Source: Diplonema papillatum | Lineage: Eukaryota; Euglenozoa; Diplonemea; Diplonemida; Diplonemidae | Reading direction: 5' to 3' | Assembly: GCA_030068145.1 (NCBI GenBank) | Contig: JAPJBO010000026.1 | Span: 496,001-560,000, forward strand | Length of the DNA stretch: 64,000 nt | Part shown: piece by piece, positions 1 through 64,000 of the stretch | Layout of the letters: the number at the start of each line of letters is the position of its first letter | How positions within the stretch are numbered: the stretch's first letter is position 1 | Made by a program: the position numbers and the translations under genes | Notes under the pieces: model-generated | Database searches by the model: none | Told to the model about the DNA's origin: nothing | The model's input: the letters and a program-made list of their open reading frames with translations, nothing else

Positions 1-1543
1 AGATCAAAGACCCCAGGAGACAAGCCACCTGGTCCAGGCCAAAATCGGTGAATTTCGGGGGGTAATTTCTTTGTGGCGACCACTTTCTGCAGTCGGCCCT
101 GGGCGGAAGAGTATTACGGCCCAACTTGCGCAGAGCGGCCATGTGCTATGCGTGCCCCGAAGAGGAAGGAATAGGATGAGAAGGAAGGACAGACTGCGAG
201 TCACGGTTTGACAGGTAGTGACAGGATCAGCTGCGGTAAGGAGAGCAGGAAATGTTCTATCGGAAGCCCCGCGCCGGCCGGGTTTCGAAGCGATCACGGG
301 ACCGGAGACAGAGGTTGCAGTATTGGTTGGATGGGATGTGCTGGTCGGTGGCGGGTGACGTCTCAAAACCCGCAGACGTCTCGAAACCTCGCCGTCGACT
401 TTGAAGTGTGGACCACGTACGAAGAGATAACCGCGACACCGCAAATCGCCACAGATGATTTGTATTCTAACCCAAACTATCAGAGGCGGTCGCGGTCGAG
501 ACGGCAACCCGAGCGAGGAGTAAGGTTGATAACCAGAATGACTGTCATAATGGCCATGCTGAAGGCAAGATTGCGTTGCAGGAGGAGAAACTGGTGCTTG
601 GCCGAGGATAAGATGGCTATGGCGGCACGGGCAGAACAGAGCGCACGCCTTCGCAGTCCCAGGACTTCCGCCCACTTGCATACAGCCGTCGATTGGCCTT
701 TCCCAAGAGGACGAGTTGGAATGCAGGTACCATCTCCGGAGAGCTTCCGGTTTCTCCCAGAGTAGAGGAGCTGATGCAAACGCCACCTGATTGCGGATCA
801 CCTTCTTGCCCAAACCCAAGAGGGATTGGAGTGTCGGAATGGCGCGCAAGGAGAGGCTCTGGCTTGTTTGCTTCTTTCGCTGGCGAGAGGAAGACTTCGG
901 ACACGGCAAAGCCTTGGGCTTTTCGGGCTCTGCATCCTTCTGTTCCAGAGATCTTGCCCACAACAAAATTAGCCTTGAATGGCATGCTTCGGGTGAGGGC
1001 ATGCAGTTTATCAAGAAGTAACTTCTTATCAGCTCCCTTCCATGCAGACACAAGTTGGACTCAAGCACATCCTTTCGTCTATCACCGGACTCTTGATTGT
1101 GTGCTGCCAAATTTATCTGTGGGCTGTCCAAGATATCCTGCAGATCTCCATCGGTCAGGCCTCTGCCATCCGTCACGATAACGCGTTATTTTCAAGGACC
1201 AGTACAAGCACGCAATGGTAGCAACTGAAGCTTTTCCTTCAGTCCTCTTGGGGAACGTTGAAGGGAGCCCGGTAGCGAGCTTTACTTAGGTTCCTGTAAG
1301 CGTGAGCCAACCGACTTCTGCGAGTCCTACGATAGCGTTCGAGTCTACATTCCAACGAATCCTTCATGCCACGGCGACACGAAGCACCACCCCCCCCCAC
1401 CCCGAAGGCTCCATTTTTCAAAAGGCTTGGCCCTTCTGTGGAAAGCCCAAGCAAGAGGAACCGTCTTGCTCACTCCAAAGCTCCCGGTTTGGCGCCGGTG
1501 CGTGGCGCTTGAAAAAAATCACTACAAAAAAAAAAGACACCCC
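1..1543 (+). mobile_element. Poly(A)-ended retroelement, 3' part (copy 1)
   Basis: This stretch is repeated, closely but not identically, at about 13380-15550. It ends in an A-run (1526-1535) followed by GACACCCC, as copy 2 does. Relative to copy 2 it lacks about 510 bp around position 410-415, with a short match (acgtg) at the junction, so it is an internally deleted copy. Plus-strand peptide reading ...GMCWSVAGDVS... near 330-360 matches the start of the LINE-type C-terminal segment seen in copy 2. The left end lies outside the window. I read it as the 3' part of a non-LTR retrotransposon. Long minus-strand open frames across it show no recognisable protein. Confidence 0.6.
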
Positions 1544-1601
1544 AAGGTCAGTTCCCCGTAGTTCCCCCGTAGTTCCCCCTGGCTATACCGACCACACCAC
1601 C
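1544..1601. repeat. Right half of a short inverted-repeat element (MITE)
   Basis: It holds the doublet GTAGTTCCCCCGTAGTTC and ends in ACCGACCACACCA. The latter is the exact reverse complement of TGGTGTGGTCGGT at 5519-5531. The same right half follows the second retroelement copy at 15556-15606. It is best read as the remainder of a MITE of about 68 bp into which the retroelement inserted. Confidence 0.5.
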
Positions 1602-1630
1602 ATAATCGTTTTTTTTTTTTGGCTACGGGG

Positions 1631-1782
1631 TCAGGGGTTTATATAGCTTTTCCTCCTCTGTAGAAAAGTCCTTTTCGCCCTCGGGGTCCTGTGGGGGATC
1701 CAAAATTAAATAGAATTGGTAGTCAAGAGGCAAGCACTACCATGCCAGCCCAGCCCAACCCAACCCAACCTCAGTGTTGGTA
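1631..1782. repeat. Dispersed repeat, pair with 50041-50200
   Basis: About 150 bp are nearly identical to 50041-50200, in the same orientation. The segment carries a CCTCCTCTGTAGAAAAGTCC block, an AATTGGTAGTCAAGAGG block and a run of CCCAACC/CCAGCC. It contains one unit of the motif that is tandemly repeated at 50.3-50.6 kb. No coding capacity is seen and the family is unknown. Confidence 0.75.
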
Positions 1783-1935
1783 TAATTATCGCATTATTGC
1801 ACAAAGTTAACGCATATAATCGGCGTGCGATAGTCCATACTTCTGTATTTGCCCAGGTTTAAAGCGTGCGATAATGCGAATGAAAAAGTGCGATAATTGG
1901 CGCCAAACCCCCAAATGCGATAATATGCGATAATG
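1783..1935. repeat. TGCGATAAT-rich degenerate short repeat
   Basis: The motif TGCGATAAT and close variants occur at least five times in about 150 bp, some inverted (ATTATCGCA near 1787). It is a simple degenerate repeat with no gene in it. Confidence 0.6.
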
Positions 1936-3300
1936 CGAATCGTTTGGCCACTATGCCAAGGGGGGGTCAATCTAAGGTAAAAAAGTGTCCCAATGGGGTC
2001 ATTTTTCAAAGTCGTACTTCAGAGTACCGTTGGTACCCCGTGACCACATACCCAGGCCGGATTCCATATTTAGCCCGGATTTTCGACCTCAAAATCTCTC
2101 GAAGCGATGTCTAAGTGCTGCAAAACGACATGGAATGCCTTGCCTTCTTTGCGTCAGGGCGAGGTTCCGAGCGTATTTGGCCTGGCACAGCGAAACCCGG
2201 AAGGGTTTTCCCACCATGTTTCATCCAGTTAATCTTCAATGCAAACAAGATCGACGCGTCTCTGCTTTCCAGATGTGATCGGAGTCGAGCTCGCGAAAGA
2301 GCTTCGTGGAGCTCACACTGAGTCTCGTGGCCAGGAGGAAGCGGGTCCATATCGTGCCTACTTCTTCACCGATGGGAGATGAGTCAAAATACCCCGTCTA
2401 AGCCAGGTTTCGAGATTTCATTGGTGTGTGGTGCTTTCGTCGGGTTTCGGTGGTGTCCACGTTCATGTTTGTGGGTACCTCAGACAGTCGAAGGCCTCTA
2501 CGACTGTACTCTGTTCGCTACCGATTAGCGATCTGAGCCTTTTGCCGCCGAAGGCAAAATGTTTGTTGCGCACCCGGAATAAGACCACCTTCAGTTGGAT
2601 TTTTCCCCATATGGCGTACCTCTCTGCGATCATTTTCTGCTCACATGCAAGACGAAAACAACCTGTAGCGACGCTCAAGCCACACCAAGACCGTCGCAAG
2701 TCTCTTCGCCATTGCACCCATATCCACTTGTCAACCGGGTGCCGTCACTAGTGTCAACTTCTCCACGAGCCCCCGTCCTCCTGCACTTCTTCGCTGCTTG
2801 ACGCATTCGACGTTGTCATCTGAGCTGCCTGCCGAGCTCGTACCTGGGCTCTAACAGCCTAGGCACGCACGAGCCTCCTCTGGAGTGCCTCGTGGCATGC
2901 TAGCCTCCCCAGCTCCACTTTTCGTGCCCTCTGAACCTCCTAGCGGGTGCTTTTCGCAAGATCTTGCATCACTGGCACACTGGATCTTCCACACTTTGTA
3001 ACTAGGGTGTGCTTGGGGAAAATGGTGGCACGACTCTGACCACATTTTTCGACATCGCGTTTTGCAACACATTGGCGGCGTTTTGGTGGAATTCGAGGGC
3101 CTAAATCCGGGTTAAATGAGGATAGCGGCCGGCCTACGTGGGTGGGGGGTGATGGGAGGGCCCGAAATACGACTAAGGAAATGACTCACACAGATTGACC
3201 CCCCCTCGTCGCCCCCAGTTTTCCCTAGGAGGATTCTGGAGGGAGTCCCGTCTCCCCCCCGAAAACCCCTGCGATAGAACCATAATTTATTGTGAAGAAG
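1936..3300. other. No recognised gene
   Basis: I see only short open frames on both strands and no recognisable domain. The minus-strand frame at 2463-2717 is moderately basic and hydrophobic. It could be a downstream exon of the gene at 3309-5377, but no splice signals support that clearly. Confidence 0.4.
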
Positions 3301-3308
3301 GCGCATAC

Positions 3309-5377
3309 CGTTTTCCGCGTCAAGAGACAGCAGCGAATCGAAAGCCGTGGGCAGGTCGGCTTTGTTGTTCTTCTTCGACTTGCTGTTGACGTCGCTGGTG
3401 ACGGTGCCCAAGAGGTCGGCAAAGGTGGGTGGCGCGTTTCGGTTGCTTTTCTCCAACGGACTGGCCTGCTTGCTCGGAGACTTTTCTTCTTCCGATATGT
3501 CGTGCAAGATCTGTGGTAATTCGCGGAGGAGAATATGAACGGTTTTCCTTGAACCACCTGATGAGGCTGTTCCGGGCAAAAATATCGGGGGGATTCCACT
3601 CCCTGCAGCCGGCTCTGGGCGGGAGAGGTGCAATGTATAGTTCATTCCACGAAAAAGTGTCACAGATTTTCCGACTGAAAAGCAGCCTGTTTTGGGTCAA
3701 ACTTTTGGATTTCGTGGGAAATTTTTTTTGGGATGGAAAGAGCTATCCCTGGCGACTATGGGCAAGCAATCAGCTCGCGTGGCGACCAAAATCTGGCGTG
3801 TAGATGGACAAAAGGTCGGTTTTGGGGCTGTTTCAAAAACCCAAAAAAAAACGATTTCCTCTGGGCCATGGGCTAAAAAAACGGCGGAGATATTTTGTAG
3901 CGTTTATTGTTCGCTACCGAGTGAAAATTTTGAACTCATTTTGAGTTCTTCGCAAACCCCGCGAAAGAAGCTCCCAGAGGGCAGAAATACCGTCCTGGGA
4001 CACTGAAAACGAGTAAATGATGATCTCGCACTTTCCGATAAGAATTCCAACTGAGCAGGCGCTAAAAGCGAATTTTGGCTCGAGGTTTGGCAACATAGCA
4101 TAACGGATACCGCACCCTCCTGGGCCCCCGTAGGTCGCGGTTCGATTCCCCCGGTCCGAATTTTTTTTTTTTGCGATTTTTCGGTGTGAAAAGCAGCCGT
4201 CTGGAAATTATTTTCGAGGTCTTTTTGGGAAGTCTTTTGATTTTCGAGTAGTTCTGGGATGCGCGATTATGGGCAAGCTGCCAGCTAGCCCAGCGATCAA
4301 AATCTCACCCCCTCCTGGATGCAGAGAGACAAAAAACCGATCTCCAGGACCCCATTTTTTCGGGTGCCGACCACCAAAATCTCGAAACCGACCATTTTCG
4401 GACCTGCAGATGGAAATTTTCGGCAGAAGTCCGAAAAAGCCGAAATCTGTGACACTTTTTCGTGGAATGAGTGATATGCTGCAGGGTTGCTTGAGCCTTA
4501 AATCCGTGAGCCCATACTGTGTTCGCTGGTTTGTGGAGGAGTTAGTACTGATTTGGCATCGGTCTACTGCCTTTCGGGAAGCAGCTTACACTGTAAGTTG
4601 CGGTGTAAGAAATGCTCTAAATGACTATGCTGCAACTGGCCACCGATGGCTCAGTCAGACGCCGTCATCATGGCACCATCACTGCTCCAGGACTCAATCG
4701 TTGCCAGCCTGGAATACCCTTCCGCAGCCAGTAATAAATAGCTATATGCCCGTTCAACCTCGCTTTGATTCACTCGTGGATGGAGGAGTTCGCTCAGAAA
4801 CGTAGACAGTCCAACTCGAACGCGCCGAAGAACCGCTCAAGCGAGCATGTGTGCCATAGAGCCCAGAGAAGTCCGGCGACTTGAGACGAGAGTTGTGCGC
4901 ATACCTTTCTGAAATCCGGAGCGGGCGGCAGGACAAGGTTGGGCCCTTGCTTCACGCCAGGCGATGCCGGGGAGGGCCGGTGGGAAGGCGGTGCAACCCG
5001 ACTTGCACCCTTCACGCCGGGGGCACCAGGGGTAAGTGGATTCGTCCACGTCTTGCCCGAACCGGCCACGTTCGAGTTGCTGAGATGGCGGCTGTTGAAG
5101 CTGGGCTCCGTACCAAACAGCGGCGTCGCGTTGACACCCGAGGGGGTGAACGGGCTGATCTGGCGTTGCATGTCAAGCTGGCGCTGGAGGAGCGGCGACG
5201 TTACCGGCTGCAGCTTCAAATTCGGGCGCTGCACCTCGCCAAAGAGCGAGCCAGTGCGCGCAGCTGGGTTGGGCCGTGTGAACATGGTGGAAGTATTCGC
5301 CTGAGCTGGTGTGTCCGAGTCGTGTTTGCCGGTACTGTCCGAATTGAGCTGTACGGGTGCGTTTGGTTCCAGCGAAG
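3309..5377 (-). CDS. Unknown acidic, low-complexity host protein (two internal exons)
   Basis: Two minus-strand exons fit together: 5377-4905 and 3510-3309. The first begins after an AG preceded by a T-rich tract and reads ...SLEPNAPVQLNSDSTG... through ...PLFGTEPSFNSRHLSN... to ...LPPAPDFRK. It ends at a GTATGC donor in phase 0. The second starts after CCACAG with ILHDISEEEKSPSKQ, continues through PPTFADLLGTVTSDV and ends at another GTATGC donor in phase 1. The joined phases agree and both exons stay open. The protein is rich in Ser, Pro, Asn and charged residues, with scattered LFG motifs, and is probably disordered. I recognise no domain. Neither the first nor the last exon was found, so the gene is incomplete here. 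The 1394-bp intron carries an inverted-repeat element and a tRNA-like sequence. Confidence 0.55.
3642..4470. mobile_element. 829-bp element with 28-bp terminal inverted repeats
   Basis: Positions 3642-3669 and 4443-4470 are perfect inverted repeats of 28 bp (core ACGAAAAAGTGTCACAG). There is no transposase between them, so this is a non-autonomous DNA element. It lies wholly inside the intron of the 3309-5377 gene. Its two halves share a diverged direct segment (ATGGGCAAGC...AAAATCT at about 3759 and 4269). No clear target-site duplication is visible. Confidence 0.75.
4090..4172 (+). pseudogene. tRNA-like Pol III unit (tRNA remnant or SINE head)
   Basis: An A box TAGCATAACGG (4096-4106) fits the TRGYNNARYGG consensus. 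A B box GGTTCGATTCC (4139-4149) fits the GGTTCGANTCC consensus exactly. The 43-nt spacing suits a tRNA gene, and a T-run at 4161-4172 would terminate Pol III. The D, T and acceptor stems pair poorly, so this is not a functional tRNA. It is either a decayed tRNA gene or the head of a tRNA-derived SINE. It lies inside the inverted-repeat element. Confidence 0.5.
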
Positions 5378-5518
5378 CTGTTTACGGCTTGCCGCACAAG
5401 GACAAAAAGAACAAGAATTTGACCTCGGAGGTAAAGGTTGGCCAGTCACTTCGGGTCTCGAGCCAAAAATTTGGATTCTCGAGTGATTTTTTTCGCCATT
5501 ATTAACAGGTAATAAATA

Positions 5519-5563
5519 TGGTGTGGTCGGTGGGCCAGTTCCCCGTAGTTCCCCCGTAGTTCA
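5519..5563. repeat. Left half of a short inverted-repeat element (MITE)
   Basis: The segment begins TGGTGTGGTCGGT and holds the GTAGTTCCCCCGTAGTTC doublet. Positions 5536-5563 are an exact 28-bp direct repeat of 15556-15583, where the complementary right half lies. The bases just outside (AAATA, 5514-5518) recur just outside the right half at 15607-15611. The two halves look like one MITE split by the 10-kb block between them. Confidence 0.5.
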
Positions 5564-5565
5564 AC

Positions 5566-7240
5566 ATGGGGGGGGGGGGGGGGGTTTGCAAGAACGTGCT
5601 TGGAATGGATATGTGCTCAACACCGCACTGGTCCCGTCTGCGCCGTGTTTCGGTCCTTTAAGCCACGGACACATAAGGCGGACCATCATCAGCGTGGAAC
5701 CTGAGTGTCTGCAGACAGGACTGCGGTGTGAGTCTGGTTTGTCAGGCGGCTGATCGTAGCTCGTCACAGCCAGGACCACCCGTGCTACTAGAGCACAGGC
5801 GAATCCGTCACGGGGAGAAGGCCCCTACAACCGTGTCTGAGCAATCAGTTAAAAAACTCAGGGCACTCGCCCTGATTGTGACTGCGACTCGCTAGGCAGC
5901 ACTGACTTGTCTTCTTTTTACGGTGGCAATCTGCGAAGTAAACTCCGCAGAGCACAGTGGACATGGGGTTGCCGTGTGCAGCACCAATGGTTGAAGCACC
6001 AAAAGGGAAAAGAGTGCGAGGAAGTTATCCTGCGTGCTGAGGGCAGCAAGTCGCGTTACGCGAAGTACCCTACTGGAATGGGGGGATTGCAAGAACGTGC
6101 TTGGAATGGATATGTGCTCAACACCGCACTGGTCCCGTCTGCGCCGTGTTTCGGTCCTTTAAGCCACGGACACATAAGGCGGACCATCATCAGCGTGGAA
6201 CCTGAGTGTCTGCAGACAGGACTGCGGTGTGAGTCTGGTTTGTCAGGCGGCTGATCGTAGCTCGTCACAGCCAGGACCACCCGTGCTACTAGAGCACAGG
6301 CGAATCCGTCACGGGGAGAAGGCCCCTACAACCGTGTCTGAGCAATCAGTTAAAAAACTCAGGGCACTCGCCCTGATTGTGACTGCGACTCGCTAGGCAG
6401 CACTGACTTGTCTTCTTTTTACGGTGGCAATCTGCGAAGTAAACTCCGCAGAGCACAGTGGACATGGGGTTGCCGTGTGCAGCACCAATGGTTGAAGTAC
6501 CAAAAGGAAAAGAGTGCGAGGAAGTAATCCTGCGTGCTGAGGGCAGCAAGTCGCGTTACGCGAAGTACCCTACTGGAATGGGGGGATTGCAAGAACGTGC
6601 TTGGAATGGATATGTGCTCAACACCGCACTGGTCCCGTCTGCGCCGTGTTTCGGTCCTTTAAGCCACGGACACATAAGGCGGACCATCATCAGCGTGGAA
6701 CCTGAGTGTCTGCAGACAGGACTGCGGTGTGAGTCTGGTTTGTCAGGCGGCTGTTCGTAGCTCGTCACAGCCAGGACCACCCGTGCTACTAGAGCACAGG
6801 CGAATCCGTCACGGGGAGAAGGCCCCTACAACCGTGTCTGAGCAATCAGTTAAAAAACTCAGGGCACTCGCCCTGATTGTGACTGCGACTCGCTAGGCAG
6901 CACTGACTTGTCTTCTTTTTACGGTGGCAATCTGCGAAGTAAACTCCGCAGAGCACAGTGGACATGGGGTTGCCGTGTGCAGCACCAATGGTTGAAGTAC
7001 CAGAAGGAAAAGAGTGCGAGGAAGTAATCCTGCGTGCTGAGGGCAGCAAGTCGCGTTACGCGAAGTACCCTACTGGAATGGGGGGATTGCAAGAACGTGC
7101 TTGGAATGGGTATGTGCTCAACACCGCACTGGTCCCGTCTGCGCCGTGTTTCGGTCCTTTAAGCCACGGACACATAAGGCGGACCATCATCAGCGTGGAA
7201 CCTGAGTGTCTGCAGACAGGACTGCGGTGTGAGTCTGGTT
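5566..7240. repeat. 500-bp tandem array, about 3.3 units
   Basis: Head-to-tail units start at about 5588, 6088, 6588 and 7088; the anchor AGAACGTGC recurs at 5591, 6092, 6592 and 7092. Units differ by only a few bases. The array begins directly after a G-run and stops about 0.3 of the way through the fourth unit at another G-run, where a LINE begins. Each unit has short open frames on both strands but no recognised RNA gene or protein. A second array with the same left end lies at 24968-25634. It may be a satellite or a set of promoter monomers of a retroelement. Confidence 0.85.
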
Positions 7241-10200
7241 GGGGGGGGGGGGTGTCTTTTTTTTTTTTTTTTTTTTTTTTTTGGTAACTGAGGGGGGAAA
7301 TGCATGACGCACGACCACAAGCCGGACCAAACTTGTGAGTGTGGGACTGTCCGTTTTTCCGTCGGGACTTACCCACTAAAACCACCTAACTCAGAGATTC
7401 GAGAGATGCAGAGGGTGCTACCCACGGTTCTCACCGTGTACGCGGCGCGATGGAGGGGCCACCCTCCACGCGGGACTTGGCCAGTCCTTGCGCTGTCTGC
7501 CGCAGGGGTGCCCGGTGGCTAGCCGGATCTTGCGTCGGAACCCCTGCGCTCGCTGTGGCGCGGCTTGGAGGTCCCCAATTCCGTTTGCCTACGGTCGTTG
7601 GGGTACCTGGTGATCGTCCAGTCTGGGCGAGTCCGGTTGCACCGGCAGACTGTGGCAAGGGTACGATCACGCCGCTCAACTCACTCGGGGAGACACCCTC
7701 CACTAGCGACCGGCTTGCGAACGGTCTGGGAGGGTGCCTCGGGTGAGGTTGCTGCTGCACCTGGGTGTTTTGGGCGCTCTTGTTCAGGCTGGGGTCCTGA
7801 GGGCGGGCTTTTTTGGGGCAGTATTTCTCACCCAGGAGTATGGAGCAGGGGGGGTCTTTTCGCTTCAGCCGGGGCGGTGGCTGATGGGCGGCGATTATTA
7901 TTATTTCTGGGGGGGAGGGAGCCTTTTTCGGGGGGGGCGGTGGTGGCTGGTCGTCCCCCGGGGGGCGCGGTTTTTTCAAGAGTTGTGGGTTGCTCAGTCC
8001 CACCGGGGGGTCTTTTCTCTTGAGTGCCTGCGGGTTTGTTTCTGGTGCTGGTGCGTTTTTCGGGGGGAGTGGCTCTCGTTTTGGGGGAGGTGCCTGCGGG
8101 TTTGTTTCGGGTGCTGAGGCGTTTTTCGGGGGGGGGAGCTCTCGTTTTTGGGGGGGTGCCTGTGGGTTTGTTTCGGATGCTTGGGCGTTTTTCGGGGGGG
8201 GGAGCTCTCGTTTTTGGGGGGGTGCCTGCGGGTTTGTTTCGGATGCTGAGGCGTTTTTCGGGGGGGGGAGCTCTCGTTTTTGGGGGGGTGCCTGTGGGTT
8301 TGTTGGTGGTTGGCGTTTTTCGGGGGGCTGGGGGGTTTTCGCGGCTGCCTGCAGCTTGAGCGCCTGTGTGTGTGGATTGGGGCCTTTTGGTAGCCCTTGC
8401 TTTTTTGGTGGGGGTCGACCTTTTCCGGGGGGATCCAGGGGCTTCGAGGTGGCCGGGGCGGTCTCCCCCTTGCGGACCTGCGGCTTTGGGGTTGGACCGG
8501 CCGGTGGCAGCGGCGGCACGACCGACGAGGATGGCCCATCCTCGACCCCCAACGGGTCCCGCTTGGTCCCCATCGACCGCGGTCTCTGCCTGTACGGCTC
8601 GGACGGGGTTGCCCTCGGGGGTGCGCATCGCCAGCCGTCGCGCGACGACGCCGTGCCCGCCCTGCCTGCTTCGAGTGGCTTGAGGATGTCCTTCCTCGTC
8701 GCCTCTGCCTCCTCGACCTGCATGTTGGTGTCGTGTTGGATTGGGGGGTGCTGTGAGGGGCCTCGGATCCCGCTCCCTGTTGCCCCAGTACCCGCCCTCG
8801 AGTCCACTTGACTCGGTCCCCTCTTGGGGTTCGCCTTTCCAGCCTGCCTTGGGCGCAGGGGAGCCACCCGCACTCCCTCTGCCGTTCCGGCCGCGGCGTG
8901 CTGGGGGGGCTGGGGTGCTACTGTTTCTTTTGGGGGTGCGGGTGGCACTGGGGGTGTTGCCGTTGAGGGGGGGACTTCGCCTTCCCGTCGCGTCGCCTTC
9001 GGTGGCTCGACGTCAGCCTGCGCGCCGTCCGAGGCCGGCATCTCCTCGTCTTCCGGGACGGCTGCTTGCTTCTCCGGGGGCGTCCGCCCCGGCGCACCCT
9101 CCGTGTCCCCAAGGAGGGAGCCACCCTCCCCAGGGACACAGAGAATGCGCTCCTCCGGCGCTGCTGCGGGCCCTGCCGTCTGTCCGGCCGCCGCTGGTGA
9201 GCCCCCCCTAGGGGGCACCGCTGGACTTCCCTCCCTGACCCCCGAAGGCCGGTGCAGGAAGTCGCTCTGCCTAGCAAAAGGGTGGTAGAGCCGAACCCCT
9301 CCGCCCCCCTGGGTGTGTGTGTTGGTGGTGGTGGTGTGCATGCCGGGTGCCCTTGGTCCGGCATGCGTGTGGTCGGTCGTGACGGCTGGCCCGCTACAGC
9401 TCGCACGTGACCCGGGTGTGTGGCGCTGGGTGGTGAGGGGGGGGACTCGGGGGATCGGCTCTACCCCCCCAGTGATCGGCATCACTTCCCCTTGCACCTG
9501 CCCCCGAGGGGCAGCTTGGGCGCCGGGCGCTCGTCCCTCATCTCCCTGTTCACCCTGCCCCCCCTCCTGTGATTGTTCGTCATTCGGGGGGGGGAGGGGC
9601 GGTGGTCCCTGCGCTGCCGGGGCCTGCGGTCCGCCGGGGGCGCCTCCGCCTCCGCCTTCCGGGGCGCCGCCGCCGCCTCCGCCGCCGCTCGCGACGCTGC
9701 TGCTGCTGTTGCTGCTGCTGCTGCCGCCCCCGCCGCCGCTGCTGCTGCCGCTGCTACTACTGCTACTGCTGCTGCTGCCTGCCCCGTCGTCCGTGGAGAT
9801 TTCGTCCAGCTCGAGTTCGCCTTCCTCCACCCTTCGCGCCCCGAGGTGCACGTCCGCGTTCACGAGGGCGATGCGGGCCACCGCCCTTGCCACCACGAAG
9901 CTGAGCCTGTGGAACGCTAGGTGGGAGACCGCCGCGTAGGTCTCCCAGTCGTGCCTCCTGTGCACTGCGTTCACTAGCGCCCGCAGCTCGGGCAGGGCCG
10001 ACTCGCCCCAGGCGCCGAAGGTGTCCACCACCATCGGGACCAGCAGCAGGTCCTGTTGCTCAGGAGCCTCCGCCAGGATGGGGCCGTCGTACGTCCGCCG
10101 CTTGACGGCCTCGTACTTCGTGGCCGCCCCACCCTCGGTCTCCGCCGCCTTCTTCACCGCGTTCGCCTGCAGCGGGAAGGTGATCGCCACGTCGATCAGC

Positions 10201-13200
10201 CTCCTCTTCTCTCCGCGCGTGTACGCTACGTCGACGCGCTTGTTCCTGTGTGGGTGTTTTGTGAAGGGCCGGTCCTCTAGGACCGGGCAGAGAAGCGCCT
10301 CCCTCGCGAGGGCGCCCACCTCGTTGCGGAGCGCTGTGTGCGCCCGCGTGCGCAGCCCCGCGTTGAGGCACGTCAGGGAGTGGTCCCCGAAGCGGTCGGC
10401 CTCGGCCGCCCCGCAGAGCCGGCACTCGCGTGCCTGCGGCGCCAGCTGCATCCCCAGCCGCAAGCGCACTGCCACTGTGAGCTCGGCTGGGGACATCCAG
10501 AGGTCGTCCGGGGCGTTGTGCGCCCCGTAGAGCCACGTGGAGGCGTGCTTGGCGGCACAGCTGCGGATCCTCGCCTGGCCCCTGACCCCGACGAGCGGAT
10601 CCCTCAGCAGGCCCGCCTGCCTGGCCCCGGAGATCTTCCCACTCCATTCCTTCTGCTTGCGTGGCGCGCCCGCTGCCCCTGCTTGCAGTGAGTCTCTGAC
10701 CTCGGTCAGGACTTCCGGAAAGAGTGCAAGTCTGGGGCAGGCGAGCGACGCCGCGCATACGGAGTCCTGTGTGAGTGTGATTTGAAGTGGCCCCCCCCCG
10801 GGGGCTCTCGTCAGCAGCGGCAGCCCCTTGATGCCCTCCAAGGTCGCCGCCACCCCTGCCACGGCCGCCGAGTCGGCGCACGAGTGCATCCCTAGGCCGC
10901 CCAGCCTCAGGGGCAGCGAGGCCTGCACCCACTCGGTGTCCCCCAGCTCGGCCCCGAGGGTCCTCGCCAGGGCTCGCCGCATGAAGGCGTCCACCCTCCC
11001 GTAGTCCGCCACCGGGCCCGTGGCCCGCATGAGGGAGACCACGCAGACGAACCCCGCGCACGAGTTCAACAGGGCCAGGGCCGTGTGTGGGTCCGGGAGG
11101 CTGGCAATGGCCCTTGCCCGCTTCTCGGCCCTGTCCAGGACCTTTGCCACCGCCTCCCGCACCGCGGCCTCGGACCCACAGGGTGCTCCCAGAATCTCCC
11201 AGCTCTCCAGTGAACACCGGGTCATGGCCGCGAACTCGTCCGGCACCCGCTCGCCCGCGAGGCAGACCACCTCGCTCTTCCCTCTGTTGAGGTGCATTCC
11301 CACCGCGCCCCCCTCCAGCTCGAATGCGGCGAGCCACGCGATCAGGTGCTCCCATAGCCCCGCCGCGGCGCCATCATCCAGGTAGAACGCTCGCGCGTCT
11401 AGCTGGGACACCCGCAACGCGTCCGGTTGTGCTGGGGGGGCCGGCTCCTGTACCGGGGGGGCTGGTGCCTGTACCGGGGGGGCTGGTTCCTGTACCGGGT
11501 TTGCTGGGCCTGCCCCTGCCCCGTCCACCTCCATGTCCTGTTGCTGTGGTTGTTGTTGTTGTTGTTCTTGGGGCTGGGCCGGGGCTAGGGCCCCCTGCGG
11601 AATATCATTGGCCCCCAAGGGTGGCAGCCGCTCGGCCAGGGACAAGTCCACTTTCCGCAGGACCTTCTCCAACACGAGACAGAAGAACAACGGCCCGAGT
11701 GGGTCCCCCTGTTGCACTCCGCACTCGGACCAGACCACTTCCTCCCCGAAGGAAAGCCGTGACCTGCGCCCGTACGCCGCTATCGCGTATGGCAGGAGGC
11801 CTGGGGCGCTCTCGGCCACTGCCTGCAAGATGGCCTCCCTGCTCACCTTGTTAAAGGCGTTCTGCAGGTCCACCTTCAGGATCCCTCGCCCTTGGCCGTC
11901 GCGCCGGTACGCCTCTCCCACGCACCGCATCGCGCAGACCATGGCGTCGGCGCCGGACTTCATCCCGACCCCGGTCTGGCCGCACCTCTCCAGGATGGGC
12001 TTCACTGCCTGCACCACGGACTTGTCCCTGGCCAAGATCTTGGCTGCCATCCTCCTCAGGACCTCTCCGCAGGCGATGGGCCGGAGACCCCCGTCCTTCT
12101 TCTCGAGGGCCACTAGCCTGGCCCCAAACCCGTGCGGCCGGGCCTCGTCCGGGAGGCTCCCGGTGGCGATCCGCGCGATCACCGCCACCAGGGGGGCCCT
12201 TATCGGCGAGCCCGGGCTCACCAGGTCCAGCAGGTGCTGCGCCGACAGCCCCGACGGCCCTGGCGCCGTCCCTCGGGGGAGCGCCCTCAGCGTCTTAATG
12301 ACGATCCCCCAAGAGACGTCGATCTCCGCGTTCGCCTGTGGTGGTATTGGGGGGAGGGGGGGTTCTGGCGCCTGTGGGTGTTTTTCTCTCATGACCCCCA
12401 GTGTCTCCTCGTTCACTGGGGCCACCTTCGCCGCCGAGAGCGCGGCCACCGCCTTCCCGAACCACCGGGCCTTCGTCTTGCGGATGACCTGCTGGACGGT
12501 CTTCGCATCCAGCTGGTCGGCGTCCTCCACGTCTGTCGCCAGACCGACGAACCGCCCGATCTGGTTGTCGTCCTCGTCCATCACGAGGAACCGGACCGGG
12601 GGCACGCCCGCCTGCCTCCTGCCTGCCGCCACTTCCTGCGCCTCCGTCCAGAGCTCGCCGAACCTGCCGTGCGCCCAAAGGTGGCAGCGACTCCTCAGGG
12701 CGGCCGCCACCTTCTTCCTCCCCCCTCTGCGCGGTTTGAAGAGGACGAGGGTGGCGAAGGAGTGTAACCGGAGCCACCCGGTTACGCTCCCCGTGGCCGC
12801 CAGCTGTAGCGCCTTCGCCAGCTGCGCGGCCACCACCAGCTGCGCATCCAGCGGGATCCGCTCCAGCTTGGGCACAGCCAGTGCGCTGACCTCCGCGAAC
12901 GAGAACGGCATCTCCTCCTCGAACGCTGCGTGGGCCGGCCCCGCCGCTGGGTCGGCTGCCTGGCCTGCCGCCGGGGCTCGGCGTCGGTGGTTGTCGGCCG
13001 GTGGTGCCGCCGGGGCCGCGTCCGGGCGGTACGCCCGCGACAGGGGGCACATGTTCCTGTGCCTGCCCTGGACTCCCGGCAGGCGCCCGCAGAGGCAGAC
13101 CGGCGGCGGGGCGGCTGGGGCCGGTGGGGGGGGCGCGGCGGGCCCCGGGTGCGGTTCGACGCATCCATCCACGGTGAGGTCGTCCCCACCGCGCCCCAGC

Positions 13201-13250
13201 GATCTCGTTGCGGACCTGTGTGTGTGTCCCCCCTTCCCCTTCCGGTTGGG
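7241..13250 (-). mobile_element. Long LINE with restriction-like endonuclease
   Basis: The element runs on the minus strand from about 13250 to a poly(A) tail seen as the T-run at 7257-7283. The tail abuts GACACCCC (minus sense), inside the G-run that ends the 500-bp array. It carries one long open frame. The RT followed by a zinc knuckle and a C-terminal restriction-like endonuclease, with no APE endonuclease, place it with the RLE-type (R2-like) non-LTR retrotransposons. The coding DNA is far richer in GC than its surroundings. The open frame suggests a recent insertion. The exact 5' end is not fixed. Confidence 0.8.
7431..13172 (-). CDS. Retrotransposon polyprotein: RT plus restriction-like endonuclease
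   Basis: One uninterrupted frame of about 1913 codons. The frame starts without an obvious ATG; the 13172 codon is GTG and the frame stays open upstream. Near the start is VDGCVEPHPGP, close to a 2A ribosome-skipping motif (consensus DxExNPGP). A Cys-containing Pro/Ala-rich region follows. RT runs from about residue 295 (GTAPGPSGLS) through motif A (LKVDLQNAFNKVS, about 433) to the catalytic YLDD at 597-600. A zinc knuckle CRLC...H...C begins at 917. The endonuclease motif RVDVAYT...LIDVAITFP lies at about 979-1000. After residue about 1125 there are some 800 residues of low complexity: Ser/Gly runs, then proline-rich tandem repeats (NPQAPPQKRELPPPK). It would catalyse target-primed reverse transcription in the nucleus. 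Confidence 0.85.
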   Translation of the reverse strand: MDGCVEPHPGPAAPPPPAPAAPPPVCLCGRLPGVQGRHRNMCPLSRAYRPDAAPAAPPADNHRRRAPAAGQAADPAAGPAHAAFEEEMPFSFAEVSALAVPKLERIPLDAQLVVAAQLAKALQLAATGSVTGWLRLHSFATLVLFKPRRGGRKKVAAALRSRCHLWAHGRFGELWTEAQEVAAGRRQAGVPPVRFLVMDEDDNQIGRFVGLATDVEDADQLDAKTVQQVIRKTKARWFGKAVAALSAAKVAPVNEETLGVMREKHPQAPEPPLPPIPPQANAEIDVSWGIVIKTLRALPRGTAPGPSGLSAQHLLDLVSPGSPIRAPLVAVIARIATGSLPDEARPHGFGARLVALEKKDGGLRPIACGEVLRRMAAKILARDKSVVQAVKPILERCGQTGVGMKSGADAMVCAMRCVGEAYRRDGQGRGILKVDLQNAFNKVSREAILQAVAESAPGLLPYAIAAYGRRSRLSFGEEVVWSECGVQQGDPLGPLFFCLVLEKVLRKVDLSLAERLPPLGANDIPQGALAPAQPQEQQQQQPQQQDMEVDGAGAGPANPVQEPAPPVQAPAPPVQEPAPPAQPDALRVSQLDARAFYLDDGAAAGLWEHLIAWLAAFELEGGAVGMHLNRGKSEVVCLAGERVPDEFAAMTRCSLESWEILGAPCGSEAAVREAVAKVLDRAEKRARAIASLPDPHTALALLNSCAGFVCVVSLMRATGPVADYGRVDAFMRRALARTLGAELGDTEWVQASLPLRLGGLGMHSCADSAAVAGVAATLEGIKGLPLLTRAPGGGPLQITLTQDSVCAASLACPRLALFPEVLTEVRDSLQAGAAGAPRKQKEWSGKISGARQAGLLRDPLVGVRGQARIRSCAAKHASTWLYGAHNAPDDLWMSPAELTVAVRLRLGMQLAPQARECRLCGAAEADRFGDHSLTCLNAGLRTRAHTALRNEVGALAREALLCPVLEDRPFTKHPHRNKRVDVAYTRGEKRRLIDVAITFPLQANAVKKAAETEGGAATKYEAVKRRTYDGPILAEAPEQQDLLLVPMVVDTFGAWGESALPELRALVNAVHRRHDWETYAAVSHLAFHRLSFVVARAVARIALVNADVHLGARRVEEGELELDEISTDDGAGSSSSSSSSSGSSSGGGGGSSSSNSSSSVASGGGGGGGAPEGGGGGAPGGPQAPAAQGPPPLPPPNDEQSQEGGQGEQGDEGRAPGAQAAPRGQVQGEVMPITGGVEPIPRVPPLTTQRHTPGSRASCSGPAVTTDHTHAGPRAPGMHTTTTNTHTQGGGGVRLYHPFARQSDFLHRPSGVREGSPAVPPRGGSPAAAGQTAGPAAAPEERILCVPGEGGSLLGDTEGAPGRTPPEKQAAVPEDEEMPASDGAQADVEPPKATRREGEVPPSTATPPVPPAPPKETVAPQPPQHAAAGTAEGVRVAPLRPRQAGKANPKRGPSQVDSRAGTGATGSGIRGPSQHPPIQHDTNMQVEEAEATRKDILKPLEAGRAGTASSRDGWRCAPPRATPSEPYRQRPRSMGTKRDPLGVEDGPSSSVVPPLPPAGPTPKPQVRKGETAPATSKPLDPPGKGRPPPKKQGLPKGPNPHTQALKLQAAAKTPQPPEKRQPPTNPQAPPQKRELPPPKNASASETNPQAPPQKRELPPPKNAQASETNPQAPPQKRELPPPKNASAPETNPQAPPPKREPLPPKNAPAPETNPQALKRKDPPVGLSNPQLLKKPRPPGDDQPPPPPPKKAPSPPEIIIIAAHQPPPRLKRKDPPCSILLGEKYCPKKARPQDPSLNKSAQNTQVQQQPHPRHPPRPFASRSLVEGVSPSELSGVIVPLPQSAGATGLAQTGRSPGTPTTVGKRNWGPPSRATASAGVPTQDPASHRAPLRQTAQGLAKSRVEGGPSIAPRTR

Positions 13251-13261
13251 TGTTTTTTTTT

Positions 13262-15550
13262 TCTTGTTTTTTTGCTGAGTGCTTCAGGAATGCAGCCTTG
13301 GGTTCTGGAGAGCATTTCTAAGCTACTTTGCACTTTTTCGTCACAAAATAAGGACAATTTCGGGTAATTCGAGCGTATCAAGATGAAAGACCCCAGGAGA
13401 CAAGCCACCTGGTCCAGGCCAAAATCGGTGAAGTTCGGGGGTAATTCCTTTGTGGTGACCACTTTCTGCAGTCGGCCCTGGCGAAGGTGGGGCGGAAGAG
13501 CTACAAAGGTGCAGTATTACGGCCCGAACTTGCGCAGAGTGGCCATGTGCTATGCGTGCCCCGAAGAGGAAGGAATAGGATGAGAAGGAAGGACAGACTG
13601 CGAGTCTCGGTTTGGCAGGTAGTGACAGGAACAGCTAGCAGGAAATGTTCTACCAGAGGCCCCGCGCCGGCCGGGTTTCGAAGCGATCGCGGGACCGCAG
13701 ACCTTCGCGGCGGTCGGAGGAGAGAGGTGGTTCCGGGCGCTGCAGTATTGGCTGGAAGGGATGTGCTGGTCGGTGGTGGGTGACGTCTCGATGGCAGAGC
13801 TCGCCGTCGACTTTGAAGTGTGCACCAAACTAGATCTTCCGGGCAGTGTCGTAGCGACGACGGACGGGACACCGTTGAGCATGCGTGCGAGGGTACTCGC
13901 AAAACTTTTAAAAACCGTCGGGGATGCACTGGAGCGAAACGGCGACGGACCGCTTCTGCCAGACAGGAAACTGGGGAAGATAGGTCGCTGAGAACGGTGG
14001 GGGGTACGAGATGAGGCCGATCTTCCGTGGTGGTACAGAGACGATGGAAGTGCTCGAGACACAGCTGACGACGGCACGAGTTCAGCGACGAGGCGTGGGG
14101 GATGGATCTTTTCCCTACGTGTGGAGGTGGAAGGGCAGAGCGTGCGGCGAGATGGGCGGTGTTCAACGCTACGGAACACGAAAAGTGGAGTGAGCGGGTG
14201 TGCCACGGCACCAGAAAGTGAAGTGCGGCGTGTGAAAGCGCCGGTGCAACCTGGACGAGCAATCGAAGAAGAAGCGAGGCACCAAACGCGCGCCTGAGCG
14301 CGACGATCAAGTCGAGCTAAAGAGGCGAAAGAATGACACATCACGTACGAAAAGATAACCGCGACACCGCAAATCGCCACAGATTATTTGCATTCTAACC
14401 CAAACTATCAGAGGCGGTCGCGGTCGAAGACGGCAACCCGAGCGAGGAGCAAGGTTGATAACCAGTAATGGCCATGCTGAAGGCAAGGTTGCGTTGCAGG
14501 AGGAGAAACTGGTGCTTGGCCGAGGATAAGATGGCTATGGCGGCAGGGGCAGAACAGAGGGACAGCGAGTCCTTCTTGTGGGGTAGTCCCGCCTTCGCAG
14601 TCCCAGGACCTCCGCCCACTTGCATACAGCCGTCGACTGGCCTTTCCCAAGAGGACGAGTTGGAATGCAGGTACCATCTCCGGAGAGCTTCCGGTTTCTC
14701 CCAGAGTAGAGGAGCTGATGCAAACGCCACCTGGGCTTCTGAACGTGATTGCAGATCACCTTCTTGCCCAAACCCAAGAGGGATTGGAGTGTCGGAATGG
14801 CGCGCAAGGAGAGGCTCTGGCTTGTTTGCTTCTTTCGCTGGCGAGAGGGAGACTTCGGACACGGCAAAGCCTTGGGTTCTTCGGGCTCTGCATCCTTCTG
14901 TTCCAGAGATCGTAGAGCAGTTTGCCCACAACAACATTAGCCTTGAATGGCATGCTTCGGGTGAGGGCATGCAGTTTATCAAGAAGTAACTCTCTCTTCT
15001 TGTCAGCTTCCCTTCCATGCAGACAGTAACTTCTTATCAGCTTCCCTTCTATGCAGACAAGTCGGACTCAAGCACATATTTTCGTCTATCACCGGACTCT
15101 TGATTGCGTGCTGCCAATTTTATCTGTGGGCTGTCCAAGATATTCTGCAGATCTCGATCGGTCAGGCCTCTGCCATCCGTCACGATAACGCGAATATTTT
15201 TAAGGACCAGTACAAGCACGCAATGGTGGCAGCTGTGCTTTTCCTACAGTCCTCTTGGGGAACGTTGAAGGGGGCCCGGTAGCGAGCTTTACTCAGGTTC
15301 CTGCAAGCGTTACTTCTGCGAGTCCTGCGATAGCGTTCGAGTCTACTTTCTCCTCCAACGAATTCATGCCACGGCGTCACGAAAGCACCACCCCCGACAC
15401 CCCGAAGGCTCCATTTTTCAAAAGGCTTGGCCCTTCTGTGGAAAGCCCAAGCAAGAGGAACCGTTTTGCTCACTCCAAAGCTCCCGGTTTGGCGCCGGTG
15501 CGTGGCGTTTCAAAGATCCACTACAAAAAAAAAAAAAAAAAAGACACCCC
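13262..15550 (+). mobile_element. Poly(A)-ended retroelement, 3' part (copy 2)
   Basis: It is the fuller version of copy 1 at 1-1543, including about 510 bp (13826-14343) absent there. It ends in an A-run at 15525-15542 followed by GACACCCC. A plus-strand LINE-type C-terminal peptide lies at 13761-13991, followed by about 1.5 kb without recognised coding, read as a long 3' UTR. The upstream RT region is missing or displaced. The 7.2-13.2 kb LINE sits directly upstream in opposite orientation and may have inserted into this element. Confidence 0.6.
13761..13991 (+). pseudogene. C-terminal segment of a LINE protein
   Basis: The frame reads MCWSVVGDVSMAELAVDFEV, then CTKLDLPGSVVATTDG, and closes after LLPDRKLGKIGR. 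The segment YWS-x2-G-x-VS-x-AELA-x3-F recurs at about 22455-22520 on the minus strand, there just downstream of a zinc knuckle. DFEVCTKL-x2-P-x2-VVA recurs at about 45300 on the minus strand. It therefore marks the C-terminus of a LINE family in this genome. It is a fragment; the RT part is not adjacent. Confidence 0.5.
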
Positions 15551-15606
15551 AAGGTCAGTTCCCCGTAGTTCCCCCGTAGTTCACCCTGGCTATACCGACC
15601 ACACCA
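15543..15606. repeat. Right half of the split MITE
   Basis: It ends ACCGACCACACCA, the exact inverse of 5519-5531. It carries the 28-bp direct repeat (15556-15583) of 5536-5563 and is followed by AAATA, as the left half is preceded by it. Its first bases, GACACCCC, sit against the retroelement A-run. Confidence 0.5.
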
Positions 15607-15624
15607 AAATAGCTATTTTTCTTT

Positions 15625-15690
15625 TCTGATTTTCTGAATAATCAGAAAAATCAGATCAGAAAAATCAGCATCAGATCTGATCAGACTCCC
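15625..15690. repeat. TCAGAAAAATCAGAT short repeat
   Basis: Direct and inverted copies of ATCAGAAAAATCAG and GATCTGATCAG form a small AT-rich repeat. There is no coding sequence here. Confidence 0.6.
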
Positions 15691-15823
15691 CAACCCTGGC
15701 CAGTGAACAAGAGTGCAGGTTTTCTAGACTGTTTCTGTGTGCGTTGTTATTTCAACGCAGACGTGGGGGTGCTTCATGACGAACAAACAGGGGGCTCCGG
15801 AGCTGCTACTACTAGGCGCATTC

Positions 15824-17083
15824 CTATGTTCCCCAGTCGGACCATTCCGCTCCCCTGTGCGGTTTACAGACGCACAGCTGCTGACCCTCCTCGGGTAGGC
15901 CAAAACCATGGCTGTTTTCGAACAATTCAAAAGTCCTAGCGCGAAGCGTTGAGCTGAGAAGAGCGAAACACACCGGAATTTCGTCCTCGAGGGACCCGCC
16001 CAGGCTCTGCAACGGCTGTTCTTTGGTCGAACTCGACGACTGCTGCGTTGGGTTGCTCTTCGCACCGTTCTCTCGGTGGTCCGGCGGCTCACGTTTGAAG
16101 GCCAAAGCGAGGCAGACTTTGCCCCAGTGCGGCCCGCGCAGGTGCGACCACAAGTAGATGGACTTGATCTTCGACCGCATGCGTCCCCACCGCAGCTTCG
16201 CACGCAGCGACGCGCTCGTCTCCTGCAGCATCTCGAAGATCACGGCGTGACCCGTGAACGTGGCGAACTTGAACTCGCTCGGAATCAACGTCGGGTACTG
16301 GCATAGATTCCCACCGAGATGGTCCCGTTCTTCGCCGTACTCCCACGCCCGCCCTCGCAACAAGCAGCGATGGAATCCTTCTTCTAACTTGTGACGCCTT
16401 TGGTGGTGGATGTCGTATCCTTCCGCATCCTGGAGCATGACGACGTCTCCTTTTTCAGCCAGCTTCCGGATCGTCCGATCGTCCCAAACCTGTGTGCAGC
16501 AGTAAACCCCATGGATGTGAGTGTGTGGGTGTGCGCGTGTGTTTAAGTAAATAACTTCAAGTAGGTAACGGCTGACCGAAGTATAGCCCACCTGTCACCT
16601 TGCACCAGTCGGCCATCCCACGTTGGAACTCGGACACACCATCAGCGTACAAGTCGTTCGCGTGGAAAACACGGCGGGTGAAATCTACACGGGTACGAAT
16701 CTTGTGGATGCTGGAGTGGAATGCCACCTGGGGGAGCGCATCAGCATTCCCACAGTACCCTGTGCGCCTCGTGTTCTGACGGTAAGAAAAGTGCAGACCT
16801 TCGGATCGTACGCGTCATCGATGGACATCAGAAAGCGTGTAGCATTGATTCCGCACGCTTTCCAAGCGAAGGTGGCGAACTGCTCGTCTTGTTTGAGAAG
16901 GGGCGCCAGGAGGCTTTTGCGGAGGTGGATCACTTTGCACCACGATTCGGCCCATAAGTTGCTGAAGCGGTCATGCCCGGTGAGCAAGGCCTGCCACCCG
17001 GCGGTGTATCCGGATCCGTAAAGGAACATCTTCCGCCCCACACGGATTTGGATGATGCCTACGATAGGAATCAGAAGGCCCAC
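15824..17083 (-). CDS. Unrecognised multi-exon host protein
   Basis: A minus-strand frame reads VAFHSSIHKIRTRVDFTRRV...GMADWCK and ends at a GTGACA donor (intron 16598-16490, 109 bp). After the acceptor CACACAG it continues in the same phase with VWDDRTIRKLAEKGDVV... to a stop at 15824. This exon has about 220 residues, a basic middle (LRAKLRWGRMRSKIKS) and a Ser/Gln-rich end. A third frame upstream (16760-17083, GSGYTAGWQALLTGHDRF...) is probably another exon, but its junction near 16740 is not resolved. I do not recognise the family. The natural amino-acid composition and consistent splice phase favour a real gene over a chance frame. Confidence 0.5.
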
Positions 17084-17401
17084 GTCTTCGTCTAACGCGG
17101 CTAAAAGGTTCGTGCCCGCCGGTACCCTGCTCGGTTCGTATTTGTGTTGTCGGCGATGAACGCTTGTCGGTTGCCCGGCTGGTTTCTTTATGTGCTACAC
17201 TGCGCTGCAACTCAGGACTAGCACGCTATACAACAGACCACAGGTGGGATCCACGAAGTCATGACAAGACGGACAGCAGGCAGCTTTGGGTTTGCACGAA
17301 GGAGGAATCTTGCACACCTGCCCAAGAACACGGAGAAAGGATTGTGCAGAGAGCTGATGGCAAAGCCCGGGAATAGAAGAGCAAAAATAGCTATTTATTC
17401 T

Positions 17402-17512
17402 CGAGAAAAAGTTAGTTTTCTGCACGAGTAGTTTTCCAGTGTGCCACGAGTAGCCGTAGGCCACGAGTGGCACACTGGAAAACTACGAGTGCAGAAAACT
17501 ACCTTTTTCGAG
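17402..17512. mobile_element. Nested palindrome with six direct CGAG copies
   Basis: CGAG occurs at 17402, 17425, 17447, 17464, 17486 and 17509. Between successive copies lie matched arms: 19 nt (17406-17424) with 19 nt (17490-17508), 18 of 19 complementary; and 18 nt (17429-17446) with 18 nt (17468-17485), perfect. The 13-nt core is TAGCCGTAGGCCA. Each layer is a palindrome centred on CGAG, and each inner layer is flanked by two CGAG copies. This is the pattern expected if each was inserted at the centre of the one outside it with a 4-bp duplication. Confidence 0.85.
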
Positions 17513-17805
17513 TGAATGAGATACGTTTTCCACCGCACCACCGACTTTTCTGCACTCGAGTTGCACTGACACCAGGTAGAGCGGAGGCCAAAAAACGAAG
17601 AAATGTGTCAAGCGGGGCAGCAGATGTCCTTGCATCTGCAATAAGCCTGGGGTGCGGCTACATTGGACGAGCACACTTTTCCAAAACTTCGTCTTCTTGT
17701 TGCGTTAATGGTATGGTCCTTTGACAGAGTGAGCCGATGCCTCTCATCTCACCTTTAAAACACGGCTGAGGCACGCATGCTGTTGACAGACGCTAGCGTC
17801 CGACA

Positions 17806-18795
17806 TTACGCACGCGCGTCGCAGTCGTTGGGTGGTTGACAAGTTGTTTCATCGGACACTCGGATGAGCTTTGTTACTTCACTGCCGCAGGTTCCCCCCT
17901 GCCCTGGGAGGTCCGCTTGGCTTCCTTCAGGTTGCGTTTCCGCGTTGGTGTTGTTGCTTCGCTTTTGGACTCTTCTTCGACTTCGCACGGTCCCAACGTC
18001 CTGGTCTGCCCTTGGTGCACGTCTTGCGCTCAGTCTGCGCAGTTCGTCTCTCCTGCTTGACTTCGTGCTTCCATCGAGCCTGCTTGCGCTCCCATCCCGC
18101 GTCTGCGGTCGAAAACTGTCATTCAGTGTTGCAGCTTGGCGGGGCCCAGCCTGCGGTATGGCTCGCACCTTGTCGCCGGCCTTCTTCACCGTCTGCTCTC
18201 GTGCGGCGGCTTCGTAGGCGCGCATCACGGCTTCAAACGCCTGCTGGCTCGCCATATGTGGTCTTTTGTTGAGTCCGGCCATTTTCCCGCCTCCGAGAGA
18301 CGTCAGGACGTTGACTTGCATCTCAAGCGCCGGGTGAATCGGCGTCTGCACGATACTCGTCAGCCGTCGCATCGCGCTCTTCATCGCGTACGATTTCGCG
18401 GTCGCCGAGTCCCGATACTCGGCTGTTGCTCGTTTCTGAACCTCATCCATCGCGCGATTCGATAGAGCATCGGCGTCGATATTCTGCTCGCGCGGCACGT
18501 GCTCCAACTTGATGTCGGTGCCTTTCTGCCGCAGTTCCGCCACCTCTGCCTGCGCCCTCGTCTTGTACGGTCGCAGAGCTTCGGAACAGCGCGCGTTTCC
18601 TGGCATCTGGTCAACGACAAGTCCGCTGTCCCCCCGAACAACCAGCTCTCCGTTCAGCCCTGGCTGGTCTTGCAGTCGGTGCAGTGCCTTGATCAGAGCC
18701 GTGTACTCCGCGACGTTGTTAGTCGCTCGCTCTTCGATTGCATCGGTTTTTCCCCGCGAGGTAGTATACGGCTCCTGCACCCGAAACGGCCCCAC
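17806..18795 (-). pseudogene. LINE RNase H domain
   Basis: The frame carries ATNNVAEYTALIKALHRLQ, VVRGDSGLVVDQM and EHVPREQNIDADALSNRAMD. These are the Glu helix, the Asp strand and the final Asp of type I RNase H. The first catalytic Asp strand must lie upstream in another frame. The tail after about residue 130 is basic and unrecognised. The domain would remove the RNA strand after reverse transcription. It lies directly downstream of the RT and zinc knuckle of the same broken element. Confidence 0.7.
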
Positions 18796-19507
18796 GTGTC
18801 CCGTTGTTCCGCGAGCCGCCGTCGAAGAAGACTGCTGTCAGCGGTTCGAACAGTTCGTCAGCGTCAGCGCCAGGCCGCTAAAAAGCTCGAAGTCAATTGC
18901 GAGTTCAAAGAACGTCGCAGAGGCGTCGTCTCCTTGCTCCGCCCATCGCTTCGAGGAGCTCCATTTTCGAGCATCTCTTGCGAGTCGGGCCACGCTGTGG
19001 TGCTCGGCCGGGCTCCCTGCACATCGATGGGGTACACAGCAGTCGGTGGTTTAGGGCACCATCCCCACGGGTAGGTGTCGACAGAAAACTCCTTTCTCCG
19101 ACAATCCTTTTCAACTAATCCTTCCACCTTCTGTCGGTCGAGCAGAATGCGCGCACATTAGCTGAATCGACCCTGCCATGACCGCCGCTTGGTCGTGTTA
19201 CGCCTGTTTCAGACATTTCGGCATGTTCGGAAGACTGGCGACGAGTGCAGGTACTCATTCCTGATTGCTGTCCACCTCGTGCAGTCCCACCACATGTGGT
19301 GCTCGTCTTTCGGTACCCCCGCGTCGCAGTACTTGCAGACATCGTGCCCAAGCCGCTTTCCCGTCAAAACAGCGTTACCTTGCTGGTATCCGGTCAGCCC
19401 TCCTTCCGTCAACGATCGTTGTGTCGCCGGACCGTCGATGCCGTGGGCAATCCCCTCGAATTGTCCTCGCACGATCTTCGCATACCTGCTGGTGCGGACG
19501 GCCTCCC

Positions 19508-20972
19508 TCACCGCGTGCTGAAACTCGTCTCTCGCAACTGCCGCCCGCCTCTTTGCGCCTCTGTCTTCTGCGTCGGTCTCGCAGAAGAGGTTCCATTCCT
19601 CGGGTCTCGTAGACGTCCAAGCTCAGTCCACGTCCAGCCTACCTCTTCGACAGCCTCCTGGAACAGGGCTACCGGTCCCTTCTTCTTTGCGTTGAGTTCT
19701 CCGCGCTCCTCTCTTTCGCGCCTTGTTGCTCGTACCTCTTCTGCAAATCGCCTGAGTCGTGGTCGTCTGCCTAATTGCTGCCCGAGCGTGAGCAGCCGCC
19801 GATGCAAAACGACAAAAGCCGGGTCCAGCCGGTGTCCACGGCACAACACATTCAGCACTATTGCGCCGTTCCGGCGTGGGCTTCCGGACCAGATCCCCGC
19901 CAGTGTTGCTCTCGTCAAAGCTTGAACGTACTTCTTGGGTGGCTGCCACACGGCGGTGCCATACAGCGCCTTGGTCGTTGCTGCAGCGGCTACGTATCGT
20001 TCCCTTTCTTCCATCGGTACGGGGGTGTCGAGCCCGGCGGGCGATGGCTTGTGCCTTTTCGTGTCGCTCCTTTATGCGCTTGCTCGGCCTCGGCGATCCT
20101 TGACTTACCGAAAGCATCGTCCCCAACACGTCGAAAGCCTGCTGTCTCTCTATCGTCTTCCCTTGCACTTTCACCGTCCTCTCACGGCGTTCACACGTTG
20201 TGTACCAGTAGGACTTTGCGGCTCCGACTCCCAAGGCTGCCGCGTTCGCGAATCGTGTTGTTGTTTGTGTGGCCGCTTTAAACTGTTTCTTGTCGCTCGT
20301 CATCGCCTGGGTGTCGTCCAGGAAGGCCAATGCACGTACAACTTCTTCCTCGCTTCCGAGTACCTCTACCGCTCGGATCCATACTGCAACAAGCGCATTC
20401 AGCAGCAAGACACTCGAGGGAAATCCCTGCAAAATGCCGTTTGCTGCGTTGAAGGCTCCCCCTATTCCGCCCGCGGTTTTTCCTTTGTCGATTCCCATGT
20501 ACTCCACCAGTCTGAACATTATGTCGTGAGGGAGGCGATCGATGCACTTCTCGTAGTCTACGGACAACATACAAAGGCCGTCCGCACTCGATTGCATGCT
20601 CGATCCACAAGGCTACTTCGAACATGACGTCGGCCGCCCCTCCAGAGGCACCGCCCCGCGTATTCCATCGGGTATCCATTGGCAGACCCACTCTCCCAGC
20701 ATCCGAAGCCGCGTCGCCGCCCAGAGTCGGTAGACAGCACTTGTCACCGAGATTGGGCGCAAGTTCATCGGTCCCGCCTCTCCCTCATTCTTTGGTATGA
20801 GAGTTATCAACGCCGTCAGAAGTGTCCGAGGCCCACGGCCAGTCTCTTCGACTACCCTAAACAGTTGCGCGAACCGCTCAATCGCTTCATCTGGCAGCGC
20901 CGCCAATTCGTGGACTCGCCAGCCTTCTGCCCCCAGTTCCGTTTCCTTGCCCAGCTTGGTAAGAGTTTTCAA
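19508..20972 (-). pseudogene. LINE reverse transcriptase region, frameshifted
   Basis: The N-terminal RT part at 20972-20613 reads ELGAEGWRVHELAALP, then LLTALITLIPKNEGEAGPMN, then LRPISVTSAVYRLWA. This is the usual finger region of non-LTR RTs. The frame then moves through FEVALWIEHAIE to MLSVDYEKCIDRLPHDIM (motif A) and NGILQGFPSS (motif B). The catalytic box is ALAFLDDTQAM (FLDD), at about 20320. The frame changes again near 20010. Residues at the active site appear kept although the frame is broken. Confidence 0.75.
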
Positions 20973-21739
20973 GAGATCCCCCTTCGTTATCGGCGCAAGT
21001 GCAACCGGTTCTGTCCGTTTGATAGATGCCTCAAACTGCTCCTTGAAGTCATCCCATCGCGGCGCCGAGTTCCGGAAGTGTCTCTGAAAAACTCCCCCCC
21101 ACGTAGGATCCTGTCCATTCCATGTAACATTCCCATCACAAGCCCAGGAAATGCCTGATCCTCCGGCTTCGCATCCTGAACCCCTGCAACCCCCAGAATC
21201 TTCAGTCCCGCCAGGAACAGATCTACCATATCCTGTGGAACCCCAGTCCCCACCAGCTGCGCAATTTCATCCTCCCTTGGGGGAGCCTGAGCTTCCCCCG
21301 AACTCCCCATCTTCCCCACAGCCGCCGCCCCCAGCTCCGCATGATGCATCTGTGCTTCCATCGGTCGGATGTACGTTTGCAGGGCGAAAGACGCATTCCA
21401 GGCGGTGATTGAGGCTTGCCTCAAGCAGAACCGGGGCAACATTCACCGGGAGCTGCACAGCGAAGTGAGTGCAGCGGTCTCGTCAAACAAGCAAGGAATG
21501 CAGCTACGTTGTGGGCGAAAATGGGTGAAAAATAGGCATCCTGGCCAATCCGGCGGCATCTAAGTCTTTCTGAAGCGTTTCTGGGCATATTTTGTCCGGG
21601 AATACCTTCCAAACAGTTCCGGGTCCATCGTCACTACTTTATGGTGGTTTTGAGGGGGTTTTAGGCCCCAGAACGCCCTTGGAACACCCTTGACACACTG
21701 TTGGATCACCCTTGGATCACCCTTGGAATACCCTACGAA

Positions 21740-22335
21740 GCGTGTTTAAGACGGATACCCCCCTTGATTAAGATGGATACCGCCAAACCCCAAGTTTTCA
21801 TCCATCTTAAGCACGGGGGCACTGTGGTCGCCTTGGTGTGCATGAACGCACCTGCAGTGGTGACCACTGTGGAACCATGTCCGTTGAGCTTGTTTCAGAC
21901 CGCGTGGCTCATGGATCTGGCTGACCGCTGGTACATTGGTATCCGCTGTGTTCCTTCACTCGAAGCTTGCCCGGAAGAAGATGGCACTGCCACTCTGTCA
22001 TTCGCATGTGACTTGACACCACACACGAACGCGTCTCCTCCGGACGACAACAACGTCGTCATCAGAGGTTGACAAATCATCTACTACGTCGATCACCGCT
22101 GGAAGATTGCTCTATAGTTGGGAGACGTCCGCACTTTCTCGACCCTGGGCATTGTTTGAGGCTGATGTTGGTGACTGTTTGAAACCATGGGCAGGTTATC
22201 CATCTTAAACACGGATTTGCATTATCGGCGGTTATCCATTTTAATCAAGGGGGTTTGTCTATTCATCTTACGCACGGGGGGGTGCCAAAATCCGCGTTTT
22301 TCATCCATCCTATGCACGGGGGTAGGTATAAGAGA
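21740..22335. mobile_element. Small element bounded by ATCCATCTTAA repeats
   Basis: GATTAAGATGGATACC and ATCCATCTTAAGCACGGGGG near 21760-21815 return, partly inverted, at 22195-22325 as TTATCCATCTTAAACACGG, ATCCATTTTAATCAAGGGGG and CATCCATCCTATGCACGGGGG. The roughly 350 bp between them hold a short plus-strand frame with no known domain. It is probably a non-autonomous DNA element; its exact ends are unclear. Confidence 0.4.
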
Positions 22336-22454
22336 ATACTCCAAGAAGGAAAGTGTGTCGTTTGCTTCACAGGACACACTATCCAACTTTTACTTGTCAT
22401 CTTGCAGTTGTGTCCTTCACCTCGGGACTCAGCGCCACGCCGGTTAAAGTCGAA

Positions 22455-22700
22455 GGATATCGCCAGCTCGGCCGTCGAGACCTCGCCCGCGGTTGACCAG
22501 TACATCGCCTCCACCTTTACCCCTTCGACATCTTCGGCATATGCAGTGGTAGGTCACCCGGCGTGGCCACGCACTTCTTAGAGCGCTGCCTCTTCGTACT
22601 GGGGGTCCCGGCGCACGTCTTCGTATGTCCCGCAGCGCCACCATACGTGCTCAAGGGTCTCTTCCTCACCGCTTTTGCAGTGAAGGCATAGCGGGGCACA
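22455..22700 (-). pseudogene. LINE 3' fragment (zinc knuckle and C-terminus)
   Basis: Minus-strand translation gives CLHCKSGEEETLEHVWWRC, a CxxC...HxxxxC knuckle of the LINE type. This frame ends at a stop. MYWSTAGEVSTAELAISFDF follows in another frame. The second motif matches the retroelement C-terminus at 13761-13830. The RT is absent, so this is a fragment. Confidence 0.5.
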
Positions 22701-24640
22701 TTCCACAGCGTGTTGTGTAATAGTAATAGTTTGTTTGGGTTAGAATGCAAACCATCTGTGGCGATAATCTGCATCGCAATAATAGTTTGAGCTTGATATA
22801 CAGTAGAAGTAGATTGAGCTTGACATGCAGCAATCACTGCGCGTGATAGTGGTAGTTGTCGAACTGCCGGAGCAGCTGGAAACACAGGTCTTGCTTCGCT
22901 CAGTCTTCAACTTTCATGAGAACCCGCTTCTGGCAATCTTGAAAAGTCCGATCTTGGTCGCGAAAGGTGTGCCCTGTAGTGATGCCACATCCCCAAGCGC
23001 CTCGTGCGCAACACGGCTACAACAAAAGGGATAGAGAAACATACTCAACAACGCAACGATCTGAGCGCAATTCCGAGTGTATCGCCATCCGGGTCTGCCG
23101 ACCGCTATTTATGAACCACGGCAAGCTTTCGACCACTTCAGCAGCCGAAGAGTGCTCCACCGATCGCTCGAAGCGCATCTGCACCTTCCGCTGGCTCGAT
23201 TTGATGATGTCCATTATCGCGGTCTGCAAACGTGGGTGGTGCGTAAAAGAGAACTAGCGAATACCAAATATTTTCGCGCATTCGGGCCTCCTACAGAGCT
23301 AGGGCACCTGAAGGAAAAAATCATTGACAACGATTGACTGAAACTTGTGGCAGAAAGCAAGCATCCTGATGCTCATGACTGCGAGAAAGTCATTGGCCTA
23401 GATTCGACTGATCTGATACTGAACCAGCAGGAAACAAGAAGGGGCAAGAAACCCGTCTTGCACCATCTATAAACATGCATGACCAAAGCACAAGCCTGCA
23501 GAGGTGAGCTTTGCAACAGGATGATCTACGAAAGCAGAGTGCGGTTTCTGGTACCCGTAACAGTAGCAAAAGCAACAGCGGGCGCACACGCGCCTCCATG
23601 AAGAAGCTGAAAGCTTCCTCGCGTGATCGACAGGTGTTGATTTCACCTGTGGCTCCGTCTCCACCCGCCATCGATCGGTGCAGTGTCTTCAGGTCCCTCG
23701 TGGAAGGCCGGTGGAGGACGCATTCTGTGTTCGTGGAATGATGAAGGAGAGAAGGTGCCCGCTGGATCCGTTGTGGAGAACATGAACGTGCATGTGGCCT
23801 CTGAGTGCTTGTTGTTGCAGTTCGGCATTTGCGCAAGCGATGGTGCGAGACTACGGAATGTCGTTTCCCTGTCGCTCCTCCTGCGACTGCCGGACAGCAC
23901 GTCCTCCCCCACCGCACCTGGACCCAATGGAAGGGGTTTGAGTTTGGTCGGAACTTCCGAAGGTGGGGTGACCTCACGTCACTCCAGGTCGCTAACGTAG
24001 TCTACCAGCGGCCGATAGCTCTCCGGTGAACGTGCTAAACCGGAAGCCGAAAAGGGAAGCGGGAGTGACAAGTTCCCGAGCTCGAGGGGCACCGACCGTT
24101 TCCCCTTTTCGTTTTTTTCGGCCATTTATCGGTCAATCAAGTGCCTACACCTTGGCGGTCACATGTATTAAAGGGGACGATTTTGGAGCAAATCCATGCA
24201 GCACATCGTAGAAAACTGTCACACAACCCATGAACGTCTGTGTAAGACTGAGAAGACTTGCGAAAAGACCTGAGCCAGTGTGAAACGATGCCCCACACTA
24301 ACTTCTGGAGTCACGTAGCGAAAAGCTGGCATAGTGTGGTGCTCATTTGCATGCAAATGACTCCCCACTAACGCAACAAGACGACGAAACCTTGGGAAAT
24401 CCTGGGGATTTCTGGGAAGTTTTGTGGAAAAGACCAATGTAGCCGGCCACCCCACCGACCTGGGATATTCATCAGATACCGGCTGGCAACACCCTCAGGC
24501 AACGACTTCATTGAGGTCCTTTTCGATGTTGCTCGATCGCCTATTATATTATTGTGATGGCAAACCCAACTCGGGCTGCAATGCTAGGAATGAACATCCA
24601 TACTTTGATATGGGTCACAAGGTGCACACTGTCACTCCTC
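22701..24640. other. No recognised gene
   Basis: Both strands hold short to medium open frames (longest 195 codons, minus, 23390-23977) without recognisable domains or persuasive splice signals. No strong repeat was noticed in this stretch. Confidence 0.35.
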
Positions 24641-24810
24641 GGCTGGGCCACGTACGCATACGAGTCGTATTCTCGTGTGTGAGTCATATTCTCGCATCAG
24701 ATTCTCGTCTAAAATCGTCATACGAGTTTAGACGAATATCTTGTGCTGCGTAGGCACCGGCACGTCGAGAGACATTCGGAGAAATACGGGAACCCTGTTG
24801 AAACCGTATT

Positions 24811-24896
24811 CCCGTGTTAGTGTCGCCTCGCGTCTCCGTCCCTCAGGACAAAAGGCGACACTGACAAGGGAGAAACGGAGGCGACACTAACACGGG
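24811..24896. repeat. Imperfect hairpin element
   Basis: CCCGTGTTAGTGTCGCCTC at 24811-24829 is inverted at about 24877-24895. A third, direct partial copy (GGCGACACTGAC) lies in the loop. An AT-rich dyad built on ATTCTCGTCTAAA/TTTAGACGAATAT precedes it at about 24702-24742. Confidence 0.6.
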
Positions 24897-24967
24897 TGGG
24901 GTAGCCTACCCGGTAAGTATACAAAGAATTTCGAAGATATCATATGGTACGATGCCAAAAGGGGGGG

Positions 24968-25634
24968 GTTTGCAAGAACGTGCTTGGAATGGATATGTGC
25001 TCAACACCGCACTGGTCCCGTCTGCGCCGTGTTTCGGTCCTTTAAGCCACGGACACATAAGGCGGACCATCATCAGCGTGGAACCTGAGTGTCTGCAGAC
25101 AGGACTGCGGTGTGAGTCTGGTTTGTCAGGCGGCTGTTCGTAGCTCGTCACAGCCAGGACCACCCGTGCTACTAGAGCACAGGCGAATCCGTCACGGGGA
25201 GAAGGCCCCTACAACCGTGTCTGAGCAATCAGTTAAAAAACTCAGGGCACTCGCCCTGATTGTGACTGCGACTCGCTAGGCAGCACTGACTTGTCTTCTT
25301 TTTACGGTGGCAATCTGCGAAGTAAACTCCGCAGAGCACAGTGGACATGGGGTTGCCGTGTGCAGCACCAATGGTTGAAGTACCAAAAGGAAAAGAGTGC
25401 GAGGAAGTAATCCTGCGTGCTGAGGGCAGCAAGTCGCGTTACGCGAAGTACCCTACTGGAATGGGGGGATTGCAAGAACGTGCTTGGAATGGGTATGTGC
25501 TCAACACCGCACTGGTCCCGTCTGCGCCGTGTTTCGGTCCTTTAAGCCACGGACACATAAGGCGGACCATCATCAGCGTGGAACCTGAGTGTCTGCAGAC
25601 AGGACTGCGGTGTGAGTCTGGTTTGTCAGGCGGA
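24968..25634. repeat. 500-bp tandem array, about 1.3 units
   Basis: It has the same unit as the 5566-7240 array; the anchor AGAACG recurs at 24975 and 25475. It starts at the same unit base directly after a G-run. It also stops about 0.3 of the way into a unit, there against a T-run followed by GGGTGT. The flanks carry a near-direct repeat (CATATG-x3-ACGATGCCAAAAG) at about 24942 and 26338. Confidence 0.85.
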
Positions 25635-25666
25635 TTTTTTTTTTGGGTGTTTTTTGTCCCCCCCCC

Positions 25667-25714
25667 CCGTGTATAAGATCGCCCTCATTTCTCAAAAAAC
25701 CCGATCTTATACAC
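25667..25714. repeat. Short hairpin next to the array
   Basis: GTGTATAAGATCG (25668-25680) and CGATCTTATACAC (25702-25714) are perfect inverted arms with a 21-nt loop ending in AAAAAAC. It directly follows a C-run. Confidence 0.7.
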
Positions 25715-25719
25715 GAGGG

Positions 25720-26117
25720 GACTCCCCCAGTTGCAGCAGAACAACCAGGCACATTGATCTGTGACCCGTCACTTACAACAACTCCACTCCTACACTACGT
25801 TCTGCTACGCAATGTCTCAGACACACAACGTTCTGCCGCGCACATTTGCTACGCAACGTTCTGCTAAACACCAACGTAACTGCAAAGCAATATGCGCAAC
25901 GTCTTACACAACGTTCTGCCGTGCACATTTGCTACGCAACGTTCTGCCAGACACCAACATAACTGCAAAGCAGTATGGGTTTCTTTCCATCCTCGGGAAT
26001 TTAGTTTTCCCAATAAAATTATTTATTCGGCAATAATTTCCGCCAATTTTGGCTCGGCAAAATAAACGGAAATTATCTTGCCGAATAAATGCTTATTATC
26101 GACATCACCATGGGTGA
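25720..26117 (+). mobile_element. Palindromic repeat element, empty-site copy
   Basis: It matches 43755-43248 in inverse orientation. It contains repeated ACGTTCTGC(T)ACGCAACGTTCTGC blocks, then a palindrome of about 68 bp with arms 26022-26052 and 26057-26089. The dyad centre is a single CTCG at 26053-26056. In the other copy a 121-bp nested palindrome sits exactly at this tetranucleotide. This copy is therefore the unoccupied site. Confidence 0.75.
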
Positions 26118-28500
26118 TCGAGCGCAAAAAACATACCGCGTCTTGGTCATCGAGGCGGGCATCGTGCTTCATTTTCTTTACCTCTAGTGTCATGCTGTTG
26201 AGGATGTTTCGACAAGCCGAACGCGTTCTGTGAGTTTCGAGATTCCAGTGTGACGTGCAAGCGTGTAGACGGGAGGTTCTTAGTAGCATCCTGCCTCTCA
26301 TGTGTGTTTGATGCTAGCCAACCTAGGCATCTTTGCATATGAGACGATGCCAAAAGAGGGATGGGGGGGTCCAGCGCTCTTGTTAAGGATCAGCCACTTT
26401 GGCCGGATGGCCGGATAAACCAGACCCCCCCCCCCCCTCTACAGTGCAGTTGCCCTGGAGGCTGGGTGGTCAAATTCTCTAAGGTGAAATGGTCAAAATT
26501 CCCTGCCAAAAGTGGGCCCACAAAAATTTTCCGAAGTGTGGTATTTGGGGTATTTGGGGCAAAAAAAAAATTTTTTTTTTTCTGACCGCCCACCGTGGTG
26601 ACCACCTTAGAGTGTGACAGGTAGCGTCTCCCCCCTCCACAGTGAAAATAGCCTATGAGGGGGGGGAGGGGGGGTCAGCCGGCTGATGGATGGATGGATG
26701 GTTCTTAACAAGATGCCTGGGGGGGTCGTGACTCAAAACGGAGTTACGACTCTTATGAGGGCACAAATTTTGTTTCGAGCCGGGATATAAGGACAGGTCC
26801 AAGTTTTAAGTCCAAAACCTTGACAAAATTTCCCTTTGCCAAAGCCTTTGGGTCCAAATTTTGGCCGATGTTTGGGTCTTAACATTGCATCGTGCAAGAG
26901 TGAATGATTTCTTCCGGAAGTCATCAACGTGTGCCTGCAAGAAGCGCGAACTGAACGCAAGGTCTCCAATTTGCTTTCCGTGTATTGTTTACTGATAACA
27001 TAGACGCCCAAGTATACCGGGTATCATGGTATCACATCGGGTCTGGCTCGGGCACACCTTCTTTAACTTCAGCTTCTAAGGCTGGACTTCAATGTGTGTC
27101 GGAGCCTCGAATACAGGTCAAAAACATGGTTCTTAAGTGGTTTACGCATTCTTTACTCTGAGACTTGCATGGCTTACCACATACACGGTGAACTCCAGCC
27201 TCTGAGCTGGAGTGGATCGGGAGGTCCTAGGAGAGGGTGTGGTCACACCCGCAAAGGGCATGTAACACCCGCAAAGCGGGTGTGGAAACAGGGGATTTCG
27301 CTGGAAATACCTTGGTTCCCATTGGTATTCTGGACCGGCCTTGTTTCTTTTGGAATGCAACTTGTTCCTTTTCCCAGTGCCCTTCTCTCATGGGGTTGGG
27401 CCAGTTTCGCTTGTTACTCGGGCCATGGTTTTGTATTGGGGGTTTTTTGCTGTGTCTACCTTTTCTTGATTGTTAGACTCGATGTAGTGCAACAGCAGTG
27501 AATCGGAACTTGACAGATCGTGGGGTTCCACCGTTATCCACCGTTGTGTGGACCCCCAATCTGCAGACTGTGAGGGATTTCTTGTGGCGGCGGTCTGGAG
27601 CGCGCATCAGCAGGTGGACAACAACAAGGAGAAAAAGGACTCGAGAACAACCGGCGATAAAACAAACATAGTATAACTTTCTGGGATCATACAAAGGAAG
27701 GACAGATCAAGTCTTCGATCAGAGCAAGTTATGTCATGTGCTGGCGGAGGTGCCCTGTCCACGCACCCTTTGATCCAAGCTTTCTCCAGCACAGCTTGCA
27801 TCGAAGAGGCTCATCGAAGAGAGCAGGATGCCTTTTTTTGGACATGCTGACTCATTCCAGCTGCCTTTACTTTTACACGACATTCAGGGCATTCAGCCAT
27901 GCAGTGGCATTGAATGCGGTCGCGATGTGCTGCGTCGATATGGGCAGCCATCGAGGATGCCACAGCTTTTTTAGAGTTATAGTTCGCTTGAGAATCCGGG
28001 ATTTTGGAGTCTCCGGGTGACCTTCGTCGAATGGGTTCTTTTAAAGCTAATACGTACTGGGTGGGTTCGGGGGGGGCATGCATGGCTTCTTGTCACAAAA
28101 GTCGCACTGCAAACATGTTTGAGTCCGAAGAAGCCCGTGAGGCAGGGAGTGAAGACGAGGTGATGCAAGACGAAGGGGAAGCGCGAAGCGACCAGCCCGG
28201 ACGGACCAACAAGACGCAAGACCAGGCGACCAAGAGAAGGAGGGGGACGCGACCCAGAGACCCTGGAACTAGTGTGATGGACCTTTCTTCGGAGGGGCTC
28301 ACGCACTCAAAGATCGACTTATACGCACTGCAAATATGTTTCCGTTTCTTTTTCCTCTTCCTCTTCGTCTTCGTCTTTGTCTTCTTCGTCGTCTGCTTTC
28401 CCCTCACGTGTGGTGACTTATGGAAACACTCCAATCTTTATCGGAACATAGCATATATAACGGAAGCTGGAAAATATATAACGGAAGTGGTGTGATCCAA
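26118..28500. other. No clear gene; short repeats
   Basis: The stretch holds a GGAT microsatellite (about 26685-26700), G- and C-runs, and a hairpin ACACCCGCAAAGCGGGTGT near 27266. Two weak exon candidates lie here: minus 27811-28083, with a Cys/His-rich patch (HCMAECPECR), and plus 28115-28330, acidic then basic (ESEEAREAGSEDEV...TKRRRG). Neither is convincing. Confidence 0.35.
26740..26970 (-). repeat. Diverged copy of the 31.4-32.0 kb element
   Basis: GGGCACAAATTTTGTTTCGA, GGGATATAAGGACAGGTCC and a GAAGTCATCAAC...GAAGCGCGAACTGAACGCAAGG block (last part at about 26940-26965) all recur in the same order at 31440-31976. The second copy is expanded by a 13-bp tandem repeat. The minus strand keeps the peptide LMTSGRN-x2-LL/FLRD in both copies. 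Confidence 0.5.
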
Positions 28501-28504
28501 ACCA

Positions 28505-28572
28505 AGTTCTGCCGGGTTCCTGCCGGGTTTCTGCCGGGTTCTTGCCGGGTTCCTGCCGGGTTCTTACCGGGG
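28505..28572. repeat. 11-bp tandem repeat
   Basis: TGCCGGGTTCC and variants are repeated about five to six times, ending TACCGGG and a G-run. Confidence 0.8.
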
Positions 28573-28809
28573 GGGGGGGTGTCCATTTTTTATTTTCGGC
28601 GGCTTACATCAGGGATTTATATGGGTCTGAGAGATTTGACGGGAAAGTTGGGAGTGCAGTGGGTGAAACTTGGGCAGTTGGAATGTGCCTTTTGGCAGAC
28701 GTTTCCGACGCTTCTCGTCCCACGTTGGACACCAGCCAGGGTAACTAATTACAATTACAAAGAACGTTGAAGTATGGCTAACGAATAAGAGCCAACAACA
28801 AACCACTGA

Positions 28810-30203
28810 TCAGAATTGAAGAGTTCCAGGCTCAGAACGCGCTGCGGCAAGAAGATCGGGTAAAGGCGTTGGGGCAACAGGGTCTGTTTGTGTTCCAACT
28901 GAGAACGCTAGCCCCGGTCTTGTTTCCTGGCGCCAGCACCTGCTCCGGTCAATACAAGACAGAAAGGTGTCGAGGTCTACGTAATCTAGACTTCTCTGCG
29001 ATTTGCAAAATTCTCGCACAAAGCTCCTGCATGCGTGGATTGGGATGCCTCCCTGATCCCATGCAGCTTCCACGCCGAGAAACAACAGCTGCGACAGCGA
29101 CGAATCAAGCAGCTTGCTCCGCAGTCGTGCTGAAACAAGGCGCATCTTCGAAAAGAGCCGTTCTGCCGATGCTGATGTTAGAGGCATGATGCTCAGGATT
29201 GTCAAGACCTTCGCAGTTGCAGGAAACTTATGCGCTGCTTGAGATTCAAGTCTAAACTCGTTGACTACCTCTTCCAGGTTCCGAAGCTGTTTTTCGACGA
29301 TGTATTTCAACGCAGCACCGCATTCGTTCATGAGAGCAGCCTTGTGTCTGCCGTCCCACAAGGGAGGGAAAGGGAGGGTGCTCGAAGTCTGGACACTTTG
29401 TTGCCAGTCCCGGTGGGGTGGCCATGAAGTGCTGAGCAACCTTGGCGAGACCCTCGTGTACCTCTCGGCTGATGATATCACCAGACGCAGAGATCGTTGA
29501 TCGAAACGCAGTGCTCCGGGGGTCGAATGCGCAAAGGTGCTGCAGAATATCACAATCAGCAAGGTTGTCTTTGATGTTGCTGACAATGTAAGGCACTGCG
29601 TTTGCTTGATGTCAAACGTCAAACACCTGTGAATCAGCTGGGATTCCAGCCAGGGTAATAACTTCCCAACAAGCGTTGTAAGTTCAGGATGTACTTGGGT
29701 CATCTCTGAGTTGGGACGCGAAAGAACGCCTCTTTCTCCACGTCTTTTGCTTGGGAACGAAGGAGCTCAAGTGGATAGCGCCTTGCTACATCCTGTTCGA
29801 CCAGCTCTTCATACCTCATGATGAGGTTTCTCTTCCGTTCGGTAGGCAGGGCCTGCAACGACTTGAATCCTCGGAGAGCGAGTTGTTGCTTCATGAAGTC
29901 GGCTAGTGGCAGTCGTGGGTGCAATTTCCCGAAAATTGGCTGAGGTTGCGCTTTCGACTTGAGCTTCTCCTTCCTGGCGCACTCGGGCATGCCCAGCAGG
30001 CTCTGCATTTGGAGCCATAAAGCCAGCGAGTGTGTCTGTGATCGATCGAATCTCGCCCGCTTCTTCGGTGGCATGGTGCCCTGACTGACCCTGGCCAACC
30101 CCCAAAAAAAGAACCGCCTGTTCAGAGAACCATCATTTTTTTTTTTCCCCCCCACCCGCCCAAGTTTTTTTCGGGTATACAGTAAACTTGGGAGACGGCC
30201 CAA
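28810..30203 (-). pseudogene. hAT-family transposase, decayed
   Basis: The C-terminal region reads MPLTSASAERLFSKMRLVSA, then RLRSKLLDSSLSQLLFLGVE, the hallmark dimerisation domain of hAT transposases (P-x-S-x-x-x-ER-x-FS). Upstream in another frame are IVSNIKDNLADCDILQHLCA and FDPRSTAF, where hAT proteins have their LDPR-type motif. The next frame upstream (29700-30203) is basic (MPPKKRARFDRSQTHSLA). The pieces lie in at least three frames, so the gene is broken by about two or three frameshifts. No terminal inverted repeats were recognised. It is a dead DNA transposon or a remnant of a domesticated gene; the frame breaks favour the first. Confidence 0.7.
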
Positions 30204-30249
30204 GTTTGCTATTCATTTATAAGCCCCTGCCGGGAAGTGAAAATTTAGG

Positions 30250-30455
30250 TGAATTTCCCTTTTATCCCACCACTTCAAATTTTGTTCCCTTATATCCCAA
30301 TGGGACAACAAATTTTGTTCCCTTATATCCCAATGGGATTACCTTGGGCAAGGCAATCCCATTGGGATATAAGGGAACAAAATTTGTTGGTTGGGATATA
30401 AGGGATCAAAATTTGTTGTCCCATTGGGATATAAGGGAACAAAATTTGTGGTCAT
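30250..30455. repeat. Palindrome cluster, GGGATATAAGGGAACAAAATT family
   Basis: TTCCCTTATATCCCAATGGG and its inverse occur five or more times in about 200 bp, forming nested dyads. Relatives with CCGGGATATAAGGGCACC lie at 31420-31505 and 33070-33185. There is no coding sequence here. Confidence 0.7.
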
Positions 30456-30479
30456 GACGATTTTTGGGGGACCCCTTTA

Positions 30480-31415
30480 AAAAGTTTTCCCGGGGGTCGA
30501 AGTGACTATTCGGGGACGTTTGGTGCCGTTGTAGTAGTTGTAGTAGTAGTTGTCATCTCACCCCCGCAGATACGGGAGTAAAACGGAGCAGTGTTTGCAT
30601 TCAAACGATTCAAGTGCGGCCCTCCTCAAAAGTGTATCAAAGAAAAATTGCCGCTGCGCGGGGCCTGAGTCAACAACAATAAGCCAATCCCGTTCTTAAT
30701 CAAGACGGGGAGGACGCGATCTGAAACACGGGGGTCCTCGGTGAAGCGCCCCTGGTGCAGTCGGTCGGGGGTCCAACCCACTGCACCACGGTGCAACAGC
30801 GAACAGAGGCTTTTCTTCCGCGCAAACTGCGCTTTTTCTGAAGAGCTTCTAGCCGAACCCCTGTTTTTACATTTCTTCGAGACAAAAAGTGCCCAACATA
30901 GCTTCCCCACCAGAAAATGGCTATCCCTCACATTGTTTTCAGGTTGTACACGATCTTGAGACCCTGCTTATGGTTAAGTCCAGGGATTATCCTGTATGGT
31001 TAAAATCGCCTCGGGACTAGCCTCGGGCAAAACCCCTGTCCTGCAGCAGGGGTTGTACTTTTTTTCCCGGAAACAAAGCGCCATTTTTCGGACTTTCCTA
31101 AAGGCAACCTGCAGGCAACAGATGTCCAAAAGTGACAGCACCCACGAAAATCTGTTGACAGAGCGCCATAGCAAGAGTTTCTCATCCAATTCTGTGTCAT
31201 CAAGCATGAGTCGTGGTGAAAAGGAACGCGCTCGCCCTGCAGTAGCAGAGACGAGTGCACAGCACTTGTAGTCATGGTGTGTGCGTGTATGTGGGCGTGT
31301 GTATGTGTGCCCATAGACTTTCACATCCCCACATTAGTCGTTATTTGCCTGCACACATGCTTAGATCTGGTGACGTTTCTTCTTTCTTGCTTTGCGCTGT
31401 GGTCGGGAAAAAAAG
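30480..31415. other. No recognised gene
   Basis: The stretch contains GTAGTAGT simple repeat (30530-30550), a dyad GGTGCAGT...ACTGCACC at about 30753-30788, and short open frames without domains. Confidence 0.4.
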
Positions 31416-31418
31416 GTG

Positions 31419-31840
31419 TAATGCCCTTATATCCCGGTCAAAACAAATTTGTGCCCTTATATCCCGGTTCGGGATATAAGGGCACCAAATTTGTTTTGAA
31501 CCGGGTTTTTAGGGTAGGTCCAGAATTTGGGTCTGAAATTTGGGTCCAAATATTGGGTCCAAATATTGGGTCCAAATATTGGGTCCAAATATTGGGTCCA
31601 AATATTGGGTCCAAATTTTGGACCCAAAATTCGGGTCTAAATTTTGGGTCAAAAATTGGGTCCCAAATTTGGGTCCCAAATTTGGGTCCCAAATTTGGGT
31701 CCCCAGAATTTGGGTCCAGAATTTGGGTCCCAAATTCTGGAAGGGTTCGGTTTTGGGGTCGGTTTTGAAACCGAACCCGAAACCGAACCCAAAACCGAAC
31801 CCAAAACCGAACCTTCCAAACTCGGAACCGAACCCAGAAC
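31419..31840. repeat. Palindromes plus 13-bp GGGTCCAAATATT tandem
   Basis: Inverted CCCTTATATCCCGG copies (31419-31505) precede six units of GGGTCCAAATATT (31546-31620). Variants GGGTCCCAAATTT follow to about 31740, then ACCGAACCCAAA repeats to about 31830. Confidence 0.8.
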
Positions 31841-31888
31841 CGGGGAGGACGGTAGGCTAACAACAAGGTGGCAGCTCTCCTCAGTACA

Positions 31889-32620
31889 TCACGCAAGAAT
31901 GGCTGATTCCTTCCTGAAGTCATCAACTGTCTTTGTGCCCTCAGGAAGCGCGAACTGAACGCAAGGACCTTCCAGACGTGGAACACTGTACGGAGAGAAG
32001 ACCACACAACTGAGCAGGCGGCCACAAGTAGTTTCTAGCAGGACTAGTACCCTCACACCGAAGTGATCATGAGTTGCCTTCACGAAACGAACCTTGTGGA
32101 GCTGAACTCAGGCTGATAGGTGGGCCTTCTACAACGTTAGCACCGGTCAGCAAGTAAACGTATTCGACCCCTGGCACAGAAGGCACGCGGTGGCTATCGG
32201 GAAACTGCGTCGCGCACTCAGACAGAATTGAGAGCATGTACTTGGAACCCTTTCTCACGGTCAGTAATCTGGACAACCATTACGCTGGACGAATATCAGG
32301 AATCGACGAATATCTTCGGGCTGTTTCAAAAATCTTCTCAAAAAATACAGGGTCGAAAGGGCCTTCCCCCCAAAAAAATAAGACTCCAGATACGCAAACT
32401 CTTTCGAACGCTGCACACGGGTATCCTTCAAGTGACCTCTAACTATCTGTTGCATACGCGTATCCGGATCTGAAAGCCGAAGACTTTGTAACACTTTACC
32501 GCGACCGAAGTCGCGAACCGGGTTCAGCTTGCACTGCAAAAGCAGCATAATTGTGTCTTGCGCACGAGCGCGGAAATCCGCCACCCACCATTCGGTTAGA
32601 TATTGCAAGAACACAATTGC
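31889..32620 (-). pseudogene. Decayed coding region, possibly a transposase
   Basis: Three overlapping minus-strand frames have protein-like composition. 32614-32261 reads FGRGKVLQSLRLSDPDTRM, then QQIVRGHLKDTRVQRSKEFA. 32276-32067 carries SVPGVEYVYLLTGANVVEG. 32083-31889 carries ATHDHFGVRVLVLLETTCGR, then VQFALPEGTKTVDDFRKESA. They look like consecutive pieces of one protein broken by frameshifts or introns. The HDHFGVRVLVLLET...GRLLS segment faintly recalls piggyBac-type DDE transposases, but I would not assign the family. Confidence 0.3.
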
Positions 32621-32823
32621 GAAGCTTACTACAAACGGATAGTGTTACAAAGGCGAACGAATCATGCGAGAACCTATGGAGGGGCCCCTCGACAGCTTTC
32701 AGAACACGGCATAGTAAGTCAAGAGACGGATAAGCGTGCGCACATTCTACTCCCGTTTGATCTGCATTTTCCACGTTTCCCCCTTTCTTTGATCTGCTGG
32801 GTGTATTTGCGGGACTACTGCAA
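32599..32823. repeat. Dispersed repeat, pair with 62571-62785
   Basis: About 220 bp beginning GATATTGCAAGAACACAA are closely similar, in the same orientation, to 62571-62785. No function is known. Confidence 0.8.
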
Positions 32824-33069
32824 ACGTATCGAATGAAAGCTAGAAAGTACAAATCAAGACCAGTTCCAGTTTGCTCTGGGGGCAGGTTTGCTGTCACCTG
32901 GGGGGTTTTCTAAAGCCAGGTACCCAGGCTGCATCAGTGTTGGCTTTCGACATACTTCTGTGTGGGTTCGGTCCACCGCCCAAGACTGTCCAAAAACTCG
33001 ACCAGATTTTGACCCAAATTTTGAACTGGACCAAAATTCTGACAAAGAATTGACCACCACCATTACTAT

Positions 33070-33190
33070 GTCCCGGTTCGGGATATAAGGGCACATATTT
33101 GTTTTGAACCGGGATATAAGGGCACCAAATTTGTTTTGGACCGGGATATAAGGGCACATATTTGTTAGGGGCGGGATATAAGGCAAATTT
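33070..33190. repeat. CCGGGATATAAGGGCAC repeats
   Basis: Four copies of GGGATATAAGG(G)CA, most separated by ATTTGTTTTG, form a tandem of about 43 bp. It leads into the nested palindromes. Confidence 0.7.
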
Positions 33191-33229
33191 ACCGGGAAAA
33201 AACGTACACACCCGGGAAAAAAAATCACG

Positions 33230-33407
33230 TTTTACCGGGAAAAAGAGTGTGTTGGCCCTCAAAAAATGTTTTCCCCTCGGGCTTCGCCCTCGGGGAAAAC
33301 ATTTTTTCGGGCCAACTTTTCCCCCTCGGGCTGTTTTCGCCCTCGGGCTGACGCCCTCGGGCGAAAACAGCCCTCGGGGGAAAAAAGCACTCTTGTTTCC
33401 CGGTAAA
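33230..33407. mobile_element. Two nested palindromes centred on CTCG
   Basis: Outer inverted ends TTTTACCGGG/CCCGGTAAAA enclose two hairpins. Hairpin a: tetranucleotides CTCA 33259, CTCG 33277, CTCG 33290, TTCG 33307; outer arms GTTGGCC/GGCCAAC; middle arms of 13-14 nt; core GGCTTCGCC. Hairpin b: CTCG at 33326, 33343, 33357 and 33374 (gaps 17-14-17); outer arms TTTTCCCC/GGGGAAAA; middle arms GGCTGTTTTCGCC with its exact complement; core GGCTGACGCC. The block ends near AAAAATAGTTATTTTT. Confidence 0.85.
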
Positions 33408-33804
33408 AAATAGTTATTTTTACCTGCTGCGGTACTTTTTCTCCCTCCTACACGAGAAAAGCCGGGCAAAAAGAATCACTTTTTCTCCCGGGTTTTTTTC
33501 CCGGATACTTCAATTTCACCAAAGGGCGAAACAAGGGCGGGAGGATCAGAAAATGCCGACAGGAGAGAAAGCGTTCCCCGAGCGAAAGCAGCTCAAAGAG
33601 TGCCTCAGACGAACCCGAGCTACTTCCGGAGGCATCTAAAGAGCGCTATGTTCAGGTTTTCGCAGCGTTCTTGGAGCATGCGAACATAAAGCGACGCAAG
33701 AACGGCCTCGGCAGTTTGCTAGATTTCTTCTAGAGCTCGTTCATTCTTTCTTCTTCCGCATCATTCATGAGAAACGAGCTTTCATCAGCCACACGGTGCA
33801 GTAG

Positions 33805-33990
33805 TAAACTTGTAAAATGACCCTTTTACTAGTAAATTTACTAGTAAAAAACTTTACTAGTAAAATTTACACTTTTACTAGTAAATTTTACAAGTGCACT
33901 AGTAAATTTTACAAGTGCACTTGTAAATTTTACAAGTGCACTTGTAAATTTTACTAGTGCACTAGTAAGAATTACAAGTGAATTCAGGTG
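33805..33990. repeat. ACTAGTAAA/ACTTGTAAA palindrome cluster
   Basis: TTTTACTAGTAAATTT and AATTTTACAAGTGCACTTGT recur in direct and inverted form over about 180 bp. A related cluster lies at 36585-36715, and ACTAGTAAAA forms the ends of the 36945-37158 element. Confidence 0.8.
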
Positions 33991-33999
33991 GTTTTCAGT

Positions 34000-35360
34000 C
34001 CAAAACAGATTTATAGGGGGTTTTGCGTGAAAAATTGCGAGATCGAAAACTGGGGAGGTTTGGTCGATGTGCACTACCCCTCGGACTGAGTTGGGCAGGG
34101 TTGTTGGGGGCCTTGACGGGAATCATCTCCCCTGATATACAGCCGCGCCGTTGAAAAAGGATGAGAGGAGCAGCGCGCACCCAACTGGAACTGTACGCAC
34201 TGTCCAGCCCCTTTACCCTGAGACTTTTGTTGAGCTAGTTGACAGCTGCCGAGGAAAAGCGTCTACAAAATGAGAAGAAACGGAGGCAAGAGAGACGCAC
34301 TGTGAGTGGTGTCGTGCCAAATTCACAACAGTGAAACACACTCTACAATGGCGACGTGAGCGGGGAGCGGGGAACCCTGGGCAGAAGCGGCCACCTGACT
34401 GTTGCGAATACTTCCAGTCGGTCCGAGCATGCCTGCCACTTCCCGACACGCTTCGGCACGGAGGCTTTGCCCAAGCAGGGATCTTGACATTGCTGTTGCC
34501 GCAATAAGGAGTTCCACACAGTCCATCAATGTAACACTCGGACTCGACCATAATAGTCAGAAATTTGTGAGGTTTCGTAAACATGAAAAAGCGGACGAGG
34601 CAGCAGGAAGAGTGCTGAACGGACGAAGCGTCTTTGATGTGGATCGGTCTACCATGATGCAGGCCTCCAATATGTAAGCACCCAAGATGCCGCCGGCCTA
34701 GTGCAGATGGAAGAGATCGGCAGGTTTGCGGGGGACCCTCGAGCATCAGACGAACCGCAGACTCCGAGAGCGACTAAACGCGCCACAGAGCAGCATCAAC
34801 GGCAAGACGCTGCACCAACTCCGGAGGTCCAGCGGAGCAGTGCGCTAGTGAGGCAATCGATTCTACAAAACGGCACAACGGAGATATGTGGTTTAGGAGG
34901 GTGCAACGAAAAGGCCACCTCTCAACACATTCTGACAGCGGGCGACACAGCGCACCTTAGATGGTTTCAGCCGGAGGCGGACCAAGGGCCTGTGTTCGGG
35001 CAAAATACCCACCCGAATGCAGGTCCTGGACGCCTATGCGAAGGGAACCACGCGGTAATCCGGAGTGTGGCTCTACGCGTGCCAGCTGCCCGGGAGACAA
35101 GTGCGCTGAATGGGCAACATGGGCCCTACAAGCATAGGAAGAAGGTGAGAACGCAAGCACGGCAGCGGCAGCAACACCCCAAGAATCAACGACAATAAAA
35201 TGAAGCAGTAGGCACACCGCGTTCGTTCCCAACACCCCGACCCGACCAAGCAACCGCCAAACCCCAAGAAGTACTAATCTCACGGCAACAGCCCAGACAA
35301 CTTCCCCTAGCACCCTCGTGTGACAAGAATCCTCCAGTCCTCGAAACCCGCCGTGGATCG
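34000..35360. other. No recognised gene; one Cys/His-rich frame
   Basis: The minus-strand frame 34213-34746 has HCRVCFTVVNLARHHSQC near its end, which could be a zinc-binding fragment. The plus-strand frame 34701-35198 is Gln/Arg-rich. Neither shows a known domain. Confidence 0.3.
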
Positions 35361-35364
35361 TCCA

Positions 35365-36057
35365 TACCATAAGCAGAAAAAAGTTGAACCGGAAATATGT
35401 TGGACCGGACAAAAGTTGGACCGCGGACGACCAAAACAATTGGACTATTTGTCCGGTCCAACATATTTCCGCCCAGGCACGTATCCACTTGGGCGGGGTT
35501 GGGTCGGTGGGCATGAGGTAAAAAAATGTCCCTTGACAAATGGGTAGTCAGGCGCGAGATGCGTTGGGTTTCTTCTTGAGCGTACCAAGATCGTCGTTTA
35601 TTGGCGGCTCATACTTTTTCCTTCACTGTCAGCCAACCTCGAGTCACCTCGAGCCGCACTCTACCAAAACAATGGGACAGACGGTGGACGCATTTTGGTC
35701 CACCCTCGGCACTGACCAACCGCAACCGGTCGCGATCAAACATCCTTCCACGCAAGGAAGATCTTGTGATTCCACCACAGGGCCATGGCGACCAATGGCT
35801 GGACCATGGCCAGGGTGCTTCGTTGCGAGTTGCTGGAGGGGACTCAGCGGGTTACGCAGCGCCGCGCAGTGTTCGGGAACTCCTGGCGGCGGACCCATGC
35901 GCAACTACGGAGTGGAGCGAGTGCTGGCCAGCCGCAAAACTGCGCCAAGTACACAGAACCCCCCAAAAAAGTTGGCCGGACAAAAGTTGGACCACCAGAG
36001 CGCAAAATAGGTGAGTTGGACCATTTTGTCCGGTCCAACTTATTTCCGTTTACGGTA
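35365..36057. mobile_element. TA-flanked DNA element, internally deleted (P1)
   Basis: Its left end TACCATAAGCAG...GTTGAACCGG is inverted at the right end as CCGGTCCAACTTATTTCCG then TTTACGGTA. Its body matches the longer copy at 58297-59910 on both sides but lacks about 1 kb between. It keeps the start of an open frame, MSLDKWVVRRE (35527), which soon stops. It is a non-autonomous derivative. Confidence 0.7.
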
Positions 36058-36584
36058 TTTGCTTTTCAGAGTTGACCGCACTGTTGCCCACGACTCAGTC
36101 CAAAAAATGGATGCCAAGCCTGTCCGGCATAAGACGCAGGCAGAGATATTCGTAACCTCCTTGGCCAAACGCAAGATACCAGAGCGTCTTTGTCGTGCAA
36201 TGGCGCCCATCTATTTCTGGTACCAGGACGTACCTGTGCACGACTCTGCTCTGAGAGGACAAGGATTTCTGACACAAGGACTTTTTGTATGCTCCTCCCT
36301 CGCGCTCCGTCTCTTCCGATGTTATTGTCCCGTGTTCCCACCGCATCGAGCCACAGGGGGGTCGTGTTCGAGTGTTCACGTTTGCCTTGGAGTGGGGGAA
36401 GCCTGGATTGATGCGGTCTGCCTAAGCGCGGGGCTCTCAAGCACTGGGTTGACACTTTGCTCTGCTCACCCAGCCCAATTTTGACGAGTTAGGTGAAAAA
36501 GATGCCGGTATTTCTGAATGCGTGCTTCACTTGCCACAGTTTCTTCTTGTTTCACCCCAAAACACCTGCCAAAACACCTGAAAT

Positions 36585-36715
36585 CACTTGTAAGTTTTAC
36601 TAGTGCACTTGTAAATTTTACAAGTGCACTTGTAAAATTTACTAGTGGCACTTGTAAACCATTTTCACTTGTAAAACCACTAGTAAATTTACTAGTGAAA
36701 GCCTTTACTACTGCA
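36585..36715. repeat. ACTTGTAAA/ACTAGTAAA palindrome cluster
   Basis: Repeated TTTTACAAGTGCACTTGT and TTTACTAGTG in both orientations, as at 33805-33990. Confidence 0.75.
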
Positions 36716-36944
36716 CCGTGCATGCTTCTTCCCCCCCCCGTTCAACCGTACCGTGAAGCCCAGGAACAGCACAGCAAGTCGGGATCAAAAGTACCTTTTA
36801 AGAAGGCCGCGAGAGTCGGCTGAGCCGGGAGCTACCGGAGAAGGTGTGTATGTGCTTAGGTATTACAACCTGGTTCGATTGCAGGATAATAAAACCTCGG
36901 GGATAAAAGACTGCGTGTTTTTCCCGTTCAATAAAAAAATAGCG

Positions 36945-37158
36945 TTTTACTAGTAAATAAGGTGCGTGTCCCTCAAACAAGTTTTTCTCCCTCGGTTGGG
37001 GTTTTCTCCCGAGCCTTCGGCTCGGGAGAAAAACCAACCTCGAGAAAAACGTGTTTTCGGGACACGTTTTCCCCCTCAGTTGAGTTTGCTCCCTCGCCTG
37101 ACGGCTCGGGAGCAAAATCAACTTCGCGGGAAAAAAGCACTCTTACTTACTAGTAAAA
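36945..37158. mobile_element. Two nested palindromes centred on CTCG (second locus)
   Basis: Outer ends TTTTACTAGTAA/TTACTAGTAAAA enclose two hairpins in the same order as at 33230-33407. Hairpin a: CTCA 36972, CTCG 36991, CTCG 37021, CTCG 37039, TTCG 37056; outer arms GTGTCC/GGACAC; central loop TTC. Hairpin b: CTCA 37075, CTCG 37093, CTCG 37105, TTCG 37123 (gaps 18-12-18); outer arms TTTTCCCC/CGGGAAAA; core CCTGACGG. Arm sequences differ from the first locus yet remain paired. Confidence 0.85.
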
Positions 37159-37165
37159 AATAGCT

Positions 37166-38440
37166 ATTTTAACCATGGGGATTTCTGGTGAAAACTTTTT
37201 GGCAAGGGACCCAGGCTACAGGCTCAGATTCTGGAGTCGTAGTTGCTGTTTTGTGTGTACACAGCCTGCCAGCGATGTGGTCCAGAAATATCTATGGGGC
37301 ATGAGGGGCGTTGGGATTAGCGTGTTGGGGGGCGCCTGTCGTGTGCAGCTTCGCCCTGCCTCGATTCGTTGAAAGGCGTTGAGGCCATCATGCCGTAGTG
37401 CCCACTGGGACTGACAAGTGAAGGCTACAACAAAGTGGAGAAGCAGCAGCCAGATTGTGTTTTCCATCACACCCAGTAATCAGTCACTGGAGGATCGTTT
37501 GCTATCCTGAAGCTCACAGGCCTGAAAGGATTTTGAAACTAAAAGAGATGTCGCTCGCCGCATTTGGTTTTAGTGGTGCTGCCACTGTCAACACTGTGCT
37601 AACGTATGACGCTACTGTGTGGGACACTGCTTGCTTCAGCAATCCATGCTTTCCCACGCGCAGCGTGGGAAAAAAAAATTTCTGGCCATATCAAAGATTT
37701 TTAACCGGGATTTTTCAGAATTGCGGGGATTAGAATAACCCCTGGTTAAGTCCGAAAAAAAAAAAAAAAAAAAAAAAAAGACAGGCGCTTCGTTTTGTTT
37801 GTGCGTGCCGGCCCTTTGCGTATTTGATGTTGTTTCCATCACGCCGGGTAGGAAGGACACGGACGAACCTCGCCGCGGCCAGTCACCTCATTCTGGATCG
37901 ACTCTGTCGAACTATGGGGCGACGATGAGTTTTCAGAACCCATATTGACCGACCGTGGTGTTCTGAACCTTGGTCGTTTTGGCCAAACGGAACCGCTAGA
38001 TTGCTACGGTGCTCGAGCCGCTACATGTCTCTGAACCCTACGGCCGACAGCTTTGGCCGCAACCAGCTTAGGGTGTTCTGAACCCTTCGAGCCGACAGAT
38101 TTGGTCGCTGGAGGCTCCGGGTGTTCTGAACCCTTTGAGCTAGACAGCTAGTGGGTGTACCCTACCCAGTAAGGTTTTGGGGAGCCTGCGGGTCTGCCGC
38201 ACTTGCCCAAATTCCCTACGCTAGATCGGCATGGCCGCCCAGCCAGGCCTCGTAAGGACCCAACCTCCACGCCCCTAGTCAGCAGGCGTTCTGAACCTGC
38301 ACGGGCTCCCGACAGAGGCCCCAAAAAAAAAGGAATACCCCCTCGGAGAAAAGTGACTAGCATGCGAAAGCAAAAAGGGGGGGAGCGATGCTGTGCGAAT
38401 TCAGTGCAAAGGATCGTGTGCTTGCCATAGAGTAAGATCA
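37166..38440. other. No recognised gene; CTGAACCC repeats and A-run
   Basis: There is an A-run at 37756-37779. Between 37940 and 38125, GTGTTCTGAACCCTT and GCCGACAG-TTTGG(C/T)CG motifs recur with irregular spacing of about 50-60 bp, a degenerate tandem repeat. Confidence 0.45.
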
Positions 38441-38445
38441 ATACT

Positions 38446-40020
38446 TCAGCGGTGTCCAGGGACGCCGTGCACCGCTCTCCACCAGAACCAGCGCTGCTCC
38501 GGGAGCCTGGTGATACAGTCGGCCTCATTCATGTCCGTAGGGACGTACGCCAACCGAAGGCAGGAACGCCTCTCAGCAAGACGATTCTCGACCAGAGTAA
38601 GCCAGCCCTGTACCGTCGCGTCTAGGGAGAACCCGCGTCGCTGCAGACCGATAACTACCGTGTTATCACAGTCTACCTCTAAGCAAACTCCTGCCGCTTT
38701 CTGAAGCGAAATATCGACCAGCTTCCAGACCGCGAACAGTTCCTTCAGGAAGATAGGCGCTTCCAGCAAGCACCGCGGAAAGGATCCGTAGATTCCCTTT
38801 CCCTTCACCACGAAACCCCAGCCGACTCCGCTCGCATCCGACACACCCTTCAAACGGGTGCTCGGTGGAGGGCTCCATCCCATCCAGGGGTTTTGTATCA
38901 TACGCGTCACGAGCAACTTCCAGCGGTCTCTCACATTGTTCGTCATGCACACGTTTCGGTCCCAATCCGCTTTCTGCCATGAATCTCTCTGAGTCGAGCA
39001 TGATGACATCCAGCGGAGAACTTCGACAATGTCAGCCAGGGGCAGCCCGAGCGCATGCTGCCGCCAGATAAGGCATCCTGCTAGCCTCCACCAAGCCCGT
39101 ATCGGGGCTACGGCCATTCCGAGTAGGGATATCGCTGGTACCCGCACTTTTTCCACCCATTTTGGGTCAAGGCAATACCTTTTGTTGTGCAGGTCCCACT
39201 TCCATCCCAACCCCGTCCCGATCTGCGCCGGCTCACTGACCTCACCAAGCACCGTGCCGTACCTCCCGCAGAGATCTCTGTAGCGCATACACACCGCCTG
39301 TACCTCCCTCTCCGGACCTGCAAAGAAAGTGTTGTCAATCCAGACTATCGACACCACCGACGTACCCTCCGTTGCCTCGCGCGCCATTGCCTCACCCACC
39401 GCCTGCGCCAGCTGCGGTGCTGCCCTGAAACCCATGGGTAATCGTTTCATACGAAACACCCTGCTCCCGATCCGGAGGCAAAAGAAGTTTCGGGTCTTCT
39501 CCGGGAGGCGAAATTGAAAGAAAAAGCTCTTAAAATCGAACGCTGCAACGACCGCACCCCCCATGACCTTTGCCAGTATCTCCGTATACGACGGCAAGGA
39601 GCAGGGCGGTGCGGCGCGGTGTTCTGTCGCTGTATTGATACTGCGGCAGGCGAGGATAAACCGCAGTAAACCCGGCTGTGACTTCTGCACAAGAAAAGCG
39701 CTATGAAACCACCGCGCCTCATCCTGTCTCGGTATGGGCTCTACGATGTCGTAGCCCACAAGCCGCTCCAAGTGTGGGCCCAACTTTTCATTTGGTGCGC
39801 CCGTCAGCCGTCTAGCACCCTTTCCGGCGATCTGTCCCAGAAAAACCGCATCGAGCCACGCAAAATTCAGCTGCAGGTGAGGAAAAGACTTGCAAAGACT
39901 ACCCTGGTCGATACACGTCAGGGGAGAAGGTGAGATAACTCCCTCGTAGCACGACTTGGTCCTGGTGGCGCTGCTACCTCCAACATGCCTCAACCACGTG
40001 TCGACGTAGTCATATGTCCG
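38446..40020 (-). CDS. Reverse transcriptase/RNase H of the DIRS-like element
   Basis: The RT core includes RFILACRSINTATEH, AFDFKSFFFQFRLPEK and RMKRLPMGFRAAPQLAQAVG. A C-terminal part ending ...CLRLAYVPTDMNEADCIT resembles an RNase H tail. The open frame runs further upstream to 41088, but that part overlaps the recombinase in another frame and looks non-coding. Confidence 0.75.
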   Translation of the reverse strand, partial: RTYDYVDTWLRHVGGSSATRTKSCYEGVISPSPLTCIDQGSLCKSFPHLQLNFAWLDAVFLGQIAGKGARRLTGAPNEKLGPHLERLVGYDIVEPIPRQDEARWFHSAFLVQKSQPGLLRFILACRSINTATEHRAAPPCSLPSYTEILAKVMGGAVVAAFDFKSFFFQFRLPEKTRNFFCLRIGSRVFRMKRLPMGFRAAPQLAQAVGEAMAREATEGTSVVSIVWIDNTFFAGPEREVQAVCMRYRDLCGRYGTVLGEVSEPAQIGTGLGWKWDLHNKRYCLDPKWVEKVRVPAISLLGMAVAPIRAWWRLAGCLIWRQHALGLPLADIVEVLRWMSSCSTQRDSWQKADWDRNVCMTNNVRDRWKLLVTRMIQNPWMGWSPPPSTRLKGVSDASGVGWGFVVKGKGIYGSFPRCLLEAPIFLKELFAVWKLVDISLQKAAGVCLEVDCDNTVVIGLQRRGFSLDATVQGWLTLVENRLAERRSCLRLAYVPTDMNEADCITRLPEQRWFWWRAVHGVPGHR

Positions 40021-40157
40021 CACCAAGCTGAGCAGACTCTTCGGCCAGCATTGGATCCGCTCCTTGCCGAGTACGATTCTCAAGGGAACTGTTATCTCGG
40101 GACAGCCGGCCGGGTGAAGCGGACACTCTACCTCAACACCAAGGTCAACGGGAGCTG

Positions 40158-40928
40158 TTACAAGAGGGCCGACAGAGCGCTTCTCGTCCCCGCTACAGGT
40201 GCCCATGTCTCCATCGGAATATACCTGCGGGTTGATTCCCTGTTCTTGTGCCGTCCTGCGAGGACGGCCGCCTCCTCTCCAAACTTGCTCGCCACCTCGG
40301 TGAGTGCTGCATGTCGGACTTTGTGCGACGTCATGCGTAGGTGTTTCATCAGAAACGCGTTGTACGCCGCCCGGTTTAGTCCCGGCAGCAGACTGTCGTC
40401 CTGAGAGAGTGCCTTCTGGGCACCCCACTCGACGACTGTCCTCAAGAACCGGCTGTTGTTCGGGACCATCAGCCCCTGACCAGTGCCTCTCCTGTCCGTT
40501 TTCCCTCCGATGTACACTATCAGAGTGCACTCGGGCTTTTGGATCAGGTGTCTGACCTTGATTCTGTGCAGGTCGATGAACCGTGCAGCCGTACACCATT
40601 GTAGTGCCAAGGCCGCGCTGTGTACCTGGGAGTTCTGCCCCCTGACTACAGCCCATATCGCTGTCGACCCGGGCAGGTTGTCGTGGATTGCGATCTGCCT
40701 TTCTCCTTGGTCGACATTGTCCGTCAGGGACTTTTTGAAAGCCGCTGTAGACTCGATCTCCGCCATGGCTTTGTACGTCAGGTACTGCATGGCTGATCTG
40801 CTGGAGATCTCTCCGTTCTCTAGTTTCCGTGTAGCCCACATCAGAAAACTGAAGCCCGGCGAAATTTCTGGGTGGAGGGTTCTCACCCGCTCCGAGAACA
40901 GACGAGCCCTTTTCATGACCGATATCAT
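40158..40928 (-). CDS. Tyrosine recombinase of the DIRS-like element
   Basis: The protein has the box I arginine region (QWCTAARFIDLHRIKVRHL) and the box II signature SHKVRHAALTEVA...GRHKNRESTRRYI, with the H-x-x-R, H and Y residues of the family. It would integrate a circular DNA copy by site-specific recombination, without the DDE integrase of LTR elements. It lies between the Gag-like and RT regions. Confidence 0.75.
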   Translation of the reverse strand: MISVMKRARLFSERVRTLHPEISPGFSFLMWATRKLENGEISSRSAMQYLTYKAMAEIESTAAFKKSLTDNVDQGERQIAIHDNLPGSTAIWAVVRGQNSQVHSAALALQWCTAARFIDLHRIKVRHLIQKPECTLIVYIGGKTDRRGTGQGLMVPNNSRFLRTVVEWGAQKALSQDDSLLPGLNRAAYNAFLMKHLRMTSHKVRHAALTEVASKFGEEAAVLAGRHKNRESTRRYIPMETWAPVAGTRSALSALL

Positions 40929-41084
40929 GGGGCCCGCGTCCTTGTACGCCCGTATCAGACGGTTCGACGTGCGTTGGCATAAGGCCGGTACCTCCTCGGG
41001 GTCTACCTCGTAGTCCCGCTTTCGCGGCCGGAAGGCTTCGATGAGGCCGTCGAAGACTCTCTCCCCCGAGTTTGCGACTTTCAG

Positions 41085-42035
41085 TCACTTTTTTGCCACT
41101 TTGGCCCTCGGGTACTCCGCGCCCTTCCCAGCCCCGCGCTTCCTGCTCTCCTTCTCCGCTCCTTTGTTCCGCTCCTTCCTTAGTGCTTCCTTCACTAAGT
41201 CGGAGTCCGCGACGGCCCTTTTCGCCCTGCGCACGACTTCATCGTCGAAGGCCTGCCAGTCTACGCCGGCCAAGGTCCGCTCGTAGGCCGAGGCCTTCGC
41301 GACACCGACCAGAAACGTCGCTTCGCGACTCCATAGGCGGAGAGCCTCCAATCGAACCAGCAGTACATGTACTGCCGGCAAGCAGCTCTCCGTCCACCTG
41401 CCGTCCACCAGCAACGCAAGCATAGCTTGCCAAATGACGCGACGTTCCTGGTCGCTGTGCGAGCCAGTCTCCGAGGGGTCCTCCAGGAAAGGACCGTACC
41501 TCTCCTTGAGCTTGGCAAGGATCTGTTGGCACCCGGACGGTGTGGCCACGTACGGCCCCCAGCACACTGCGCGCCGGATGTCCAGGTTGACGGGCACAAC
41601 CGCTAGTTGCTGCTCGTCTAGCCTCTGCCGGAGGCTGTTGTTGAGTGCCATCAGGCTGGCCATCTGGGCCCTCAGGACGGCAGCCTCTGAACCGAGAGCG
41701 CGAACGGTTTCGTCCTGGTGATCAGCACCAAGGACTTTTCCCACATCTGGTGGGTTCGTTCCCGCCTCGCTCAGAGTGTCCGAGCCGACGTCACGTGGGA
41801 GGACCATCAGAGCCCCTTGCCCTACCGCCCAAAGGCACGGTGGGCATACCCACGCCGCAGCCGAAGCCACGGGGAGAAACTTTGCAGCCGCAGCCGCCGG
41901 CTTCACGAAGCTTCTGATACACGTGGGCGTCGTGACCCCCCCGCATCTAGCACAAGCCGTGCTATCCGGCCCGTGCACTGTGGAGCAGTCCGCGAACACG
42001 CAGTCTCCATCCAGCCGCGTTTTCCGGGAAGGCAC
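41085..42035 (-). CDS. Gag-like protein of the DIRS-like element
   Basis: About 316 residues with an N-terminal Cys pair region (CSTVHG...CARCGG), a predicted coiled coil at about 110-140 (VLRAQMASLMALNNSLRQRL) and a basic C-terminus (RKRGAGKGAEYPRAKVAKK). No domain is firmly recognised; the Gag role follows from its position upstream of the recombinase and RT. Confidence 0.55.
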   Translation of the reverse strand: MPSRKTRLDGDCVFADCSTVHGPDSTACARCGGVTTPTCIRSFVKPAAAAAKFLPVASAAAWVCPPCLWAVGQGALMVLPRDVGSDTLSEAGTNPPDVGKVLGADHQDETVRALGSEAAVLRAQMASLMALNNSLRQRLDEQQLAVVPVNLDIRRAVCWGPYVATPSGCQQILAKLKERYGPFLEDPSETGSHSDQERRVIWQAMLALLVDGRWTESCLPAVHVLLVRLEALRLWSREATFLVGVAKASAYERTLAGVDWQAFDDEVVRRAKRAVADSDLVKEALRKERNKGAEKESRKRGAGKGAEYPRAKVAKK

Positions 42036-42343
42036 TCAGCTTGACCTCCTCCCAGTCAACGGCATCCGGGACGCAGTCGTCTTTCGACTTGAGCAGCTCA
42101 GCCATTTCTAAGATTATTTCTTTGTTTGTGCGTGCCGGTTGATCGTTTTCCCACCTGTATTTACCCTGTGTGTATTCAGGTAAGGAATTCTGATCAACCA
42201 CCAAAACACGCTGTCTACGTCTTTTTAGCCTGCACAATACATTGAAGGGCAACCCACAAGATTGTTAGTACTAAAAAACAGGTAGGGTACCAACATTGAA
42301 CCCCCTCAAATGGCCCAAGCAGAAAGATTCACGCCCAATCTTC

Positions 42344-43178
42344 CTAATGCCTCCGGAGTTGATCAAGAAGGTTAACATGGCACTGGGTTGAGCCAAAGGC
42401 AGTTCGGCAGTTCTGGTCGAACCTTGAATTCTCACTGATTTCACTGTTTTCCGGGGGGCTGCTGGGATCACAGAAGGTTTCGAGCTCGCCCTTCAAATGC
42501 GTCCGAATTTGATCAAATTGGTTGATCCACGTGCCAGTGTATGCCAGGACAAGGTCGACATTTTTTGGTCGCGTCTTAGATTTTCGGCACATCCATGACG
42601 GGTGGTTCTGAGTTACGAACATCAGTGTCCGCCAAAGTCTAACTGACACGTTTCCCAAGGTTTCGATTTGTTTCTTAGTCGGGCTTGAAATTCTGGTCAA
42701 TCAGCTCTGCAGACAAGACTGCGTGCAAGCAAAAACGCCACAAAAGCGCATACTTCAAACTGCATGAAATGTCTGGCCTCGAGTCGGCGGCTGCAGTCAG
42801 GACTTTCACGATGCCGATGTTGGTTCGTTTGCAGTGGGTGTCGATCTGGTTCGCAACGTTGCGCTCGCAGATAGGGTGCACGCGCGCCCGCGTGTCCTGG
42901 TGGGCCTTGATGAAGGCCAGAGCAACATCGAATCCGTTCTGCCACCGCCATCGGAGAAGCCATTCGTCGACACTCTTCGCTGTGCTACTGAGCGTCTTCT
43001 CTAGTGAAGACCTCTCGAACAGCTCCTTCACTGCGGTTACTTGAATCAACACCTTCGACGTCCAATCGTCTCTCTCCAACACCGCTTCGGTACCCGCCTC
43101 TCTCGACCGCACAATGTCCCGCTGCATGTGCCGGATACCTTGACGACGCAAGGTGCCAAGGTAATACTGTTTATTCAA
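42344..43178 (-). CDS. Hypothetical protein frames, unknown
   Basis: The frame 43178-42675 (167 codons) reads ...DDWTSKVLIQVTAVKELFERS... and ...WLLRWRWQNGFDVALAFIKA... . It looks like a helical protein and is not a shadow of any recognised gene. A second frame, 42700-42344, overlaps its end. They may be exons of a host gene or the edge of a mobile element, since the DIRS-like element starts 240 bp away. No domain is recognised. Confidence 0.3.
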
Positions 43179-43247
43179 GCTGGCCGATATCGACGAAAGG
43201 TAGACCTGCGATGTGTTGCTTTAACATTGTAAAGATCGGGTGCCTCC

Positions 43248-43755
43248 GAAAGGGATAATGAGGGATAATAAGCATTTATTCGGCAAGATAATTTCCGTTT
43301 ATTTTGCCGAGGTGTCGGTTTTAGTCCCGAGGGAGGCCCGAGGGGGGGTTTGCAACCCCGAGCCACGAGCGGAGCGAGTGGCGAGGGGTTGCAAACCCCC
43401 CCGAGGGCCTCCCGAGGGACTAAAACCGACACCGAGGCAAAATTGGCGGAAATTATTGCCGAATAAATGATTTTATTGGGAAAACTAAATTCCCGAGGAT
43501 GGAAAGAAAACCATACTGCTTTGCAGTTATGTTGGTGTCTAGCAGAACGTTGCGTAGCAAATGTGCACGGCAGAACGTTGTGTAAGACGTTGAGCATATT
43601 GCTTTGCAGTTACGTTGGTGTTTAGCAGAACGTTGCGTAGCAGAACGTTGTGTGTCTGAGACATTGCGTAGCAGAACGTTGTGTAGGAGTGGAGTTGTTG
43701 TAAGTGACGGGTCACAGATCAATGTGCCTGGTTGTTCTGCTGCAACTGGGGGAGT
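43248..43755 (-). mobile_element. Palindromic repeat element, filled-site copy
   Basis: It is the inverse-orientation partner of 25720-26117. It carries the same ACGTTCTGC-type blocks (43540-43700) and the same AT-rich palindrome. Its dyad centre CGAG is duplicated (43308-43311 and 43433-43436) around a 121-bp insert that the other copy lacks. Confidence 0.8.
43312..43432. mobile_element. 121-bp nested palindrome with ten CGAG copies
   Basis: Including the flanking pair, CGAG occurs at 43308, 43328, 43339, 43359, 43366, 43375, 43382, 43402, 43413 and 43433. The gaps 20-11-20-7-9-7-20-11-20 are mirror-symmetric. Matched arms, all perfect: GTGTCGGTTTTAGTCC/GGACTAAAACCGACAC, GGAGGCC/GGCCTCC, GGGGGGTTTGCAACCC/GGGTTGCAAACCCCCC, CCA/TGG. 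The core is CGGAG. Each layer lies at the dyad centre of the layer outside it. Confidence 0.9.
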
Positions 43756-44027
43756 CCCGGCAGGTTGACGTTGTAGTTCACAACATACGATGCTGCTTGC
43801 ATGGGCGCTTGCATGAAGGACTGCACAGGTGCTGTCGTGCTGGGTAGGACTGTTGGATGAGCGCTGCTGACAAGTGCTGCGGTTTTCTTTCTGCGAGGTC
43901 TTGATATGGATCAGAAAGGATGAATTAGACTCAAAACGAGCTCAAAACACGCGATTTCACTCACCACAGGGAGAAAAAAAAATTTGCGAGGGGTCTCCCC
44001 TACAGATTTCTGCCTACGACCTTATTT

Positions 44028-44130
44028 TGCGCCGCCAGCTATTTTCAGTCGGAAAAATAAACGAATTTGTTTCCCTAGGGACAATAAATTTCATTTATTT
44101 GTTTCGACTGAAAATAGCTGGCGGCGCAAA
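44028..44130. repeat. GC-armed palindrome with AT-rich centre
   Basis: GCGCCGCCAGCTATTTTCAG and its exact inverse enclose AAATAAACGAA/TTTCATTTATTT inner arms and a CCCTAGGG centre. It resembles the nested palindromes in layout but does not show the repeated CGAG. Confidence 0.65.
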
Positions 44131-45149
44131 ATAAATTCCGAGATCGGAAAAAATAAATTCGTTTATTTGTCCGGCCTGTGTAAACACACCGGAATCCTGT
44201 CAAAAAATAAACGAAATTTATCGTCACGCTCCGCAAGCCATTTCCACCAGAGGGAATTTATTTTTCCCAATAAAAGACGCAACGCGACCAAAGAGGAAGT
44301 GACGGCAGCATAAAATTGATGTCGATGCTGCCAACATCAATAATGCCGCCCTCACCCAAGCAACTTCAACATTCTGACCGCCACGCCTGTTGGTGCAGTT
44401 CGTTAGTCAGACCAAAAAAAGCTTGAAACTCTCCGGGCCTGGCGTCCCTGATGGACGGAACATACGTGGGTGACTGGGGAAACATGGTGGCCGAGCGTGC
44501 TTGCTTATGGGCTATCATGGGACCAATAATGTGGCTCATCCGTCTCTTGCTATACCCTCGTTAACACGTGAAAAATCTCTCATCAAGGGGTTGGCCTTTT
44601 TTTTCGCATTTTTGGCAGGGGCCGCACTTTGGATCTGGGTCAGAATCAATCCGATCTTTCCAAATACGCCGTTCTCGGAAAAAAGAATAAAAATGGGGTG
44701 TTCCTGCAGTTTGATGTGCGGCGATCTGACACGAGCAAATAGGTAACCACAAGCTAATGATGCAGAATGTCGTCACATGTGGATGTTGAGGGTTTCTGGT
44801 ACCAGATTCCGCTCTGCTGTGCCTTCCACTTCGTCTTCTGCTGCTTCCAACCCACGTTCTCATGTTTACTTGTATGTACGGCGGCCGTGCCGAGTGAGGC
44901 TTTTTGAATCTGTTGTCCTCTTCTGCATTGTCGGTGGGTTCTTCCTGCCGTTGCTGTCTATGCTCCGACAACACCACCCGATGGTGCCCCTTCCGGTGAC
45001 GGTTGGCACCCGTCGTCGTATACAAGGTGCACTGTGGCAAGCGATGCGTAATGCGCACCTTACTGCGTGGCCATCGCTTTTCTGGCGGGGTTCAACATTG
45101 CCCCGGCGTACATGTGCCCTTCTCACCTCCTGGTGCTGATTGCACTCCC

Positions 45150-45400
45150 TCTTTGTCTTACGCCGCCAAAAACACCCGGTCTTGTAGCCTGTGGCGCGGC
45201 GGGACTCCCGCCGTCCTGAACGATCGTATATGTACAGCCTATTGTTGGAAGCGGATGTGCTTTCCCGATCGGTTTCAGCACGTTGGCCAACGGCCTCGCA
45301 TAACGGAGCATCATCGCCACAACAGCCGTTGGTATAAAGAGCTTGGTGCAGACCTCAAAGTCATCACAAGCGGATGCGTGTGCTTGCGTCTGCTCCACGC
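45150..45400 (-). pseudogene. LINE C-terminal fragment
   Basis: Minus-strand DDFEVCTKLFIPTAVVAMML and PLANVLKPIGKAHPLPTIG align with DFEVCTKLDLPGSVVATTDG and LAKLLKTVGDALERNGDGPL of the 13.8-kb retroelement. The shared order and spacing mark the same family. The remainder is missing. Confidence 0.5.
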
Positions 45401-45532
45401 GGTCGCAACTCTTATGCTTCGTTCCTCCCTCTTTTCGGAGCCTCCTTGTCCATGTTTTCCCACTGGATTGCGTGGTCCGCCGTTCGGAACACATTTCCGG
45501 TTGGACCTACAGCCAGTACACTAGTGGCATAC

Positions 45533-45730
45533 CAGCCGTTTCTTTTGAAAAGAAACGGCGTTTCCATACACCGCCAAAAAGAAGGAAACGGAAACGGAAA
45601 CGTTTCCAACGTTTCCACACGGCGGACTCCCCTACCGGTTGGGGAAGTGAATGCGGGAGTGAAAAAGTGCGGGAGTGCCACTCCCGCAATGCGGGAGTCC
45701 CACTCCTGCATTCCGGCGACCAAAAAGTAT
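45533..45730. repeat. Palindromes: GCCGTTTC, GGAAAC and TGCGGGAGTG families
   Basis: GCCGTTTCTTTTGAAAAGAA is part of a perfect dyad (about 45536-45560). GGAAACGGAAACG repeats follow. TGCGGGAGTG copies in both orientations fill 45650-45720. A related unexpanded segment lies at about 54905-55085. Confidence 0.65.
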
Positions 45731-46167
45731 GTGCGCGTTTCTTGGGTTCGTACGAGGTAAAGGGCACCGGGTTACGGCGGATAAGGAACCCGCCAGTTTT
45801 GCAATAATAAATCCCCTGTTTTGTGACATTCTTTTGCTGGCCCGTGGAGCAGACCTTTCTCGTCGACTTTATGCTCACGTTCAGCTCCGATGAGGAGATT
45901 TGTGCAAAATGGACCCAGGGAACCCATAGTATTTGCGTGGTTCGTTGAGGCTGTCCGATGTTCAGGGCACCAGGCATGAAAATTACACCGCGGAATGCAA
46001 AACTTTGCATCACAGAATCACGCCAAAACGGTCAAAACTACCAGCGCAATAGTGTTGTTTCGTCGGGGTCAAATGTCAAAAAACACACCCTGCGGGAATT
46101 GATAATTTCACGTGCACAGGCATTTGAACCAAGAAATCTGAAATGGAAACTTCGATTTCCACGATTA

Positions 46168-46905
46168 CCTCAAACGTCAGTATTGGTGATCCAAAAAAGT
46201 GGGACAACCCTCAAACGTCAGTATTGGTGACCCAAAAATGTGGGACAACCCTCAAACGTCAGTATTGGTGACCCAAAAAAGTGGGACAACCCTCAAACGT
46301 CAGTATTGGTGATCCAAAAAAGTGGGACAACCCTCAAACGTCAGTATTGGTGATCGAAAAAAGTGGGACAACCCTCAAACGTCAGTATTGGTGATCCAAA
46401 AAAGTGGGACAACCCTCAAACGTCAGTATTGGTGATCCAAAAAAGTGGGACAACCCTCAAACGTCAGTATTGGTGATCCAAAAAAGTGGGACAACCCTCA
46501 AACGTCAGTATTGGTGATCCAAAAAAGTGGGACAACCCTCAAACGTCAGTATTGGTCATCGAAAAAAGTGGGACAACCCTCAAACGTCAGTATTGGTGAC
46601 CCAAAAATGTGGGACAACCCTCAAACGTCAGTATTGGTGATCCAAAAAAGTGGGACAACCCTCAAACGTCAGTATTGGTGATCCAAAAAAGTGGGACAAC
46701 CCTCAAACGTCAGTATTGGTGACCCAAAAAAGTGGGACAACCCTCAAACGTCAGTATTGGTGATCCAAAAAAGTGGGACAACCCTCAAACGTCAGTATTG
46801 GTCATCGAAAAAAGTGGGACATCCCTCAGATGTCAGTATTGGTCATCCAAAAAAGTGGGACAACCCTCAAACGTCAGTTTTGGTGATCCAAAAAGGTGGG
46901 ACAAC
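46168..46905. repeat. 41-bp minisatellite, about 18 units
   Basis: The unit reads CCTCAAACGTCAGTATTGGT then GATCCAAAAAAGTGGGACAAC. Most differences are at the dinucleotide after GGT (GATCC, GACCC, CATCG). Units are contiguous, with no spacers. 41 is not a multiple of 3, so it opens three frames in turn; the short open frames are by-products. Confidence 0.95.
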
Positions 46906-49900
46906 CCCAGTTTTTGTTGTCTGAAAAGTGGTCTAGCTGTAGATTTCTAAGTGAGAAACACCAACAGGATTGTTGAAATGGGGTTGAAAAGTTTATCATG
47001 CAGGGTCCAAACCTTGTGTCTTTTTAAAACGCTCCCGCGGAGCCGATGGACCCCAAAAAAAAAAGTTGGAAAAAAAAAATTGCTCAACTTCCTCACAGGT
47101 GTGGCCTTAAAGCGTGAATGTAAATAGAGATTTTGCCCAAACACGTTTTTTTTGCACTTTTTTTGCACCAGGCTACAGCCAGGCCTTACGTTCAGCATGC
47201 TAAACGTACTGATTTCAGCACGTTAATTCTTTTTGTTTCTCTTTGTACACATGCTGAATCAGTACGTTATCAGCACAAATCTTGTGTCCAAGATGCCACC
47301 CGAAGGCCACCCTAGCAGGCCCATGCAGGTCTTTCGAAGAACTGGTGGAGGAGGGAGCTGGCTAGTGCGTTGCTCAGGGTAGTCGGAGGCCTGACAATCA
47401 CACTAATGCAACAAATTTACAACTGGTGGAGGAGGGAGCTGGCTTGGATGCCTGCACATGACAGGCATGCCCGTTTCTTCGGGCTTACGCGAGTGGGGGA
47501 GTTGGGTGTACCATACCGTTTTTTTCGGCTCGCTACGCGAGCCGAAGAAGGGGATGATAAATACTCCATTACTTCGATGGCCGCCATAGAGGGCCGCATA
47601 TGATATGATCATTCATCAGAGTGCAAGAGACAAGTTACCCCAGTCCGGAACGCAAAACAGACATAGCATGCCGTGGCTCGGCTCGATTTCTTCGTTCGAT
47701 GAAGAACTATTCAGAAATGTTTTGTGACCAAGCTTGGAGCCTCTGAAGGTCTTAGCTTTATATTGGCAAGCGTTGACACAACGCCATTCGAGTTCCTGTT
47801 GGAACTTGCGCCTGACAAACTTCCGATTGTGATGATGGTGATGATCTTAGCGGCAGTGCTGGTACACCTCCTCAGCACAGACGACAGAAAGAAAGCGAAA
47901 GCGCGAAGAGTCCGACATTCCTCAGTCCGAAATATTTCACCCTCTCAGTGTAGCTACGATCCAAAACGGGTGCAAAAAACAGGCGGAAAAAGTGCAAAAA
48001 AACGTAAATAGGATCTTGGATTTTGCCCAAAAAGAGCGTAAATAGGGCCAAACGTGCTTCCTCAAAAATTACTGCAGAGTTTGTTCCAAAATTTTAAAAT
48101 TCAAAAAACCCATTTTTTTTCCGGAAAATTTTTTTTTGCCATTTTCAAAAAGACACAAGGTTTTGACCCTGCATGTTATTGGAAAACCCGTACCGTTTGG
48201 GCGGGGGGCGTTGCCCCCCGCACCCCCCTGTTTTTCATGTTTTTTGGCGGGATATCTGAAAAATTTCTGAAAAACTCGCGGAGAACACCAATCCGGAGTG
48301 ATTCCAGAATTCTGGAAAACCGGACCCTCCTGGGGGGAAAAGGTGGGTCCCCCACCCCCCCCCCCCTATAAATGGTGGGCTGGTGGCCCGCTCAGGAAAA
48401 AATCTGTGCTCCCTTAGCAGATTTCATACTACACCTAGTCAGGCAGGGCCTTCACCGGAAGCTGTTCTCCCGCCTACAGGGATAGCGCAAGGGTTTGCTG
48501 GGATCGCCGACGGCTTAGATACACGGGCCGTCATGATCGCCATCACCGACGGCTTCTTAGCCTCCCAAAAGCACGTGCAAGTGGAGCTTTGATCTTGAAG
48601 AGTAAGAGCGGGAATCCGGTTGAGGAGCCACATCATTGCCGAACTTACCGTGATGATGTTCACGGTCGACCCGAGTTTCGTCGGCTCTGCAGCCTTTTGC
48701 CACGGCGGGTTACGTTGATCGATTTGCATCCGAAGTACGGGGCCGCGAGGGGTGCCGTTCGGCGGTGCTCTACTTGGCACGACACGCAAATGTCTCGAAT
48801 CAGCGGGTCTCCCCGATCCGCTATCTCGCTAAAGCTTTCTGGCCATGCTTTTGCCCCCAGGGATGCAACAAACGTGGACAGGACGCGGAACAGAGGTCTT
48901 CCTCGGTGCAAAACCTTAGTATAGTAGTATACTTCTAGGATGAAAAGCCTGTGCGGTGCACAGGCTTTTCAGGAAGGTCTCGTTGTTTGTGTTGCAGCCG
49001 ATCCCTAGACGAATTGTCGCATTCAGTTAAGTTCTTGCTTCGAGGTCGATGGGACCTTGAAGCAATGAGCAAAGCGAAATGAGTTTTACTTATTTCGCGC
49101 AGCGAAGCGACGAGGTTGATGCTGTTGCAACCACCAAGTCCGAGAGCGCCACTCCAATCGACATACCCGATACACGGCCTTGAATAGACACCAACGAGCT
49201 GGCCCAGCTTTACAGCTGTGATGGCAAAACTGACCAGGTTGTCAAAGTCAGAAATGTTGCCACCGTGGTCTATTCGATTCGAAAAAGGCCACATCACGAA
49301 AATTCAAACCCCATTTTCTTACCGACGTACTTGTTGATGACCCGAGCAACGGTTGCAGCTGCTCCTGGCGGAGCTGCCAGTTCTGTTGGTTGAGAATGGT
49401 CACATTGGTCATCCTCACCGAACAGCACCGGCCGCTCTTGCAACAAGGTAGCCTCTCGCTTTGCAACACCGCAGCCAGAGCTTTCGCCTTCTTTCATACG
49501 ACGTTGACGATCCGAATCGCGTTTGAGCTTGGCATTCAGTGCAACGAGTTCCTGAAGGCCAGCAGCATCAACCAGCGAGAGGCTGTCAATCGTCTCTGGA
49601 TGGGGAAGTGCGTCGAACAGTGTCGTCTCAGCTTTTCCTGCGCTTTGTCCTCATTGTCCTGACAACTGCGCTTTTGTATAGGCATTTCGTTCACGAGGGT
49701 CCCTCTTTCCTGTTGAACTGGGGGGCATCGCGGTGCTTGTATGTTATGCAGCAAGCCGCCAGGGGGAAGGACGGACGGGCAAAAAGAGATGTCAAACCAC
49801 CCAAACCTGGGCTCATGGTGAGTTAGGGACCCAACTCTGCTTGCAGAAGTCCCTTAGTAAACTTAGACAATTAGCCCACAGCACTACAACTCAATACCAC

Positions 49901-50040
49901 GACCCACAGCACCAGCCGGTCTTTTTTTGCCCAAGAAAGGCCGGCTACCGGTTTTTTTGCCGGCTGTTTTTCGGGAATTTTTTTTTGGTGTCATAAAAGA
50001 CCGGCTTTTTCCTTAGCGGGAGCACTGGTAAAAACTGTTT
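46906..50040. other. No recognised gene; a few hairpins
   Basis: It holds a perfect hairpin TTCGGCTCGC/GCGAGCCGAA (about 47523-47545), a 24-bp direct repeat starting AACTGGTGGAGGAGG at 47340 and 47421, a hairpin AAAAGCCTGTGC/GCACAGGCTTTT (about 48942-48969), and GGGGGGCG/CGCCCCCC inverted runs near 48196. Short open frames show no domain. The minus-strand frame 49297-48935 and the plus-strand frame 47724-48011 are the longest protein-like ones. Confidence 0.4.
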
Positions 50041-50200
50041 TCAGGGGTTTATATATAGCTTTTCCTCCTCTGTAGAAAAGTCCTTTTTCGCCCTCGGGGC
50101 CCTGTGGCGGATCCAAAAATAATTAGAATTGGTAGTCAAGAGGCAAGCACTACCATGCCAGCCCAGCCCAGCCCAACCCAACCCAACCTCAGTGTTGGTA
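50041..50200. repeat. Dispersed repeat, pair with 1631-1782
   Basis: Nearly identical to 1631-1782 in the same orientation. Confidence 0.75.
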
Positions 50201-50319
50201 ATAAGATTCAAACGAAATGGTTAAGCTAATTTGTAAGACAGGGGGGTCTGGGGGGCAGCGCCCCCCAGCGCACGGTACGGTACAGCGAAGAATTCCCGCG
50301 CCAGTCAACTTCTAGTATT

Positions 50320-50575
50320 GAATCCAAATGTAATTAGAATCGGTAGTCAACGTCTGATCCCAAATCCCAAATATAATTAGAATTGGAGTCAACGTCCAAT
50401 TTCCGCTTCTGAATTTACTTAGAATTGGTAGTCAACGTCCAATTTCGGATCTCAAATTTAATTAGAATTGCTAGTCAACGTCTAACGTCGGATCCAAATT
50501 TAATTAGAATTGGTAGTCAACGTCCAATTTCAGATCTCAAATTTAATTAGACTTGGTAGTCAATGTCTCGCCGCC
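50320..50575. repeat. 43-bp minisatellite, about six units
   Basis: AATTAGAATTGGTAGTCAAC recurs every 42-44 bp between about 50330 and 50570, joined by GTCCAATTTCGGATCTCAAA variants. A single copy of the anchor is also in each of the two dispersed repeats at 1631 and 50041, which suggests the array grew from that element. Confidence 0.85.
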
Positions 50576-51057
50576 GACCACCCTTTGGCCCTCCCGCCCC
50601 TGGCCCTCCTGCCCGGCATTCGTTACCAGTCTTGGTGCGTTACACTGTACTGCTTGCGTTGCGGTCCAACGTACTCCCGAGGTAGTCTGCGGCTACGTTC
50701 CAAATGCCTGGACGATGACTACTTCCAGGATGCTGTTGGGGCCTTGCACTTGCAGATGAGATAGAAGTTGCCAATAAGCCATTCCGGAGACTTACAGACC
50801 CCAAATGGGTGGCAAACAGGCCTTTTGTCACAGTTTTTGCCCTGTACGAAAGTTAGAAAAAAACCGGGACCCCGGTCAGGAAAAACCTCCAAAACCCCCC
50901 GGTCTGGCTACGTGCAAGATCCAGAATGGCCGAGGTATAGCGCCAGAAAACGTGTGCCTTTTATTTTTTTTTAGTCGTTGGACTTCGCAAGTAGCTAGCA
51001 GAAGCTTGGTATGACTAAACATGCGGAAGAAGACAAGATGAAAAAGAGGAACCATAC

Positions 51058-53208
51058 CGTGTGACCCTCAGATCGGTTTTTCAACTCGATTTGCTCGTCC
51101 GTCGAGTCAAAATTCCGCTTGTGATACCAGCCAATGGGGTTGTACGGGTCCTCTAGCCGTTCACCAAGTCCACCTCTGATGTCCGCGTACTTGCCCACGC
51201 GCTCCCAATTTGTGTCGTAGAATGAAGGCTGAGCTCTGATGTGCCGCAGGTCCTCTGCTTGCTCAATAAGGAGCTTCTTCCAAACGTCGTGCATGCGTTT
51301 GCGCCGCCTTTCCTCGATCTTGTTCAACTCAAAGTATTTCACAACGTTCTGAGTCGTGGTGCCGTTTATACACAGCGTGAGCACTACGATGCCGGCCACG
51401 TGGAAGATGAACTTCTCGCGGACAGAAGCTATTGCGACCTCTTCGTCGGCTTGAATACTCAGGGCGAGAGCCAACCCAACAGCCCCTCGGAGACCGCCCC
51501 ACGCGACAAGAACTAGGTTCCCCGTCGAAATCTTACACTCCAAGAAGTGGAAGAAAGGGAGCATCATGACCAGAACAATGCCACGAACTACGTTGATCGT
51601 GACGTAAATGATCAGCAAGTAGAGGAAGTCGACAGGCTCGAAGTCTGCGGGTTAGTAGCATGCGTGGCAACGAAAAGTAACAGAGGCCAAAACCGGTCAC
51701 TTCAGAACGGGCGTTGGGGGCAGGTTTATTCCGGACTTGCGGCAAGACTCGATAAAAGTAACAGCAACTGTCGTGCGACTGCATTTCGAGCCGAGGGTCC
51801 GTGCGCGCATGTCATTTCTCAGGTCTTGGTTTTAGAGCTAAAGTTCGCTTGAAATTCCGGAGTTTTATAGGAAAGTAGGTGATAAGCCAGCACAACATTG
51901 CAAGGACCTTCACGTAATGCAGTTGAAGTGTTTGAAGCACGGAGAGTACTAGAAACGTAGCATACTGTCGAAAGCCTTGATGTACACAATCATGCCAGCC
52001 AAGATGAAGATCAGGGTGTTCGTGAGGTAGACAGTGATCTCCCAAAACTCGTGTAGGGTGTGCATGACCTCCGGAGAGATGGAGTGACGGTAGTAGCTCA
52101 TGAAGCAGCCGGCAGCGACAACACCAAGAACGCCGGAGACTTCGAAGAAGACCTCGCACACGAAGAAGGTGATGTATGCCGTCACGAACGTCATGGTTAT
52201 TTCGATCAGTGCATCGTTGAAGACTCGGTTGAGCAGCGCCACGGACGCCATGCCAATCAACAGACCGACGACCGGCCCGCCCAGTGCCACCTTCACCAGC
52301 TTCAAAACGATCTCGCCCACAGTTTTGTCCAGCGCGCAGTCTGGATGTGCCAACTCATCGCACACGCAGTCCTCGACGCAAGTGTCCCAATCGACGACGG
52401 CGCAGCTATCTTTTTGAATCGCTTCCACGAGCAGCGAAAAAATGACAATTGCCGTTCCATCATTGAAGAGCGACTCGCCCTCAATCAACGTGCTGACGAC
52501 CGGAGAAGCCCCGAGCTCCTTCAGCAACGCTACGACTGCGACTGGGTCGGTGGCGGACAAAATGGTGCCGAAGAGAAGGCAAGCGTACCAGTTCCACTCG
52601 TACTCAGTAAACACGTACTTGGCCACCATCGCGGTCAGTGTAGATGCAATGAGAAGGCCAGGCCCCGCGAGGAGCACGCAGTGAGCCATCACCTTCTTGA
52701 AGATGGGAATCTCCATTGCGAACGCGGACTCGAAGATCAGAACCGGGAGGAACACGTGGAAAATCAGATGCGGGTTGATTTCGGAAAGTTCGGCGGACGC
52801 GTCGAAGGCCCACCACGCGTCGCTGAGCGCGCCCCACGCAACGCCAGCGAGGAACAAGATAACCGTGTAGGGTATCGGTGTGTCTTGAAATATGTACCGG
52901 ATCACAGCGCCGAGGGCGAACGACGAGAAGATTGTGATGATGACGTACGGGACCTTGTGTTCCTCCTCCTCCTCGATCTCAGGAGACCCCTGCATGTGGT
53001 GGATGTAGTCGATGCAGACCCGGTCTCGGTCGTGAATGTAGTCCAAGCAATTCGACTCGTACCATGTCAGCGATTCGTGGTGATAGATTTCGAGCGGGCA
53101 CTTCTCCACCAGGCACATTCCGCACGTCCCGTTCTCTGCCGGTGCCGTTGCCGAAACCTGGTACTCGCTCAGCAGCCACACTGCGCACGCCGCCCGTAAC
53201 CATGTCAT
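51058..53208 (-). CDS. Na+/H+ exchanger, CPA1 family (SOS1/SLC9-like)
   Basis: Exon 1 runs from the ATG at 53208 to 51966, exon 2 from 51663 to 51058, joined in phase by a 302-bp intron (donor GTATGC, acceptor CCCGCAG). Further 3' exons are probable, since exon 2 ends at a GTATGG donor. The N-terminus (MTWLRAACAVWLLSEYQVSA) looks like a signal peptide. A Cys-rich outer segment follows, then many membrane helices. The core carries SATDPVAVVALLKELGASPV and STLIEGESLFNDGTAIVI (about residues 220-255), with the ND pair typical of electroneutral exchangers, and WGGLRGAVGLALAL in exon 2. A Cys-rich loop (about 265-300, CAVVDWDTCVEDCVCDELAH) is unusual for the family. The protein would exchange Na+ for H+ across a membrane. 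The kept part after the last helix is basic and charged. Confidence 0.9.
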
Positions 53209-53430
53209 CGCGCCCTCTTTCTGACCCGGCAACTTGCCGGGTATAGCGTGAAAAACGGAACCGAGTTTCCAAAAATTGTTGTTGGTTTGAGTGGCGGAGG
53301 CGTGCCGATTTATTTTCCTGTTTTCTTGTCTTGGACGGGGTTAGCGTGCATAAAACCGCTTTTCCGCGAAATACGACGGATTCTAGCTTGCCTTCTTGCG
53401 GAGCCGAGGGGGAATCGCTGGGGTCTGGAG

Positions 53431-53799
53431 TTAAAGCTTCTGATGAGCGAAACACTGCTCTCTGTAGATGTCCGCCAGGCGCACCTTCGGGCTGACTCGC
53501 GCGATTGCATTCGCAGCGACAAAGTCCGCACCGGGTGTTTGAGGCAACTGTGCCGGGGTTTCGGCTAGAACGAGGAAGAGAGAGAGAGAGAGAGACGAGT
53601 TAGAGTGCAGGGACCATCTCTCCGAGGAGTATCCGGTCGCCCCACTACTATCCCGTACTACTACGGCGGGCGCAAGTCGTTGCGCCGTGGGCGCGGAGCG
53701 AGCCGTGGCCCTGTCAAAGATGATTGTTGCACCGATGGTGGCGCAGCCGGGGGCGTTCTGACTGGCGGACGAGACCGCCTGGCAGGCGTGTGTTGACAC
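53431..53799 (-). CDS. Unknown host protein, 3' part
   Basis: The frame ends ...PQTPGADFVAANAIARVSPK then VRLADIYREQCFAHQKL at 53431. A good acceptor (T/C-rich, TTCTAG) lies at 53569, so the last exon is probably 53568-53431. The same frame stays open upstream (PGCATIGATIIFDRATARSA), either as an upstream exon or by chance. Its stop is 220 bp upstream of the exchanger start, on the same strand. No family is recognised. Confidence 0.4.
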   Translation of the reverse strand: MSTHACQAVSSASQNAPGCATIGATIIFDRATARSAPTAQRLAPAVVVRDSSGATGYSSERWSLHSNSSLSLSLFLVLAETPAQLPQTPGADFVAANAIARVSPKVRLADIYREQCFAHQKL

Positions 53800-54549
53800 G
53801 TTGTTTCGCGGGCTCTCCTCCTTTTGGCAATAGCCCGCCCTATGGCGGCGGCTAGGAAGATACAGGTACAGGTGAGTAACGCCCTCTCGCCTTGCGCAAG
53901 TTGGGAGAGCTTGCTGCCACGCTGCCTCACATCATAAGTGGCAGACGGAGAAGAGTCATCGGACAATGATCTCAGCTCCTGTCTCTAGCTTGTGGTCGTG
54001 GACCAGAGGAAAGTCAGTACCTGCGGGCGTGTAGTAAAGTGACACGAAATCCAGCCGGGAATTGGAGGGCGCGGAAAAAGCCGAAGCAGGAGCTCGCCGG
54101 TCAATTGCGGCGCGCATGAGTCAGAACTAGCGGTGCAGCAGGTACATTTGTTCCACTCGGAAAGCCCTCGCACGTTGCAGAACAGGAAAAAAGGTGATAC
54201 ACATTGGGTCTTCGAAGACTGTTCGCAGCAACAGTAAGAAGAGCAAACCCCCTGAGATTTGAGTGCAGAAAAACGCGAGAGGGAAACTGGGGCTTGACTT
54301 GATCTGTACCAGTAGTGCCGTACAAAAAGAACGGATGCATTGTCTACAAACGATGAAATTCTCACGCAACGCGCGCACACTCAAATCTTCCGCAATGCAG
54401 CGAGCGCGTCTAGCATCCGGCTATCTAAACCAGCGCTTCTCTCTCTCTTTTTTTTTGCGGCCGGAACGACGATGAACCAGGCTGTGAAACCGCTTTAATT
54501 CTACTTGCTTCAATGACAATGATCCCAAGGGTAGCAGCGGCAGTTGGCG

Positions 54550-54653
54550 CTAAAGTTCGGTAATATCATGCCCTTTCGCTTCACGGTCGAACTTGCACAT
54601 GTCGCAGAGAAGAGTGCCGTCGTCGTCTTCGTCCACCCATCTTGCTACGTTGC
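54550..54653 (-). CDS. Last exon of an unknown host protein
   Basis: After the acceptor AAATCTTTCAG the exon reads NVARWVDEDDDGTLLCDMCK then FDREAKGHDITEL and stops. The acidic run and CxxC pair look like a real C-terminus. Upstream exons were not identified, and the protein is not recognised. Confidence 0.4.
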
Positions 54654-55797
54654 CTGAAAGATTTGGTTTCTAGCGTATTAGAAGGCCGGTAGGTTGAAGG
54701 CTCATAGAGATGGGGTGCGCAGTCGGAGTTGAAAGAAAAGGAGCGAGCGAGGGTATGCTTCTCATGGGAGCACATTGCCACGTTTCAGCCTCCGCCTTTA
54801 GTGTTGGCGTGGCGTCGTCGACCTAGCCCGAAGGTTTGGGCACAGACGGTCACGGAATCCCGGGCAGCTGGACCGGGGCACTGGTATTGGCGGTGTTACA
54901 GCGGACACAAGTGGTTGTGCGGGTGAGGCGCACGGTTGCGTCTGCTCCGCGCGGAAGACGATGCCACTTGCCTCCTCCTTGTCAAGGGTTTCCCACTGGA
55001 CTGTTAGATCGGAACATTTCCTTTCTTGGTGGCGTACCTAAGCCAGAACACGAGTAGCACACCAGCACTTCTTTCAAAGTGATCGGAATTGATAACGGAA
55101 CGTTTCCATCCTACATATCAGTGAAAATCTAAGACGCGACCATTTTGAGGTCGCCTCTAGGACGGCCCTGGTAGGTGGCCCTCAGATCAGGAAAAAACAA
55201 TTCTGAGGTACGGAATGGGCTATTTTGAGCTCTTTTCTTTGGACCTGAGGATGCACCTCTCGCCTTCAGTCGCCAGATCTGAAAACTTCCCATTTTTACA
55301 TTCTGGAGAAAACGGAAGAGGGGGGAATTGTTGCTGGCTTCTTCTGGCATCTTCGCACCCGTTCTGAGCCGGGGTCTACAGCAGGGGCAGGCGCTACTCT
55401 CTCCACTCTTTCTCGTCCTGCTGGGGTTGATCTATTAGTAACGCCGGAGTGACTGTCTACTTGCAACCCCGGCTCATCCCAAACACTTCTGGGGTTGGTT
55501 CAGGTAGGTGCTCATCCTGCCATGCGCTTTGCTCCAATTCCCACAGTAAACCATAGTATGGTGCGTTTGAACCCCTGTTTTTGACAGTAACTGCCATGTA
55601 ATTGACAGTAACTGGTATGTAACCTTTGGCATGGTTGGCACGGGGGACTTACAGGGGTCCCTGTATGCCGTGGCTGTATGCTAAACTACCTGTATGCTAC
55701 AGCATACAGCCTGTATGCTAGCCGACATAGTTTCTGAGCATGTTCGACATAGTTTCATTAGTTGTCATATATGTCCGAAATAGTTTCAGAAGTTGTC

Positions 55798-56040
55798 TTA
55801 CACGTCCACGGCATAGTTCTCGGAGAACAGCGAAGCAAGCACCTTCTCGTCCGCCACTATTTCATTTGCAGTCGCCTTGCTCCGCCCGACGCAGTTGACT
55901 GGAGGGTTTCGTGACCAGTACCCGACACCGCCAGGATTCGAGCTGTTCGAGAAGAACGGGCATCGTTGAAGGTTCTTCAGGACATCAATGAGGTTGAAGA
56001 ATGGGGGTGATTGCCAGACCTTTTCGCGCAGGCTCTGGGG
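55798..56040 (-). CDS. Unknown protein, C-terminal exon
   Basis: The minus-strand frame ends FFNLIDVLKNLQRCPFFSNS, SNPGGVGYWSRNPPVNCVGR, SKATANEIVADEKVLASLFS and ENYAVDV. The composition is protein-like and unlike the neighbouring repeats. It may belong with the frames at 56359-56951. No family is recognised. Confidence 0.35.
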   Translation of the reverse strand, partial: PQSLREKVWQSPPFFNLIDVLKNLQRCPFFSNSSNPGGVGYWSRNPPVNCVGRSKATANEIVADEKVLASLFSENYAVDV

Positions 56041-56358
56041 GTGACGCCTCACTTGCTTGGTGTCTCTAAACGAGGGGTCGCGGACCGTGGAAAAATGAGG
56101 ACACGTCACCAAAAAAACAGTAAAAACGATGAGGGGTGGAAATCGCTTTTCGGCATCGGCATCCGAGCATTAGGAGACGGGGAAAAACTGATTCAGCTTT
56201 ACTAGACACTGGGTGATTTCTGTCTGAGGGGGTCAATGTGGTTTCGGTTCCGCATCTACGACTACATGGCCAACTGTACGACAGAGCGATGATTCTGCTT
56301 GATGCCCTGCAGCAGGCGAGTGGGTCTCGTCGTCACCAACCAGTACTGCCCCTGGTCA

Positions 56359-56951
56359 TTAAGGAGAGGGATGGATGTGACCGTGCTTCCTGGTGGCACT
56401 GTGTTCGTCAGCTTCCCACTGAACGTTCCCCCTTGTACCAATCTTGCATGTGAAGACGGCGAGTTGAACCTTGAACGCGCACGCCATCAGCAGCAGAGTT
56501 ATGGCATCCGGGGGTGTGCCAACCCTATTCTGAACTATCGCTTCCGCCCATCTGCCTTCAAATCTTTGCACAATATCCGCACTCAGGGGCTGCGCGAATA
56601 GATTCTTCTGCAAGAGGGCATGGGGGTTAGCTTTCTCTCGGAACTGAAAGAAATACCAAAAGTTAGCTGCTGTTAAGCAGCTGTAGAAGGACCCGTTCTT
56701 AGGTGCGGTCGGTGAAAGTTTCACCCCCGCTCTTACTATGGCTTCGCGCAGCTGACGGGAACAAGTTTCACCCACCACAACCTGTCCCACTGGCCGCACC
56801 GGAGCTTCGTCCCCGTGCGTTCTGGCCTGTGCTTCATTGCGACAACCAGTCCATTCACTTCCTCTTTGTGCTGGGCGGTGTAGGCCATAATCCTGGCGGC
56901 GTCTTCCTCGTTCTCAAATGGAAGCTCGTCCACTGTAACGAGTAGATCCAT
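56359..56951 (-). pseudogene. Possible OTU-like cysteine protease fragment
   Basis: Two frames join near 56790. The first is MDLLVTVDELPFENEEDAAR...; the second is ...SRQLREAIVRAGVKLSPTAP, KNGSFYSCLTAANFWYFFQF and RVGTPPDAITLLLMACAFKV-QLAVFT. The order NGSFYS...LR/LLQKNLF...GTPPDAITLLLMACAFKVQL recalls OTU domains (DGNCFYRAL... and W-x-x-x-E-x-x-x-x-A). The catalytic Cys expected after DGN is not in its usual place, so it would be inactive or the match is wrong. A frame change splits it. Confidence 0.25.
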
Positions 56952-57210
56952 TTTTCACTGCAGAACAGATACAGAGGCCACCCCTGCCTGTGACCAGTGA
57001 CAAGGGTACCCAGGTCGGCCGTGGGGGGTGTTTGGGGGTTTGTTTGCGCATGGCTATTTTGCCGTCCAGTCGCCCACGTGTCAACGTAAAAACTCATTCT
57101 CGATTCGATACTCGAACTCAACTTTTGTGGTACATAATTTGGCTTCAAAAGCAGTCGAACTCAACTTTTGTGGTAATGTGGTTCAAAAGCAGGTTCAGAA
57201 GGTACGTGGT

Positions 57211-57465
57211 TCAGGGCGTGCGTAAGCAAAGTGATAGGATAGCTGGAGAAGTCTTCAGAAGGTGGTGAGGGTCATGACTGTGTTCTGCCAGAAGGACAGA
57301 TGGTGAGTAACCTAAAAGTATATACGACAACTTCTGAGACGTTCTGGCCTGCAGACACGAATTGCATTCCTCGGACAGCAGGTCGACTTCTTCGGCTTCG
57401 TCTCTGTCGTCGTCGTCGGAAGTCTCGTCGGCGCCTCTTGTGGCAACCCTGGCGGGTAAGCCCAT
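57211..57465 (-). CDS. Possible acidic exon
   Basis: The frame ARVATRGADETSDDDDRDEA then EEVDLLSEECNSCLQ has an acidic run and Cys pair like the C-termini at 54.6 and 60.9 kb. The rest of the frame is unremarkable. It is weak evidence for a coding exon. Confidence 0.25.
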   Translation of the reverse strand: MGLPARVATRGADETSDDDDRDEAEEVDLLSEECNSCLQARTSQKLSYILLGYSPSVLLAEHSHDPHHLLKTSPAILSLCLRTP

Positions 57466-57489
57466 GAAGGTATACCAAAGCTATAGGAC

Positions 57490-57890
57490 ATATAAGACAA
57501 CTCTTTAAACAATGTCGGACATGTAGGACGACTTTTGAAAGTAAGACAACTTTTGAAACTATGTCGGACATATAAGACAACTTCTGAAACTATGTCGGAC
57601 ATGTAAGGAACCCTTTGAAACTATGTCAGACATATAAAACAACCTTTGAATCTATGTCGGACATGCACGACAGTTCTGAAACTATGTCGGACATATAAGA
57701 CAACCTTTGAAACTATGTCGGACATGTAAGAAACCCTTTGAAACTATGTCAGACATATAAAACAACCTTTGAATCTATGTCGGACATGCACGACAGTTCT
57801 GAAACTATGTCGGACATGTAAGACAACTTTCAAAAATATTTCGGACATATAAGACAACTCAGACACTATGTCGGACATATAAGACAGTTT
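57490..57890. repeat. ATGTCGGACATATAAGACAAC tandem repeat
   Basis: ACTATGTCGGACAT(A/G)TAAGACAAC and variants recur every 30-37 bp, about a dozen times. Blocks of about 124 bp (near 57590 and 57715) are themselves repeated, a higher-order arrangement. Inverted copies (GTCCGAAATAGTTTCAGAAG) lie at 55739-55806. Confidence 0.85.
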
Positions 57891-57904
57891 GTTCTTCTTT
57901 TTTT

Positions 57905-58062
57905 CACCTGATGCCCTTGGGCCCAACCCCGCCTAAGTGGAAACGTGCCTGGGCGGAAACATGTTGTTACCGGACAAAATGGTCCAACTGTTTTGTCGTC
58001 GCGCGGTCCAACATATTTTCGGTCCAACATATACCCAGTCCAACTTATTTCTGTTTACGGTA
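57905..58062. mobile_element. End fragment of the TA-flanked element (P3)
   Basis: It ends CTTATTTCTGTTTACGGTA and is the inverse of 58297-58460. It is an isolated terminus, or one arm of a larger inverted arrangement with P2 across 58063-58296. Confidence 0.65.
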
Positions 58063-58468
58063 ATATTCGGACCATTCCTCAGACGAGTCCATCCCCGAAC
58101 GCCTGGTCTGTTGGCAGACTTCGTTCTCTGCCGGAGCTTTGCACGAGATTAGCTGATTAAGTTCCACTTTTTCTCAGATTCGGTCCTGCTTCAGTTTCCG
58201 TTAGGTTTCCGCAATCGTGAGCAGCATAAACTCAAGAGGTCTAGTCAAGTATTTCCTGCAGCATACTTCTAGGGTCAACGACAAAACGGATTCTATACCG
58301 TAAACAGAAATAAGTTGGACCGGATATATGTTGGACCGGAAATATGTTGGACCGGACAAAAGTTGGACCGCGCGACGACAACCCAGTTGGACCGGTCCAA
58401 CATATTTCCGCCCGGGCACGTTTCCACTTAGGCGGGTTTGGGCCGAGGGGCATCAGGTGAAATAAGAA

Positions 58469-58735
58469 ATGTCCCTTGCCAAATGGGTAGTCAAGCGCGA
58501 GAGATGCGAAGCACTCGAACAAGCCGTGGCGGGAAACGGCGCGGTGACAAAGAAGCAGGCGTTGGCGATCCAAGCAGAAGTGCGCGACAAGAACAAGGCA
58601 AAGGATGCAGCGCCACGGCAAGAAGGAGGTGGAGTGGTGCGAAACCGACAAGGAAAAGATCGTGAACTGCGTAAGGGCGTACGGCTTGAACGGTGCGGCA
58701 ATGGTCAGCGGACGGGAACGAGAGACCGCTGCCCA
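58469..58735 (+). CDS. Unknown protein of the TA-flanked element
   Basis: The frame begins MSLAKWVVKRERCEALEQAV, then AGNGAVTKKQALAIQAEVRD. P1 keeps the same start (MSLDKWVVRRE), so this start is ancestral to the family. The first 70 residues look like a helical, basic protein; beyond about residue 90 the composition becomes irregular. It could be the N-terminus of a DNA-binding transposase, but no domain is recognised. Confidence 0.35.
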
Positions 58736-58768
58736 AAGGAAGCGCGAAGCGGTTTTATGACGATTCTG

Positions 58769-59300
58769 TCAAACTCGATGACGGGAAGGCGAGCGATTGG
58801 CGCCGCCACCCACGGGCTCGCCGGACGCCTGACCGGCGAGGATGGCGTAGCTCGGCAGAGTGCCGCACCTCTGCAGGTAGGCCAGGGCGAGTTCCGGGAA
58901 GACGAAGAGGATTGCCCAGAGGCGCTCCATGGCATCGGCGGGCGGAGGCTTCGAGCGGAGGCGGCTCTTCGCGTCGAGATCGGCGTCCATCGTCAGCCGG
59001 GATTGCACAGCTGCAGGGGCGTCACACCCGACGAAGAGGTGGAGCAGCGGGGCCAACGACCGGGTGCCGCAAATAGGGCACGGGAGAAACGCCTGTCTGC
59101 GATCCGCCCTCGAGAGGTCGCGCCATTCGGTGGCGTACATGGTCATCACCAGGTGGTGGTGGCCAGTGCGGAGCTGCCGCACCTCTTTCCGCCCGTGGTG
59201 CCAAGTGCTTGGGGCGGGGGATGCGGCGGCCAGAGAACAACCTGGCGAACGACGACGGGTTCCTGAGGAGGGTGGCCCTGTCCAAGGCGTCTCGTGCTCC
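58769..59300 (-). pseudogene. LINE 3' fragment with zinc knuckle
   Basis: The minus-strand frame reads RQLRTGHHHLVMTMYATEWR, FLPCPICGTRSLAPLLHLFV and GCDAPAAVQSRL. A tryptophan/His-rich lead followed by CxxC...HxxxxC is typical after the RNase H or thumb of LINE proteins. It stays open to 59500 but is basic and repetitive there. It lies inverted inside the long TA-flanked element and probably inserted into it. Confidence 0.5.
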
Positions 59301-59929
59301 AGCTTCACTGCTCTCCAGCCAGAGGACGGAACGATAGCGGCAGTGGCGGGAAACAGGGGCCGTCCGGCCCTGTTGTCAGAAAAGCAGCTGTTCAGGCTGC
59401 TTACTGTTGCCGGGTGACTGACTACGTCCTTCGTCAGCAACTCAGCACGAGGGATAGTGAAGGCGTCTGCTGAACCGGAGCGCTTAGAAAGTGCAAACAC
59501 TCTGTCGGTAGGCTGGGCTCATACGTTTTCCTTCACTTTCAGCCAACCTCGATCCACCTCGTTTACACTCTGCATTTTTGCGTTTGCTCTACCAAAAGCA
59601 ATGGGCCCTCGGCACGACAACCACAACCGATGCGATCTATGGGTAGGGCTATGGCTACCCATGGCTGTACCATGGGGCAGGGTGCTTCGTTGCGAGTGCT
59701 TGATGGGACACGGCGGGTTACGCAGTGCCGCGCAGTGGTCTAGAACGCCTGGTGGTGGGCTCATGCGCGACGGGCGGGGGAGGTGAAGCGAGTGCTGTTC
59801 AGTGGCCAGCCGCGAGATTTCACCAAGTACACAGGACCCCCCCCGAAAAAAGTTGGACCCGACAAGAGTTGGACCGTTTTGTCCGGTCCAACATATTTCT
59901 GTTTACGGTAACTGGAATACGACAAAGTG

Positions 59930-60912
59930 GATGCATAATCCGCTTTGTCGCGACAAACTGGATTATAATCTTTGTCGCAGCGGATTATTCGTGGATTTTA
60001 CCAGTAATAATCCACTTTGTTGCTTTTGATAATCCACTTTGTCGCTTCTGGCAACTTGCATGAATTGTATAGGCTTTCACAAAAGGTTCCCCACAGGGAA
60101 AGTGACTATTTTGAGCTGTTTGCGTTCATTGAAACCATCAAAAATGAGTTTAGGTCCGTCTTTTAACCGCGAAACGACATCACAATTTTTTGCACCTCTC
60201 GTCCAACTTCGTCGCGGTTCAACACAAATTGTGTTGGGGGGACCCTTTCAAAAGATTTCCCCATTTATTTGAGACTCTCAAACGTGAAAAATGGGGCCTT
60301 TCGTCTTCACAATTCACGCTGTCGCGCACGGGTCACGGGTACCTGGGGGCCTACAAGGGGACAAAGGGAACAAGACCACAGAGATGCATTTTCCTTCGTA
60401 AGAAGGGTGCCTTCGATTCGCAGGTGCGAGTACCGAATCCTTATTGTCGTCAACACGGTAACCAACACTGCCATCTCGTTCACTTTGCAAGTTTCTTCCG
60501 TGTCTGAACATTAACTTGGCATCACTCAGTGCGGACAAGTGGATGATGAAAGGAAAGTGCGAACGAATGCCAGTACCCACTCTCCAGGCTCACGCGATAC
60601 AACTGTCAGAATCTCCCCGACGGCAAACGCGAGTCTCTCCAGTTCGGTGCCCCTCGTTTGATTTAGCTGGTGATACTTTGAAGTAGTTAGGCTCTCTCAT
60701 AATCTCTTGTTCTAACGTGCATATATAGCCCCCATGGTCCCTGACCCCCCTCGGAAGGCCCCTGAGGTACCCAAAGGACCCCCTTGTGACCCCCCACAAA
60801 TGCCCCATACGGGGCGACGAAGTGGATTGGGCGACAAAGTGGACTGGCGACAAAGTGGATTATAATCCACTTTGTCGTAATCCAGTTATATAGACTCCAC
60901 TTTGTCGTTTTC
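59930..60912. repeat. ACAAAGTGGATTATAATCC palindrome family
   Basis: CGACAAAGTGG and its inverse CCACTTTGTCG are clustered at 59930-60055 and 60818-60912. One perfect 30-bp dyad at about 60849-60878 is centred on ATTATAAT. The roughly 750 bp between the clusters hold no recognised gene. Confidence 0.7.
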
Positions 60913-60919
60913 CCTACTT

Positions 60920-61429
60920 CTAAGAAATGAAATTGGTGTGCAGACCTAGGTCACATTCTTCGCAGATCTCATCGTCGTCCTTCGCGGCGGCGGCAGCGGC
61001 TTTTGCTTGCTCCATTCGTTGCTTGAGGTTTTTGTCGTACATCTCTTTCCTGAGCTCTTCAAGCTCCTTTGGCGTGCCCAGATCGCTTGTGTAGTCTCCC
61101 TTGGCCGCTAATTCAAGAATGGCTACCTGATCGTCAGCCGTGACGCCCGCGCCCTCATCGAGGGCGAGAAGCTTCATGACGGGGCCGATCTCGTCGGCTT
61201 CGGTTTCGAGGAGCCTTTCCTTGAAATGCGAGAGGACTGCGATTCCGAAGGAAATGAGGTACTCAAATCCTCTTACCAGGAACGCACGCAGGAAGGTGTA
61301 CACATTTTCAACGTCGAGACAGTGGAGTCCCAGACCACAGAACCATTTCCGAGTATACATTTCGGGGAAGGTCAAGCCGTTGTCGTCGAAGTGTTTCATC
61401 ACATCTGGCACGTGCTTTGCTGCGATGTG
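60920..61429 (-). CDS. TBC-domain (Rab-GAP) protein, last exon
   Basis: After the acceptor CCCCCCACAG the exon reads HIAAKHVPDVMKHFDDNGLT, FPEMYTRKWFCGLGLHCLDV and FLVRGFEYLISFGIAVLSHF. This is the C-terminal half of a TBC domain: the helix before W, the conserved W-x-x-x-L region and the final helices. An acidic linker, a Lys/Glu helix with an Ala run (KAAAAAAKDDDE) and CEECDLGLHTNFIS finish the protein. The domain's catalytic Arg and Gln fingers would lie in upstream exons, which I could not find between 61.45 and 62.3 kb. TBC proteins switch off Rab GTPases in vesicle traffic. Confidence 0.65.
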   Translation of the reverse strand, partial: HIAAKHVPDVMKHFDDNGLTFPEMYTRKWFCGLGLHCLDVENVYTFLRAFLVRGFEYLISFGIAVLSHFKERLLETEADEIGPVMKLLALDEGAGVTADDQVAILELAAKGDYTSDLGTPKELEELRKEMYDKNLKQRMEQAKAAAAAAKDDDEICEECDLGLHTNFIS

Positions 61430-62330
61430 CTGTGGGGGGAACAGGTTTCTTAGCCCATAGTGAAAGAACAGGGAAGTACTAAGGTTTGAAGTTGCAGATA
61501 TCTGTAGCGACAGCCTGCATAGAGTAGTCAAAGGTAGTCACTACCTCTTGGCTCGTACTGTGTCGTGCATCAGGCGCACTTGCACTCCTTGGCGCCTGCT
61601 CCGTTGCGGTGTTTGCTGTTCTGACCAATGCGTTCCACGTCTGAAGGGTCCTTGCATGAAGTTCGCGCCTTCTGTGGGTATACAGACTTGATCACGGAGC
61701 TTACTCTTGAGATCTGGTGTGGAGGGCCATCGTTACCTGACAAAACCCACTCATGCAGCCCGAGTTCAGCCCCGCGCATCTAGCGCTCACAAGGCAACCC
61801 GTGATCACTTCGGTGTGAGGGATCAGTCCTGACCGAGCCTAATGCCTGCCGGGCGCCTGCTCCGTTGCGGTGTTTTGAAAACTAGGTAACTTTGTGCCCA
61901 GCGGTCCTACGAATCATGTTCCACGGCCTGTGATTCGTACTTTCAAACTTAACTTAACCAAACTCCGACCAACCGGACATATATGTCCGGTTTAATCTGG
62001 AATTTGTTGTAGGTGTGCTAGGGGGCGCCAAAGAATTCCCAGGAAATATGGAATTCACCCATTTCGAGCATATCTTTTCATTGTCGCCCTCGAACGTCAA
62101 AAGATCGTCAGCAATGACGTTTGCAACAATGTGGCAAGATTGGGGGAAACCCCGGAAAATCGGCTTCTTTGTGGGAAGCTAGCTAATTTCGTGCAAAGCG
62201 CCGGCAGAGAACAAACTCCACCGAATACGAATTTTCTTGCCTGTGGGTTTCGGGCTCTGGCGCTTTCCGGGACTGGCGACACTACATAGGGTCGAATATG
62301 CTTTTCCACACTGACTTTTTTCGAGCTTCC

Positions 62331-62565
62331 GGGTATGACTTAGTGGTCTTCGGGCCTGCCCCGGTTGCTGCGCGTGATTTCTGATAGACTTAGTGGTTCT
62401 TCGCGGCCTGCTATCAGTTACCCCGCCTTCTTTTTTCAAGATTCCCGGGTATGACTTAGTGGTCTTCGGGCCTGCCCCGGTTGCTGCGCGTGATCTCGAT
62501 AGACTTAGTGGTTCTTCGCGGCCTGCTATCAGTTTCTCCGCCTTCTTTTTTCAAGCTTCTGGGTA
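62331..62565. repeat. 115-bp tandem duplication
   Basis: GGGTATGACTTAGTGGTCTT at 62331 recurs at 62447, with GGGTATG again at 62561. Within each unit GACTTAGTGGT occurs twice. There is no coding sequence here. Confidence 0.85.
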
Positions 62566-62570
62566 TGCTA

Positions 62571-62785
62571 GATATTGCAAGAACACAACTGCAAAGCTAC
62601 TACAAACGGATAGTGTTACAAAGGCGAACGAATCATGCGAGAACCTACGTAGGGGCCCCTCAACAGCTTTCAGAACGGCAAGTCAAGAAAAGGATAAGTT
62701 TGCACATTCTACTTCCGTCTGATCTGCATGTTCCCCAGTTCTACCCTCCGTTGATCTGTTGTGTGTATTCGCAACGACTTCATCC
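62571..62785. repeat. Dispersed repeat, pair with 32599-32823
   Basis: Closely similar to 32599-32823 in the same orientation. Confidence 0.8.
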
Positions 62786-63119
62786 GGGTCCTATGCGGCT
62801 CCAATACGACAAAACTGCATGCGGTCCTGACCAGGTAACATCCTCCTACCTGAAAATGTCTAACCACGACTACGGATTTGGTGCCATCGAGGCAGCCATG
62901 GAGTGTAAGTATGCCAACGGGGCTTAGTAGTATCGGGCTGCCGTGCCTACTAGTTCCCGTAAAGTATTTGTTTCCCTTGACCTGTGCCATGTCGGACGGT
63001 AGGTTTTCCGCGTCAGCCTCATTTCAATCCTGGAGACAAAAGCACTCACACAATAAAGACTAGCCCATTTCACGGGCCAAAACTGCCTTTGTTGCAGAAA
63101 TCGGCAACAAAGGCAAGCG

Positions 63120-63485
63120 ATGACAGAACAGCGCACACGAAGACGACCGGCTCTGAAGAGACCCGCGCCGCAAGCTGCGCGAGCAGAGGGTGCCAAGCAA
63201 ACCAGGAAGGAAGGCGAGGAGATTCAGATGGCACAGCAGGACGCCCGCGAGGGATCACCGAGGTCGAAAGACAGAAAAGGGAAAGCAGGCGTGGCCGGCT
63301 TGAAAAGCTGCAAGCGCGGAGAAGGGCACAGGTACAGAGCAGTCCACATGCAGACGAGCAGTGAAGCGGCCCACATCACAGAGGTCTATCACACTGGCTC
63401 CGGATTACTTAGGGTCCTCGCAAAATCCAATGAAATTGCTTGCCCAATGGGACTCCCCTTGGGCACATTTCGCACTGGGGACTAG
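63120..63485 (+). CDS. Hypothetical basic protein
   Basis: The frame starts MTEQRTRRRPALKRPAPQAA and is Lys/Arg/Gln-rich for about 90 codons, then ordinary to a stop at 63485. There is no domain and no homologous frame elsewhere in the window. It could be a 5' exon or chance. Confidence 0.25.
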   Translation: MTEQRTRRRPALKRPAPQAARAEGAKQTRKEGEEIQMAQQDAREGSPRSKDRKGKAGVAGLKSCKRGEGHRYRAVHMQTSSEAAHITEVYHTGSGLLRVLAKSNEIACPMGLPLGTFRTGD

Positions 63486-63504
63486 TCCCCAGGAACCCGT
63501 ATCA

Positions 63505-63600
63505 AAAATATTTATCGGAAACAAAAAGATATTTATCGGAAACAAAAAAATATTTATCGGAAACAGAAAAATATTCATCGGAAACAAAAAAATATTTTCC
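63505..63600. repeat. TATTTATCGGAAACAAAAA tandem
   Basis: Four to five units of about 22 bp. The last 400 bases of the window hold GTTAACAAT dyads and no recognised gene. Confidence 0.85.
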
Positions 63601-64000
63601 CCACTTAAGTGCTTCCGATATGGTTTTGTCTCTAAAATCTAATAATTTGGGGCGGATTTCGGAAATCTAATAATAGGTAATAATCGTGATTATCTGCCAA
63701 CCGTGTAATATTGTTAACATTTCCACTTATTGTTAACATTTTGACTTGTTAACAATAATCGGGAGGGGGGTTTACGCGGGTTGTGGCCTCTCTTGATCAT
63801 GGAGTACACGCTCCTTTAAATCTCCACGCGCAAGTCTTGCCAGTGGTTGGTCTGTCGTATCATTCTGATGAGAGCCTTTGAATATTCCACTGGCTTGCGA
63901 TTTGGGGGCTGTGGAGAGCTCGTGGGTGTAGCGTGTTCCGTAGTTCTTTGGCTGGATGGAAAGGGGTGCATGGTGTGGGTCAGGTCGGTCTACTCGTATG

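Follow-up and report, generated by a model that had tools for sequence, protein, structure and literature searches.

The stretch of Diplonema papillatum DNA analysed here (64,000 nucleotides, hereafter the window) raises a simple question: how does a palindrome come to carry the same tetranucleotide at every layer, and what do those repeated steps represent? The tetranucleotide is CGAG, and its ten copies start at 43308, 43328, 43339, 43359, 43366, 43375, 43382, 43402, 43413 and 43433, giving start-to-start gaps of 20-11-20-7-9-7-20-11-20, while CTCG does not occur at all within 43291-43460. An earlier note on this DNA had described the ten copies as lying in mirror spacing, which is exact by coordinates, and had reported a 121-bp stretch between the outermost copies with four pairs of perfect arms, which we confirmed (16, 7, 16 and 3 nt). 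A chance origin does not account for the pattern. The single-strand DNA fold of 43265-43480 has a z-score of -18.9, with 0 of 200 shuffles equally good, and quasi-palindromes with one 2x2 mismatch, counted in a scan that uses no energies, number nine in the window, as against one in total in ten shuffled windows. The core may be listed as follows.

43308-43436, plus strand: CGAG-stepped core of five self-facing CGAG pairs (tandem GA/GA mismatches closed by C-G), defined by spacing, DNA fold and quasi-palindrome scan.

Alignment with other loci shows that the nested palindrome does not stand alone but forms one terminus of a dispersed element, here designated A. A 20-mer from its left arm has 439 matches in the genome at two or fewer mismatches (6 for the reversed control), and a 28-mer from its right arm has 325 (control, 0). 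The copies sit within contigs, with flanks that differ from copy to copy, and not at chromosome ends as a Streptomyces-type telomere would. The parts of A in the window are these.

43265-44275, recombinase orientation minus, folded CGAG strand plus: element A, a non-autonomous copy of a tyrosine-recombinase element, about 1,010 bp (alignment with other loci, empty targets).
43267-43478, plus strand: terminal hairpin of A, beginning at the left-end motif AATAAGCATTTATT (DNA fold, inverted repeats, motif).
43471-43505, plus strand: 35-nt inverted copy of the A right terminus (86% complementarity with 44241-44275), directly beyond the hairpin.
44241-44275, no strand assigned: right terminus of A, ending CCCAATAA (alignment, inverted repeats, empty targets).
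About 25718-26100, minus strand: second, truncated A copy with one CGAG (plus-strand CTCG at 26053-26056) and symmetric loss of the 121-bp core (comparison with the window copy).

Sites resembling AATAA are the targets into which A inserts. Short direct repeats of the 4-6 bp described for Cryptons occur at both ends of A in the form of AATAA, which is present at the right end of 45 of 46 copies and in the left flank of 44 of 70, most of the remaining left flanks ending in TAA. The scan for empty targets covered L059, L007 and L008, and a target duplication is absent in the two empty targets examined, namely that of L059, which lies in the window itself as a paralogous empty target within the palindrome array at 33790-33950, and that of L008, which lies inside other A copies. 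Head-to-tail junctions of the form CCCAATAA-TAAGC are present in L007, L014 and L097. Of the two copies of the 35-nt inverted repeat of A, one is terminal and the other lies 206 bp in from the opposite end; this inner site is apparently used as a target for insertion. Copies L008, L018, L069, L101 and L153 sit at the hairpin base of other A copies. A second inverted repeat lies within A at 44022-44134 (36-nt arms, 94% complementary), and palindrome arrays of the TTTACTAGTAAA type occupy 33790-33950 and 36571-36720.

The window contains other repeated and coding sequence around A. Frames of retroelements with reverse transcriptase and RNase H-like domains lie on the minus strand at 7434-13283, 17809-18837, 19626-20612 and 38449-41238, the last scoring below the Pfam cut-off, and a hAT dimerisation domain is found at 28813-29766 (minus). 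A sodium/proton exchanger frame at 51952-53340 (minus) is 100% identical over 90% to a EukProt protein. In addition, an 82-bp tandem array runs from 46168 to 46907, and a nearly identical block of about 670 bp is repeated between 5577-7240 and 24961-25633.

What kind of element is A? A tyrosine recombinase is encoded, on the other strand from CGAG, in the longer middle of copies L063, L042 and L027, and the last codons of its gene persist in the window copy.

43725-43883, minus strand: tyrosine recombinase remnant, last 53 codons, 100% identical to L042 residues 287-339.

The L063 frame comprises 359 amino acids and is open at the locus edge. It matches the PHROG_1 integrase (E 1.4e-8) as well as NCBIfam NF040815 (E 3.6e-7, residues 21-299) and Pfam PF00589 (E 7.2e-6), both of the latter with scores below the curated cut-offs, and the catalytic R, K, HxxR, H and Y of such enzymes appear, by eye, to be present. 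Its protein is 100% identical to D. papillatum DIPPA_00065 over 65% of its length, and that of L042 is 99% identical. Two homology searches returned no homologs beyond D. papillatum, the sole match being P0121 of the same species, and in a PDB sequence search the best recombinase match was XerC-like (E 0.073). Cryptons have no reverse transcriptase; of the long copies of A, which were read in part, L042 has only about 1 kb between the parts common to A copies. Sequence comparison of these copies identifies A as a short derivative of an element encoding a tyrosine recombinase, with the gene on the strand opposite CGAG. Rfam searches at gathering scores, phage records and a tRNA scan gave nothing useful.

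It was this gene that changed our view of the element. The inverted copy of the terminus and the lack of a target duplication had at first favoured a rolling-circle element of the Helentron or Helitron2 kind, with the hairpin as its 3' terminator: like Helentrons, HINEs and Helitron2 (PMC4067079, PMC5148889), A has no target duplication in two empty targets, asymmetric palindromic inverted repeats (one copy terminal, one subterminal) and a hairpin near one end. Its target is T-rich, the 5' ends of fungal Helitron2 are described as GAA-tipped hairpins (PMC5148889), and a Helitron hairpin is reported to act as terminator, with a loop that matters (PMC4778049). The longer copies of A, however, carry a tyrosine recombinase in place of Rep/helicase, and because of this the Helentron identity was dropped; a Rep/helicase partner is conceivable, but we now regard this identity as very improbable.

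Why the palindrome is layered is a separate matter. The earlier note proposed that the layers are successive foldback insertions, each received at the centre of the palindrome before it and each duplicating CGAG. Such a history would fit the CGAG direct repeat that flanks each layer of A, the outermost stem, which carries more mismatches than the inner stems, and the occurrence of symmetric empty states. These states are rare, however. At three or fewer mismatches the outermost level is empty at two places in the whole genome, compared with the 439 left-arm matches, and the next level at one place; all three lie close to filled copies in sequence, and the sampled copies show no series of partial filling. 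Compared with the window copy, the empty copy L009 shows about 99% identity and the 26-kb copy differs at 5 of 313 aligned bases. The latter, an inverse copy, had been put forward as the empty site. It does have the single CTCG at 26053-26056, but it is no simple pre-insertion site: the base that follows the tetranucleotide is changed (CC in place of GC, read in the CGAG orientation), and the other end is truncated. It also carries a 13-bp insertion that is shared with some filled copies, such as L016, and that could be of either age, old or new.

Losses of layers point in the same direction. Among 108 copies that retain both outer CGAGs, 55 are full, 12 have lost sequence between non-partner CGAGs, 2 have lost it between partners, and 39 are otherwise changed. 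The 26-kb copy falls outside this pattern and brings the partner losses to 3 when included, and six of the 12 non-partner losses (L014, L034, L054, L112, L148 and L154) need a tolerance of one change at the junction, which makes the strict ratio 6 to 3. One-sided CGAG-to-CGAG losses, which are impossible as insertion intermediates, are nevertheless commoner than symmetric ones, and exact loss from CGAG to CGAG looks like ordinary direct-repeat deletion. Layers have also been lost at other microhomologies, as in L024 and others. One-sided gain occurs as well: in L108 (C14) one arm has an extra CCC layer with CGAG, perhaps through slippage. An origin of the 26-kb copy by exact deletion, which the earlier note itself, speaking of most relatives, had named as one case against nested insertion, is favoured as far as this one genome goes.

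An alternative meaning for the CGAG steps emerges from three further hairpins in the window, located at 17386 on the plus strand and at 33418 and 37168 on the minus strand.

17386-17517, plus strand: hairpin of family B with three pairs of CGAG and a C(GTA)G tip (fold; about 382 genome matches of the B arm).
33209-33418, minus strand: family C terminus, outer stem plus two branches, steps CGAG/CGAG and CGAA/TGAG, tips C(GTCA)G and C(GAA)G (fold, repeats).
36936-37168, minus strand: family D terminus, laid out like C, with about 76% similarity between the two across 139 bp (fold, alignment).

C and D are related to each other, and all three hairpins follow the rule seen in A: read on one strand, GA faces GA, each such step is closed by C-G, and the tip is C(GNA)G or C(GTCA)G. 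The tips in the window are C(GGA)G, C(GTA)G, C(GAA)G and C(GTCA)G, and many B copies have C(GCA)G. The motif AATA[AG][GC][CTA]ATTT[AT]TT has exactly five sites in the window, counting both strands: one at the left end of each of the B, C and D hairpins and one at that of either A copy. CGAG or its complement accounts for five of the six self-facing 4-mers with outer and inner arms of at least 5 (three of the five lie in A), and in local folds CGAG/CGAG is the commonest 2x2 loop (7 on the plus strand and 4 on the minus strand, reading CTCG/CTCG on the opposite strand of the same hairpins; the next class has 3). Five of the nine quasi-palindromes mentioned above are likewise GA/GA or TC/TC, three of them in A. 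Since the other hairpins obey the same rule, the most suitable reading of the layer boundaries of A is that they are tandem G.A mismatches in a hairpin designed for one strand. Moreover, some steps in C and D have CGAA facing TGAG, so that both G.A mismatches are kept and the direct 4-bp repeat is lost; an identical repeat is thus present at each boundary in A but not in C and D. For these reasons, together with the few empty states close to filled copies and the one-sided losses, nested insertion was set aside and appears to us decidedly doubtful. The repeated CGAG resembles a code by which a single strand can form a highly stable hairpin, and does not look like stacked insertion scars.

The stems of the B subfamilies differ on both sides jointly, for example GATTGCCA/TGGCAATC to GTGTGCCA/TGGCACAC, with CGAG and GNA unchanged in the representatives, apart from an unpaired change in B1b. 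An invariant CGAG is contradicted by single copies with a one-sided CTCG (L191, L186 and L180) or with CGAA (L165), and the covariation may stem from arm-to-arm copying without selection. Computed DNA energies, in which the treatment of sheared G.A by the parameters is uncertain, are slightly lower for the CGAG strand than for the other strand in A (-98.3 versus -94.4), C (-66.5 versus -65.1) and D (-47.8 versus -46.2), and higher in B (-40.7 versus -43.2); they lend weak support to folding of the CGAG strand in A, C and D, but none in B. The exact tip of A is no general repeat, as CGAGCGHAGCGAG has 184 matches genome-wide against 100 for its reversed control. The outer stem with two hairpin branches into which C and D fold resembles the ends of parvoviruses. 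In Streptomyces telomeres such a two-branch shape has been called 'rabbit ears' (PMC4513846, PMC7205883). An unrelated palindrome array, with CTAC facing CTAC, is present at L048:400-520 and is perhaps a palindromic unit repeated in tandem.

Breaks are concentrated at the tip of the A hairpin.

43370-43374, plus strand: hairpin tip C(GGA)G, with a break at 43371-43376 in 18 of 88 left-anchored copies (break-point walk).

The 88 distinct left-anchored A copies comprise 39 that are intact through the hairpin and 49 that are broken, 18 of the latter at 43371-43376 (binomial 5e-13, computed as 18/47). Three rows were set apart, L017 and L099 as walks halted by a substitution and L037 as a break beyond the palindrome core; L017 and L070 resemble tip breaks, and adding them gives 20/88. 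After the tip, 11 of the 18 continue at another point of the element, with a junction microhomology of 0-3 bases, and 7 have no element match. At the tip of L042, two stretches similar to window positions 13664-14175 and 14248-14408 precede the resumption of the element. Family B breaks at the same place in 11 of 40 copies by hand count, the sample consisting of left-arm matches at the head of a list of 382 (24 intact by script, 11 tip breaks, 5 others). The earlier note had inferred an activity that cuts palindrome centres and installs foldback DNA in them; something does act at the centres, but what shows is breakage and not insertion.

The breakage in A also has a polarity. The left half up to the tip is kept in 13 of 61 left-anchored copies (a hand count that includes L017 and L070), whereas the right half is kept in 0 of 99 right-anchored copies (Fisher 1.5e-6), a figure that becomes 2 of 99 when the inverted cases L106 and L150 are included (Fisher 7.6e-5). 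The two samples are imperfectly matched, the left-anchored one representing one subfamily (TTTTGC) and the right-anchored one both; the right-arm list comprised 100 places, and of the 99 analysed, 45 had a left arm assigned by position and 54 were retrieved on their own. Sequencing through palindromes is difficult, and the assembly combines Illumina and PacBio reads (PMC10161547), so that assembly or cloning artefacts might be suspected behind the tip junctions; yet the breaks are one-sided, their far endpoints differ and family B shows the same pattern, and we give this explanation hardly any credence. Other copies bear different traces. The centre is inverted in L107, and CTCG replaces CGAG at one or more steps in L053, L132, L136 and L145: visible marks of folding and arm exchange.

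All of this might still be the behaviour of an ordinary unstable repeat in a Crypton-like element, a hairpin without a role that recombines as duplex and whose tip breaks are repair scars. The exact direct-repeat losses, the deletions at other microhomologies, the tip breaks themselves and the LINE-like stretches at the tip of L042 would all be expected of such a repeat. It would not lead one to expect that several families obey one rule of G.A steps and GNA tips under one left-end motif, or that the tip breaks of A are one-sided, and we consider it unlikely.

Instead, we propose that the hairpin of A belongs to a folded recombination site resembling integron attC within a Crypton-like element, a reading that we hold to be slightly more likely than not. 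The element would excise as a putative circle, after which the strand opposite the recombinase gene would fold. Because the right terminus at 44241-44275 is an inverted copy of 43471-43505, a head-to-tail junction and the far side of the hairpin are able to pair. The junction of the circle (right terminus, AATAA core and left end) would thus pair along its length with the inverted copy past the hairpin, and a single strand would rebuild a duplex recombination site, as in attC. The natural head-to-tail junction of L007 is predicted to fold into one long stem with its core paired (-123.7 kcal/mol, z -20.8, 0 of 100 shuffles equal). The G.A steps and GNA tips would presumably favour folding of the CGAG strand, as the opposite strand has T.C mismatches, and d(GNA) triloops with sheared G.A are described as stable in folded single strands. 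CGAG would then be a structural module, whose direct repeats explain the exact loss of layers. The tip, perhaps, is opened by a nuclease or by recombination error, and the half adjoining the insertion site would be retained.

It is tempting to extend this reading to a eukaryotic transposon that moves via a folded single-strand site, in which G.A steps and GNA tips mark the strand and the G.A code is common to several families. We put this forward tentatively, as a possibility; a recombinase gene was seen for A alone among families A-D, which speaks against the proposal. CGAG facing CGAG also serves as a natural strand marker: breakage at the tip, exchange between arms, inversion of the centre and exact loss of layers are recorded in hundreds of copies, so that the processing of hairpins in a eukaryotic nucleus can be read from one genome. 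Folded single-strand sites for tyrosine recombinases are not known to occur outside bacteria and their phages. The titles and abstract openings listed in our literature search, which cover few subscription papers, describe neither nested hairpins with G.A steps in transposons nor a eukaryotic recombination site that folds. TATE, MULE and Helitron genes are reported in the paper on the D. papillatum genome, and 'crypton', 'palindrom' and 'recombinase' do not occur in its main text (PMC10161547).

Among known systems, A fits a Crypton-like element: like Cryptons it has a tyrosine recombinase gene, many short non-autonomous copies, and in most copies an AATAA direct repeat at either end, apart from which the target is not duplicated (PMC3212892). 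Unlike Cryptons, A has a large terminal hairpin with G.A steps, proposed to be strand-specific; neither 'hairpin' nor 'palindrom' occurs in the text of the Crypton paper (PMC3212892). Cryptons have neither terminal inverted nor long direct repeats; in A, one copy of the 35-nt inverted repeat is terminal and the other internal. The dispersed organelle palindromes of Volvox are also hairpins, often inserted in one another, but they belong to organelle DNA, have TAAA/TTTA loops and are described there without a named recombinase (PMC2670323). Streptomyces telomeres have GCA or GGA tips closed by sheared G.A, nuclease-resistant in folded single strands and accompanied by compensatory changes (PMC4513846, PMC7205883), yet they are chromosome ends with a terminal protein, and A elements are dispersed and internal. 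The proposed mechanism resembles that of integron attC, a site for a tyrosine recombinase that works as a folded bottom strand and, like A, places a hairpin at the 3' end of a gene, with the folding strand (in A, the proposed one) opposite that gene (PMC2727003). A differs in residing in a eukaryotic nucleus, where no cassette array was seen, and in its proposed choice of strand, made in attC by extrahelical bases and here by G.A mismatches and GNA tips. If the proposal is true, a Crypton-like element would have independently evolved a folded site and would mark its strand by different means.
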